A DNA stretch of 64,000 bases. Source: Kappaphycus alvarezii (Eukaryota > Rhodophyta > Florideophyceae > Gigartinales > Solieriaceae). The stretch's first letter is position 1. Each line of letters begins with the position of its first letter. Below, piece by piece: positions 1 through 64,000 of this stretch. The position numbers were made by a program, and so were the translations under genes. The DNA is taken from assembly GCA_002205965.3 (NCBI GenBank), contig NADL03000534.1:1612001-1676000 (forward strand). Reading direction: 5' to 3'. The notes under the pieces are model-generated. The model saw nothing but the letters and a program-made list of their open reading frames with translations, searched no databases and was not told the DNA's origin.

Positions 1-1305
<1,305 letters not shown>

Positions 1306-1828
1306 GTTACGGTTCAATTAGTACATTAGTACGTGGCATGTGCACGTGTATTGTCAGTCTAATACAGATGAGAGCAAGCATTACAGCTGCCATGTCTAAC
1401 AATTCTGCTGTAATGTGGAACCAGCATGCGCCGCCGTATTTGTTTCGGACGGAATAGTCGTCCTCCTCCCAGACAGGGCAACTAAGGAGAAACACAAGTA
1501 GTAAAGAGACCTCGACGTCCTGCTACTTATCTCCACAACATTCTTTTACTCCCCCTATTACACCTTTCTTTTTATTCACCCGCACTTTGGGCTTGGATCC
1601 ATCGTATCAGAGTCGCGCGACAAGTACAGTGACGATTGCATTATCGGACCACTTCATTAGTGTCAAATGCAACTACGGCAATTGATTCAATTTCTGTAGC
1701 AGTAGTACTGTATTGACCTAGGGGCACCTCGCGAGTCTATTCTTGGCCTTTTTCAGGTCCAAAGAGGCATCAGAGTTCATGTGACAAGCAACCTGATCCG
1801 TGCTTTGCAGCTTCCGTGGAAGTTGTAA
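1306..1828 (+). repeat. 5' LTR of gypsy element, with internal extra segment
   Basis: This copy matches 9633-9926 from the word gttacggttcaattag to gttgtaa. About 258 bases at 1368-1625 have no counterpart in the 3' copy. The TATATAAA box of the 3' copy is also missing: the region around 1733-1747 jumps straight to the following ttggcc. This copy is therefore diverged and probably promoter-dead. Confidence 0.65.
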
Positions 1829-2077
1829 CATAAAATCGATTTTACCAGCACGACTACCTGAGGTAGTCATTTCGATGGTGCAATCAAGTACGAGAGTTTT
1901 CAGAATCTGAGACGGCATTTAACGTCCGGGGCAAGGCCAGCCTTATTAGAAGAAACCATTCTTCTTGGTACATCTGTGAAGGGCACTATTCGGATTCACG
2001 GGATTTAGACTTCTCGTACGCACGTTAAACAAGGGCTATAAGCTGATAATAAGGGAGGGGACTCCCGGAAAGAAGTT

Positions 2078-3130
2078 GTGCACACGAGGCGATCATTCGC
2101 CGGTTCAGGAGGAGATGTCCTCGGAAACAGTCGAAGTCAGAACCAGGGTCGTAACCTGCTGACTGAGAAGGTCAAGCTTCGCCTAACGAAAGAAGCATGG
2201 CTCGCCCGGGAACAAGAGCGAACACCCATTCAGAAATGCCGGATCAAGTCCAAGGCGTCGAGCTTCAGCCAGGAGATCCGATTCCTCAAGACTCGTTATG
2301 CATCACGCAGAGGAGGAAATCAAAGGCGAAAGCCACGCCACAAGACGGTCGGGTACCGTTGAGGTAATGGAAGAATTCCGTGGGGCGTTCATTTGCATTT
2401 CAATCGTCATGAAGGAGACAGTTCAGGTTATGAGTATGTTCGCAAAGAGGAAAGGGCTTCCGAGGAGTCAGTTTGCGGAAGGCAACGCAGACGAGACTCA
2501 TACGGAGATGGCCGCTGAGAAAGATGAAGACAGGGTTGATTCGAAGAAGGATTCCCGCGCACTTTATCCTGTATACATAGCGCAAAAAATATCCAAAAGC
2601 TCTCTCGAAAAACTCTAGTTGTCGTAAGGCCGGAGAAGGCTCTTTCTTCGATGCCAAAAGGACGTGGTACCGCCTGTTGAAGAATTTTCCAATTCAGGAG
2701 ATTGATGAGGGGCGTTTTCTGTCTTTTTCCTTCAAAATGGATGCGGCTAGAGTCTTCGAGAGTGTGGCGAGTGTACACTGGAATGCCAACGCCGATGAGC
2801 TCTGGACCACTTGGAGGCTAGAATATGTAGCCAAAGCGCAGCTAAGTGCATTGCAAGACAATTTTTTCAATACGAAATGGAATCAGATATATGAATCTGT
2901 GTCCGGTTTTGGAGAAAACTCTCTAAGGTCTGCTTCAATGACTCTGCAGATCGCAATCTCACACGAAATCATGTGAACTGCTTTAAAGAAGGTCTGCCCG
3001 CGAGTCTCTAGGAGCAAGCAATTCTGGTATCAGAGACTACGGCACCGTGGTGAGAACCATTTCTAGGCTTCAGCAGTACGTCAGTCTGCGAGTCGGGAAA
3101 GTGTCTGGAAAGTCCGAGAGCCAGTCAAGC
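2078..3130 (+). pseudogene. gypsy gag remnant
   Basis: Several plus-strand frames here together resemble a retrotransposon Gag. The best part runs from about 2640 to 3020. It has an aromatic-rich capsid-like segment (VFESVASVHW, then ELWTT) and, after a frameshift, a stretch ending in the FKEGLPASL...EQAILV signature typical of gypsy capsid C-termini (about 2980-3030). The upstream portion (2078-2400) is strongly basic and may be the Gag N-terminus. No CCHC knuckle was seen. Frameshifts and stops mean no Gag can be made. The domain assignment rests on the C-terminal signature and on its position ahead of protease. Confidence 0.6.
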
Positions 3131-3359
3131 CATACAGGGGAGTCCCGCGTGAGGAAGCAGGGTATAAATACCCTTAAGTAATCGGCTACTACCGCCACGA
3201 ATAGGGTCATATGGTTAGGGATTATTGGAAGAAGAAGAATGATGTGATGCGGAGCTATCGTGGTAAAGCCCTACAGGGAAGGCCCGGGGGTCCGAAGCCC
3301 CCGGTCGAGAAGTAAAGCTTCCACTGGGGGTGATTAAAAAAGCGTGAGGGTTTTCGCGC

Positions 3360-3692
3360 TTGTCGGGAGCCGATTTGTGGCAGGGGATGGTTGAAGATGA
3401 AGGGATGGCAGTCCCAGTCAAGATATTTGGGGAAGATATTCAGGCACTAGTAGATACAGCTGCTTCGTCAATCTGGGTGGACTTGAAGTGGTTCCAGGAT
3501 AATGGAGGGATGCTGCATCCAACGGATGGTAGAACTCTTGCGGTGGATGGTCGGGGTATTGAAGTCAAAAGGAAGGTTGCGTCAAGTTTTTATATGGGGA
3601 CTGAGTTTTTGCGAAAACGTAGGCGTAATGACCCAACTTCGGACAAGCTGTTCATAGGGCGGCGACTATGGCGAAAGCAAAGCTTCAGCTAG
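3360..3692 (+). pseudogene. gypsy aspartic protease remnant
   Basis: A 110-residue open frame contains VPVKIFGEDIQALVDTAASS, matching the retropepsin pattern of a beta-strand followed by the catalytic D-T/S-G/A triad. Here the triad is DTA rather than the usual DTG, followed by the typical S-S/N-(F/I). In life it would cleave the Gag-Pol polyprotein. It lies between gag and RT, as expected for a gypsy element. The frame stops before RT begins, so it is no longer part of a continuous polyprotein. Confidence 0.7.
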
Positions 3693-3869
3693 ACTTGGGA
3701 ACATTTAAGTGTCCATATTGTACATGGGAAGAGGGTTAAGGGTCCGCTAACCACACAGGAAGAGCAAAGAGGATTCGAGCATGAAACAATTCAGGCGGTC
3801 ATTGAGGACCATGAAGTGGACAAAGCCATAGAGTCAATGAATCTTTCCGAGTTTTCTTCAAGCAAGTAG

Positions 3870-4810
3870 ATGAAGGGAAGCTTCGTAACCTGTTGTGGGG
3901 GTCGACATATTTTCAAGGGCCTTGGGAAAATTGTAGGCATACAGCACAGGATATCACTGAAACCCAACGTGGAGCCGGTCTGTGCCCCGATGCGGAGGCG
4001 ATCACCAAAGAGGAAGAGATCGAGCGCCTTTCAATGCAGAGCTTATTGACTTGGGGTTCTAGAGCCGTCAGTATCCCCTTGGGCTACGAATAATGTGTTT
4101 GTGAAAAAAAAGAAAGATTCAGGAATTCGGGTTACATCCGATTTCCACGCCTAAATGATCTCACCATCACAGACTCTTACCAATGGAGAACATGCGAGAG
4201 ATCTTGGACTGGTTGGGTGGTAAGAAGATCTTCTCAGTCTTTGACCTTAAGGATGGCTTCTACCAGGTCCCTTTACATCCTGATTCCAGGCCATTTACGG
4301 CGGTGCGAACAGTGCTAGGCCTATATCAATACACCGACTGCCTATGGGGTTGAAAAACGCTCCTGGAACTTTCCAACGGGTAGTCAACAACATCTTGGGG
4401 ATCGGAAGGGAGAGACGTATTGGCCTTCCTAGATGATACAAGCATCGGAACTGGCACTGAGGAGGAGCATCTCGATTCCTTAGGTGCCATATTGGATACT
4501 CTGCTCAAGGCGGGTGAGACTCAAGTTATCCAAGTGCTCCTTTGGGTTCGGCGAGCGGAAATGTTGGGCCATGTAGTGGACGAAGAAGGTTTGAGGCCTT
4601 CCGACAAGCACATTGAGGCTATCAGGAACCTGGTCGAGCCGGCATCAGGGGATGAACTAATGAGGTTTCTGGGGCTCGTGAACTTCTTCGCTGCATTCGT
4701 CGACCATTTTGCGGACAAAGCCGCCCACTCTATGACGTCCTCAAGGGAACAGGTTTTTCAAGAAAAGGCGGCATGGGGAGCGACTGATTATACCAGACTG
4801 GTCGGATAAA
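3870..4810 (+). pseudogene. gypsy reverse transcriptase remnant
   Basis: Joining frames by eye shows the full set of gypsy RT landmarks: RVTSDFRRLND-like sequence near 4130-4160, FSVFDLKDGFYQVPLHPDS near 4230-4290 (first catalytic aspartate), LPMGLKNAPGTFQRVVN near 4340-4390, and AFLDDTSIGTGTEEEH from about 4420. The last corresponds to the YxDD box, with the tyrosine replaced by phenylalanine-leucine context. The last part is one open frame (4420-4809) and includes the thumb-like NFFAAFVDHFADKAA region. The polymerase copies element RNA to DNA. At least three frame changes separate the motifs, so it is non-functional. Confidence 0.85.
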
Positions 4811-4819
4811 TGGGTATAG

Positions 4820-5250
4820 CGCAAGAGAAGGCCTGGAAAATGTTGAAGGATGACTTAAGTAAGCCAGAGGTCTTAGGCGCCTATACGGGGAGCAAACAAA
4901 AGGGTGATGACAGACGCCAGCTCATACGGACTCGGTGGAGTTTTGCTTCAAGCCGATGAGACGGTCGATGGCGTCCCATCTCGTTCGCAGCAGAGCCCTT
5001 CGGAAATCGGAGAAAAACTATGCACCCACGGAGAAAGAGTGCTTGGCAATCGTGTACGCCTTACAAAAATGGCGGCATATCTGCATGGAGAATCTTTCAC
5101 GGTAGTTACAGACCATTTGTCACTGAAATGGTTGCTTAACCTTAAAGAGCCTCGGGAGAAGTTGGCCAGGTGGGTCATTGCAATTCAGGATTTTGACTTC
5201 AATATAGAGCACCGTAACGGACCAGAGCTAGTGTCCCAGACACCCTGAGC
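4820..5250 (+). pseudogene. gypsy RNase H remnant
   Basis: The frame at 4904-5248 begins with MMTDASSYGLGGVLLQ, the first RNase H aspartate strand. It continues through FTVVTDHLSLKWLLNLKEPR and ends at IEHRNGPELVSQTP, where intact relatives have HRxGxxNxxADxLSR. It follows RT directly, as in gypsy Pol. The enzyme would degrade the RNA strand of the hybrid. One internal frame disturbance appears in the middle (around 4975-5060). Confidence 0.85.
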
Positions 5251-5539
5251 CGGGACGCAGTCCCAAGCCCCTATGCCAGAGGTGCTACGGGGAAATTGAT
5301 TCCAAGAGTTTGGAGCGGGCTAGGGAGGAGGCAAAGAAGAAGCCATTTCGAGACTTGTAGAAGAACATCAGGCGAACACCAGAGCACGACCACGAAACGA
5401 TACCCGCCAGATAAACAGATTGCGGAGACGCAGATCGCAGAGTTTGGGGATCTGCAGGCCTACGCACGATCGCAGGATAAGTTCTTGGTGGATGAAGACG
5501 GGTTCTGCGATACTCCGGAAGAGATGAGCTTCCCATTGT

Positions 5540-6420
5540 GACGCCAAAGTCATTAGTGCCTGAGGTCCTTAAATGGGTCCATGGTTCACAAGTGCATGGG
5601 CACTACGGTCTCCGACGGACGATATGCAAGTTGCTTCCTCGGTACTACTGGAAGGGGATGCGGCGTGATGTGCTGCATTCCTGAGGAACTGTCTGCATTG
5701 CACAGTAGCACGGGAGCGTAATCCAGCCCGACAGGCTCCTTTGGAGGTGGTTCATCCGAAACGAAGGTTTCAGCAGGTCGCTTTTGACATCCAGACGATC
5801 ACTCCACGCACGGCAAGCGGTAACATCAAAGTTCTAGCAATAATTGATGTCTTCACAAGATTTGTAAGGGCTAAGGCCATACCGGATGAAAGGGCTGAGA
5901 CTATTTCGAAAGTGCTCATCGACGAATGGATTTCGATATTCGGCCCGATGGAGACCTTGATGTCAGATGGGGTCCAAACTTGACTGGATCGGTGTGAGAA
6001 GTCTGACTGATTTCTTGGGCATAGAATGCAGCATCCGTTTCATCCACAAGCTAATGGCACAGTAGAGAGATGGAACCGTACTTATCAAGGACCTTGCGAG
6101 TTTTATGGCCACTGGCACGGAGATTGGGATGAACAAATCACCTTTAACATGTTTTCGGGACAATACTGTCGCATGCGCAGCGAAATTTATCACACCGTAG
6201 AAGGTTTTTTTTGGTTGAAGAATTCCAGTCCTTGGGCGAAGTGTATACAGCCTGCTTTGAAGACGAGCGGAGGATCTTCCCAGACGATTAGAACTTCTTC
6301 ACGCCGCTTATACACAGAAGGTAGGAGTTCAAGGTCCGAGCCAAGAGAGAATATGACAAGTGGGTCAATCCGATTGAGTTTAAGGAGGGAGGTCTTGTCT
6401 TGCTATGGTGGGTAGAATTG
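5540..6420 (+). pseudogene. gypsy integrase remnant
   Basis: The zinc-binding HHCC region is recognisable at about 5575-5710 (GSQVHGHYGLRRTI, then a cysteine pair around NCLHC). The catalytic core starts near 5741 with VAFDIQTITPRT and continues VLAIIDVFTRFVRAKAIPDERAE and FGPMETLMSDG, which supply the first two acidic catalytic positions. After a frameshift the third motif appears at about 6035 as HPQANGTVERWNRT. The last part (about 6330-6410) has a basic run followed by EGGLVLLW-like sequence, a usual gypsy integrase tail feature. Broken in at least two places. Confidence 0.8.
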
Positions 6421-6429
6421 AGCAAAGCC

Positions 6430-7585
6430 GAATAGAAGAAGGTCATAATGCCCTGGATTGGACATTATGGGTCAAGGAAAGGCTAGGAAGAGTCTGATAC
6501 ATGTTGAATTCGAGTAGGATGTAAGGTAGCCAGATCACATGCCAACAGGCTGCGAAAATTGGAGATCAAGTTGCAGAAACTGGAAACCCGGCCGATGGTG
6601 TTTTCTCGGATTCCTTACGAACGATGAAGAAAATATCAGGAGAAGAGACAAGGAGGAATGAGAAAACGGGCGATTTATAGCTGCATTTAAAGGTACAAAT
6701 TTCGAGAATAAGGTCGCCGAGATGGACCTCGGAAAGTGAGTTACCGGAAGTGGTGTCCGTGTGTATGACAGCCTTATACCAAAGACAATGCTCACACAGG
6801 ACGGGCCGGACTCCCACTGGGAGACTACGCTACAAGCTTCGGACACTCTTCAGGAGTCGGACTCCAGGCCCCTACAATCCCTGTGGGTAGGACGGGATTA
6901 AATCGCTAACCGCATCTTGCGCGAAATAAGATGGGCCAGGTATCCCTGCATCATTGCATGGATCTCTAGGTGTCGGTCACTCGGCCCCCAGCGACCCGCT
7001 GGGTAGGATGCGGTTTTAGCTGCCTGCTTCATCCCTGCACGCAAGGGATGGCTGTAAATTCTCCTACGAGACGTCCCAAGGAAGCTACTAACGGAAGTTC
7101 GTTTTCATCCTTAGCCAAGCTGGCCTAGCAGGAAATTTCGCGGCCAGTTCCAGACAAGACAAAGACTGCACGCCACGACACCCTTTATGCCGGAAATACT
7201 CGCTTGAACTCACCATTATCTGCCCCTAAGGACCGGTCGAGGCAGAATGACAGTATGACCGGCATTAGTTCAAGTCCCCAGGCTTGGTTGATGCGATAAA
7301 ATCGCATCAACCGCTCGTCGTCCAAGCCTTGATGAAACTGATGGTACGAAAGCACCGAAGCAAGGTGAGCGGTTGCAAATGCAGGACGCCTGAGGTAAAA
7401 AGCCATGGTTAACGGGTCTCAACGGTTACTGTAGCCGGGTCTCAATGGTTACTGTACTTTACCTGGGCCTTAATCGGTGCTGTAGGTTGTGCCACTGTTA
7501 GAGAGAATCTTTACCCTTTACTTATCTTGAGTTTACATAGACTGACCGACTATTCAGCTAAGAGCTAACTGGATGGACTACATCG
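6430..7585. other. Unrecognised stretch inside the gypsy element
   Basis: This follows the integrase. A plus-strand reading around 6540-6740 has a mildly coding look but matches no domain I know, and no chromodomain is visible. From about 7410 to 7475 a short direct repeat occurs (aacgggtctcaacggttactgta, then a similar gggtctcaatggttactgta). Nothing else is supportable. Confidence 0.5.
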
Positions 7586-7586
7586 G

Positions 7587-8892
7587 TCACGTGCAGTGGG
7601 GCCCGCGATATGATGGCCATAGCCACCGACGACACAAAGTGCAACTGATACGCTGGTAGATGCGTGTGCGAATCGTAGCGTCCGAGGTGTGGCATTTCCT
7701 GGCTATACGTGGCACAAACTCTTCGATAAATGATCCGGTATCCGGAGAAGGGGCACCGAGGGAATCGAAAACCAGAGGCTGGAATCGGAAACCTAGGTCG
7801 CGGGCGAGCAGAGAGGGGGGGACCAGGCGCCTTGAAAGCTTGTGCTGTAGGTCCTGGAGCTTGCGATGGTGCATGAGGACGGCAGCCCCACCGGCGACTT
7901 GCGTCGCTTTGGTGATGGAGGTCTGCTTGAACGGTGACGTGATGGCGACGTCACATGCAATGGGTGGGTCATGAAGGGCAGCTTCCGTGCCACGGGGGGA
8001 TGCACGAGGAGAATTTCAGCGGGCCTGTATTCCGTCCCGGGGAGGAGATTCTCAGCTTCGAACTCGTAGTCAAGGCCGGCTGCGCGGAACACGTGCCACG
8101 CGAGCACATTGCGAACGGAGTAGTGGCAGTGAATGCGTCCAAACTCTGAGACGCAGCGGTCGGCGGCACGGTCACCGTGGACATCCATTTCTTGCTGGCA
8201 TGGTGGCATTTCAATGGCACCGAGTCTGTGTAGATTGGGAGACCGATGTGCCTGCGCAGCATGATGCACCAGTGTGCTGATGACACTTTCGTCGCGGTGG
8301 TGGGGTGGGCCCATAGGAACGCCGCCGCACCGGTGTTACAGAAGGCCAAGCCTCGAATCCGGCGACGTGCGGACGTGTCGGGGTGGCAGCTAGGATGAGG
8401 CACTCTCTTCCATAGGTCATCCTCCCGAAATTTCTTTGCCCTATCCTCTTGCTGCGCCTGATTTAGATGAGATTGCAGGTTGACGGGCATTGCGGCAAGG
8501 GAGGCTGGTTCATAGGGGCCTAGATCGGTTGCAAACGGATCAACTTGGATTTGGCGGACGAAATTGCGCAGGGGCCGGCGTGCCTGGTTGGCGAGGAAGT
8601 ATCGATCGCCCGTTCCTGTTTCCCAAGGATGGGGACGGAGCGGGGTTTGCGTAGTCGGCGGTGTGTAAGCGGGCGGGAGCAGCGTCCAGGATGCTGTCGG
8701 CGACAGCTGCGTGCAATGCAGGGCCAATCCTGGAGGGGCGTGACGAGATAGCTTCCCTTCAAAGTGGTGCGGCGATTCCAACTCCCTGCACAGAAACGTA
8801 CAGTGAAAAACGAAGGGTGAGGAGAATTGGAGAGCTGTGTTGGAATTCATCAACATTATAATTGTTGATCTAAAATTGAAATCGGTCAACAT
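7587..8892 (-). pseudogene. RT-like protein, C-terminal region (frameshifted)
   Basis: On the minus strand three frames carry successive parts of a conserved C-terminal region found after reverse transcriptase in a family known from algae, oomycetes and early fungi. First comes a segment with GAAAFLWAHP and RRHIGLPIYTDSVPLKC. Next is a cysteine/histidine patch (CQQEMDVHGDRAADRC) with a downstream histidine. Then come RPAEILL and a DVAITSPF strand, followed by HHRKLQDL and the closing FDSLGAPSPDTGSFIEEFV segment. The RPA(D/E)...D(V)T...K pattern resembles a restriction-endonuclease-like fold; that is inference. No RT palm motif is present here. It lies antisense within the gypsy element, so it probably arrived by later insertion. 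Confidence 0.65.
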
Positions 8893-9054
8893 TACAAGGG
8901 GCCGCTATGGAGACAACGGTGCGCCTTTCTCAGGAGCAGGTGACGCTTTGAAAGGGGCGGTAGGTACGGAAGTTGGGGGGTTCTACTGGCCGAGAAGGCT
9001 AGATAAACAAGGGGTGCTGCGGTGTAGAACCTGAATTCACCACAGAAAATCAGG

Positions 9055-9456
9055 ATGGCTGAGCAGGAGATCCGGGCAGCATACAAGGCGGTGAAAGAAG
9101 GGAGAAGATTCATGATGGAGGTGATTGAGGAGCTTGTGAAAGTGAAGCGCTTTATGAGTAAGGTGGTGCAGGAGGTGCCCGTTGTCGAGGAAGAAGGGGG
9201 AGGTGCAGTTCGTGAGGGAATTTCGGGTAAGAGGAAGGGGTGGGATTACGGCAGTCTGGTGGTCGAGGAATGGGAAATAAGGTATCAGGAACCGCTAAAG
9301 GAACAGGAACCGCTAAAGGGTCCGGAGACAAAGAAGTCATGTAGTTCCCAAGAACATCCAGGAGCTGCTCCATTGGAAGAACCGGATGAGCAACCGCAAT
9401 CAGTCAACCCAGCAAGCAGCCGGACCAAGTACCGAGACGTTCAATTTGCCATGTAG
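9055..9456 (+). CDS. Acidic 133-residue protein of unknown function
   Basis: An uninterrupted ORF starts MAEQEIRAAYKAV and is rich in glutamate, lysine and valine. The N-terminal half (about residues 1-45) should be helical and could form a coiled coil. The C-terminal half is proline/glutamine/glutamate rich and contains a short internal duplication (QEPLKEQEPLKGPE). I do not recognise a family. It sits about 180 bp upstream of the 3' LTR of a dead gypsy element, where some retroelements carry accessory or chimeric genes. It may equally be a fragment of inserted host sequence. The long open frame in an otherwise broken element is the only argument that it is real. Confidence 0.35.
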   Translation: MAEQEIRAAYKAVKEGRRFMMEVIEELVKVKRFMSKVVQEVPVVEEEGGGAVREGISGKRKGWDYGSLVVEEWEIRYQEPLKEQEPLKGPETKKSCSSQEHPGAAPLEEPDEQPQSVNPASSRTKYRDVQFAM

Positions 9457-9632
9457 GGAGGATTTAGATTAGTAATCGAAAGGTATGGCGGGGAATACTA
9501 CTTGAGTCTATGTCTCATGCGATTGGATTTGTCTCATGATATTTTCGATTTTTTTATTTTAATTTGTGTGCGTTTTTCCAAGTTGATTATCTTTTGCTGG
9601 TGATGTACGCGAGAAGTGCACAAGGTACGAAA

Positions 9633-9926
9633 GTTACGGTTCAATTAGTACGTGGCATGCGCACGTGTATTGTCAATTTAAGACAGTGACAGTTGCATTA
9701 TCGGACCATTGTATTAGTGCATTCGTGTCGAATGCAACTACGGCATTCGATTCAATTACTGCATTTGATGCATTTTATTGCAAAGTATGGCAGTACCGTA
9801 GTGACCTTATAGCACCTCGCGAGTCTATATAAAGTGCCCCTGGCCTGGTCTCCAGGTCCAGAGAGGCATCAGTGTTCGTGTGACAGAAACCTGATCCGTG
9901 GTTTACAGCTTCCGTGGAAGTTGTAA
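9633..9926 (+). repeat. 3' LTR of gypsy element
   Basis: This is the partner of 1306-1828. Shared landmarks are the start gttacggttcaattag, the segment cattatcggacca, the phrase cacctcgcgagtctat, and the end cttccgtggaagttgtaa. This copy is shorter and better preserved and keeps a TATA box. Confidence 0.7.
9826..9833 (+). promoter_or_regulatory. TATA box in 3' LTR
   Basis: TATATAAA lies in the middle of the 3' LTR, followed at a typical distance by a CA-rich start region (ccagaggcatcagtg). The equivalent position of the 5' LTR lacks it. Inferred to be the core promoter of the ancestral element. Confidence 0.5.
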
Positions 9927-9951
9927 AAGTACTGAACAGTTTTTATTGTGG

Positions 9952-10273
9952 GTTCACTGATCACTTCATTTCACTGTAGGCGACACACCGAAGAATGTTG
10001 TTGTTAGAGTGTTACTTCATTCCCAACGACCGGGAGCACGAAGTTACACTTGAAGTTCGCTGGCCTAGGCACGTACAGTAGTCAATTGCAACAAAATCCT
10101 ATTTCTTCTTTTTTTGGGGCAGAGGACGCTCCGCTATTCGTAGCGTGGTTAAGACAACGTGTAAAGTATTCTTGCAGTCTGAGACCACTGAAAAACATAT
10201 TAATAGGAGGATAGTTTTGCCGGGTATTTTGGTGTGCAGCACCAGGTATCTAGTCAACCACAAAACAGAATAA
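9952..10273 (-). repeat. ~320-bp direct repeat, left copy (probable copia 3' LTR)
   Basis: This matches 15583-15903 in the same orientation over its whole length. Landmarks are gttcactgatc, tcactgtaggcga, gaccgggagc, cgggtattttggtg and ccaaccacaaaac. The two copies flank minus-strand copia fragments, so they are best read as the LTR pair of that element. It begins only 25 bp after the end of the gypsy 3' LTR. Confidence 0.6.
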
Positions 10274-11219
10274 ATAATTAGTCAATGTTTGGGTACTCTG
10301 AAAAACTCGCAAAGTTATCCCGCTCAATCCATTGCTCATGAATGGTCAGATAAACACCAGAAAATAGCTGATCAAGAGATCTTTTAGACTCTATTTTGGT
10401 CAGTGCGTCAACAATACTGCTAATAACCTTCACAAGGCCAAACTGTGGGGAGCGAAGCCCACACGGCCAGATCTATGTTGAACTGTTGTTGAAACTTTTG
10501 TTAAGGCTGGCTGAGCTAAGCCCGCCGCCCCAAACCAGTGTTTGTACAGAACTAGAGATAGCTACATACTAAAGGAAATTGTAGTCTAACAGTAGCAAAT
10601 GCAAAGGATTTCCTGTAAAATGGCCCTGATGGTATAGTTAGTAGCGCTTTCAGAATTGGAGTAGGCAAAAGTGACATACTCTGACAAGCTTTAAGACGTG
10701 CATTGGTCCAAGTGGCATGGGATAGCAAGGCAACTTTTGATTGGTAAAGCATTGATATAATCCCAATGTAAAACTCGCCCGTAACTATACCAATGGGATC
10801 AAACGCTGTGTTTAGATCTGTAAGGAAAAGTGTAATAACAGCAAAGTGCCTAGTGCCCTGGTTGTAAGGTTAACAGTGGTTTGAATCTACGGTACAGTAG
10901 ATGCAGTTAATTCGTGTAAAGCTGTAAACTTTGTGAAATACCACGTCACAAAGGAAGGTGAACATGTGGAATACAACAAATACTCTTTAATGTCGAAGTA
11001 ATTGTATGATCCGCATACGGCGGAAACGTCTACCATCAACCATTTCCCCTTCTAGGAGGAGGCCTTGGTGATAAAGTCGAATAATTGCTTTGAATCCGTT
11101 AGCATACGAAGTGGGACCATCTTGCGTAAGATTCTCTGTAGCTCGTGCTTAATACTAAATAAATTATTAAATCCTGCTGTAAACGCGTACTAAACTGCAC
11201 CGAGAATGGGATTTACAAC

Positions 11220-11622
11220 GCTCCTTGACTAAGAAATCGTGAAATGCGACACATGAAAAGTTTTGCTGTCATCTCATTGCAGGATGATGTACCCACGTTG
11301 CGATATTAGGCCATAAATAGTGCCAAATACGGCATCATTATAGACTCGCGGATATAGTAAGTTTTTGTCACGAGGCATATACTTCAGTTTTAGGCATTCA
11401 CTTTTAAGTCTCTTGACGGCTTTGCTCAGAGCCGAATTGCATCTTCCGAATAATGTGTTCAGAAACTTGTGAACCCTGGTTAGCAATGAAAAAAAGCTCT
11501 GTAAGGGCGTGTGGTCCATGTGAGAACTGCACATGAACTGCGGAAGTCGTCAAAGTTTTCTTCCAGCGGGAGTATTGCCACATAGTCAGCGAACTTCTGC
11601 TGTTCAACATAGAATAACGCAT
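11220..11622 (-). pseudogene. copia RNase H remnant
   Basis: Minus-strand frames contain KYMPRDKNLLYPRVYNDAVF followed by SQRGYIILQ. This matches the copia RNase H start, where intact copies read VYxDASFAxNxDxSSQxGYIIxL. The upstream frame contains KAVKRLKSEC, which suits the connection from RT. The RNase H would remove RNA from the cDNA hybrid. It is frameshifted, and the RT expected before it is mostly missing: only about 250 bp separate it from integrase. Confidence 0.55.
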
Positions 11623-11869
11623 TATTATCTCAACTTCTGCTGAATCTATAAAAATCTATTTTTTCGGATCCGATCTTGACGTTGGTAGTAACAGACCTCG
11701 GCCCATTGCTCCAAAGCTCTCTACACACTACTTTTTTACATCACAAAGCCCACTTCGTCCGTTCTCAACGACAGCCATACACTGCACTTGTGAAGGAGAT
11801 TCAACTGGCTTACTGGTTAATCGGAGCACGTCACCGAGGACTAGAATATTAGGCACAAGCCTATTCGGT

Positions 11870-12310
11870 CCAGCAATGTTATTCAGAGCTTTCACTGTTA
11901 TTGCCAGAACAGTTCATTTTCCCATGTTTGGGTGCTCAGCACCAACTTTACTGTATAAATTTCGCAGGAATGCATGGAATATTTCACCAACGTCAATAGA
12001 GCGGCGGCTTTTGATTCCAGATACTTCTAGTTTGATCCCGGAGAGGCTGCACAGCCCCTTGAGTTCTGCTGACCGAAACTGTGGACCTGCAGCTGTATGG
12101 ATCTCTGTTGGATGGCCCGCATACTTTCTTGCCCAAATTTAGTAGTACGTGTTCCATACACTCCCAGAGCTCTGTCCATCCTAAAATTTTTGCAGCGCAG
12201 AACTTTTTATCCCTATCTACGAAATGAAGAATTATTCCCCCATCAATTGTGGATAGGTCGCAGCAGATCGTGCGATTGAATATAATTTCAGAATCAGATA
12301 AGCTCACTCG
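11870..12310 (-). pseudogene. copia integrase core remnant
   Basis: Read on the minus strand, the sequence gives FNRTICCDLSTIDGGIILHF followed by VDRDKKFCAAKILG. This is the first integrase aspartate strand and the following helix of copia-type integrases that read (D)LxxIDGxxILHxVDxxTxFxAAxFL. After frame changes comes a region around IHTAAGPQFRSAE, the second acidic motif context. The segment ends near 11,880 with HAFLRNLYSK-like sequence, where the glutamate motif should lie. Not functional. Confidence 0.6.
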
Positions 12311-12463
12311 GAAGCGGCTTGGGCCCTTAGCAAGGCATCGGAAAATATTTTACTTGCTCTCAATATCCTTAAGTTACTTAAGAGTATCTGAAGTACACTC
12401 AGTTGGATATATAAGACAGAGTACCATGAAAGTCCCATAAATCATTTTCAGATTTTTCATAGT

Positions 12464-12703
12464 CTAGTTGGTAGTTAGCTTCAGATCGTACGACGTGATT
12501 GCAATAGTTCTATTCGAATTCTTCCTGTCGTAATACTCAATCTTGTTAGCTGCGGCTCTAACGACATTCAGCGGTCTAGGGCAATTATTGACCAGGTGCC
12601 CCTTATCTGCGCAGTTAAAACACCCCGCAATTGATAGCGGGTCGAGCTTAGGCGGCTTCTTAATCACTGTACCCCTCGGACTCCTCTCGTGTGCATAGTG
12701 CAA
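12464..12703 (-). pseudogene. copia Gag CCHC zinc knuckle fragment
   Basis: A 79-residue minus-strand frame contains CFNCADKGHLVNNCPRP, a textbook CX2CX4HX4C nucleocapsid knuckle, preceded by a basic stretch (RGTVIKKPPKLDP). Such knuckles bind element RNA during packaging. It lies upstream (5', higher coordinates) of the copia integrase remnant on the same strand, so it belongs to the same dead element. The rest of Gag is not visible. Confidence 0.7.
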
Positions 12704-12719
12704 TAGTGTACTATTCCGT

Positions 12720-15580
12720 GCAGTAGTACCAGGGACACGCCATTTTTGATGAACGAATTTCGACGACCATACTGTACAGTATGAGAACTAACTGTCAAGC
12801 CCGGCATGGGTGACACGGTAAGCCGCCTACTTGGACCACCTGAGTCATCTTTTGGACCTGATTTTTTTACCAGGTTACCCCGCCCGTTGGCCCAAGTGGG
12901 AGCCTACTCAATCTCTAATCTTGATATTTATTTGGGCCCGTCAGGGGCCTGACACTGACTTTTACTGTAGTAGTAGTAGTAACTATCTAGCTAGTATTTA
13001 TTCTACGGGAAATCAAAGCCCCCAAGTAAAGAGGCTCCCCGGTTCCTGCTCAGGGCCTGAATTACGACTCCCGTCCCTCTCTGAATTGCTCCATTGTAGA
13101 CTTCGTCTATAGCCATTTTTATCCATCCGGTTTCCCCAATCCTCTTTTTTCCTTCGGGATTCCAATCTAACCCTTTTTATTGTTCTATTTCTAGACAGGT
13201 TTAACCTGCCATTGGTTCCACACGACTCGGTGCCTGAAAACAAGTGGGATCGTACGCACAAGTAACGTTGGTTGTACCAACCCATGCTCCAGAGGATTTT
13301 CGGAGCACTGCTGCATCGACGCGACTGACTTTGTCCATATCACCATTGGTGTGTCGCATCGCTTCGATCATTTGGATCACTCCGTTCCCCGGAGGACAAT
13401 TCTTCCGCCCAGCCACCAAGGAGACTCCCCGCTCTACGGAAACCCTCTACTCTCTCCATTGGCACACTTCTCTGAGCCACTGAAACGCAGGTCGCTTGAA
13501 GAGAAAGAGGGTCCCGAACGCCCTGTGTGTGTTTGCGTCGCTTCTTGCGTGCACTATTGCCTGTGGCATATCCCGTAATACGAAGGGAGTGCTTGATGGA
13601 GAGAACGAGAGAAAAGCAGCGAGGGAGCCAGGCAGTGGTGAGGAGAGAGAGAGAGAGGGATATAATGAGTGAGAGACCGAGAAGGAGAGATGAGAGAGGA
13701 GAATGTGGTGAGGGACTTTACTCAGGTAGAAGATGGAGAGAAACCGGTGCTTATATAGACTTCAAGGCGAGTCGACTGATGCTTTCTGTTGATCGAAGGA
13801 AGTTTCCAGGAGACATGAAGACGACGGTGAGTGTGTAACCCTAAACTTGCATGAGCTGATCTAATTTAGATCAGTTCAAGCTTACATTAATGTATAGTGC
13901 ATAAACATAACTGTCAAGTTCTAAGTTCAACGGTAAAGTACAGTAAAAACTGTAAGCCTCTTTGCGAGTTCTCAGCTGTCAGAAAAAGGCAAAGAAGTGA
14001 AATTACACTAACAGTGCTCGTCGATCGCGAATTGCACTACAGCGTACCTGGAGGCGAACCATTGAATGCTTACATCCGTACCTCTCCTGGCCAGCGAAAA
14101 AATACCAGTAACATCATCTTCATTCCCGATCTTCGTTCCTCTTCCATGGGTGAATATTTCTTCTCTCAACCGCACCACTTCTGTCTCTTTAATCATTTGG
14201 AATCGGAACTCAGGTTCACCGTTTAGTTGTTGGAAGTTAATTCCGTTGATTGCTACCCTGAAGAGTGATTTGATTGCCCAGGGGTAACGTGCTACAGCAG
14301 AAGACAGAAATTCTACCACGGTGTTAAACGGGCGCTTGTAAGTACGACTTGGTAATAATTTTTTAGACTGTTTCCTGGATGGCTGTCGTATCTATGCCAT
14401 CCGACACAAACTTGGTCATGCGAAGTGACTTCAGTTATTTCTTGACTTTGTTCTTGTGAGCATGTTAATTTCACTCCCTCAAACCGATATCGACAGAATG
14501 GTGAAAACATGTGACAGAATTGTCAAATACATCAAGGCAAAACTTTTTGCATCACCGCACAATAGATTATGCAGAAACTGTAGTTTTTGGGTGGCTTAAA
14601 GTTGATAGTCCCGCGCTACTCGGCGGTATTCATCTTTATATTCTTGCCAACATTCCCTGACATCACAAGAGAATTTTTCTCGTTGTCCCTTTGTCTCATC
14701 ACTATGTTGTTGGCAATTCTGTACCACGTCGAAGCAGGAGGTCAAGAAGATATGCAACTCGTTGGCTTCTATTCTAAAAGGCTACTTTCTATCCACGATT
14801 GCACTTTCCTCATGTGAGGCAAACTTTGCCCTCATATGGGAACTAACATCTTTATCTTAAAAAAATGTACAGCTACTAAAAAATATTTTTGAGACTGTAA
14901 ATATTTACTAATAAATATACTCTAAAACATAGAATTACAGTGAAGAGGTACTCAGTGGCTTCAGCTGTATACTTCGGCTAAAGAAATCATCTGCAGGTAC
15001 TTATGGGATAAATTGTTACATACTGACACCAAATACGAAGGTTATCAAGTGGATTAAAGTAGTTCAAAACCTGACTAGCTCTAAAAATTATCCAAAATTT
15101 CGTTTTGGTAGAGCTTCACTAATGTTGAAAGTATGGAAACGACAGAAAAGGAATATTTTTACTTCAAAACTACCCCTTGACTTTTTCCTCAAATGAGGAC
15201 AATAGTGCGATAGATAATAGGCTACGATGTCCCCACCCCCGACTGCCAGCACCAGTTTCTCACTTGGTGAGACCTAAACGAGTGTAAACGGCGTTGAAAA
15301 TCTAGTGACCTTCATCACGCCCGGGATTAGGGCATAGAATGGTAGGAGTATTACCACTCTTGGCGATCTAACCCCTGCCTGTTCACCCCAGTCTTTTGTT
15401 GCAAGTGACCACATGCTCCCACCAAGGAGAAATCTCTGTCAGTACGAAATAGGGACTGCTAAGGAAACTTCACCATTGCTCTGGACTTCTTATATTCTTG
15501 AATACTATTTTCGGTGCTGTCGGCTAATCTAGATATTCTGTTACCCAGTAGTTCGAAAAAATCAGACAGTTTCGCAAATT
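12720..15580. other. Unrecognised sequence between copia gag and its 5' repeat
   Basis: This stretch should hold the gag N-terminus and leader but is much longer, so other material has been inserted. A minus-strand frame at 13201-13419 (starts MVAGRKNCPPGNGVIQMIEA) looks coding but matches nothing I know, and might be an exon. Minus-strand frames at 14008-14510 are likewise open but unrecognised. A plus-strand snippet at 14700-14817 contains LVGFYSKRLLSIHDCTFLM, resembling the middle of a retroelement RNase H. From 14,820 to 15,580 nothing is seen. Confidence 0.4.
13598..13742. repeat. GA-rich purine tract
   Basis: A low-complexity run on the plus strand dominated by GAGAG words, with a pure GA core around 13640-13655. 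Such tracts can form triplex structures or act as GAGA-type regulatory DNA, but nothing nearby shows a use. Confidence 0.7.
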
Positions 15581-15582
15581 TG

Positions 15583-15903
15583 AGTTCACTGATCCCTTAA
15601 GTTCACTGTAGGCGATACATAGACAAGCTGTGTGGCTACAATTTCACTTCATCCCCGTGGACCGGGAGCCCAAAGTGACACTTGAAGCGCGTTGTCACAA
15701 GCATGTACGGTAGTAAACTACAATAAAATTCAACTTCTACATTTTTTGAAGCAGAAGGCGCTCTACTATTCGGAGCGGGTTAAGACAATGTGTAAAATAT
15801 TCTCGCAGTCTCAGAAAACCTAAAAAAGATAAATATGAGGGTAATATTCCGGGTATTTTGGTGGGTCAGCACTAAGTAGCGAGCCAACCACAAAACGGAA
15901 TAC
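15583..15903 (-). repeat. ~320-bp direct repeat, right copy (probable copia 5' LTR)
   Basis: Partner of 9952-10273, with the same landmarks (gttcactgatc at the left end, ccaaccacaaaac near the right end) and scattered substitutions and small indels. For a minus-strand element this would be the 5' LTR. Confidence 0.6.
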
Positions 15904-18900
15904 ATTATTGCTCATATTTATGGTATCAAAAAAGTGGAAATTGGGACGGATATCAGGCAACTAAATACACATGTCGCTAGTTCGCACCCCTTTGTCGACT
16001 CATGTAACTTATACGTGAGCGGTCGGTTTGGACAGACTCTTGTTCAATCAGTTCAGCAGAAAAACTAAAGATATCATAAACACTACTCCAGGCCTGAATG
16101 TTTCCTCCGAGGAAAATAAAGAGAAATGCACGGTATTTACCGGTCGAGTCAGATATACGGAGTTACCCCGACTTTGATCATCCAGTTAGATGATAACTTT
16201 AATATGCAGTCATTCAGGGTCGATTTGTGAATCTCTAAAAGGCTGTAAATTAGGAAATGGGAAATTAGCCTGCCACCGTGAACTAATCATATATCGCCAT
16301 TTACTGTTACTGATTTCATATTTTTTCTTTGTCGGGGTTATGTGGAATTTATCCAACATTGAAATGATGAGAGGAAATCAGGAAACCTTTAAAACAATAA
16401 ACAAGTTTGGTGCTACTGCAAGCAAAACCCTATGTAGTTCTTCAGGTGCCCCCCTACCAACGACAAATTTCCCACGAATTCCATTGGGACGTCAACTTCT
16501 TGTTCTCCGGCGCCCTCACTACCAAATATCTTTACTTTCCAGCACATATCATCGAGAATCGAGATGAAGACACCTTTACACCACATTTCGGTGATGCCCC
16601 CAATTTTTTCGACTACTCTGGAAGGGTAGAATTATCTTTCGCGTCTAGCCCTACTGGACACGTACACATTCAAAGCCATCCTAGACGCAAAAGTAGGCAC
16701 TAAGACCAAATTCATCGCTGCCAAAATGGTACAATGGCAGTGCTTTGGAGAGCACGATCTCGAATATGTTGACAACCCCCAAGCTCTTAGAGTGATTTTA
16801 TCTAAGGCGGCGCAGAGATTGCAGCAGATCGGCCCTACTGTTGTCAATATGATAAGCCAGTGTTTCAAGGAGAGAATGACGAAAAAGTGAAGAGCCAGCT
16901 TTATTGAATGTAGAGAATGCGGACCCGTGCCGTTATTGTAGGAGTAATCGATTTCGAGGCATATGAATTTTGCTGTTTGCTTATTTTATTCGCCGACACT
17001 CTGATGAAATGTGCGAAACCAATGCTTATGGGAACTCAAAAAGATTGTAACTGGATATGGAACCAGTGGATCCATGGACGGGTTGTATTGAGTCATTTTG
17101 TAATTGTACACGCCTTTAAAGCCTAATTTCGTTTCCGCAATTACTGGAAGGGTAATACATTCTGCCATTTCGTCATTCAATCCGGCAGTGCGGCAGTTTA
17201 AGCGCCAATTAAGCATTCTTGAGTGAAACCAAGTGGATTGTAAGTCTTTGTATGAGACTTACTTATCTAAATATGAAGCATCTGGAAAAATGGATTAAGA
17301 TACCTTCGTTTGCTTTGCTCAGGAGAAAAATTACGTTATGAAAACATATTGAGTATTGCAAACTAAATCTATGTTACAGAAGTTTGCAACGACAGGACTG
17401 CATATTGGGAAAGGGAAGAAAACGAAGGACGTTGAGCGTTATTGAGCCATTGCAGCACTCTTTACGGAAATGAGAGCAAGACAGGACGTTGAAAAGCATT
17501 TTATGCATGCAAATATTGTCTTTTGCATTTAAAATTTGTTCGGAGGACTTATTATAGGATACTTAGAAGGCAGAAAGACGCAAAGAGAAATCAGAATGTA
17601 TGGGCGGTTCAAGAAAATCATTGGAGAGTTCAAAAGTTCTCTGTGTTAAAGTACACATGATGTTCCATATGTTCCGAATGTAAGACAGTGTGAAATACAC
17701 TACTTGGACTAATCAAAAAGTCAGCTGCTCGAAGGAGAAATAAGGTACTGTATCTACGGCTCCTCGTGCGTCTCCCCAGCCCTCCTACATCCACTTGGTA
17801 CCATTTTGTCCTTATATCATCTCTCCCTGTCGCAACTAAGCCGACAGACCTTGGACAAATATTCAACAAGCCGCCTCTGTGGCTGTTCGTAGTGCAACAG
17901 ATCCAATCTCCCGTTTATCTCCCTAGGTATCCCACCATCTTCTCCCTGTCTTGGCGTCCGTGGGGAAGTGTCTCCTTAACCATGGCAGTAGTCGTTCCAA
18001 CTGCCCACGCATTTACTCTCCTCGTTAACTCCTTCACTACCAGCCTTTACGAGGTTAATGTGTTATCAGATCTTGATCTGCCCCAACAAGCTCTCTTAAG
18101 AAGACTGTGTTTATCCTCTGGGAAAGCAATAATTTATTCATCTCCTGCCTGACATGCTTCCATCAGTAGCGTATGATACTTCTTTAAATCATCCAACATC
18201 ATCCATTAGCCCTCTTTCCTCCGCGTGCCTACTAATGCCTGGATCAAATTCTTTAACGCTCATTTACTTACTAAGCGATTTGAGCCTTTTAAATGAGTTG
18301 ATACCTCTAAACCTATTAAAAATGAATATCATGCATGGCGTCGTCAAGTTACATCGTGTCTCCCATCCAATTCCATTATAATCTTGAGCTAATTGAAGAT
18401 TTTTCGTATCACCTGAGAGTAAATCAACAAAAATGTTGTCAATTTCTCCATATATGCCAAGGAAAAGCAAAATCAAGCATTGAAAGAGCTTTGTTCGTTG
18501 TTCGTTCTTTTTTGTCCTTTTTGATCAAAAAGTCAGAAAACGTTTCTGTTCCCTGTACTGATGCTTTGCTCTTAATTAAAACTGTCGAAAATATATACTA
18601 TAATTTCTCTCCCTTTTATATCAGGAAAGATCGCGGCTATGGACTGTTGCGAAAAAGGATATTTCGACATCCTAAACGAAAATTTGGGTTATTTTCGCTT
18701 TTATTGCAGGTCTTTGAAAACTGCTCTGCCACTTCAACTTAATTCTCGAACAACATTAACAAGAGCATCTATTCTGCTCAACATTTCATTGGTTAATCTC
18801 AGCTGATGATTGATCTTTTACGTAATTTTTGAAGATAGATTCCAAGCAACTAAGCTGAAGGGGTTATCTAAGTATGTGGAGCGTATCTGTGAATAATCTA

Positions 18901-20040
18901 GGATTGAGAGTCAGTACCGCAAGTGCCAGGGTACACCACATGTTCGCAGAGATCTTTTGACACAGCTGGTCATGGGCTGTTACTGGGTTGGAGGGCTGCA
19001 GAACAATCGTCGCGACACCAGTTTCGCGTGTTCCTCGTGCATGTTGGCGTTTGAAATGTAAGGCGGAGCGACGATATTGCAGAACAAAAACATAGGACAA
19101 TTTCAGCAGTGAGCTAGACGATACGAGTTACGATAATGATAATCTATTACGATATAACGTATCCTGAGAACGAGGGAATAACGAGAGTAGATTCGGACCT
19201 TGACTATACCAAGCTTGTTGGAACAGATGATGGCAGGACCACGGACTGACTTGTGTGTTCTGTGTAATTGTCCTTTTCCTATTTGCTTCTGCATGAATAT
19301 GAGGCCTTATGTACGCAAGACTCCTTCAGACCTGTACAGTGTCGCTGCGCGATTTCCATCCACTGTGTCTTTCCCCTCCTTCCTAATATAATATTGACTT
19401 CTACAATATGATTTAGTACAACAAGATCATTTTATACCCGCTTGACAGTTGATGAAGCATAATATCGTTAAAGAATAACAGTAAGAAGCGAGTGAAAGGT
19501 GTTAAAAGCACTTCAATTTGCAAAAGAATTTTAAATTTTCATTTTCCTCGCCTACATCATGTGAGCTATGTCTGAAGGTCGAGACATGCGAGATGTTTGC
19601 AGAGCTACGATGGTGTATATCTTATATTTTATTTAACATGGACTTTAAATATGCGACTGAAAAGTAGTGGAGGCAAACTGTGCGACTGAAAATTACTTCG
19701 GAATTATTTTATTGGAAATCATACCTCCGCGGAATGTTTCACATCTGCGACTTACCTAGCCTTCTATTTATTGATATAGGCTACTATTTATATCATTCTA
19801 TGGTGCCGGAAATTCGTGTGTAAGCACCCGTATTGTTGATGATATCTCGAGAAATACTTTACAATTTAATCTTAAAATCTGCTAATCGCTTTTTTTGTAT
19901 GGTTATTTAAAACATTGAAAGGGTTTCGCATAACACTAATTTCATCCATGAAAATTTTGAAAAGGTCTACCAGGGAGGGGGGAATCCTATGTGATCATCC
20001 CTCATTAAACTGAATTTATACCGAGGAACATGAGCAAATG
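15904..20040. other. Unrecognised degenerate region
   Basis: No known domain could be identified. Plus-strand frames at 16190-16900 are open and contain KFIAAKMVQWQCFGEHDLEY, which reads like protein but is unplaced. On the minus strand about 18,200-18,800 there is a frame-broken, lysine-rich coding-like stretch (KSKASVQGTETFSDFLIKKD). A minus-strand frame at 16986-17216 contains ECITLPVIAETKLGFKGVYN. These may be remnants of elements too decayed to name. The rest shows no structure. Confidence 0.4.
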
Positions 20041-20044
20041 AAGT

Positions 20045-20480
20045 ATTTTATTAGTCTATTTTATTCCCCTGGCTCTCTAAAATTGCCGAGCATCGGTTTC
20101 GCATGATTTGAGCGAGCTTGTAACACATACCGCCACTTATTTTGTTCCACTCATCCAAAATGCTATTTCTTCGAGCATCCAGGGTCTCAAGTTGTGTTGC
20201 ATCGTGATAAATACGCCGCACAAGAACACCACATAAATTCTCAATAGGATTAAGGTCCGGACTTCGAGCAGGCCAGTCCAAAACGGATATGTACGGATAC
20301 ATAGACGCTAAATTGTGAATCTGACCCAATGTTCAAGTTACCGATCGTGATGTTCAAGATGATGATCAGGTTCCCCAAATTGCGCGGATTGAATTGGCTG
20401 ATTACAAAAAAAGCTATGTCCATTCTCACTTGAAAGTGACCTCAGAGGTTCCACGCACCACCACCAATCGGTCACAATAC
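20045..20480 (-). pseudogene. Tc1/mariner transposase C-terminal fragment
   Basis: The minus-strand frame 20051-20329 contains VLDWPARSPDLNPIENLCG, the hallmark of Tc1-like transposases that carries the second catalytic aspartate context and the third catalytic residue. It then continues through the usual helical tail with WNKISGGMCYKLAQIMRNRC and the stop. Upstream (about 20380-20440) a frameshifted FQVRMDIAFFV fits the strand before the QQDNAPxH motif, which itself is lost. Tc1 transposases are cut-and-paste enzymes inserting at TA. Only the last third survives; no inverted repeats were found. Confidence 0.85.
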
Positions 20481-21023
20481 ACCACGCCGATGTGAAATCC
20501 GGCGGTAGTTGCCGATTCGCGGAGGTAATTTACCTGGGTAACGGCAGCTGACTCGGGAGGCGCCAGGAAAACACAGTCTATTATCGCTATTGACCTTTTT
20601 TATGCTCTCCAACTCCGTGAACCATCTCCTTCATTCCTACTCTCCTTCTCTTTCCGCTCCGTCCGACCTGAAGATTCTGAAACCTCAGTAACGGTTGGGC
20701 CATTCTGACCTGATACAGAGTCATTTCACGTGACCTCTCTGCACCTCGATCCTGTCGCAATAGCATCGCACGACTTGTAAGTCCGGGAATGTATTATAGG
20801 ATCCAACTGCATCGCAGAACTACGTTATGGCAACTACCGCGTTAGCTCCACAGCTCTTCGTTTGATAAACCGCTTCTAAAACGAACGAAAAACAGAACGT
20901 AAAAATAAGAACCCAGGGCGTTACGAGAAAAACCAAAAACTACCGTCTTTTCCTGAACAGAACGCCATGGCCCATCATACGGGCGTCCCCACCAAAAGTT
21001 CCCGCCTCTGAAACCTTGCAGCT

Positions 21024-21476
21024 ATGCTCGTCGATGCTCGCAACACCTTCAATCGTTTGGAAAGACAAGGAAGGCTGGAACTTTCCACCTTGGCGCACTT
21101 ATTGAACATTTTAGGCGGTCATCCCCCCACACCTCTGTCGGTCCTGAACCACCAATGCACCCTGATCCCCAGTGCTCAGGGCATGCAACGGGGGGACCTT
21201 GTCAGTATGCTACTGTTTTCCATTACATTCTACTGTCTCGTCCGCCGGATAGCAGATTCGACCAACATTCCCCTCAACCAATGGCTCGCTAATGATAGTA
21301 CCTTGATTGGGACTTGTGGCGACCTTCGCAATGCTCCAAGAGTGATCCAGTGCCACAACCTATCCTCTTCCTCAACCTACGCAAGTCCCGGATCTTCAAG
21401 CCCTCCACCCCTTGCCAATCTGCTCCGCCTCCCGCCTTCGCTTGCACTTCAACAAATGCACAGATTATGGGCATAA
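21024..21476 (+). pseudogene. RT-like palm-domain fragment
   Basis: A plus-strand open frame begins MLVDARNTFNRLERQGRLEL, like the motif A strand (D-A-x-N-A/T-F) of RTs from the RT-like family also seen at 7.6-8.9 kb. It goes on with SAQGMQRGDLVSMLLFSITF (RT motif B, usually QGxQQGDPLxxLLF) and NQWLANDSTLIGTCGDL. In the last, the catalytic Y/F-A-D-D box has become L-A-N-D, so at least one metal-binding aspartate is lost. No stop interrupts it, but it lacks fingers, thumb and the C-terminal region, so it is a dead fragment. Confidence 0.75.
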
Positions 21477-22699
21477 ACAACTAGTGCCCCTCTCCGGGAT
21501 CTCAACTTCACCAAATCCTTCAAGCTAAAACAATTGGCTTGTCGTTACACCCCTGACCTGCCTCGTAGTTCGCGACCCGTTCGGACATGCACTGCCTTTA
21601 CTGTACGCCTTAGCCCACATCGTGTCACTTGCTTTCCGTCCTACTAACCCGCAGCACTCTACATTCAAATCCACCATACGCCAAGAGGCGACAAAACTCG
21701 TTGGTGCCGCTGGGATCGCCGGGAATTTTCGCGACTTCGAGCGCAAATTGCCGTGCCAACCCCTCAATCTTTCCACTGGCTCAATATCCGTTTCCAATAT
21801 TTGACATCAAAGGCAACCGCCTATTGGCTCTCTGGGTGCCTGGTCTAATGCCACCACTCGCATCAATAATTTATCACCATTATTTCCCAGCCGCTTCTGT
21901 ACGGGAACCGGTACAATTTGCTGCGGGATCCATCAATGCCGTAGTTCTATTATTTGGTCGTCAACAGCGATGTCCGTCCTGTGGCGTGTCACTTCGCCGT
22001 TCACAGGGCAAATCTGGATAGCTTCTACCTGCAAGGTAATTGTTAACGGATATTGCCCGGGGCATAGCACCGCGGACGATAGATCCCCTTGAAAGTATGC
22101 GCCTAGTCGTTATGCAAAGGTACGCAGCAATGGCTGTAGTGTGCAATGCAGCATGCCTCGGGCCGGCCTCTCGTCGAACTTTAAAGTGACCACTCATCGC
22201 ATATCTTCTACCCTTGGGATAGGAGCCATTACATTTTTTTGCAGTGCAGCACCCAAACGTTCCCCCAAGGTTAGTAAGTGCACTAACCTAGAACCTCTGA
22301 GTACCATTTACTTTTTCGCTTCTGGGCTGAGAGCGATTGTTCGTTTACTTTTTTACGCTTCAGACCAGAAGCGAAAAAATGTAAACATTATGTCCGCTCA
22401 ACGAGATTCACAGCCCTCAGTCATGAACTGGTTGGAATCCAATTCGCAGTTGAGGGACATAGTAACAGTACTGTGCTGCCGTTACGGCAGCAGTACCACG
22501 CAAGAAAGGTAAACGTCAAAGGTAGCCAGTGGATTGACCACTGTGGTCAGTGCGACTTGTTCGAACGTTACATTTGTCATCGATTTCACAATAACAGTTG
22601 TCAGGTGATTTGCCCACCTCTCACCGAAACTACCGCCAAGAAATGTGATTACAGATCGGGTCGCTAATTGCTCAGGCAATATGCACTAGCTAGTCAGGG

Positions 22700-23110
22700 C
22701 TCACAGTTGAAAAACTAGGTAGGTGATCAATGTCAGTCGCGTGCAATGGTGCGCGAGCAGTTGTAGCTAAAGCAACAACAGACCAAATGACTGCGCTAAG
22801 GCGTTCACTGGCAAATAATCTCCGCTCAAGTCTGACGGCGACGGGCGATGGCCGGAAAAAGCTCGTTGAGAAAACGGGCTGTCTTGGCAGAGGGGGCACG
22901 GAGGGAATCGAAAGCTAAAGGTTGGATATGGAGAGGAAGGTTACATTGAGGCCCGTTCTGAGTGTGGGCGACGTCAACTTTCGGTCGAGGACGCGAATCT
23001 TGTCCTGATGGGCGCAGTCCATTGCGCCACCTTCTATTTGTGTGGCCTCTGTGCGGGTAGCCGACTTGGAAGGGCGATATGATGGTGATGTCGCAAGTGA
23101 GTGGCATATT
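22700..23110 (-). pseudogene. RT-like protein, C-terminal fragment (second copy)
   Basis: Minus-strand frames give CDITIISPFQ followed by HIQPLAFDSLRAPSAKTARF and LNELFPAIARR, closely matching the last part of the 7587-8892 fragment (DVAITSPF...FQPLVFDSLGAPSPDTGSF). A frameshifted tail (FASERLSAVIWSVVALAT) matches the family's closing helix (RLSVxLxRxNAxA). It is antisense to the RT palm fragment at 21024-21476, so the two are not one collinear gene. They are either separate insertions or one copy split by an inversion. Confidence 0.65.
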
Positions 23111-23260
23111 AATTGAGTGTCTGACTTGACGGCCAAAAGGTTTGAGATCAACAAAACCTGTCCCCGTTTAGTAGACAGTTCATGCGCCTCGAAGTACTCT
23201 CGACCGCTCGCCACCTCTATCAAATCCTCATCTGCACTACTACAGGAAAATGGTCGCTTC

Positions 23261-24412
23261 TCAGTCTTTTGTGCTCAGCTGCGTATTGATGCCCGGACTG
23301 TCGTAAACTCTGCCCCTTCCCCCAAACTCAAATACCCATGCATCCACAATGTCGCCCCTCCTCTTCTCATCCACCCAAAAGTTATCCAGCCACCCTCCCC
23401 CAAGTGTTGTCACGCTCCGCAACACCGTGAACGGATGTACTTTCTCCTTCGTTCCTGCTGGTCTCACAATCTCTACCATGCCCATTTCCCGCATCCCGTC
23501 AAACACTCCACTATCCGCATTAACATTAAAATCCCCCGCCACCATTACACTCCTCAGCCCTTTCAACTTACCCACAAACTCCGCCAACTGGCCAACCTCG
23601 TGCCAAGGATACCTTTGCCATAGATGCACATTCACTATAACTATAGTATTTTCCTCTCCTATTCGTCTTATCACTGCCACCTCTGGTGCGCGCAGGAAAC
23701 CCTCTCTCATTTCGGGCATACCGTTTCGCATTTTGTCCACCTCAAACATGTCCCCACGGTAAACCATCCCTAAGCTCGCATCTCCCACGCCACTCTCAAA
23801 TACCCTCCATGAACCTCCCTCCTTCTGTAGTCTGCTTCGAACGTACCCTAAAACACCCCTACAAAGCTCTTGTAACAACAGAACATCCACGCGACATTCC
23901 CTGACAAAGCGCTCTAAATGATACAACTTGTCACCAAAACTCGTACTACCCCTCGACATTCTTCCAGTGTTCCATGTAGCTATCGTGACTACTTTTTCCT
24001 CCACATCTATCAAACCCCATCTCCAATCCTCTACCTCATCACTCCAAACCTCCTTTTCCACGTTCCTAACCTTTCCCTCTGACGATCCTAGCACTATCCT
24101 CCAGCCATACCCCTCACATAAGGCACTAAAGCGTGCAAACTTGAGTCGTTTCACACGTCGATCGAAATCAGCCGAGGAGTGGAAATCGCCAGAGAGATCG
24201 CGAGCAGTGAGGATTTTGTTGATGGAACGAATACCGAGACCAGGAATTGGGGTAAGGATGGCAACCAGATGACGGGATGGAGTTTTGTTGAGATGTAAAG
24301 AACGGAAGGCAGTAGACGGGGCAGTGCGAAGATATCTGGAGGTTGTCGTCTTGGAAAAGTGGGTGGAGAGTTTGGCTAGAATATCGGTGGCCTCTGGATG
24401 CGGGTATCGCAA
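23261..24412 (-). CDS. EEPD1-like HhH + endonuclease/exonuclease/phosphatase protein
   Basis: This single intronless frame of 383 residues is the longest intact non-transposon ORF in the window. Residues about 45-75 (LTPIPGLGIRSINKILTARD) form a helix-hairpin-helix DNA-binding motif. From about residue 150 an EEP (DNase I-like) domain follows with ATWNTGRM, the catalytic glutamate in VLLLQEL, and VAGDFNVNADSGVFD supplying the catalytic D and N. HhH followed by EEP is the architecture of animal EEPD1 and bacterial relatives. The frame stops after NTQLSTKD, just short of the family's last motif. That motif (SDHFPVVVQMRI, then a stop) is present immediately downstream in another frame (about 23,219-23,258). 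One indel therefore removes the catalytic histidine. Sequencing error or a very young pseudogene are equally possible. Confidence 0.8.
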   Translation of the reverse strand: MRYPHPEATDILAKLSTHFSKTTTSRYLRTAPSTAFRSLHLNKTPSRHLVAILTPIPGLGIRSINKILTARDLSGDFHSSADFDRRVKRLKFARFSALCEGYGWRIVLGSSEGKVRNVEKEVWSDEVEDWRWGLIDVEEKVVTIATWNTGRMSRGSTSFGDKLYHLERFVRECRVDVLLLQELCRGVLGYVRSRLQKEGGSWRVFESGVGDASLGMVYRGDMFEVDKMRNGMPEMREGFLRAPEVAVIRRIGEENTIVIVNVHLWQRYPWHEVGQLAEFVGKLKGLRSVMVAGDFNVNADSGVFDGMREMGMVEIVRPAGTKEKVHPFTVLRSVTTLGGGWLDNFWVDEKRRGDIVDAWVFEFGGRGRVYDSPGINTQLSTKD

Positions 24413-25059
24413 TAGACAGGAGCAGGGAGGCGGAAAGACATGAAGGTTAACGTGTAAAGCGAAAATGTTACAGGGAAGGTGGAATGGGTTCGATAGACAG
24501 GGTTGAGGGGAGAGTTTTGAATTCAGTATTGCAGAGGCTCAGAGCGCTTTGCCCGTGTTTTCCTCCGTAACTCTATCGACCCACTTCGATGAAAGGAGCA
24601 CACTTCTGCTGCGTTTCGCATACGTCGCCAACTCATCCCATTCAACGAAACGCTGTGGGGACCGAAGAAGCTGTGCGTCTCTCACAATTTAACATCGCAC
24701 TGGTTCATATCTGCAATAGAGCCTGCGGTACCAGTAACGTCTGTTGAGAGAGCAAAGCACATGGTACCGTACTGTACTGTACAGTAATTGGCGCTCTATT
24801 GAGCATTTCCAGAATGTCCATACCTGAAACGTTGCCAGTGCATGAAATGCTTTTTGGAATTGAGACGAGGACCGGCACACAAAACATCATGTCATGTTGA
24901 CAGTTCCGGTCGACAGTACAGTACAGTACTGTACAGCACTTTATTCGGTACGTTACAATCACCGTACTGTAAAATCTCGAAATTTTTGGTCTGACCATAA
25001 CGGTCGTTATGAAATCAGTTGATGTGGTGAGAAATAGTGCACCATTCCTAAACATCGAG

Positions 25060-25084
25060 GTGACTGATGCCCATACGACACCCC
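25060..25084 (+). repeat. Left terminal inverted repeat of Tc1-like element
   Basis: This reads gtgactgatgcccatacgac followed by acccc. Its reverse complement matches the right end at 26393-26421 apart from two positions. Confidence 0.6.
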
Positions 25085-25117
25085 ACGCTTTACTGGGCAG
25101 AACTAAAACTGTAAACG

Positions 25118-26160
25118 CATCTAGTAATCTGTCATCCCGCCCTGCCTCGAAATGACTTCAATGCAGCGATTGTGCATTGAATTCACCAGCCTTTGGACAA
25201 TGCCAGGGTCAATGTTATTCCAGCAATCAGTGATGCAATCCATGAGTTCATGCAGCGTAGAAAATTGCCTTGTATTGGCATAAACGGCCCTAGCCAGCAG
25301 CCCCAGAGGTTCTCTAGCGGGTAGATCTGGAGAGCGAGCTGGCCATTCAAGCACGGGTATTCCTTGATTTTTAAACCACTTCCAGCTACTTTTGACGCGT
25401 GGGCCGGAGCATTATCCTGCTGGAATATCCACTCAACTGGCAGTTCGACATCAGCCCAGTCTAGCAATTCCTTCCCAGAATCTTCACGTACTCCCCTCCA
25501 TTTAACCTTACGGTTACCCTCACTATTTTGTCTTTCCGTGCGCACAAAATGCGGCCCAAACCATCACTCCGTTCCCCCATTCTGACGTTTTGACAAAATA
25601 TTTCCTCTCGCCTCAAATCGTGCCAGTAGCACTGAATACCGTCTGGTCCATCACAATTGAATCTTTTTTCATCACTCCGAACGACCTTGCCCCACCAGTT
25701 CGCGCTCTTGCTTGAATGGTTCTTGCAAATTTTATTCGAGCATCACGGTGTCTCTGCTGAAGCGGAGGCTGTGCTTTACTTTTTTATACCGTAGAAACCC
25801 TGAGCCATTTAGACATGCCCTCGTTCTGCTGGAGAAATGGGAAGATTGAGTTCATTTCTTAGAGTCCTTGAGCTTTTTGTCGAGTTACTTGCTGCCCTTA
25901 ACAATCTTCGTTCGTCTCGTTCAGTCATTTTTTCCGATTTGCTCGAAAGTTTTTGCTTCTGTAGGTTGCTGGACTCTTTAAGAAAGAAGAAACAACCGCT
26001 CGCGATCGACCAAGCTGCCTTACAATCGCCTGAATCGATGAACCGGCTTCCTTCAAGCCCGAAATTTTGGCTCGCTTCTCTAAGCTCAACTGCGTCCCCT
26101 TTGGCTTCGTTGATAGACCGGCTTGCTGTTCACCCTCTCTTGGGGTCCTAGAGCTTGGGA
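25118..26160 (-). pseudogene. Tc1-like transposase (frameshifted)
   Basis: Reading the minus strand from 26,160, an N-terminal helix-turn-helix-like part appears in pieces (SLEKRAKISGL-like, then ARGRSRAVVSSF-like in mixed frames). Next comes WWGKVVRSDEKRFNCDGPDG with the first catalytic aspartate (about 25,660-25,710), WIFQQDNAPAHASK with the second (about 25,410-25,450), and LEWPARSPDLPAREPLG (about 25,300-25,350). In the last, the catalytic position of the normal PDLNPIENLWG is altered. The tail VYANTRQFSTLHEL...SMHNRCIEVI ends at the stop. Length and order match a Tc1 transposase of about 340 residues, but at least four frame changes make it inactive. Confidence 0.85.
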
Positions 26161-26392
26161 GAAAGTGAATGGAGCGCGTTGGAACGCTCTAAAAGCTTGT
26201 TAGTTAATGATTAAGGGTGCATGTCGTATGGCATCAGCCACCCCCTCTTTATGTTTCTAAATTATTACACCGATGCCTTGTGTACGTTACCGTTTAACGG
26301 TCATCTTCCTAAAGTTATTTTATGCAAGATTTTCATTGGTGGAAACGGTTTTTTAATTGGCTGTTTGGAAGTAGTAAATATCAGCGAAACAG

Positions 26393-26421
26393 GGGGTGTC
26401 ATATGGCATCAGTCAGCAGTG
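26393..26421 (-). repeat. Right terminal inverted repeat of Tc1-like element
   Basis: This reads ggggtgtcatatggcatcag followed by tcagcagtg, the inverse of the left end at 25060-25084, followed by TA. A second similar copy lies at 26216-26238. Confidence 0.5.
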
Positions 26422-26484
26422 TACAGTACATTATCAGTTCTTGAGATTTTATTACATTATCTTTCTCTACTGTAGAGTCTATAA

Positions 26485-26785
26485 GTGTAGATGCCTTGTC
26501 TCCTTCAATCACCAAGTCTTCGACCGGCCTAATTTCTCACACGGCCGCTCGGGTTCCGTCTGCGGAACGAGCTCTGCGAGAGGAGTCCTTGAACGAGACA
26601 AAAAAAAGCTTACCGGGTGGAACATGCGGCTCCACTCGAATCCAAGCGCTTTTATTCTGAGCGACTACGCACACTTGAAAACCTTGAAACATCATAAAAA
26701 CAACATTAAATCTAACATGGTCCTAAAGATACCAACTGCGATGATTCTTCCTTGATTTCAGGCCAGTCGCCCTCTGAACATTCAT
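26485..26785 (-). repeat. ~300-bp direct repeat, left copy (copia 3' LTR)
   Basis: This matches 30348-30646 in the same orientation. Landmarks are ccttgtctccttcaatcac, cttcgaccggcct, acaaaaaaaagcttaccgg and cttgaaaaccttgaaacatc. The copia RNase H remnant ends about 70 bp to its right, the normal spacing for a 3' LTR of a minus-strand element. Confidence 0.75.
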
Positions 26786-26854
26786 TCCCGCGTTTTTTGT
26801 ATTAATAGCTTTATCAGGTCGAATAATCCACTGCTGTACAGGGCAAATCCCCAC

Positions 26855-27346
26855 GCCGGAATCCATTAGCTCAATAACGACCCGTTGTTCTTAACCTTCG
26901 ATAATCCATCAGCTGGATTAGTGTGGGACCCAACTAAGCCGATTTGGGTAATTTCTCTCATTTTGTAGTATTTCCGAGCAACAAGTACATCAATCATAAG
27001 TCTCTTCTCAGTTGTCTGCTGACCCTTTGTAACAGAATCAAAAAGCTTCTTTGAGTCAGTAAATCAATAAAGCGAGACAGCCTTTCCGAGTAGTGTCTCC
27101 GGGTCCTCCTTCGAAATAAAAGATCCGTCAAACCCATTCGCAAATGTATATACCTCACCGCCCATTATCAACCGAACAAATCGCTTCGATTTCCTTCTCG
27201 AGTAATCTAAAATATGATTCTTTCCAGTTTTTGGCAGATAACAAGATAAGGTAGCCTAGCTGTGACGATAAATCACTATCAGAGGACAATCCAGCATCTG
27301 CGTAAATCTTGAGATGGAGTGAGGAATTATCCAAAGCAATATACAT
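26855..27346 (-). pseudogene. copia RNase H remnant
   Basis: The minus-strand frame at 27155-27346 reads IYADAGLSSDSDLSSQLGYL and then AKNWKESYFRLLEKEIEAIC, the copia RNase H first strand and helix with the catalytic aspartate and glutamate. Frameshifted continuations down to about 26,860 give FTDSKKLFDSVTKGQQTTEK-like, RLMIDVLVAR-like and NPADGLSK-like sequence. These are the remaining copia RNase H landmarks, including the last aspartate. Preservation is good enough for certain identification, but two or more indels break it. Confidence 0.8.
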
Positions 27347-27799
27347 TAAACCATTGGCGTTTCTCTTTTTCGCGATTTTAACTGCCTTATAAAGTCGAGA
27401 GGTTACACCTGTGAGCGCGCCGAAAAATTACGTCGTTGGCGCACTTGCTTGGGTTTAAACAGGGTTAAACCGGGTAACTGGCTTGTCTCGCGAATTTGAT
27501 GCCAATGTGTTCGTCAACTTGTGGCATCTTGCGCCCATGTGCGTTGTCCCTAGCTATTGCCAGCTTCGCCTCCTTGTCCAGTTGAAGTGCAGCTTCTAGT
27601 TTACCGAATAGCATTTGAAACTACAAGTTATCTGTCGCAATGCGGCTCAGAGGTTCACGTGACCGCGTGTACCCGACTGTGTAATTCCGTAAAAACTCTA
27701 TTTTATGCGAGCCACCCCGATGGATAGACGGTACTTGTGAAAAGAGCTTTGTGATGAGCTTTTAAACCTTAAACAGCGCTGACAAAACTTCGAGCCCAC

Positions 27800-28244
27800 C
27801 ATTAAAGAAGTTAGATACTCTAAGATTTGAGATAGTTCTTGACCCGGGTTTGTCGCACTGGAGAGTTATACTCTTGGTTTATTATGTCCACCGCTCGCTG
27901 GAACGTTTGCGCGTAGGTCTCGACTTGAGCCGGGTAAAACCTCTTGGCATCCCTATACAGCAGGTTATGAAAGTACTGTAGCTTTTCTTGTATGTTTAAC
28001 CCGTAGTTCCTCGCTACTTGAGAGTACTCGTCGACTAGTCCATCCAGAAATCGACCAAGTCACCCGAGAACTTCTTGTAAGCGCCCTTGAGTCTCATGGC
28101 AATATCATGAGCGAGTCCGCCCCCGCCACTGTATTCGGAGTTACCGGCGGACGCCTGGGAATTATCCGTTTGTGATGAAGATGGTGTTGCACCCTGTAGG
28201 TCGCTTCTGATTCGTCTGCCTCCTGCCACAATCAGCTGAGCCAT
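27800..28244 (-). pseudogene. copia Gag remnant
   Basis: The minus-strand frame 28035-28244 starts MAQLIVAGGRRIRSDLQGAT, has a glycine/serine-rich linker and reaches AHDIAMRLKGAYKKFSGDLV. After a frameshift the sequence continues VARNYGLNIQEKLQYFHNLL, YRDAKRFYPAQVETYAQTF and AVDIINQEYNSPVRQTRVKN, the helical capsid region of copia Gag. Further minus-strand coding-like sequence to about 27,480 includes AIARDNAHGRKMPQVDEHIG. Protease, integrase and RT are absent before RNase H begins at 27,346, so the element has a large internal deletion. Confidence 0.65.
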
Positions 28245-28749
28245 TTGAACTGCAGCATCCCGGTCGCCAGTATCGTCTTATATTACATTTGTATGAGTCA
28301 TAATCACCCTTCGATGCGAACGTTGTTGCTAATCGGCGCCTCAGACGTTAAGGAATTTATGTAGTTCAACTAATACTGATAGAAGATCACAAATCTCCTT
28401 TGCAAACAGTCTTGCAAGGGTAAAATATTCGGCGACCATTTCCTTTAGCTGCTGACGTTAAGGGAAGGTTCCAGCATCCGAGTGGAGACTATGAATCCCT
28501 TTTGTGCACTGGTTAGGGGGCCAAGTTCCCTATCGCTGCTAGGTCTAATGAACGATGGGGAATCATCTCCACCTCCGTTCCCATGATGTCCAACTGCTAG
28601 ACATAATGTCGGCACTCGAGTCCGAAGACAAAGAAGAGTACGGTTTGCGCCCCTTTCTGGTGAAATGCTGCCTGGATCGTGTTTACCCTTGTCTGTCTGA
28701 ACTTAACTGGATATTGATCTCGATCTTGAGTCTGATAAGTTTTGAAGGG

Positions 28750-28843
28750 TACTCCGACCCTGGGCAGTCAGTCCCCTACTAGCGGAGGGTTCTGGCTACT
28801 CCGACCCTTGACGACCAGCCTCCTACTGGTGGAGGGTTCGGGT
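28750..28843 (+). repeat. Two-copy 47-bp tandem repeat
   Basis: Both copies start tactccgaccct and contain ctact-g-ggagggtt. Copy 1 is 28750-28796, copy 2 is 28797-28843. Each has a ccctcc/ggaggg-type inverted pairing around ctact, so each could fold into a small hairpin. Confidence 0.7.
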
Positions 28844-29924
28844 ATTGGCCCTAGGCACTGAGTCGCCCCCACTCCGGAGGGGGAGGCCTTTTCTGCAGTA
28901 TTTCCTCGTACAGACCCAGTGCGAGGTGGTTTTCACTTCGTTCGGTTATTCCCTGGAGCTTTCAAAGATAGCCGTGCCCGGTTCTTACCTTATAGGAGAT
29001 CTACCACGACGTTCCCCAGCAAACCACACCAACGAAGCCAAAAACAAATGACAACCTATTCGTTACCGGAACAATGAACAGCTCCGTCCCTGCAAGTTTC
29101 CTGCAAGAAAGTCTCACCGGCAGTTGAAAGTACCGATAAAGCGATAAGCCATCCTGGTCCCTACGCAATATATTGGAGCAGTATAGCGATTACTCGGGGG
29201 CGTTCCAGTCTTGATAAGGTGCAATCCCCTCCGAGGTCCAAAATGGGTAGTCTGCAGGTGAGCGGAAGTGTAGAAGTCAGGTCCACTTCCCCTGGGCAAT
29301 TGACCGAACCGCAGGCGAGCAGCACACAGGACGTGGCGCCGAGAGATACTTCCTGAATAACTGTACCATTTGGTGCGAATGGGCGTTAACAGCTCCAGCC
29401 CATCACGATACACCGGATCGCGCACAGTGTTCGACCGCTGCCTTACAAAACCAAAAAAACCCCACGCAAGACCAAGATTTCGGCGAGTTTCGGACAATTC
29501 AGCCTATCAACAGCCGGGTTGAAACTCCCAATTTTCTCTTCAATAAAAAGCACCTAAAACAGCTATCTTCTGCACCTGAGTCTTGTGTCTGCCCGACGTC
29601 CTTATTCGGAGCCACTAATTAGTGTGGTCAACGTCGCCGTTTTTGATAATTGTTCCACAGCAGTGGAACTGAACAGCAGAAATGAATAAATGCTTGTCTT
29701 GTGACAAATTAGCCACCGAACCACGCACAAAACAAAAATTGCGAACGCTCACTGAGTTTGTAGGCTTTATTGAACGCAAAGCTATTAAATGCCATTGTTG
29801 GAACGGTCACAAAACCGATTGCCGACCAATTTGAAATGGCAAAAGGCACCAGGCCTCAATTTACAGAACAATTATCCTTGCAAAGGGACGGGGGAAAATA
29901 AGTACCACTATTGCAGCTTTAATG

Positions 29925-30105
29925 GGGGCAAGGTGCACACTTAAATCAACACCAACACGGAGGGGGAAGTACACAATAACACGAAAACTGGAGGGGGGTC
30001 ACACTCACAAGAAAACGGGTGGGGCTACACACTCAGACAAAGTCAGGGTTCTACACACTCACACCAAGACGGGAGGGAGTATACACTTGCACAAAGACGG
30101 GGGGA
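29925..30105 (+). repeat. Minisatellite of ~28-30-bp units
   Basis: About six degenerate tandem units share the core (t)acacactcacac-aaaacgg-ggg. The plus-strand frame through it is open and reads as a histidine/threonine/lysine/glycine repeat (HTHKKTGG, HTHTKTGG and similar), but translation is probably incidental. Confidence 0.7.
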
Positions 30106-30347
30106 AGGGAGATCAGGATCGAGGATAGGGGCATGAATGGATTGAAAAGGTGATGAGGGGAGAGAAGGGATGGGGAAGGATATAGAGGCGAGGAGGTAAA
30201 AAAGGTAGGGAAAAAGGAACAAGTAGGGGGGTGGGAAAACGGGAAGCGGGGAAAAGATGATAATCTGTGGGGTGAGTGAGATCTTTGTTGAGGCTCTTTG
30301 GTTCTGCGTTGGCTAGTTGATGTCAAGAAAGCAACGGAACTAGTTGG

Positions 30348-30646
30348 TGTAGTTGCCTTGTCTCCTTCAATCACTAGATCTTCGACCGGCCTAGTTTCTC
30401 ACACGATCGCTCAGGTTCCGTCGGCGGAACAAGGGCTGCAAAAGTAGTCGTTGCACGAGACAAAAAAAAAGCTTACCGGATGGAGCATGCGGCTCCACCT
30501 GAAGCCAAGCGGATTTATTCTGAGTGGCGATGCACACTTGAAAACCTTAAACATCATAAAAACATCATTAAATCTAACATGGACCTACAGCTACCAACTG
30601 CGATGATTCGTCCTTGGTTTCAGACCAGTGGCCCTCTGGACATTCA
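30348..30646 (-). repeat. ~300-bp direct repeat, right copy (copia 5' LTR)
   Basis: Partner of 26485-26785, sharing ccttgtctccttcaatcac, cttcgaccggcct, aaaaaaaaagcttaccgg and catcataaaaaca-cattaa. About 10% substitutions separate the copies by eye, which suggests an old insertion. Confidence 0.75.
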
Positions 30647-30974
30647 CAATAAGAGATGGTCATTTCCATACTGTACAGTACACGAGGACAAAGTACAATT
30701 ATTACGAAACCCTGCGAAAAAGTAGCGTACAGTGCGTGAATTTTAAATGGATCACCAATGAATATGAATGCCCAGTTGGATTGAAATGGCAAATTCAAAT
30801 GAATCTTCTTTGAATTTAATTCTTATATGAAACAATAAAAAGGATTGGAGACTTAATCTAATTGGCCTGACAAGAAAAAAAGTTGTCGCAGAAGCATGAT
30901 TTCCTGCAGCGAATTTAGGATAGCACCAAATTGATTTGTTATTCAATACAGAGACAAATTTATTTTAAAATAAC

Positions 30975-31085
30975 TCAGTAGTCTGTCCTCGCACCTTGCC
31001 TTTCTAATACTTGCGCACAGCGCTTTGGCATACTGTCAAGGAGATTTCTGATCAAATTTTGTTGATATGCACCCCAGTTCAATAC
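30975..31085 (-). pseudogene. Tc1-like transposase extreme C-terminus
   Basis: The minus strand reads NLIRNLLDSMPKRCAQVLER and then QGARTDY followed by a stop, the standard end of a Tc1 transposase (compare SMxxRCxxVIxxxGxxTxY). The upstream part is missing. It lies about 330 bp from a second Tc1 fragment with its own C-terminus, so it is a separate copy. Confidence 0.75.
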
Positions 31086-31411
31086 ACGTGGCAGATGAGT
31101 GGAAGGCAATAGATATTCATTGAAGTAAATTTTCTTCAAGAAAGAGGAGTTCTTGGGTATATTTGGATAATAAAAGTAACCCCTTTGTTTTTAATCAGAA
31201 TTTAGATCAGACTAAACCCATCGTTGAATGGTGGTCGTCGGCGGGTCATCATGTCCACAATTAAAGGTCGCACTGACCCCCTCCACCGAAGGATCGAAGA
31301 GAGGGGGGCAAGTGGGAAGTTCGAAGTTAGTACATCGTTTAGCTTCATCGTTGAGGCGTTCAAGCTTAACCATTTCTTACCCTATTACGCTATCGCCGTC
31401 CGTGCCAGTCC

Positions 31412-31905
31412 CTAGGTTTTACTGGGGACCGTGAATGCGCAGCACTGCAGAGATTTCCAAGACAAATTTTGGTCCAACTTTGACGACTCCGTCAGTACAG
31501 CATTTCGAAGTTCCGCAACTCTGTTGAACTGCCGATTGTTAGCGTATAATTTGTGGGAAATGATCCAACAGACATTTTCAATCGGCTCTAGGTCAGTGAA
31601 TCTCGCTGTCCATGCTAGAACTGGGCTCCGATTGTTTTGCATCCATTCACGCGACACGTGTGACGTGTGAATGGATGCATTATCTTGCATAATATTTCAA
31701 CACAATAACATGTACTCATCAGAATACGATGTACGATATTTCTCTATTGTACCGCAGTACTTGATAGAATCCTAGTTTCCTTGTTAAGCAGCTAGTTCTG
31801 AGAACGCATAAGTATAAAAACAACCCCAAACCATCACCCCTCCACCCCAGACTCTCCTTTTAATTGGAACAAATATTTTTGGGCCCGTAAATATTTACTA
31901 AGAGT
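31412..31905 (-). pseudogene. Tc1-like transposase fragment
   Basis: The minus-strand frame 31412-31690 starts MQDNASIHTSHVSREWMQNN, carrying the QDNAxxH motif with the second catalytic aspartate. It continues VLAWTARFTDLEPIENVCWI, a degenerate WPARSPDLNPIENLWG with the third catalytic acid, and a helical tail. A little upstream, around 31,840-31,870, short frames resemble the strand before the motif. The DNA around the QDN motif contains a 13-bp inverted repeat (31638-31679). Confidence 0.8.
31638..31679. repeat. 13-bp perfect inverted repeat
   Basis: Arms tgcatccattcac (31638-31650) and gtgaatggatgca (31667-31679) are separated by 16 bases. They lie within the Tc1 transposase fragment, so the symmetry may be chance plus coding constraint. 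Confidence 0.6.
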
Positions 31906-32013
31906 ACGTATAGGTGGCAGTGTTCTCTATCTAATTTCCAGGCCACTTTTTAGCCCCGCGCATCAACAGCACCAGGCCATAGCATTTTTTAAAGAGCCAA
32001 ATCTTTCGCCTCG

Positions 32014-32061
32014 GGCTATCGGGCAACCTATCCGAATTTCTGGATAGGTCACCAGATAGCC
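32014..32061. repeat. 48-bp imperfect hairpin
   Basis: Two 20-nt arms (32014-32033 and 32042-32061) pair at 17 of 20 positions around an 8-base loop (gaatttct). The arms end in ggctatc/gatagcc and are closed by cctatcc/ggatagg. The hairpin lies about 600 bp left of the SANT-like gene and might be a subterminal structure of that transposon. Alternatively it could be a small RNA hairpin. Confidence 0.6.
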
Positions 32062-32665
32062 TGTGGTCAAGGTTTTTATCACTAAACTATATTTAAGGGT
32101 CTGCATGGTGCCGTTTTAGAGGCCTGGAGCCACTGTTCGCGTCAAAAACCTGGCGCGCTTTTCGACACCACCCTGGCTACAATATCGGCTGCAAACAACC
32201 CCCTAGGAATTCCACCCAGGTCTACACAGCTCAAAAAACTAATCAAAAATGAAGCAGCGCAGTCGCGCGCGTTTCAAGATGATTTACTTCTCACTGCGCA
32301 CCCAGTCGAACCTCCACTGTCCTTGTGAACCCTGTAAAGTCCCAAACTCATAAAAACTACCCTTAGGTTGTCTCCAGAGCTATTTACAGACAAATCTGCT
32401 CTTAAACCGTCACAAGCACAACCTACGCCCCATCAAACGTACGATGAAGACTCCCTTCCTACCGAATACGAGCCAAATGGAGAAAAAACATCATGGTACC
32501 AATTTCTACATTGCAGGTGACAAATACGCCCACGAAACAGGAAAAAATTCACTCTGATTCTAACAATGTTTCTATATCCCCTATCAATCCCAGACCTACT
32601 TTCTCATCATCTGTGCACTGTAAAATACTTGGACTCTCAAAAGGCTAAAAAAATACAATAATTAT

Positions 32666-33240
32666 ATGTCAAGAACTGCAAGCAGCGCAGAGAGAATAAC
32701 TTACTACGACGTGAAGGCTAAAGGCAGAGGGAAAATTTTTACTGCGAACGAATCTCTACAACTGGCCAAAGCGCGGCTAGGGAAGTCATTGAAAGGGCCA
32801 AATCAGAATGAACTGACCTTATGGAGGGCTTTATGGGTACATACAGTGAATCGAGTGGAGTGGGCCCCAGTAGCGAGTCTTTGCGCAGCAACTGGAACAG
32901 AATTTATTGTGATGCCCAAATGTACTTTCCCTTCAAGGGAAAGTTACTCGCCAAGAGGTCCTCAGGTTCTAATGACGCGGACATAGACTATTTAGTCGTG
33001 TAAAGCTTCGTGAAAAAGGTGAGCCAAAGAGAAAGGACGGATTATTACAATACGGGAGACCGTTTAAAAACTTATGTTGGAAGCAAGAAAGCATCGAAGG
33101 AAGAGAAGATCCTTTGCAGATTTAAAGCAGACTATATATGATCAAGAAGAAAACAGAAAAATGAAAGAGCCAAAAACAAGCAAGATAGAAGATCAGGATC
33201 CCTCTGAGGGAGAAGACTTTGGGGGTGAAATAGTACCATG
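32666..33240 (+). pseudogene. SANT/Myb-like DNA-binding protein (frameshifted)
   Basis: The frame 32666-32986 reads AKGRGKIFTANESLQLAKAR..., the start of the SANT/Myb-like domain that in this protein family reads (K/R)GRxxxFTxxEdLxLAkAWLxxSxDP...Q. After a frameshift near 32,870 the next frame gives SLRSNWNRIYCDAQMYFPFK and SNDADIDYLV. A further segment near 33,030-33,090 reads YGRPFKNLCW, like the PFK...CW signature of the NAM-associated region. Such proteins are the second gene of PIF/Harbinger transposons, where they help the transposase reach the nucleus and bind the ends. The Harbinger transposase remnant lies 300 bp downstream on the opposite strand. Confidence 0.7.
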
Positions 33241-33471
33241 AGATCATATTGCCGATTTTTAGAACAATTTAGAGACCTCCTTTTAGTAATAGCGAATGGG
33301 GAATCCAGAACGCGTGCCCGATTTTTTCATTGAAAAGTGCGTAGTATTCCGTCTTACGCACAAATTCATGTAGACAAAATGTTGGAGAACGCACTGCAAA
33401 AAGCACTCAAAACCCAGTGAGTACTGGTCCTATCTATCTAGCTTTACTATAAAGCGTATTTGTACTGGTCA

Positions 33472-33547
33472 TCTACTTTACTTTCGACAACCAAACGTAA
33501 GACGCAAGATCTACTTTTCTTTCGTCAACCAGACGTAAGACGCAAAG
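33472..33547 (+). repeat. Two-copy 38-bp tandem repeat
   Basis: Copies at 33472-33509 and 33510-33547 differ at about five positions and share ctttcg-caacca-acgtaaga. They sit between the convergent SANT-like and transposase remnants. Confidence 0.7.
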
Positions 33548-34560
33548 TACGGACAAGATCATTCCTTAGGTTTTTAAATGCAGTATTTATCGTCATAAAT
33601 ACTCTAATTGTCTACATTTGTTCTGTATAGATCTAAAAAACGGACGTAAACTTAGCTTGAGCCTCGTGCTGTGCTTGTTCTTGCCTAGATTCCTCCGCGA
33701 TCATGACTTCAAGGTCGTACAGTACATTCACAATATCGAACGAGTTATCTTCTTCATTCATGTAGTCCGTAAATTATCTAGCCCTATTCATCCGTATAAC
33801 CATGTTAGGCAGTATAGCACACGCATAGCTTAATGTAATCATGTCCTCTTTGTACTTCATGTGACATCCTTTTCGCAGCACGTGAGAACGCGCCTACAGT
33901 ACATCGAACGCTCACTCTATGTCTTTACGTAATGCTTCTTGCACTTTGCTATACCTAAATTCGTCCTCTATGTCTGTCTGATGTATAGGCTTAGCAAGTA
34001 GTGGTCAGTCTGGATACGCGCCATCTCATAAAAAGTATATCAGCTCACAATTTGTAGCAAAAATACGAATGAGATAACCATTAGATAAAGAAACCCTGAA
34101 ATAAGGTAACCCTGAAAGTACCGTTCAAGATATGCACGAATAAAAGTGATAGTAATGGCATAGCTTTATCATTGTCAGTCCTACACTTGCCCGGAAAGCA
34201 GTGCCAAAAACAGGTTATGCTCACTCCACGCTTCCACTTTAATAGTTGCGAGATTTCCTTCCTTGTTATTGTGGCACTGTCACTTGACAGCCAGCGGGCA
34301 ATTCTTCCATTAAATTTTCCAGCAGTCGACCGATCTAACACATCCATCAAATTACAATTACTTTTAGACACCCTCGACGGCATTTGGTTCCGCAGCACTC
34401 GGCCTTATATTTAGATACTCGCTGCCGGAGACTTCTAAAATGCTTTGGCAAAAATTTCTTAAGTATAGCCGCAGAACCTCTGATTCCATTCTTGTCCCAC
34501 GTCCAAGTCTTCATATGACCTCTCTGTCCCAAAATCCTGAGGCATGCAAGAATCTTGATC
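33545..34560 (-). pseudogene. PIF/Harbinger (ALP1-like) DDE transposase remnant
   Basis: Read on the minus strand across several frames: a helix ending FCQSILEVSGSEYLNIRPSA (about 34,400-34,460); then GCVRSVDCWKI followed by WKNCPLAVK (about 34,290-34,340), the GxxxxxDCxHWxWKNCP signature with the first catalytic aspartate; then a CRTDNDKAMPLLS-like segment with the second (about 34,160-34,200); then DGAYPD (34,008-34,026). Next come KVQEALRKDIE and AFDVL (third catalytic acid, normally ARKDVERAFGVLQARW), KYKEDMITLSYACAILPNMV, and a tail ending NLRNDLV. The order matches the Harbinger DDE_Tnp_4 family. Many stops and frameshifts show it is long dead. Confidence 0.8.
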
Positions 34561-34569
34561 TATGAATTT

Positions 34570-37500
34570 ATTCTCGGCTTTCCTGTTGCGTTGTGCAGAC
34601 GACCGGAAATATGAGAAGTGGTGAGGTTGAGATCCTGATGTTTTCGGTAAAACAACGCTCTGAGTACTCTCTAATAGCGCCTAGAAGATCTTAAGTCGTC
34701 GGTAGGACTGTATCCCAGGTAGTCTTCGACCCAAGTGCTCTCGCTACGGCAGACATTATTTGATCCCGCACGTCTCCACTTCTTTTCGAGATTCGCACCG
34801 CGTCCGCTGTGGACGATACATCGGCGTCAAATATCGCCTGACTCATCCAACATAGCTTTGCGAGTGCAGACATTGTGATACGAGACGATTAATGTGCCAA
34901 GTACAGATCCATATAGCACGAAATGGCGTACACTAGAAATGCCCCCTGAGATATGGATTGGTGTGAGTGACTTGACGAACGGGATAATTTGGCGCCCCTT
35001 ACCAAATTTATTTCTGTCATTTCGTGATTTTTGAATGAAAACCCAGCTCGTGTGTGCATTGCCAATATTTGGTGAATCACAAGTACAAGCACGACTATCA
35101 CTGTAGTATTAGTTTCTCATACGGTGCAGGATAGACCGCACTGCTAGGGACTGCAGCGGATCTCCTAATAGAAAAATGGGCTAAAAAACTTTTCGCGGAT
35201 CTTATTTTTCGCACACTGTTAGACATGCTCTAGAGACGCGTAATCTAGGTAAAAATAATTACGGTAAATTGGTGTTCCGAAGTTCTAAATCTTTACAACT
35301 TCGACGAAAGAATCCACATGTGGTTACTGAAATGAGAATATACTGCAAATTGATCATAACGGAGAAAGTTATCGGCTGTGATAATTGGTTTGCACTCCGG
35401 CCAACGCTAAAATTCTGATACAATTTGGTTAAAATCGAGATTTTTATCCGAAATAGCGCTGAACTTGTTATCACATGAAAACAATGGCCCGGTATGCACA
35501 ACAGCGGCTTGAATTATCTCGAATATGCACAATGTATATGCATGTATATACGTTCAAAGAATTTGATGTTATGGTGGTAATTGTCGAGATGTGTTAGGTG
35601 TTGGGTTGCAAAGGTCATTTTTCTTGGTGATTCCCACCTGTGTTCCTTTATTCATGAAAATATTATATACTCATGACTCGTAGTAAACCCTGTTGAGGTC
35701 ACCAAGTCGTACAGCAAATTCTTCTAACACAGCGAGGGCTTATACTAGACAACAAAGCATCCCGACCTGGAGTATAAAGGCCTTCATGTCAGCCCTGAGT
35801 GATTCCTCCCAGTTTCATTGATGCAAATCATTACCATAATTCAGCTCTAATATCTGGGGGCCACCCTATGAAACAAAACCCGATGGTACAAGTCAATGAG
35901 TCTATTTCCCTTAGTCCAAAATGTAGCGAAGTAATACAAGGATGAGGTATCCATTCTCACTCGCATATTCAACAACCGCCGATATCTGTGTCTATTTAAA
36001 CCCAAAACATACATCTTTAGCAGAAGGACGCTCTAGTATTTTTAAACCTACGTTAAGCCTCCTCTACGGACGTTCAGGGGAATTTCATGCTTACATCTTA
36101 TTTGTGAGAGTTATATCTAACTCTTTTGATGCCATCATCTGTTCTAGTACGATTTTAATTCCGTGAAACAAAGCTAAAGATAACCGAAATTTTCCAGAGC
36201 AAGAGCTTTGCGCATCCACGAGGTTGAATAGAGGCTGGTTGCGAGACGGCGTAATGAGCTGTTCAGATACATGAGCTAATTGGATCCGCCCTACAATTTG
36301 TCCTTATTTTAGTATATATTGAGATTATTTTATTCAGCGGAGGTCTTTAAAATACTGGAATAGTAGGGGACTTGCTTCAGTATGGTTAGGGATTGGTTTA
36401 TTTATGTCTGTTTTCAACAACTGCAACAGAATTTTGATGAATTGGAAAAGAAATTGAAAGTGACCGTAGATCGAATGTATTTCTAAAAAATTTTACATAG
36501 TTGCACTGTACTTTGAGCATTACATAGCGCAGTTTTGAGGCAACCCGAAATATTTTTGTGTATGGCAGAAGGATAAAGAAGCTTTTTTGCGGAACTGGCA
36601 CATGACAAGCTATTGTATGTGTATTGAGCCGCGCTCTCCGCGCTTTCATCGTGTGAGGCGGTTTACTGGGGAGCTCCCTGGGTACTTTTGGCTCGCTTAT
36701 TCCCGAAATGGTTACTAAAACCATATCCTTTAGGAGAAAACTTACTCATCGAAATATGGTGCCTCAGATTGAGAATAATTGCTAATGTGCACAAAATTCT
36801 CTATATACTTCTTTAACATAATTATCAGCTCCCTAAATTTATAAAGCAAACCCTTATGGGAGATGGAGGACTCTTCGGAGAAGACTTCAATCGTAGCTCG
36901 CAAATATTTGTTATGAAAGTAGAAGCAAAACATTCGAAATATCTTTTAATCAAGGCCAAATTATGTACGCCGCTACACAAACGTATAAAAGTATCTCCCC
37001 TCAATAAGAGGAGCTTTATACAAGATGCCTTCGATTCTAGAATTTTTCAAGAGTGTTATATCACTTTGTACTCCATTCCCGCGAAGAAAAGTAAACTATC
37101 ATACTATCTAGTGTAGTTATTTTCATAAAAATAAAGCATTGGAAGTGATTTCGACCGCAATAAACGTAATCTACAAAGATTAATGACCGTCTTGTAGACT
37201 AATCTTTATTTTAGTTTAGTCTATGAACTTTGCTCGTCCTTGTAATTGATTTCTTTTATTTTGGACTTCCATTCAATATATTTCTACTCTAGATAGGAAG
37301 AACAAATGTTGTGAAGTAGATAAAAAATCATTTTGACTGCTTCGAGTGCTTTTTTAACTCCTACAAAAAGTTTATGAGATTTAATTGCCGGGTAGCAAAA
37401 TAATTTTTCATTTCTAAATACCTGATGGCTGATAAAAAAGAAATATTAGTATATAGTACGCTGTTGACAGATCAGAGCGATTCCTATTCCGAATTGTACT

Positions 37501-40500
37501 TCAACTTTATCTCTCTTTTTTCCTTCAAATATCATGCTTCTGAAACGATACCGTTAGCGGATGATCCTTCGAGTAAGGACTAAAGTTCAAATAAACTATT
37601 TGGACATGGTGGACCAGATAGAACTTCTATTTTTGGCCGTCGATACGAGAACGTTGGGATCTTCTCAAAAGGCAAATAAATATAATATCACAGCCCTTCG
37701 TTGCAAGTTCCATGTGGAAATTAATCAAGCTGTGGTGCTATCGGGAAAGCATTAGATCGAGATTTGCAGTCTTAATTTGAAGGTCCAATTTCACCCATAC
37801 TCATTAGGTGGAATGCTTGGAGGAAAATAGTATAGAGAACTTTAATATTCTTTACATTTGTTAAAAGTATCCATGTAGGATTTGTTTACACGAAAATTTG
37901 CTACGGAGCAAAAATTATGTTATTATAGAGGATTTTTGGCCTCTTCATCATCTCTGCGAGCTATAATGTTGGAATTTATGCGCTGGGGTGAAAACTGGTA
38001 AGATGATTTTTGAAGCTTATTTTGGGTTAGATCATCTCTGCATCAAGTGAAACCTTGTAAAAGGTGGATATTGTACAATACATGGACTTATAGGATATTT
38101 TTGATATAACTGGGAACACAATGAGAAGTACAGTATTTATCAGCAAAAATATAGTTCGAAACGTATTGTGCGTTTCCAGATTGATTGGGTGAGATATAAC
38201 ATTTTTGAGGGACAAAAGCAACACTGTTCTTATGGAAACTGATAAATTCTGAATTTTTCATAAAAGACATTCTGTAGTAGATGCCATTAATATGGATATC
38301 TTTACGCAATTGTTTTTTTGAGTTCATACACACTACTTTACTTTGTCGCTGCAACTATTTGTAATACTTTATCTGTACTAAAGCACTTCTAGTTTACGTT
38401 GCTTCGACCCGAAAGTTCTGCATCAACTTTTCCATTTAGGAGAAGGGAATAATTAGGCAAAAGAAATGAATTAATAAAATTCAAATTACCAAAACTTTTT
38501 ACCCGTTGCTACAACTGAAGTTTCATACGCTTCCAGTCATTGCATTAGATCATTTTCTATGATTTTTAACTGATTTTCGAGATTTTTTGATTGCAATCGC
38601 AGCGCTTAATGAGAGCATTTATCACTCAGAGAGAGAATTAATTAGGATTTTAATGTACAAAGAATTTTTCAAGTCTTTGCCCTTCCAAAAAGAGCAATCT
38701 GGTCAATTTAATTTCCTTATATTTACTCATTAGCTGAATCATGGCAGTAATATTTTTAGCTTGATTCAGTACTTTTTTATATTATATAAGTTTGGGATGT
38801 ATTTTTACAGGAGATGGAGAAAATAAATTTCTTCCTAAATTTACTTACAAGCACCAAACCAATTTTTGCGAAGCTCATATCTCTCCCACAATTTTCAAGC
38901 TTTCAACCAAATTGCCCATTCTGGTCTCATATTGGAGACGATTAATGCTTATATATTCATTTTTAAAGATATGTGATACTGCTCAAATTAGATAGTCATT
39001 TCCGATGAATAACAGCCGTAATGAATATCTAAGATGTTTAAGGATGATTCGAAGAATTTCTCAGGATTTACAGGGGGACTGTATGTTGAAAATTCTGGCA
39101 AATATCAATATTCATATCACACTAATGTTCCTTTTTCTGTCGGCAAAGTTTGAATTTGTTGCCAAATTATTTTACCAAAAATGCGAAACACCTATAAACT
39201 GGTACAGTGGACAAGGCTGTACAAAATTTTCATTTTTTCGGTACAAAAAGAGTTTTATGATAAATTCTTATATTTTCGTAGCAGTAAATCTGAATATTTA
39301 AGTATCCGTATAAGCCATTATCTGCCAAGTGAGAGTGTTGTTAATATCAGTATTGAAATTTCATGTATGTAAATATTGAAACGTGATCCTAAAACACTAT
39401 CGTATTGCTGCTACAATAGGCACAAACTTCTAGAATTTCAGCTCCTTGACTTCAATTCGGGTAGATATTTCTTTCAGTTATTGTATATGCGGCTGCGATA
39501 GTTGCGCCATGGCCCAAACCTGTAAATTACATTCCCTTCATTTCTCCATGAATCTATGTCTGCCAATTTATTTGCAAATTAATGCAGGATAAAGTTTATG
39601 ATATTTCATGAACACTCTATTCCTATTCCCGTAAGAATACGATCTTTTTACACGTGTTATCATGGCTGCAATGCTTTTTCTTCGCCAAACCATGTTACTG
39701 TAGTCATTCATGAAGTGATCTTCAGTATTCCTTTCGTAATGATCAGATGGATCAGGAATCAAACCATCAACCGGTGAGCTCTAAACAGTTTAAGTAAGAA
39801 AGAATTATTTTGTTGTGTGCAAATGAAGGTAAAATCTTACATCAACTCAGAAACTTTCTGTCTAAGAACGTCTTGTTGTCGATAGATTACGTTACAAGAT
39901 TAGAAGAAGACACCAGCTATTTAACTCTAACTTTTCTGGCGATTTTGCCTCATATTAAGAAAATAATCCGGGAAATCAGCAAAGAATCTCTTAATTATTT
40001 TTCAAGTTACTAATCGGTTAACAAAAACTTTCAAAGAGTGACTGTATACGCTGTTCATGTTTATTTTGCCCGCAAAAAGTTCCCTACACAGTTTTTCTAT
40101 ATTCCACGTACGGTACTAAAAATTGGAGGAAGTGAAATTATAATTTTTGAAAACAATACTCAACCATCTTTTTCGCTGATTTAAACCGTAAACCAACCAA
40201 ATCAAAACATTAATATAATTAGAGAATCATAAAGCTAGTATTTATGCCTCTACTCGTAGTGGAAAAAGAGAGATCTGCAAATCTTTTTCTCCAAGCTAAA
40301 TCGACCGTTCACGATATCTTCAATGGATATCACGATTTAGACTTCTCAATTATTAGTCAATAGCTCCATTTCAGAGTATTAAAGTTTGAAAACAGTAGCT
40401 ACTTCAAGTTTTTTTCTTGTATAATGTAACTTCTGGCCAGAAAGGAGTAATTAAACAATGAAGTTTAATCTAGAAAAAATTATTTTATTCAATACATATT

Positions 40501-42035
40501 ATATCACCATACATGGTTTCATCAAATCACGGAAATGGAAAATTTGTTTCCAATTTCCCTCTAGTTAAAGTAAATTTTTTACTACTCTGCAAAAATTCAG
40601 TGGATTCCAGTTATAATTAAAATCATTTTAAATTATCTCACCAATATCTTGGGCAGTGTTTTTTTGGAATATTTGATGCTGTAACTTTCCATTATTTTAT
40701 TATTTTTTAATGTACGTTTGGAATTTCGAAAATCATTTATACCGTCTAATTACAATTTCTTATTGTGCGTTTTCATTGATACAAACGATAAGTAAAGAAC
40801 AATTCGCTTTCTTATTTGATTACAAAATCATCCACTACATTCTGAAATTAAAAAATGATGCTCAAAATCCCTTTACTCTTGAAAATGTGAAGCAACCCAT
40901 TTAATTGAAACCTTGAGTTGCTCTTCAGTGCAAGTTATTTTCTCATTAGGTGAAAATTTATTTACTTCTTCTCCTTGCTGTGAACGACGGTTCAAAATCG
41001 TAGCCAAGTAACTTCATTATTGCTTAAATGGGATAAAAAAACTAAGACAATATGCTGTGGGCTCTCACTAGTACACAAAATAAAGACAGTCAATGTGCTT
41101 TTTCCGTTGAACTAGCAATATCAGGCGCCACCTTTAGTAGCTATTTCATTTTTAGCTTTATATTTACAGATAAATTTCAGCCACCGTTCTGAGATCGCTC
41201 GACTCACTTTCCAGTTTCCCTCGTAGGGTATTTTCTGTACTTTTTTCGCGGAGTTCAGCAAAATTCTCTTGAAAATATGTAAATTGATTTTTTAACATAT
41301 CTTAGTTCTAAATTATATTCCTGTTAAACAGAGCCTTTTTCTATATATCGAGCTACATTTGCGATACTTAATGAGTTAGGCACAAGTCGACTCTATGTGA
41401 CTAAAATTTATTCTTGAGGAACCAACCTTGACCTCTCAATTTATTTGAGACAGATGTCTTGTATTTCTGAAACTTGAAGATAATTCAATTTTAGCTAAAA
41501 TTATCATTATATGAGTGAAATTACAGGCCATTTCAGGTTTTACATTACATTTAAGTACAAAAGACTGGCTCTTTACTTGTCTACGGAACCATCTGTGTGT
41601 CTTCTGAGTCTTCAGATGAGCTTTTTCGGTACATATTCTTCCTATTCCGGCATGAAGCGAGTTCCCATGTTCCTCTCTCACGCAGCACGGCCATTTCAGC
41701 GTTAAATACATTAATTTATTTATCGCTCTCGAGCGGCCTTAGCGTCATTCCCATGTATGGTTGATCTCCAAGGTAAACGGGCCTTCACATAGTAATAATT
41801 GCAGAAGTACTCGCGTACTTGGTGCTGGTTTGTATACCTGCGAGCTTCATTGAGGGATCACTCCATGAGTCGGCTTCTGGCTATAATTTGCTTCATTAAG
41901 GTCAACCACAGCTGAGTTGCCGTTATGTCCGTAATTATATTAATAACTTTTGATCGGGCTGTTAGATTCAATGTCTAATGATACGTGATCCAGTTCTAGT
42001 ATCGCGCTGTTGACTATTATTATTTTCCCCAGTTA
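34570..42035. other. AT-rich gene-poor region
   Basis: This stretch is clearly AT-richer than the rest, especially 35.2-41.4 kb, with many A/T runs and only short open frames. At 34.6-35.1 kb the minus strand may hold the Harbinger transposase N-terminus. From about 42.0 kb leftwards the RT and RNase H of the copia element that hosts the array are expected on the minus strand, but I could not find their motifs. A minus-strand frame at 41436-41711 (EEHGNSLHAGIGRICTEKAH) is unplaced. No RNA gene, array or other repeat was seen. Confidence 0.5.
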
Positions 42036-42675
42036 TTTGAATAGACATATACCTTTTGTGCTCTTTTGTAGGTGATAGGGTATCGTCTTTGTGTGAATAC
42101 CTATGAAACAAAAGTTCATTAAATCCCCTATTTCTGACATACTCAATAAGTCTTGTATTACGATCGAAAATATAGTTAAATTTCCAACAGAACCAATTAG
42201 AATCATGCTTCTTGTTCCACCATCAAGCTTCTTTCATTTTCCATCTGGTAATGTTACATAACCTTCACAATCGAATACTAGGAAGTTTTATTTGTTGTAT
42301 TTTGTAGTATTAAGCGCCTCAAAGGGTGCGTTGTTTTCTAATTGTTCTAGCCGGAACGAAATTTTGTATGTCAACTGCATTTAAAGCTGCTTCTTCCCAA
42401 CACTGGTTACTCAAGTTAGCATTTGACAGTATACATATCACACGCTCCATAATCGTTTATTTAAGTCTCTCCACCAGCCCATTACATTGACGGCTATGAG
42501 GATATGTAAGAGAATGGATGATTATTTTATCAGAAAGGAAGGGAGCTGCGGATTTGTTAAATTTCCGCTGCTATTTTCATTGTGTATTTTTAATAGCCGT
42601 TCCCTTTGTTGTGAAAACTCGATAGATTAATGCTTTAATTTCCCTAATGTTGTCCTTCTTTTGATTTAGAGTATT
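42036..42675 (-). pseudogene. copia integrase, C-terminal part (left side of split gene)
   Basis: Minus-strand reading starts exactly at the array edge with NTLNQKKDNIREIKALIYRV, then a decayed second catalytic motif region (KFNKSAAPFLSDK). It continues IIHSLTYPHSRQCNGLVERL (42,465-42,510), where intact copia integrases have the PHSPQQNGVAERxN motif with the third catalytic acid. Next follows MERVICILSNANLSNQCWEE and a later segment with FDRNTRLIEYVRNRGFNEL, the usual end of the core. The first part of the same integrase lies at the other side of the array, 60665-60860. Several stops show that the gene is also decayed independently of the insertion. Confidence 0.8.
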
Positions 42676-43716
42676 GAATTTAAAACAATAGAGAAAACAC
42701 ATAACACTTTATCAAAGCAAATAGCTAACAGCAACAGGGATAACTAAATAAGTACGCATTACAGCAAACAGGGATAACTTATGCAGCTTACTTGCTCCAG
42801 TAGTTGGGATTGATTTGAACCTTCGTGTTGAACGTTTGCTCGAGACAGAACTGGTGAAGGCAGGGTTAAAAATGCTTGATCACTCGAATCTCCGGATGCT
42901 GCTGTACAGCGGCTATGGGCGCGGGGCGCTTCTTCCGGGGATGGTACCCCAAAGGGGTGTAGTGTGACAGCTTCCGTTTGGTGCCAACCTTACTTGTCTT
43001 GAGTGCACGTACGCTGCCAGCAATGGCCGGCCTGGGGAGGCACACGTAGGCGAGAGGATATTCCGGCGAGAGGGCAGGTGAGCTGTGGACTGAGAAAAAT
43101 GACCGGGAGTAATGGAATGGTGGAATTGGATGAGGTGATCGGCGTGTCTCCCCAGACGCTGAGATCCTTGTCCGGTTCCATTCGTTCCATCATGCGTACG
43201 CTTGGGTAAACTCTTTAGATTTGGTGTGTTCGCGTCGCAAGAGTTGTAAGGAGAGTAGCGCGGTCATACGCCCGTGACCATTATGCGTGTTGATCCTCTG
43301 ACCAGAACCAAATCAAACTTCCACCGTTGCTGCGTTTGCGTGACACTTGAATCATAAAATCATAACATCATAAATCATCATAAATCAAGAACAAAAGACG
43401 GCTTGTGATTGGGCCATGAAGGATGAGTGGAGGGAGGGAGGCGGGAGAACAAGCGACGACTTGAGGGACCAGAAGTTGTGCCAAAGGTTTCCAAGTTGTC
43501 GGTTATATAGACCTGTCCGACGGGTTCTGATCGCACATCAAGTCCTTGAGCAACGGTAAGCTGCCAACGTGGCCATATCTCGAGTGGCTTACAGTCCGGC
43601 GGATGCAAATGCAACCGAGATGCAGACGTGACAGCGTGACTTGCTTCCAGTTGTGGATCACAGCCACGTCGAAGCCCCCTTATCATATTCACCCATCATT
43701 TTCCAATCATTCCACC
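42676..43716 (-). mobile_element. Short non-autonomous unit of the YR array
   Basis: It has the same ends as the full units: the first 272 bp of its 5' side (43445-43716) match the 5' region of every unit, and its last 23 bp (42676-42698) match their 3' end. The ~746 bp in between (42699-43444) are unrelated to the full unit and encode nothing recognisable. They contain a small direct repeat (acagcaa-cagggataact at about 42,729 and 42,761) and an AT-rich atcataa stretch near 43,350-43,385. ORF1 begins normally but runs into unrelated codons after about 80 residues. It looks like a deletion/replacement derivative mobilised by the full element. It could also be an unusual split 3' terminal repeat of the leftmost unit. 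Confidence 0.75.
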
Positions 43717-43739
43717 GAATTTAAAACAATAGAGAAAAC
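43717..43739 (-). repeat. 3'-terminal 23-bp element sequence at unit junction
   Basis: The plus-strand sequence gaatttaaaacaatagagaa plus aac marks the 3' end of unit 1. It recurs at 42676, 47964, 52205 and 56431, each time directly against the attccacc 5' end of the neighbouring unit, except at the outer left edge where it meets host DNA. This is the expected circle-junction or recombination site for the element's recombinase. Confidence 0.7.
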
Positions 43740-43773
43740 CAAATGTACCAGGTACGTGATAACGAGAGTGAGG

Positions 43774-45128
43774 TCACAGCAAGTGACCGAAGAAGAAGTA
43801 CGAATCATCACATTGCAACACCCGTGCATCCAAATAAGACTGGCGAAACGTCTGTCCAGCCGACCAGTCACCCCAAATCAAGATGCGATATTCTTGAACT
43901 CCAATGGCCGCACATTCCGAAGCAGCGCCCATCCTGAGCGAATGAGAGGTCCATGCGACTTGTGGAGGCGGAGAAACTTGAATACGTGTGAGACAGAACT
44001 TGAGCCATAATGTCATCGTCCGTGCGCTAGTGGACAAGCGCGTTCCCGGTAGGGCCCAATAGTATTTGCTACCCGAGCGATTGTTGCGGCGAATTGCATC
44101 ATACCGTTGTACCAAATCAATGACACTTGAGTCGAAGTTGGAATTGCGTGTGTAGGAGAGGGTGTGGGCCACGCGTTGTTGGTTTTTCCGGAGTGCGATG
44201 GCGATGTTGATTGCATCCCGAGCAACCGTAATGTTGCGTAGTTGTAATGAGACACCCGCTCTCCTCGTTCGAAGAACACGTAGCTGACCAAGACAGCGGA
44301 GGCGTTACGAAGAAATTCCAAGTCCGAATCTGCAGCAAGGATTGCAGCAGCGAATATCTTGCGAGCCACCGAGCTGGGCAATGCTCGTCGTTCCATTGTA
44401 CCTGCAGGATCCGTGGCCAACTTGCGATCACGGTCACTCTGTTGATAGGCATCAATTGCTAGCTGGATAAGAGGTGTAAGCACCAGGGAGCGACCAACCC
44501 GTGAGTGAGCTGTTGTGACGGCTGATAGATAGTTACGAACCGATGCCGCGCTAATGTTACCCTCGTTGTATAACCATCCCAGATAGCGGAGAATAGCACT
44601 TTCGTTCCCTGATAGTGGATCAATACCATCCTTAGAACAAAATAAATTCCATTTTTTCCATAAGATCTCATTCGAACGCCAAGTGTTTGGCGCCCTAGCC
44701 CTATGCATCAATTGCGCAATTACCCTTCCCCCATCCGTTCCACCATACCCAGCCGTAGAAAGAACAGACTGTTGCAGCGTGACAGCTAACGGGAGAGTGG
44801 CTGCTTCTTCTGCGAGATTTTCCAGACGGCGATTTTCCACGGAGGCGAAGGCATGGCTTCCGGAGCCCAGATCGGGGGCAGGTAGAGGTTGTCTGCGTCG
44901 AAAATGTGCGGTCGAGCAAAGCGGCGCAATTGCGTGTACCATTGCTGTGCGGGCCAATGCGGGGTGACCAGTATTCCCCGGGCTAGTTCCTGACAGATTT
45001 TCGCGACCACCAGCGGTATCAGTTTGAGCGGCGGGTTCCAAAAGTTGATGTCCGAGCGCCAATCTTGTTTCAAAGCGTCTATTCCTAGGGAGCCAGGACA
45101 CGCGAATTCGCTGTTGAAACGAGGGCAT
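43774..45128 (-). pseudogene. Unit 1 ORF3: tyrosine recombinase
   Basis: N-terminal SAM-like core-binding region: WNLFCSKDGIDPLSG, ILRYLGWLYNEGNISAASVR and NYLSAVTTAHSRVG (about 44,500-44,680). Catalytic domain: VSYVFFERGE with the probable first arginine, then AWTSHSLRMGAASECAAIGV holding the HxxR pair (about 43,925-43,960), WGDWSAGQTF with the tryptophan, and SYLD with the catalytic tyrosine (about 43,820-43,860). This enzyme replaces integrase and joins a circular cDNA to the target by site-specific recombination. In unit 1 an indel near 44,185-44,260 puts the C-terminal half in another frame. The start is uncertain, because the frame stays open upstream over ORF2. Confidence 0.85.
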
Positions 45129-46713
45129 ACCTTGTTCTGATTGTCCGCGAAGCGATCCACTGTAGGCGGGAAGTTCTGGAGGAGCGGCCGAATGGTGGTC
45201 GTATTGATTCTCCAGTCGTCCAACGTGTGCAATCTCGAGAGGCGGTCTGCGAAGCGATTGACCGCCGATGGTAAGTAGCGTGACTCGATCGAGATTCCTA
45301 AACGAGTCAACAAACGGTGTAACACTCGGAGTTCTTGCATCAACGGCCGAGATTTCGTAGTCATTGCGTTCAGAATGGACACCACGGCTTGGTTGTCCTC
45401 CCAGATCCGAAGGTGCGTGCCGGAGGCCAGCATCTTGGCGAACGACCGTATGTTGTCCGTTACTGCCCGGAGCTCGAGGAAGGTGATTGGCTTGACTCGG
45501 AGAAGGGGATCCCACAGGCCCCGTGCTTCCCAATCTCCCTGGACCCCTGGACGGAGGTCCGAACCCAGTGTTCCCCCTTGGCCTATTGACGTGGAGGCGT
45601 CGGAGTGTAACGCTAGTGTAGGGGATGGGGCTGACATGGGCCTCTCTGGCTTGTGAATGCTCAGATCCCGCCAGTGCTTGAGATCCCGGATTGCGGCGTG
45701 TAGTAGTCGAACGCGCTTGCCCGAGTTGGTCGTGTTCTTGAGAGAGTCGTACAGGGAACGAGTGTAGAACCGGGCGAGTGGCATTGCGAGGGAGCATGAT
45801 ATGGCCACTCCGGCGAAGTGGCGTAATAGTTGGACGTCGACTAGCCGGCGGTTCCGTCGGGCCTGGCGTAATAATTGCTGCGAGATGCCCCGCAGTTTTT
45901 CCATACGACGTGCTGAGACCCCAAAAACCATCCGAGTTGAGTCCAGGACAAACCCCAGGTGCTCTATGCGTTGCGAGCCCTCCAATTCCCCTTTTCTTCC
46001 TTGCGCAGAAGTCCACACGCCCGTAGAAGGCGATCGATTTGCAGATGGCTTTTCGGAGTCGTGACCGACGCCTTACTGCGACTAGGAAGTCGTCCATGTA
46101 CGGGTGGATTCGCAGTCTTAGATGCTGCCGAGCGTACTGGACCATAGGACGCATGAACTTGATAAAGTAGGCTGGAGAGAGCTTCCAACCAAAAGGTAAA
46201 GCGATGCATCGAAAATATCGATTGTCCACCTTGAACAGAAACCAATTGCGGATATCCGGGTGCAGTCGAAAGTGATGATATCCTTTTGCGATGTCGAACG
46301 AGAACATCCAGTCGTTCTGGTTGAGTTCTAGAGCAAATGCCTCTAGAGTTTCCATCTTGACGGGTATGTCCCGGAACAGGGTGGACTGTCGCGACAAGTT
46401 CACGACCAGGTTGCTTTTCGCCCGACACTGTCACAAAGGCATTCGAAATTGGGTAGCCTTGTTCGTGAAGGGCGAGAGCGGTAGCGGCCGGTACCTCTTC
46501 GTAAGTACGACGGTGTAGGGCATCTTTGATTGCGGTGTCGAAGAATTCCCGGTCGGAGGGGTCGACCGGAATCTGAGGGAGAACGAATTTCGTGTGGGAA
46601 AGGGAAGTAGTGAGGGGGGTTTCGTACACTCCGAAACGAAGCGCACGTAAAAGGAAGTTGGAGAATGAAGGGTTTTGGACCAGAAAGGAGCTGCGCGCTG
46701 AGTGTTGCGCCAT
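44786..46713 (-). pseudogene. Unit 1 ORF2: reverse transcriptase-RNase H
   Basis: The start MAQHSARSSFLVQNPSF is at 46,713. RT motifs: VNLSRQSTLFRDIPVKMETL, WMFSFDIAKGYHHFRLHPD (motif A aspartate), ALPFGWKLSPAYFIKF (motif B) and HPYMDDFLVAV (catalytic YMDD, about 46,090-46,120). RNase H: LHSDASTS, FLELRAVTDNIRSF, WEDNQAVVSILN and NRFADRLSRL. A conserved post-RNase H segment (WNPPLKLIPLVVAKICQELA, TPHWPAQQWY) precedes the stop after KKQPLSR. No methyltransferase domain follows, unlike DIRS1. Frame is lost near 46,410 and regained, and lost again near 45,535. The long open reading at 44013-46403 mixes true RT with shadow frame. Confidence 0.85.
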
Positions 46714-46758
46714 AGGACGTGAGTCATACCACAGAGAAAAGACGCGACGGCGGTCGCT

Positions 46759-47935
46759 TTACTTGCGATTCGGCTTGTCAGCGGCGGCGGGGTTCCTTTG
46801 AGCTCCTCGGTTGTTTTGACGACGACCTCCCGAAGCAGCTTGCTGCTTATTGAATTCCTTGGCGTAGGCTTGGGAGCGGAGCTCGGCAAACTTTTGCTTC
46901 GTCGAGCGGTAGAGCTCGGACGAATACGGGAAGTCGTCCTCGCGCAAATACTTCTGAAGCAGGATTGCTTCGGATTTTCCAGATTCGAGGGAGTCGGCGA
47001 AGAAGTCGACACGTTCGAGGACACGATTGTAAGAAGCGGAGAGGAAATGATGCAGCACGGAGAAGGCTTCAGTTGCCGCGTCGATGTCTTTTGCAACCAG
47101 GGCTTCCGTAACTTGATGGGCACAGGCGAGGGCGTTCTCGCAGTTATCCCCGATATTCCAAAGGACCTCAGCTTCCCACCCGTCCCTCTGGTCGGCAGAC
47201 TTGATCCTTCCGAAAAGTCCCTCCGGTTCCGGTATGAACCGATTCGCGGGAAACGGTGCGACAGTAGACGGCTTCCCGAACTTGTTGAGCTTACCGGTGG
47301 CGGCGTAAGCTCGTCGGGCGGCGAAGGCTTCCCCGACGTGTTCAGCGGTAGGTGGCGGCAGTGAAAACTGCAGTTGCCCCACTTTGAAGGCCTGCGGCGG
47401 CTGAGGGCTTGACAGGAAGATTTGACGTAGGCTCTGCGGCACCAGACGGCCCGGCGGCAGCAGCAGCAGAAGCGGCAGCAGCGGCGGGAGCACCATCCAG
47501 ACTCAGGCGTAAGGAGTTGACGATTTCGGAGAGCTTGCCTTCGATACCGGTAACTTTGTTTTCCAGCGTAAGGAGCCTGGAAGCGTCGGATTGTGCAGAA
47601 GAGGAAGAGTCGGCATGCGAATTGCGGGAGAATGTTGTTTTGTGTGTGAAGGTCGGCCTAGACGGTGATTCGTCCGGAGCTGGTTCGAGGGATGAGAACA
47701 AGCGACGACTTGAGGGACCAGAAGTTGTGCCAAAGGTTTCCAAGTTGTCGGTTATATAGACCTGTCCGACGGGTTCTGATCGCACATCAAGTCCTTGAGC
47801 AACGGTAGCTGCCAACGTGGCCATATCTCGAGTGGCTTACAGTCCGGCGGATGCAAATGCACCGAGATGCAGACGTGACAGCGTGACTTGCTTCCAGTTG
47901 TGGATCACAGCCACGTCGAAGCCCCCTTATCATAT
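46759..47935 (-). pseudogene. Unit 1 ORF1: gag-like protein
   Basis: The protein of roughly 395 residues begins near the unit's 5' end (MMGEYDKGLRRGCDPQ in other units). It passes VYITDNLETFGTTSGPSSRR and a coiled-coil-like LLTLENKVTGIEGKLSEIVN, then an alanine/glycine-rich linker. A helical capsid-like part follows (AEVLWNIGDNCENALACAHQ, LHHFLSASYNRVLERVDFFA, ILLQKYLREDDFPYSSELYR). It ends in a basic tail (GGRRQNNRGAQRNPAAADKP) instead of a zinc knuckle. It probably packages element RNA. In unit 1 a one-base loss at 47,805 and a short loss near 47,390 shift the frame. Confidence 0.75.
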
Positions 47936-48021
47936 TCACCCATCATTTTCCAATCATTCCACCGAATTTAAAACAATAGAGAAAACCAAATGTACCAGGG
48001 TACGTGATAACGAGAGTGAGG

Positions 48022-49375
48022 TCACAGCAAGTGACCGAAGAAGAAGTACGAATCATCACATTGCAACACCCGTGCATCCAAATAAGACTGGCGAAACGTC
48101 TGTCCAGCCGACCAGTCACCCCAAATCAAGATGCGATATTCTTGAACTCCAATGGCCGCACATTCCGAAGCAGCGCCCATCCTGAGCGAATGAGAGGTCC
48201 ATGCGACTTGTGGAGGCGGAGAAACTTGAATACGTGTGAGACAGAACTTGAGCCATAATGTCATCGTCCGTGCGCTAGTGGACAAGCGCGTTCCCGGTAG
48301 GGCCCAATAGTATTTGCTACCCGAGCGATTGTTGCGGCGAATTTCATCATACCGTTGTACCAAATCAATGACACTTGAGTCGAAGTTGGAATTGCGTGTG
48401 TAGGAGAGGGTGTGGGCCACGCGATGCTGGTTTTTCCGGTGCGATGGCGATGTTGATTGCATCCCGAGCAACCGTAATGTTGCGTAGTTGTAAAGAGACA
48501 CCCGCTTCTCCTCGTTCGAAGAACACGTAGCTGACCAAGACAGCGGAGGCGTTACGAAGAAATTCCAAGTCCGAATCTGCAGCAAGGATTGCAGCAGCGA
48601 ATATCTTGCGAGCCACCGAGCTGGGCAATGCTCGTCGTTCCATTGTACCTGCAGGATCCGTGGCCAACTTGCGATCACGGTCACTCTGTTGATAGGCATC
48701 AATTGCTAGCTGGATAAGAGGTGTAAGCACCAGGGAGCAACCAACCCGTGAGTGAGCTGTTGTGACGGCTGATAGATAGTTACGAACCGATGCCGCGCTA
48801 ATGTTACCCTCGTTGTATAACCATCCCAGATAGCGGAGAACAGCACTTTCGTTCCCTGATAGTGGATCAATACCATCCTTAGAACAAAATAAATTCCATT
48901 TTTTCCATAAGATCTCATTCGAACGCCGAGTGTTTGGCGCCCTAGCCCTATGCATCAATTGCGCAATTACCCTTCCCCCATCCGTTCCACCATACCCAGC
49001 CGTAGAAAGAACAGACTGTTGCAGCGTGACAGCTAACGGGAGAGTGGCTGCTTCTTTTGCGAGATTTTCCAGACGGCGATTTTCCACGGAGGCGAATGCA
49101 TGGCTTCCGGAGCCCAGATCGGGGGCAGGTAGAGGTTGTCTGCGTCGAAAATGTGCGGTCGAGCAAAGCGGCGCAATTGCGTGTACCATTGCTGTGCGGG
49201 CCAATGCGGGGTGACCAGTATTCCCCGGGCTAGTTCCTGACAGATTTTCGCGACCACCAGCGGTATCAGTTTGAGCGGCGGGTTCCAAAAGTTGATGTCC
49301 GAGCGCCAATCTTGTTTCAAAGCGTCTATTCCTAGGGAGCCAGGACACGCGAATTCGCTGTTGAAACGAGGGCAT
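48022..49375 (-). pseudogene. Unit 2 ORF3: tyrosine recombinase
   Basis: The core-binding region and first catalytic part are in one frame of 336 codons from 49,375. The C-terminal half, including SHSLRMGAASECAAIGVQEY and the QSYLD tyrosine motif, is intact in the frame ending at 48,022. A single frame difference around 48,430-48,440 (ttccggtgcg where unit 1 has ttccggagtgcg) separates them. This is the unit whose recombinase is closest to intact. Confidence 0.85.
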
Positions 49376-50949
49376 ACCTTGTTCTGATTGTCCGCGAAGC
49401 GATCCACTGTAGGCGGGAAGTTCTGGAGGAGCGGCGAATGGTGGTCTTATTGATTCTCCAGTCGTCCAACGTGTGCAATCTCGAGAGGCGGTCTGCGAAG
49501 CGATTGACCGCCGATGGTAAGTAGCGTGACTCGATCGAGATTCCTAAACGAGTCAAACGGTGTAACACTCGGATTTCTTGCATCAACGGCCGAGATTTCG
49601 TAGTCATTGCGTTCAGAATGGACACCACGGCTTGGTTGTCCTCCCAGATCCGAAGGTGCGTGCCGGAGGCCAGCATCTTGGCGAACGACCGTATGTTGTC
49701 CGTTACTGCCCGGAGCTCGAGGAAGGTGATTGGCTTGACTCGGAGAAGGGATCCACAGGCCCCATGCTTCCCAATCTCCTTGACCCCTGGGGAGGTCCGA
49801 ACCCAGTGTTCCCCTTGGCCTATTGACGTGGAGGCGTCGGAGTGTAACGCTAGTGTAGGGGATGGGGCTGACATGGGCCTCTCTGGCTTGTGAATGCTCA
49901 GATCCCGCCAGTGCTTGAGATCCCGGATTGCGGGTGTAGTAGTCGAACGCACTTGCCCGAGTTGGTCGTGTTCTTGAGAGAGTCGTACAGGGAACGAGTG
50001 TAGAACCGGGCGAGTGGCATTGCGAGGGAGCATGATATGGCCACTCCGGCGAAGTGGCGTAATAGTTGGACGTCGACTAGCCGGCGGTTCCGTCGGGCCT
50101 GGCGTAATAATTGCTGCGAGATGCCCCGCAGTTTTTCCATACGACGTGCTGAGACCCCAAAAACCATCCTAGTTGAGTCCAGGACAAACCCAGGTGCTCT
50201 GTGCGTTGCGAGCCCTCCCAATTCCCCTTTTCTTCCTTGCGCAAAAGTCCACACGCCCGTAGAAGGCGATCGATTTGCAGATGGGCTTTTCGGAGTCGTG
50301 ACCGACGCCTTACTGCGACTAGGAAGTCGTCCATGTACGGGTGGATTCGCAGTCTTAGATGCTGCCGAGCGTACTGGACCATAGGACGCATGAACTTGAT
50401 AAAGTAGGCTGGAGAGAGCTTCCAACCAAAAGGTAAAGCGATGCATCGAAAATATCGATTGTCCACCTTGAACAGAAACCAATTGCGGATATCCGGGTGC
50501 AGTCGAAAGTGATGATATCCTTTTGCGATGTCGAACGAGAACATCCAGTCGTTCTGAGTTTAGAGCAAATGCCTCTAGAGTTTCCATCTTGACGGGTATG
50601 TCCCGGAACAGGGTGGACTGTCGCGACAAGTTCACGACCAGCTGTTGCTTTTCGCCCGACACTGTCACAAGGCATTCGAATTGGTAGCCTTGTTCGTGAG
50701 GGCGAGAGCGGTAGCGGCCGGTACCTCTTCTAAGTACGACGGTGTAGGGCATCTTTGATTGCGGTGTCGAAGAATTCCCGAGGTCGGAGGGGTCGACCGG
50801 AATCTGAGGGAGAACGAATTTCGTGTGTGGGAAAGGGAAAGTAGTGAGGGGGGTTTCGTACACTCCGAAACGAAAGCGCACGTAAAAGGAAGTTGGAAGA
50901 ATGAAGGGTTTTGGACCAGAAAGGAGCTGCGCGCTGAGTGTTGCGCCAT
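49033..50949 (-). pseudogene. Unit 2 ORF2: reverse transcriptase-RNase H
   Basis: Same domain order as in unit 1, with SFDIAKGYHHFRLHPD, LPFGWKLSP and YMDDFLVAV intact in the frame 50077-50544 and the RNase H and KKQPLSR end in the frame 49033-49407. Frame is lost near 50,690-50,800 (N-terminus), 50,550 (a missing segment in the codons for LELNQNDW), 50,195, 49,795 and 49,430. It also lacks three bases (aac) at about 49,555 relative to unit 1. Confidence 0.85.
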
Positions 50950-50995
50950 AGGACGTGAGTCATACCACAGAGAAAAGACCACGACGGCGGTCGCT

Positions 50996-52187
50996 TTACT
51001 TGCGATTCGGCTTGTCAGCGTGCGGCGGGGCGGGGTCCTTTGAGCTCCTCGGTTGTTTTGACGACGACTCCCGAAAGCAGCTTGCTGCTTATTGAATTCC
51101 TTGGCGTAGGCTTGGGAGCGGAGCTCGGCAAACTTTTGCTTCGTCGAGCGGTAGAGCTCGGACGAATAGGGAAGTCGTCCTCGCGCAAATACTTCTGAAG
51201 CAGGATTGCTTCGGATTTTCCAGATTCGAGGGAGTCGGCGAAGAAGTCGACACGTTCGAGGACACGATTGTAAGAAGCGGAGAGGAAATGATGCAGCACG
51301 GAGAAGGCTTCAGTTGCCGCGTCGATGTCTTTTGCAACCAGGGCTTCCGTAACTTGATGGGCACAGGCGAGGGCGTTCTCGCAGTTATCCCCAATATTCC
51401 AAAGGACCTCAGCTTCCCACCCGTCCCTCTGGTCGGCAGACTTATCCTTCCGAAAAGTCCCTCCGGTTCCGGTATGAACCGATTCGCGGAAACGGTGCGA
51501 CAGTAGACGGCTTCCCGACTGTTGAGCTTACCGGTGGCGGCGTAAGCTCGTCGGGCGGCGAAGGTTCCCCGACGTGTTCAGCGGTAGGTGGCGGCAGTGA
51601 AAACTGCAGTTGCCCCACTTTGAAGGCCTCTGTGGCGGCTGAGGGCTTGACAGGAAGATTTGACGTAGGCTCTGCGGCACCAGACGGCCGGCGGCAGCAG
51701 CAGCAGAAGCGGCGCAGCGGCGGGAGCACCATATCCAGACTCAGGCGTAAGGAGGTTGACGATTTCGGAGAGCTTGCCTTCGATACCGGTAACTTTGTTT
51801 TCCAGCGTAAGGAGCCTGGAAGCGTCGGATTGTGCAGAAGAGAGAAGAGTCGGCATGCGAAATTGCGGGAGAATGTTGTTTGTGTGTGAAGGTCGGCCTA
51901 GACGGTGATTCGTCCGGAGCTGGTTCGAGGGATGAGAACAAGCGACGACTTGAGGGACCAGAAGTTGTGCCAAAGGTTTCCAAGTTGTCGGTTATATAGA
52001 CCTGTCCGACGGGTTCTGATCGCACATCAAGTCCTTGAGCAACGGTAAGCTGCCAACGTGGCCATATCTCGAGTGGCTTACAGTCCGGCGGATGCAAATG
52101 CAACCGAGATGCAGACGTGACAGCGTGACTTGCTTCCAGTTGTGGATCACAGCCACGTCGAAGCCCCTTATCATATTCACCCATCAT
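50996..52187 (-). pseudogene. Unit 2 ORF1: gag-like protein
   Basis: It starts MMGEYDKGLRRGCDPQ at 52,187, giving about 65 residues more at the N-terminus than the internal methionine, and the frame is continuous to the FTHK segment. Further indels around 51,860, 51,700, 51,530, 51,170 and 51,065 break it. The capsid-like and basic-tail segments are recognisable in separate frames. Confidence 0.7.
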
Positions 52188-52262
52188 TTTCCAATCATTC
52201 CACCGAATTTAAAACAATAGAGAAAACCAAATGTACCAGGGTACGTGATAACGAGAGTGAGG

Positions 52263-53616
52263 TCACAGCAAGTGACCGAAGAAGAAGTACGAATCATCAC
52301 ATTGCAACACCCGTGCATCCAAATAAGACTGGCGAAACGTCTGTCCAGCCGACCAGTCACCCAAATCAAGATGCGATATTCTTGAACTCCAATGGCCGCA
52401 CATTCCGAAGCAGCGCCCATCCTGAGCGAATGAGAGGTCCATGCGACTTGTGGAGGCGGAGAAACTTGAATACGTGTGAGACAGAACTTGAGCCATAATG
52501 TCATCGTCCGTGCGCTAGTGGACAAGCGCGTTCCCGGTAGGGCCCAATAGTATTTGCTACCCGAGCGATTGTTGCGGCGAATTGCATCATACCGTTGTAC
52601 CAAATCAATGACACTTGAGTCGAAGTTGGAATTGCGTGTGTAGGAGAGGGTGTGGGCCACGCGTGTTGGTTTTTCCGGAGTGCGATGGCGATGTTGATTG
52701 CATCCCGAGCAACCGTAATGTTGCGTAGTTGTAATGAGACACCCGCTTCTCCTCGTTCGAAGAACACGTAGCTGACCAAGACAGCGGAGGCGTTACGAAG
52801 AAATTCCAAGTCCGAATCTGCAGCAAGGATTGCAGCAGCGAATATCTTGCGAGCCACCGAGCTGGGCAATGCTCGTCGTTCCATTGTACCTGCAGGATCC
52901 GTGGCCAACTTGCGATCACGGTCACTCTGTTGATAGGCATCAATTGCTAGCTGGATAAGAGGTGTAAGCACCAGGGAGCGAACCAACCCGTGAGTGAGCT
53001 GTTGTGACGGCTGATAGATAGTTACGAACCGATGCCGCGCTAATGTTACCCTCGTTGTATAACCATCCCAGATAGCGGAGAATAGCACTTTCGTTCCCTG
53101 ATAGTGGATCAATACCATCCTTAGAACAAAATAAATTCCATTTTTCCATAAGATCTCATTCGAACGCCAAGTGTTTGGCGCCCTAGCCCTATGCATCAAT
53201 TGCGCAATTACCCTTCCCCCATCCGTTCCACCATACCCAGCCGTAGAAAGAACAGACTGTTGCAGCGTGACAGCTAACGGGAGAGTGGCTGCTTCTTCTG
53301 CGAGATTTTCCAGACGGCGATTTTCCACGGAGGCGAAGGCATGGCTTCCGGAGCCCAGATCGGGGGCAGGTAGAGGTTGTCTGCGTCGAAAATGTGCGGT
53401 CGAGCAAAGCGGCGCAATTGCGTGTACCATTGCTGTGCGGGCCAATGCGGGGTGACCAGTATTCCCCGGGCTAGTTCCTGACAGATTTTCGCGACCACCA
53501 GCGGTATCAGTTTGAGCGGCGGGTTCCAAAAGTTGATGTCCGAGCGCCAATCTTGTTTCAAAGCGTCTATTCCTAGGGAGCCAGGACACGCGAATTCGCT
53601 GTTGAAACGAGGGCAT
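52263..53616 (-). pseudogene. Unit 3 ORF3: tyrosine recombinase
   Basis: The core-binding region, FFERGE motif, HSLRMG pair and QSYLD tyrosine are all present. Frameshifts lie near 52,660 (cgcgtgttgg, one base short of unit 1), 52,980 (an extra a) and 53,142 (five instead of six T). A one-base loss near 52,360 (cacccaaatc) changes frame between the HSLRMG and tyrosine motifs. Confidence 0.85.
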
Positions 53617-55199
53617 ACCTTGTTCTGATTGTCCGCGAAGCGATCCACTGTAGGCGGGAAGTTCTGGAGGAGCGGCCGAATGGTGGTCGTATTGATTCTC
53701 CAGTCGTCCAACGTGTGCAATCTCGAGAGGCGGTCTGCGAAGCGATTGACCGCCGATGGTAAGTAGCGTGACTCGATCGAGATTCCTAAACGAGTCAACA
53801 AACGGTGTAACACTCGGAGTTCTTGCATCAACGGCCGAGATTTCGTAGTCATTGCGTTCAGAATGGACACCACGGCTTTTGTCCTCCCAGATCCGAAGGT
53901 GCGTGCCGGAGGCCAGCATCTTGGCGAACGACCGTATGTTGTCCGTTACTGCCCGGAGCTCGAGGAAGGTGATTGGCTTGACTCGGAGAAAGGGGATCAC
54001 AGGCCCGTGCTTCCCAATCTCCCTGGACCCCTGGACGGAGGTCCGAACCCAGTGTTCCCCTTGGCCTATTGACGTGGAGGCGTCGGAGTGTAACGCTAGT
54101 GTAGGGGATGGGGCTGACATGGGCCTCTCTGGCTTGTGAATGCTCAGATCCCGCCAGTGCTTGAGATCCCGGATTGCGGCGTGTAGTAGTCGAACGCGCT
54201 TGCCCGAGTTGGTCGTGTTCTTGAGAGAGTCGTACAGGGAACGAGTGTAGAACCGGGCGAGTGGCATTGCGAGGGAGCATGATATGGCCACTCCGGCGAA
54301 GTGGCGTAATAGTTGGACGTCGACTAGCCGGCGGTTCCGTCGGGCCTGGCGTAATAATTGCTGCGAGATGCCCCGCAGTTTTTCCATACGACGTGCTGAG
54401 ACCCCAAAAACCATCCGAGTTGAGTCCAGGACAAACCCCAGGTGCTCTATGCGTTGCGAGCCCTCCAATTCCCCTTTTCTTCCTTGCGCAGAAGTCCACA
54501 CGCCCGTAGAAGGCGATCGATTTGCAGACGGGCTTTTCGGAGTCGTGACCGACGCCTTACTGCGACTAGGAAGTCGTCCATGTACGGGTGGATTCGCAGT
54601 CTTAGATGCTGCCGAGCGTACTGGACCATAGGACGCATGAACTTGATAAAGTAGGCTGGAGAGAGCTTCCAACCAAAAGGTAAAGCGATGCATCGAAAAT
54701 ATCGATTGTCCACCTTGAACAGAAACCAATTGCGGATATCCGGGTGCAGTCGAAAGTGATGATATCCTTTTGCGATGTCGAACGAGAACATCCAGTCGTT
54801 CTGGTTGAGTTCTAGAGCAAATGCTCTAGAGTTTCCATCTTGACGGGTATGTCCCGGAACAGGGTGGACTGTCGCGACAAGTTCACGACCAGCCGTTGCT
54901 TTTCGCCCGACACTGTCACAAAGGCATTCGAAATTGGGTAGCCTTGTTCGTGAAGGGCGAGAGCGGTAGCGGCCGGTACTCTTCGTAAGTACGACGGTGT
55001 AGGGCATCTTTGATTGCGGTGTTCGAAGAATTCCGTCGCGGAGGGGTCGACCGGAATCTGAGGGAGAACGAATTTCGTGTGGGAAAGGGAAGTAGTGAGG
55101 GGGGTTTCGTACACTCCGAAACGAAGCGCACGTAAAAGGAAGTTGGAATAATGAAGGGTTTTGGACCAGAAAGGAGCTGCGCGCTGAGTGTTGCGCCAT
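53274..55199 (-). pseudogene. Unit 3 ORF2: reverse transcriptase-RNase H
   Basis: The RT core is intact in one long frame (ALELNQNDWMFSFDIAKGYH through YMDDFLVAV to about 54,450). The RNase H and the conserved NPPLKLIPLVVAKI segment are intact in 53274-53873, ending KKQPLSR. Frame is lost near 54,825 and 54,980 in the N-terminal part and around 53,875-54,060. The WEDNQAVV motif is hit by a small deletion at 53,878. Confidence 0.85.
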
Positions 55200-55242
55200 A
55201 GGACGTGAGTCATACCACAGAGAAAAGACCGACGGCGGTCGC

Positions 55243-56413
55243 TTACTTGCGATTCGGCTTGTCAGCGGCGGCGGGGTTCCTTTGAGCTCCTCGGTTGTTT
55301 TGACGACGACCTCCCGAAGCAGCTTGCTGCTTATTGAATTCCTTGGCGTAGGCTTGGGAGCGGAGCTCGGCAAACTTTTGCTTCGTCGAGCGGTAGAGCT
55401 CGGACGAATACGGGAAGTCGTCCTCGCGCAAATACTTCTGAAGCAGGATTGCTTCGGATTTTCCAGATTCGAGGGAGTCGGCGAAGAAGTCGACACGTTC
55501 GAGGACACGATTGTAAGAAGCGGAGAGGAAATGATGCAGCACGGAGAAGGCTTCAGTTGCCGCGTCGATGTCTTTTGCAACCAGGGCTTCCGTAACTTGA
55601 TGGGCACAGAGCGAGGGCGTTCTCGCAGTTATCCCGATATTCCAAAGGACCTCAGCTTCCCACCCGCCTCTGGGGCAGACTTGATCCTTCCGAAAAGTCC
55701 CGGTTCCGGTATGAACCGATTTCGCGGGAAACGGTGCGACAGTAGACGGTTCCAACTGTTGAGCTTACGGTGGCGGCGTAAGCTCGTCGGGGGCGAAGGT
55801 TCCGACGTGTTCAGCGGTAGGTGGCGGCAGTGAAAACTGCAGTTGCCCCACTTTGAAGGCCTCAGCGGCGGCTGAGGGCTTGACAGAAGATTTGACGTAG
55901 GCTCTGCGGCACCAGACGGGCGGCAGCAGCAGCGGAAGCGGCAGCAGCGGCGGAGCACCAGATCCAGACTCAGGCGTAAGGAGGTTGACGATTTCGGAGA
56001 GCTTGCCTTCGATACCGGTAACTTTGTTTTCCAGCGTAAGGAGCCTGGAAGCGTCGGATTGTGCAGAAGAGGAAGAGTCGGCATGCGAAATTGCGGAGAA
56101 TGTTGTTTTGTGTGTGAAGGTCGGCCTAGACGGTGATTCGTCCGGAGCTGGTTCGAGGGATGAGAACAAGCGACGACTTGAGGGACCAGAAGTTGTGCCA
56201 AAGGTTTCCAAGTTGTCGGTTATATAGACCTGTCCGACGGGTTCTGATCGCATCAAGTCCTTGAGCAACGGTAAGCTGCCAACGTGGCCATATCTCGAGT
56301 GGCTTACAGTCCGGCGGATGCAAATGCCACCGAGATGCAGACGTGACAGCGTGACTTGCTTCCAGTTGTGGATCACAGCCACGTCGAAGCCCCTTATCAT
56401 ATTCACCCATCAT
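55243..56413 (-). pseudogene. Unit 3 ORF1: gag-like protein
   Basis: The N-terminus starts MMGEYDKGLRRGCDPQ at 56,413. A loss of two bases at 56,250 (gatcgcatcaag for gatcgcacatcaag) shifts the frame. The coiled-coil and capsid-like parts are recognisable, and the C-terminal 170 codons (55243-55755) are open to the basic tail. Confidence 0.7.
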
Positions 56414-56489
56414 TTTCCAATCATTCCACCGAATTTAAAACAATAGAGAAAACCAAATGTACCAGGGGTACGTGATAACGAGAGTGAGG

Positions 56490-57826
56490 TCACAGCAAGT
56501 GACCGAAGAAGAAGTACGAATCATCACATTGCAACACCCGTGCATCCAATAAGACTGGCGAAACGTCTGTCCAGCCGACCAGTCACCCCAAATCAAGATG
56601 CGATATTCTTGAACTCCAATGGCCGCACATTCCGAAGCAGCGCATCCTGAGCGAATGAGAGGTCCATGCGACTTGTGGAGGCGGAGAAACTTGAATACGT
56701 GTGAGACAGAACTTGAGCCATAATGTCATCGTCCGTGCGCTAGTGGACAAGCGCGTTCCCGGTAGGGCCCAATAGTATTTGCTACCCGAGCGATTGTTGC
56801 GGCGAATTTCATATACCGTTGTACAAATCAATGACACTTGAGTCGAAGTTGGAATTGCGTGTGTAGGAGGGTGTGGGCCACGCGATGCTGGTTTTTCCGG
56901 ATTGCGATGGCGATGTTGATTGCATCCGAGCAACCGTAATGTTGCGTAGTTGTAAAGAGACCCGCTTCTCCTCGTTCGAAGAACACGTAGCTGACCAAGA
57001 CACGCGAGGCGTTACGAAGAAATTCCAAGTCCGAATCTGCAGCAAGGATTGCAGCAGCGAATATCTTGCGAGCCACCGAGCTGGGCAATGCTCGTCGTTC
57101 CATTGTACCTGCAGGATCCGTGGCCAACTTGCGATCACGGTCACTCTGTTGATAGGCATCAATTGCTAGCTGGATAAGAGGTGTAAGCACCAGGGAGCAA
57201 CCAACCCGTGAGTGAGCTGTTGTGACGGCTGATAGATAGTTACGAACCGATGCGCGCTAATGTTACCCTCGTTGTATAACCATCCCAGATAGCGGAGAAC
57301 AGCACTTTCGTTCCCTGATAGTGGATCAATACCATCCTTAGAACAAAATAAATTCCATTTTTCCATAAGATCTCATTCGAACGCCGAGTGTTTGGCGCCC
57401 TAGCCCTATGCATCAATTGCGCATTACCCTCCCCATCCGTTCCACCATACCCAGCCGTAGAAAAACAGACTGTTGCAGCGTGACAGCTAACGGGAGAGTG
57501 GCTGCTTCTTTGCGAGATTTCCAGACGGCGATTTTCCACGGAGGCGAATGCATGGCTTCCGGAGCCCAGATCGGGGGCAGGTAGAGGTTGTCTGCGTCGA
57601 AAATGTGCGGTCGAGCAAAGCGGCGCAATTGCTGTACCATTGCTGTGCGGGCCAATGCGGGGTGACCAGTATTCCCCGGGCTAGTTCCTGACAGATTTTC
57701 GCGACCACCAGCGGTATCAGTTTGAGCGGCGGGTTCCAAAAGTTGATGTCCGAGCGCCAATCTTGTTTCAAAGCGTCTATTCCTAGGGAGCCAGGACACG
57801 CGAATTCGCTGTTGAAACGAGGGCAT
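56490..57826 (-). pseudogene. Unit 4 ORF3: tyrosine recombinase
   Basis: All recombinase motifs are visible but spread over more frames than in the other units. Losses occur near 56,549, 56,642, 56,812, 56,825, 56,868, 56,926, 56,960, 57,254, 57,422-57,433 and 57,511, most of them single bases. The HSLRMG motif is followed by a loss of two bases (agcgcatcc for agcgcccatcc). Confidence 0.8.
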
Positions 57827-59406
57827 ACCTTGTTCTGATGTCCGCGAAGCGATCCACTGTAGGCGGAAGTTCTGGAGGAGCGGCCGAATGGTGGTCTTAT
57901 TGATTCTCCAGTCGTCCAACGTGTGCAATCTCGAGAGGCGGTCTGCGAAGCGATTGACCGCCGATGGTAAGTAGCGTGACTCGATCGAGATTCCTAAACG
58001 AGTCAACAAACGGTGTAACACTCGGATTTCTTGCATCAACGGCCGAGATTTCGTAGTCATTGCGTTCAGAATGGACACACGGCTTGGTTGTCCTCCAGAT
58101 CCGAAGGTGCGTGCCGGAGGCAGCATCTTGGCGAACGACGTATGTTGTCGTTACTGCCGGAGCTCGAGGAAGGTGAATTGGCTTGACTCGGAGAAGGGGA
58201 TCCCACAGGCCCCGTGCTTCCCAATCTCCCTGGACCCCTGGACGGAGGTCCGAACCCAGTGTTCCCCTTGGCCTATTGACGTGGAGGCGTCGGAGTGTAA
58301 CGCTAGTGTAGGGGATGGGGCTGACATGGGCCTCTCTGGCTTGTGAATGCTCAGATCCCGCCAGTGCTTGAGATCCCGGATTGCGGCGTGTAGTAGTCGA
58401 ACGCGCTTGCCCGAGTTGGTCGTGTTCTTGAGAGAGTCGTACAGGGAACGAGTGTAGAACCGGGCGAGTGGCATTGCGAGGGAGCATGATATGGCCACTC
58501 CGGCGAAGTGGCGTAATAGTTGGACGTCGACTAGCCGGCGGTTCCGTCGGGCCTGGCGTAATAATTGCTGCGAGATGCCCCGCAGTTTTTCCATACGACG
58601 TGCTGAGACCCCAAAAACCATCCGAGTTGAGTCCAGGACAAACCCCAGGTGCTCTATGCGTTGCGAGCCCTCCCAATTCCCCTTTTCTTCCTTGCGCAGA
58701 AGTCCACACGCCCGTAGAAGGCGATCGATTTGCAGACGGGCTTTTCGGAGTCGTGACCGACGCCTTACTGCGACTAGGAAGTCGTCCATGTACGGGTGGA
58801 TTCGCAGTCTTAGATGCTGCCGAGCGTACTGGACCATAGGACGCATGAACTTGATAAAGTAGGCTGGAGAGAGCTTCCAACCAAAAGGTAAAGCGATGCA
58901 TCGAAAATATCGATTGTCCACCTTGAACAGAAACCAATTGCGGATATCCGGGTGCAGTCGAAAGTGATGATATCCTTTTGCGATGTCGAACGAGAACATC
59001 CAGTCGTTCTGGTTGAGTTCTAGAGCAAATGCCTCTAGAGTTTCCATCTTGACGGGTATGTCCCGGAACAGGGTGGACTGTCGCGACAAGTTCACGACCA
59101 GCCGTTGCTTTTCGCCCGACACTGTCACAAAGGCATTCGAAATTGGGTAGCCTTGTTCGTGAAGGGCGAGAGCGGTAGCGGCCGGTACCTCTTCGTAAGT
59201 ACGACGGTGTAGGGCATCTTTGATTGCGGTGTCGAAGAATTCCCGGTCGGAGGGGTCGACCGGAATCTGAGGGAGAACGAATTTCGTGGGAAAGGGAAGT
59301 AGTGAGGGGGGTTTCGTACACTCCGAAACGAAGCGCACGTAAAAGGAAGTTGGAAGAATGAAGGGTTTTGGACCAGAAAGGAGCTGCGCGCTGAGTGTTG
59401 CGCCAT
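57487..59406 (-). pseudogene. Unit 4 ORF2: reverse transcriptase-RNase H
   Basis: This is the best-preserved RT of the array. One frame of 395 codons (58151-59338) runs from the N-terminal region (VLPQIPVDPSDREFFDTAIK) through SFDIAKGYHHFRLHPD, LPFGWKLSP, YMDDFLVAV and the thumb to the start of RNase H (LHSDAST). Frame is lost in the 58,070-58,190 cluster and again near 57,840-57,870. The conserved post-RNase H segment continues at 57487-57771. Confidence 0.85.
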
Positions 59407-59452
59407 AGGACGTGAGTCATACCACAGAGAAAAGACCGCGACGGCGGTCGCT

Positions 59453-60647
59453 TTACTTGCGATTCGGCTTGTCAGCGGCGGCGGGGTTCCTTTGAGCTCC
59501 TCGGTTGTTTTGACGACGACCTCCCGAAGCAGCTTGCTGCTTATTGAATTCCTTGGCGTAGGCTTGGGAGCGGAGCTCGGCAAACTTTTGCTTCGTCGAG
59601 CGGTAGAGCTCGGACGAATACGGGAAGTCGTCCTCGCGCAAATACTTCTGAAGCAGGATTGCTTCGGATTTTCCAGATTCGAGGGAGTCGGCGAAGAAGT
59701 CGACACGTTCGAGGACACGATTGTAAGAAGCGGAGAGGAAATGATGCAGCACGGAGAAGGCTTCAGTTGCCGCGTCGATGTCTTTTGCAACCAGGGCTTC
59801 CGTAACTTGATGGGCACAGGCGAGGGCGTTCTCGCAGGTATCCCCGATATTCCAAAGGACCTCAGCTTCCCACCCGTCCCTCTGGTCGGCAGACTTGATC
59901 CTTCCGAAAAGTCCCTCCGGTTCCGGTATGAACCGATTCGCGGGAAACGGTGCGACAGTAGACGGCTTCCCGAACTTGTTGAGCTTACCGGTGGCGGCGT
60001 AAGCTCGTCGGGCGGCGAAGGCTTCCCCGACGTGTTCAGCGGTAGGTGGCGGCAGTGAAAACTGCAGTTGCCCCACTTTGAAGGCCTCAGCGGCGGCTGA
60101 GGGCTTGACAGGAAGATTTGACGTAGGCTCTGCGGCACCAGACGGCCCGGCGGCAGCAGCAGCGAAAGCGGCAGCAGCAGCGAGAGCACCAGATCCAGAC
60201 TCAGGCGTAAGGAGGTTGACGATTTCGGAGAGCTTGCCTTCGATACCGGTAACTTTGTTTTCCAGCGTAAGGAGCCTGGAAGCGTCGGATTGTGCAGAAG
60301 AGGAAGAGTCGGCATGCGAACATTGCGGGAGAATGTTGTTTGTGTGTGAAGGTCGGCCTAGACGGTGATTCGTCCGGAGCTGGTTCGAGGGATGAGAACA
60401 AGCGACGACTTGAGGGACCAGAAGTTGTGCCAAAGGTTTCCAAGTTGTCGGTTATATAGACCTGTCCGACGGGTTCTGATCGCACATCAAGTCCTTGAGC
60501 AACGGTAAGCTGCCAACGTGGCCATATCTCGAGTGGCTTACAGTCCGGCGGATGCAAATGCAACCGAGATGCAGACGTGACAGCGTGACTTGCTTCCAGT
60601 TGTGGATCACAGCCACGTCGAAGCCCCTTATCATATTCACCCATCAT
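59453..60647 (-). pseudogene. Unit 4 ORF1: gag-like protein
   Basis: This is the best-preserved ORF1. From about 60,330 to 59,453 it is one frame carrying the coiled-coil motif, alanine-rich linker, capsid-like helices and basic tail. One frame difference near 60,330-60,345 separates it from the N-terminal part that starts MMGEYDKGLRRGCDPQ at 60,647. That N-terminal frame is also open upstream across the array edge into the copia sequence, back to an ATG at 60,836. Confidence 0.75.
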
Positions 60648-60664
60648 TTTCCAATCATTCCACC

Positions 60665-60860
60665 AATCCACACGTATCTTGAAGCACCATCTTAATAAAG
60701 AAGAAATTATTTGTAGTGTCCCAAGGTCGCTTTGTGATGTGGTCCGCATATATCTATAAATACAATATCTCCGCTGACGAGTCAATGAGTAGTCGCTCAT
60801 CATTTTGGGTATTACGGACATTTTTTCCTTCTGCACATGGTTGACTCTTTATAAACTCTG
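60665..60860 (-). pseudogene. copia integrase, N-terminal core part (right side of split gene)
   Basis: The minus strand reads IVFIDICGPHHKATLGHYK, then a stop, FLLY and DGASRYVWI up to the array edge. Copia integrases read xxxDICGPxxxxTLGxxKYFLLFIDDxSRYVWI here, so this is the first catalytic aspartate strand (about 60,740-60,760) and the next strand. The following codons of the same frame are at 42,675 leftwards. The preceding part (ACAEGKNVR-like, about 60,800-60,850) fits the zinc-binding C-x-x-C end. Confidence 0.8.
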
Positions 60861-61400
60861 GCCTTGAGGGTTTAATGCTATTGAGATGGGTTTTTTTACA
60901 TGCTATTAACCTTTTTTCCATTCACATGACTAAACATTAAATTGCACATGCTCCTCTCATTTTTTCACCTTCATAGGCAGCGGAATAATGAGCTGAGAAA
61001 TTTTATAATGAGGAAGAATCTTACTACTGTTATTTTATCAGTATCTGTAATAGCAGGTGCGCTGTATTCGCAGAGATAATTTCTGCCTTAATTGTCATTG
61101 CCAAGCGTTTTGCCATTAGGTGTGTCACTGAAAATGCTTTCCTCATTCTCAATAACGACGAGTATGTACATAGAGTCCAGGTGGGGGACAGATAGAAGGT
61201 TAAGAACCATTATTGGAGCATAAAAATGTCTTGCAGATTGATAATTTTTTATCAACTGCTGAAATAAGATTCATTGTGCCTTGATATTTGCTTGGAATAG
61301 TATTATTTTCACCAAGCTTGATTTGATTGGTTATGTGAACATATGGCGATCAAGAATAATAACATTGGTAACCCTAATGTCAGTTCTGCAATGATTCGTC
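60861..61400 (-). pseudogene. Probable copia protease region, decayed
   Basis: Between the gag and integrase remnants of the same minus-strand copia element. Protease is expected here, but only vague similarity is visible and no D-S/T-G triad could be pinned down. Confidence 0.35.
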
Positions 61401-62290
61401 TATTTTGTGTCACTTAACGGTTCTTAAACTTGGTTCTTACTCATTTTGGCCACATAATATTCTAAGCTTATACATAGCTTGTTGCTTTCTTGCAATAGTG
61501 ATATTACAGCGGGTGGAATTTTTGGGTCAATTTCAATTGGGTTCCCGAATTTCGGACTATTTTTGGTATATCTACAGATATCTTGCATTTTGCAGCTATG
61601 AAAACTGCTTTTCCCAAGTTTCTGCATTAGCTGTAACTTCTTGATGCTGCGAAAGAGGACAGCTACGTTTATCTTTTTCATTGAAGCAGAACTTCTCTTT
61701 GTATTCGACGATAAGCCTGTTCGGCACAGTTTCCCAGGCGGCGTTCTGTTAGCCCATTGTTTTGAAAGAAGTCAGTGCGGATTCATATTCGTCAAATTAC
61801 TTGATTAAAGATAGCAACATCGACACTTGAATGAGCTCATTTATATCTTGACCAGCGTTTTCAAGTTTCTCAAAGCCTAACTCTTATCAGCAACACCATG
61901 TTAAATGGATTATTCAAAATCCAAACTTTTTATAGAGGATTTTGTTCAACAAGCTTTACTTGTTACTTGTGTTTTCCCAGCATATCTCGCTTTGAGCTTA
62001 GTCCACATTTCGCATGGGTACTTTGAACAGTTTTGAATGATTTTAAGTTTATTCCCCCAAAGCCAGCACTAAAATGCAAAAGCCCTTTTTTTTCTTATTA
62101 AACTCTGAAATTGGGACATCATCGTCTTCAGGTAGAGTCTCAATTCTATCATGGATTCCCATGTAGTCCCGGTTTAGTAATACAGCTTCCATTCTCAAGC
62201 GCAATAAGTAAAGTCTTTCCTCAGGATTGTCATTGAATTTAAGAATTTTTCTCCTCCTCGGTGTCTGCATTGTGAGAATGGTGCTACCAC
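61400..62290 (-). pseudogene. copia Gag remnant (host element of the YR array)
   Basis: The minus strand gives, with frame changes, RLYLLRLRMEAVLLNRDYMG, ETLPEDDDVPISEFNKKKKG and LVLALGE. It continues with SKLFKVP...NVD...SEIC, then LENAGQDINELIQVSMLLSL, YESALTSFKTMG and NRLIVEYKEKFCFNEKDKR. These are the successive helices of a copia Gag (UBN2-type), from the substrate-like N-terminal WxxRM segment to the region before the knuckle, which is partly visible as RCNI near 61,500. The element's gag, then integrase, run leftward into the array. Not translatable. Confidence 0.7.
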
Positions 62291-63282
62291 TGTAGCAATG
62301 AGTTGCTGCGGTAGTCTGAGTTCAGGTGATGGAGAGGTTAAAGGTGTGGAGGTTGCGAATTGTTGTGGTGCTGCCCTGCTTCGATGGTTGTTGCAGTCCT
62401 GGATTTTACAACACAACAGTATGAGCATATATATTGCACTACAACAATAACATTATTACTCACAGCATTCAATGCGCTCAGCATGTGCGACAATGAAGGA
62501 GACAACTAGTGAACGATTTTGGTCGGTTTCATTGTCAAACGCCGTAGTCAGGATGATTCATTGGGTGTGCAATATGCAACATAGGTCATATACAAACAAT
62601 TAACTAGTCGTGTTAATGCAGTGGTATATACTTGATCGATTCAGATTCTGAAATGCTCACAAGGTGAGATCCTCATATATCATCGAGGGAGCCTATGACG
62701 GCGGTAGCGGTGGCCGGAGACCTTTCCCCAGAGCATAAGCCGTCTCTAAATGTCAATGCTTGTCTGAGTACTAAGCTCTAGCCTCCAGGGCAAGTAAACG
62801 CAAGTAATGTCGAGTGGCGGTGGTGGTAGTAACGAGCAGTCCTCTCACGGGTGGGTACTTCGCGATTTACCCTTGCTTCGACGACACCATTTAAGATTAA
62901 TGTAGTTTCAGACGTTTGGATTACTTTACTGCGAGTGGAATATAGGGCGAAATTCCCGTTAACCTGGGCAGTCTACCTGCATAGAGAGCATACTGAATTC
63001 TTTCACAATTGGATGCCCCGTCTAATATGTTGTTGTGCCTGGAAAGAGTCGGAAAGCCCGCTTTATGAGACACGCCAGGGTGCACTATCCGTACCTGTGG
63101 AAACGGGAGCGGGGGTCACTGACTTTCTCCAAAAACTCCAAGATTCATTGGCACGAGGCGACCTTATGTCTCTGTGCAGGAGATGGTAGATGGGCCGTGA
63201 AGGGAAGGAGATCAGAGACTCTTAAGAGTTTGAATGGGAGCTGTGTTTTTCTTGGCCACTCCATGTATGTGCGTGTTATGTA

Positions 63283-63331
63283 TATAGATCGGATGTATCT
63301 TCCATGAGTAAAACACCCAAACCTTTCCCCC
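63283..63331 (+). repeat. Short direct repeat, copy 1
   Basis: Shares atagatcggat-ta-cttcca and gagtaaaacacccaaac-ttt with 63716-63761, about 430 bp apart. The pair may be the ends of a small element or of a decayed LTR. Confidence 0.65.
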
Positions 63332-63715
63332 TGTATGTGTCTTTACTCGAAGACTGTTTGTATACTTTTAAACATAACTCCGCATTTGCTCATTCTGGCC
63401 TTCTATGAGGCCTTAGACCCTGAGGAGATATCTTGTCTAAACATATCTCCACTATCGACCTGTGCCGCAAATTACGTAGTAGCCCTCGACGTCAGCAACG
63501 TTGACGAGATCTATTTGATCTTGTCTACTCAGTGAGGTCTACTGTAAGAGAGGCACAGACACATTGCAAAGGCACGCTGCAGCAGCCGTCATGTCCAATG
63601 CGGCCTGCTTGATGGCTGGCCTGAAGGTAGCATTTTTAGGGAGCGTAGTTCCTTCCCCATTACGGTGCCGGTATACCCTTTTTGAGTCGATTGTGGTTGT
63701 CTGGAAAACCATGGG

Positions 63716-63761
63716 ATAGATCGGATATACCTTCCAAGAGTAAAACACCCAAACGTTTCCC
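63716..63761 (+). repeat. Short direct repeat, copy 2
   Basis: Partner of 63283-63331, differing at about five positions. Confidence 0.65.
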
Positions 63762-64000
63762 CTCATTGGACAAACGATGCCATGTTGATCTCAACGTATC
63801 CCAACACTCCGGAAAGCGTCATTGAATTCTTAGTTCCTTCTCGGGGCTTAGACGAGTTCAAAGCACGATGCGCACATTCCTCGAGGTGATATTCAAACCG
63901 GAAGTTGACGACAGCCGGATGAGAGGTGGGGACCGGTAGAAACGCTCTCTGCGCAGGTTGAGATGAAACGTGATGATCCGTCTCGCTTGGCAGGACTGAG

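Follow-up and report, generated by a model that had tools for sequence, protein, structure and literature searches.

Repeated coding units in a split-direct-repeat tyrosine recombinase retrotransposon of the red alga Kappaphycus alvarezii

The stretch of 64,000 nucleotides analyzed here (referred to as the window) contains four units of about 4.24 kb and one short unit, arranged head to tail within a decayed copia-like element. This locus raises the question of whether it holds several retrotransposons or a single one with a multiplied coding part, and by which route such an array could have formed.

Layout of the array and its insertion site

The array occupies positions 42676-60664 on the minus strand (1654676-1672664 of contig C530), with its outer edges exactly at these two positions. 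It consists of the units U1 to U4 (4247, 4241, 4226, and 4234 bases, respectively) and a short unit of 1041 bases, which abut head to tail with 0 bases between them, confirming the spacer-free arrangement given in the preliminary description. On the minus strand, all five units start with GGTGGAATGATTGG and end with GTTTTAAATTC. The short unit shares only its ends with the long ones, over ~272 bases (5′) and 23 bases (3′); its middle part (~746 bases) is unlike theirs. All four internal junctions read AAATTC/GGTGG, which is the normal B1/A2 joint of the family described below. The features of the locus, in the 5′ to 3′ order of the minus strand, are as follows.

60665..61810, minus strand: flank, first part of the interrupted decayed copia-like element (pieces 87% and 93% identical to the paralogue on contig C809)
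56431..60664, minus strand: U4, ORF unit (A1-ORFs-B1), the 5′-most of the element, with the A1 repeat at 60394-60664
58151..59416, minus strand: open stretch of the U4 reverse transcriptase (56 homologues at E≤0.001, most with PF00078)
52205..56430, minus strand: U3, ORF unit
47964..52204, minus strand: U2, ORF unit, whose 3′ part carries a private haplotype common to U4
43717..47963, minus strand: U1, ORF unit, whose 3′ part belongs to the haplotype class of U3
44786..46072, minus strand: open stretch of U1 with a putative RNase H-like part (by reading only) and a weak PF05869 match
43774..44304, minus strand: C-terminal part of the U1 tyrosine recombinase (TSHSLRMGAA, WGDW, SYLD)
43445..43716, minus strand: A2 repeat of the terminal A-X-B unit, 272 bases long and adjoining a B1 end
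42699..43444, minus strand: X, separating A2 from B2, in a single copy
42676..42698, minus strand: B2, the 23-base 3′ end of the element
40516..42675, minus strand: flank, second part of the interrupted copia-like element (90% match to C809)

The locus is one element, in which the A-ORF-B unit occurs four times and is followed by a single A-X-B.

A search of the same genome with a 1,201-base query over the left edge of the array yielded 392 candidates, of which 40 were scored. These are the window itself, one paralogue of the flanks (L002, on contig C809), and 38 sequences that cover the short-unit part only. The C809 paralogue is uninterrupted. The joined window flanks align with it over 3,169 columns at 89% and are identical and contiguous with it across GAGTATT/AATCC at the joining point. 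The flank on the 5′ side of the insertion ends in TGTGGATT and the other one resumes with AATACTCTAAAT, and the coordinates given for each in the list above mark the part aligned to the paralogue. Joining the two flanks gives YVWI/NTLN, and the open frame of C809 runs through this point as CVWINTLNQKK. LTR elements produce a target-site duplication. At the window insertion, C809 reads through the insertion point, so there is no target-site duplication and no base has been lost, as judged from one paralogue at one site; absence of the duplication is a trait of tyrosine recombinase (YR) retrotransposons. The earlier statement that the insertion is base-precise thus agrees with the uninterrupted site whose search had been proposed, and this site has no extra or missing bases. 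Likewise, the continuity of C809 bears out the view of the flanks as halves of one element. The label of that element as a copia integrase is weakly backed, coming from a reading of motifs and from a single Pfam match of the C809 frame, to GAG-pre-integrase (PF13976), at an E value of 0.078, below the cut-off. A solved-structure search with the same frame gave no match.

Coding content and family architecture

Reverse transcriptase is clearly recognized in the element (RVT_1, E values of 1.5e-16 and 4.7e-18). PF00078 is matched in 4 of the 16 stretches scanned, with E values from 2.1e-10 to 9.1e-19, the remaining stretches being other frames or parts. A match to the Dam methyltransferase domain (PF05869) is weak, with E values of 1.3e-4 and 2.7e-4, below the curated cut-off. 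For the tyrosine recombinase, Pfam returns only weak SAM-like hits (E values of 0.17 and 0.057). However, 10 homologues were aligned, and among the 9 that extend over the C-terminal part, R and K of the catalytic set are kept in all and HxxR, W, and Y in nearly all. A homologue, P0059, which is 63% identical to the L018 copy, has a predicted structure with a mean pLDDT of 79; the best solved matches to its predicted fold are Cre and the Cre variant Tre (E value of 2.9e-7, TM ~0.5). The conserved R, K, HxxR, W, and Y set and the Cre-like predicted fold together identify it as a tyrosine recombinase. With the reverse transcriptase, they uphold the original designation of the element as a YR retrotransposon. 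Scans for viral contigs (with the reverse transcriptase), tRNAs, and Rfam families, as well as a Pfam scan of two X frames, gave nothing useful.

Several features bear on the class of this element. The tyrosine recombinase is encoded in the same direction as the other ORFs, upstream of the internal repeats, as in the PAT/TOC3 elements, and the split direct repeats, A1 ... B1A2 ... B2, are another PAT/TOC3 trait. By reading, the two ends of the element (GGTGGAATG and AAATTC) do not form an inverted pair, and positions 38000-64000 contain no inverted pairs of at least 150 bases. The inverted terminal repeats of a DIRS1-like element are thus not seen here. Ngaro elements lack a methyltransferase domain; the sub-threshold Dam match speaks weakly against that assignment. 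TOC3 differs from Pat1 in having no zinc finger in Gag. A zinc-finger pattern scan of three frames of 8 units, the frames being broken by indels, gave one match, in the A repeat of the window unit U1 (W_U1). The element is almost certainly a split-direct-repeat YR retrotransposon of a PAT/TOC3-like type, organized as A1-ORFs-B1/A2-X-B2.

An exact search for the A end in the 336-Mb genome found 144 copies, of which 100 were listed; all locus counts below refer to those 100. They comprise 26 pairs, 3 arrays, and 36 single A copies. The two members of a pair are 4.1 to 4.4 kb apart in 24 cases and closer in the other two (2.3 and 3.0 kb). The arrays are those of the window (contig C530, 5 A copies), C90 (4 A copies), and C595 (3 A copies). 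Twenty stretches, 18 of them single elements and 2 from C90, were fetched nearly whole, and 8 further pairs were read as 400-base stretches at both A copies. All 26 two-A loci show the same plan, with the chromosomal flank leading into A1 and the coding sequence, and the B1/A2 joint leading into X. Of the 18 elements read nearly whole, 17 have an identified closing B2. In the remaining one, L024, the B2 pattern has no match, and the A-X part matches almost to its end.

The short unit is A2-X-B2, the ordinary 3′ terminus of the family. The preliminary description had counted it as a further unit of the array, but it corresponds to the normal 3′ end seen at all 26 two-A loci. A separate nonautonomous copy is likewise rejected as its identity, since single elements normally end in A2-X-B2.

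The 36 single A copies include 24 A2 repeats at a B1 joint, whose A1 has no exact match, 2 A1 repeats, 1 ambiguous copy, and 9 solo copies. In these 9, the chromosome lies directly before A and X follows, and all 9 have a B2-like 3′ end. The solo A-X-B units were read at both ends, which lie ~0.95 to 1.07 kb apart; they represent 8 distinct sites because two of them, on contig C378, share flanks. Taken over the 100 listed A copies of the 144, 27 of which are unplaced, 0, 1, 2, 3, and 4 ORF units are found at 9, 26, 1, 1, and 1 loci, respectively. The only three multi-unit loci among those listed are C595, C90, and C530, with 2, 3, and 4 ORF units. These loci form a ladder, from 0 to 4 coding units, within one genome; for a split-direct-repeat YR retrotransposon, this corresponds to the solo, complete, and tandem states of LTR elements. 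Exact joints with the pattern of the window subfamily number 28, at 23 loci, 2 of which have more than one joint. In subfamily III (L009, L012, L017, L020, L022, and L024), of which three of the 6 elements were profiled, the ORF units are 70 to 73% identical to U1, and A and X are 89 to 96% identical.

Target sites, unit relationships, and the origin of the array

At the loci read, all 31 distinct 5′ flanks end in TT, once the rows ending like B1 are left out as joints, and 16 of the 17 distinct 3′ flanks, all but that of C90, start with A. Among the further 5′ flank rows, some of which share a flank with earlier rows, 7 of 8 end in TT and one (L092) in AT. The 3′ end is followed by A in 8 of the 9 solo units and at all 7 ends read in subfamily II. 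TT accounts for 8.8% of positions in the flanks of the window, counting both strands, and the window site itself, GGATT^AATAC, fits the TT^A pattern. This suggests a TT^A target rule and offers a handle on integration by little-studied recombinases. The internal AAATTC/GGTGG joints do not look like chromosomal insertions. The proposal that the unit junction served as a built-in target for later copies is accordingly disfavored, as genomic insertions nearly always follow TT.

Serial integration, in which whole circles, or 4.24-kb ORF-only circles without X, would enter the B/A junction or the A end of a resident copy, is quite improbable on further grounds. A junction formed in this way would be a perfect copy of the circle joint, and the ORF units of subfamily III sit on similar A and X, as if exchangeable. 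However, full circles carry X, so the ORF and X counts would rise together, whereas A-X-B is present once at each locus read through to the 3′ end and the ratio of ORF units to X is 4:1 in the window, 3:1 at C90, and 2:1 at C595. Nesting of whole circles is rejected because X is not multiplied. In addition, the C90 units are more alike than expected for independent arrivals, and none of the 3 arrays mixes subfamilies. Two origins had initially been put forward, and the single X speaks against the entry of later copies into the junction; the other, insertion of a multimer at once, is weighed below.

The C90 units differ from each other by 0 to 5 substitutions and from 10 other units of the subfamily by 48 to 89 (3,051 columns). 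Two of them are 0 substitutions apart, the third is 5 off, and the A of the A-X-B is 3 to 4 off; judging from these distances, the C90 array looks to have grown stepwise. The two C595 units show 0 substitutions and 2 gap columns. Within the window array, 2 substitutions separate U1 from U3 and 10 separate U2 from U4 over the whole unit, and units of different classes are 11 to 15 apart. In the 3′ part (the last 1.7 kb), U2 and U4 agree fully, with 0 differences in 944 columns, and they share 10 sites that alternate with U1/U3. The full haplotype is found in none of 24 other units, a comparison from which C824 was dropped, having only 269 aligned bases. Individual alleles of these sites are present in other units (two of the ten in L028, three in a distant C55 unit, and one in C598), and the allele at unit position 2633 has just two genomic occurrences, U2 and U4. 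Random sequencing error is rejected as the source of the alternating sites, because U2 and U4 share them exactly. Among the five A repeats of the window array, the only substitution is one in U3, and this array is therefore young. It is marked by alternating haplotypes and one X, so that the predictions of local recombination, multimeric insertion, and circle loading for it differ.

Recombination between the A repeats after insertion best explains the array and is, on balance, its probable origin. One PAT/TOC3-like element would have entered the decayed copia-like element at TT^A, without target duplication. Homologous recombination between direct repeats, first A1 with A2 and afterwards whole units, might then have multiplied its A-ORF-B unit within the element, through unequal exchange or break repair. 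The single A-X-B would persist because it lies outside the repeated unit, and the solo A-X-B found at other insertions would be the reciprocal loss product, although these solo units could also be primary insertions. Duplication of a two-unit block with mixing of units might have produced the alternating U4/U2 and U3/U1 haplotypes in the 3′ part. The local relatedness of the units, with an alternating haplotype absent from 24 others, favors local copying with mixing.

Some observations count against recombination after insertion. U1 and U3 are near L010, the nearest other element (2 and 4 substitutions), whereas U2 and U4 are far from it (15 and 13). A looser comparison gives 3, 13, 39, and 17 substitutions for U1, U3, U2, and U4, partly in runs that resemble misaligned indels. 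Substitutions from simple ageing after insertion ought to accumulate equally in all units; the unequal distances would require a second source, conversion from a copy not sampled, or reverse transcription errors. The 10 differences between U2 and U4 over the whole unit, and the presence of individual alleles of the ten sites in L028, C55, and C598, also count against it. The case is also weakened by there being three multi-unit loci only and by the indel-rich assembly.

A multimeric cDNA or circle made before integration and inserted once is an unlikely origin, but one with points in its favor. For example, the growing strand, while at A1, could pair with an A2 repeat, either in the same RNA or in one packaged with it, so that the ORF unit is copied again to give (A-ORF-B)n-A-X-B. 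Such an insertion would leave a single X in each array and clean outer edges, both of which are observed, and two co-packaged RNAs used in alternation would yield a-b-a-b haplotypes. A study of tandem LTR elements in rice also argues for single insertion and not for the joining of two independent elements (PMC11899658). However, the b haplotype occurs in 0 of the 24 other units and one of its alleles is confined, genome-wide, to this array, so its source would be missing from the assembly. Moreover, C90 looks stepwise, and the solo units are left unexplained.

A further, very improbable possibility is that A-X-B is a resident docking module and that X-less A-ORF-B circles are loaded and released at the B/A joint by the element's own recombinase, in a cassette-like manner. 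If so, the solo, single, and tandem loci would differ in how far the module is loaded, and one docking module could serve ORF units of different lineages.

The number of units rests on indel-rich assembly sequence, with 96 indel runs to 52 substitutions in the unit comparison, an excess that points to a poorly polished long-read assembly. There is accordingly a slight chance that the true array is shorter and its apparent unit number an assembly artefact. The consensus is patchy as well as indel-rich and the array is 18 kb long, and on each of C378 and C710 two copies ~15 kb apart have the same flank, so that duplicated assembly paths are possible. Against an artefact, arrays are present at two other loci with different flanks, and each unit has its own indel pattern, which argues that the units are not copy-paste duplicates.

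Comparison with known systems

The split-direct-repeat plan is that of the PAT, Ngaro, and VIPER elements (PMC4157794, PMC6681497). As in PAT/TOC3 (PMC4157794), the present element has a reverse transcriptase, a tyrosine recombinase in the same direction, and split direct repeats A1-B1-A2-B2; a Dam-like methyltransferase (a weak match) and the lack of a Gag zinc finger (none found in its indel-broken frames) would be further likenesses. The resemblance is one of repeats and domains. Unlike PAT/TOC3 as described there, it has a region X (~746 bases) separating A2 from B2, a common B end of only ~23 bases, and a repeated ORF unit.

The Ngaro elements of Cafeteria burkhardae also combine split direct repeats with solo repeats, and the solo AB repeats have been explained by recombination between the 5′ and 3′ repeats; one case of two adjacent insertions was reported (PMC8547959). 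However, these elements are Ngaro by name and coding order, and the word "tandem" is absent from the main text of that paper. TATE of trypanosomatids is a YR retrotransposon found in tandem clusters, but these sit in telomeric repeats, and the terminal repeats of TATE are hard to resolve (PMC6681497). A literature search for tandem or head-to-tail DIRS/TOC arrays, at the level of titles and abstract openings, led nowhere.

Tandem LTR retrotransposons sharing internal LTRs are common in plants (PMC11899658), so tandem growth of retroelements is less uncommon than originally supposed. Their origin is debated between illegitimate recombination and complex insertion, and the rice study left open whether tandem formation precedes or follows insertion (PMC11899658). 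The units of the present array similarly share internal terminal repeats, but the repeats are split and the enzyme is a tyrosine recombinase, whereas LTR elements use an integrase (PMC11899658). Tandem LTR elements, solo AB repeats, and tandem TATE are thus the published parallels, and what is new here, with respect to these sources, is the combination of split repeats and a tyrosine recombinase with a clear ladder of coding units.

Terminal modules and coding lineages

Three elements of subfamily III (L012, L017 and L024) are approximately 90 to 100% alike to the window family in the direct repeat A and in X, the region between the A and B repeats near the 3' end, when compared with the window units; past A, their identity to these units drops to 40 to 88% in 40-base blocks. 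Judged by sequence, the terminal modules are common to elements whose coding lineages differ greatly, namely these three and the window units.

Other open stretches

Two further open stretches were found:
Window 23261-24538, minus strand: endonuclease/exonuclease/phosphatase domain (PF03372, E 6.8e-7)
L018 (another copy of the family) 4957-5409: 150 codons, inside X

The former is probably a non-LTR retrotransposon. The latter gave no match in a Pfam search and may be due to chance.

Array units and shared flanks

Within the array (window 43717-60664), each unit has its own clustering of short deletions, as if some stretches of the array had not been polished.

Copies L103 and L026 have a 5' flank in common, identical or almost so, and this is also the case for L094, L095, L056 and L017. 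Such elements are found on separate contigs or as two copies on a single contig, and their shared flanks place the insertions within duplicated or repeated DNA. In two further pairs (L045 and L046 on C378, L003 and L005 on C710), both copies have the same flank and lie approximately 15 kb apart on one contig, representing either local duplication or an assembly repeat.
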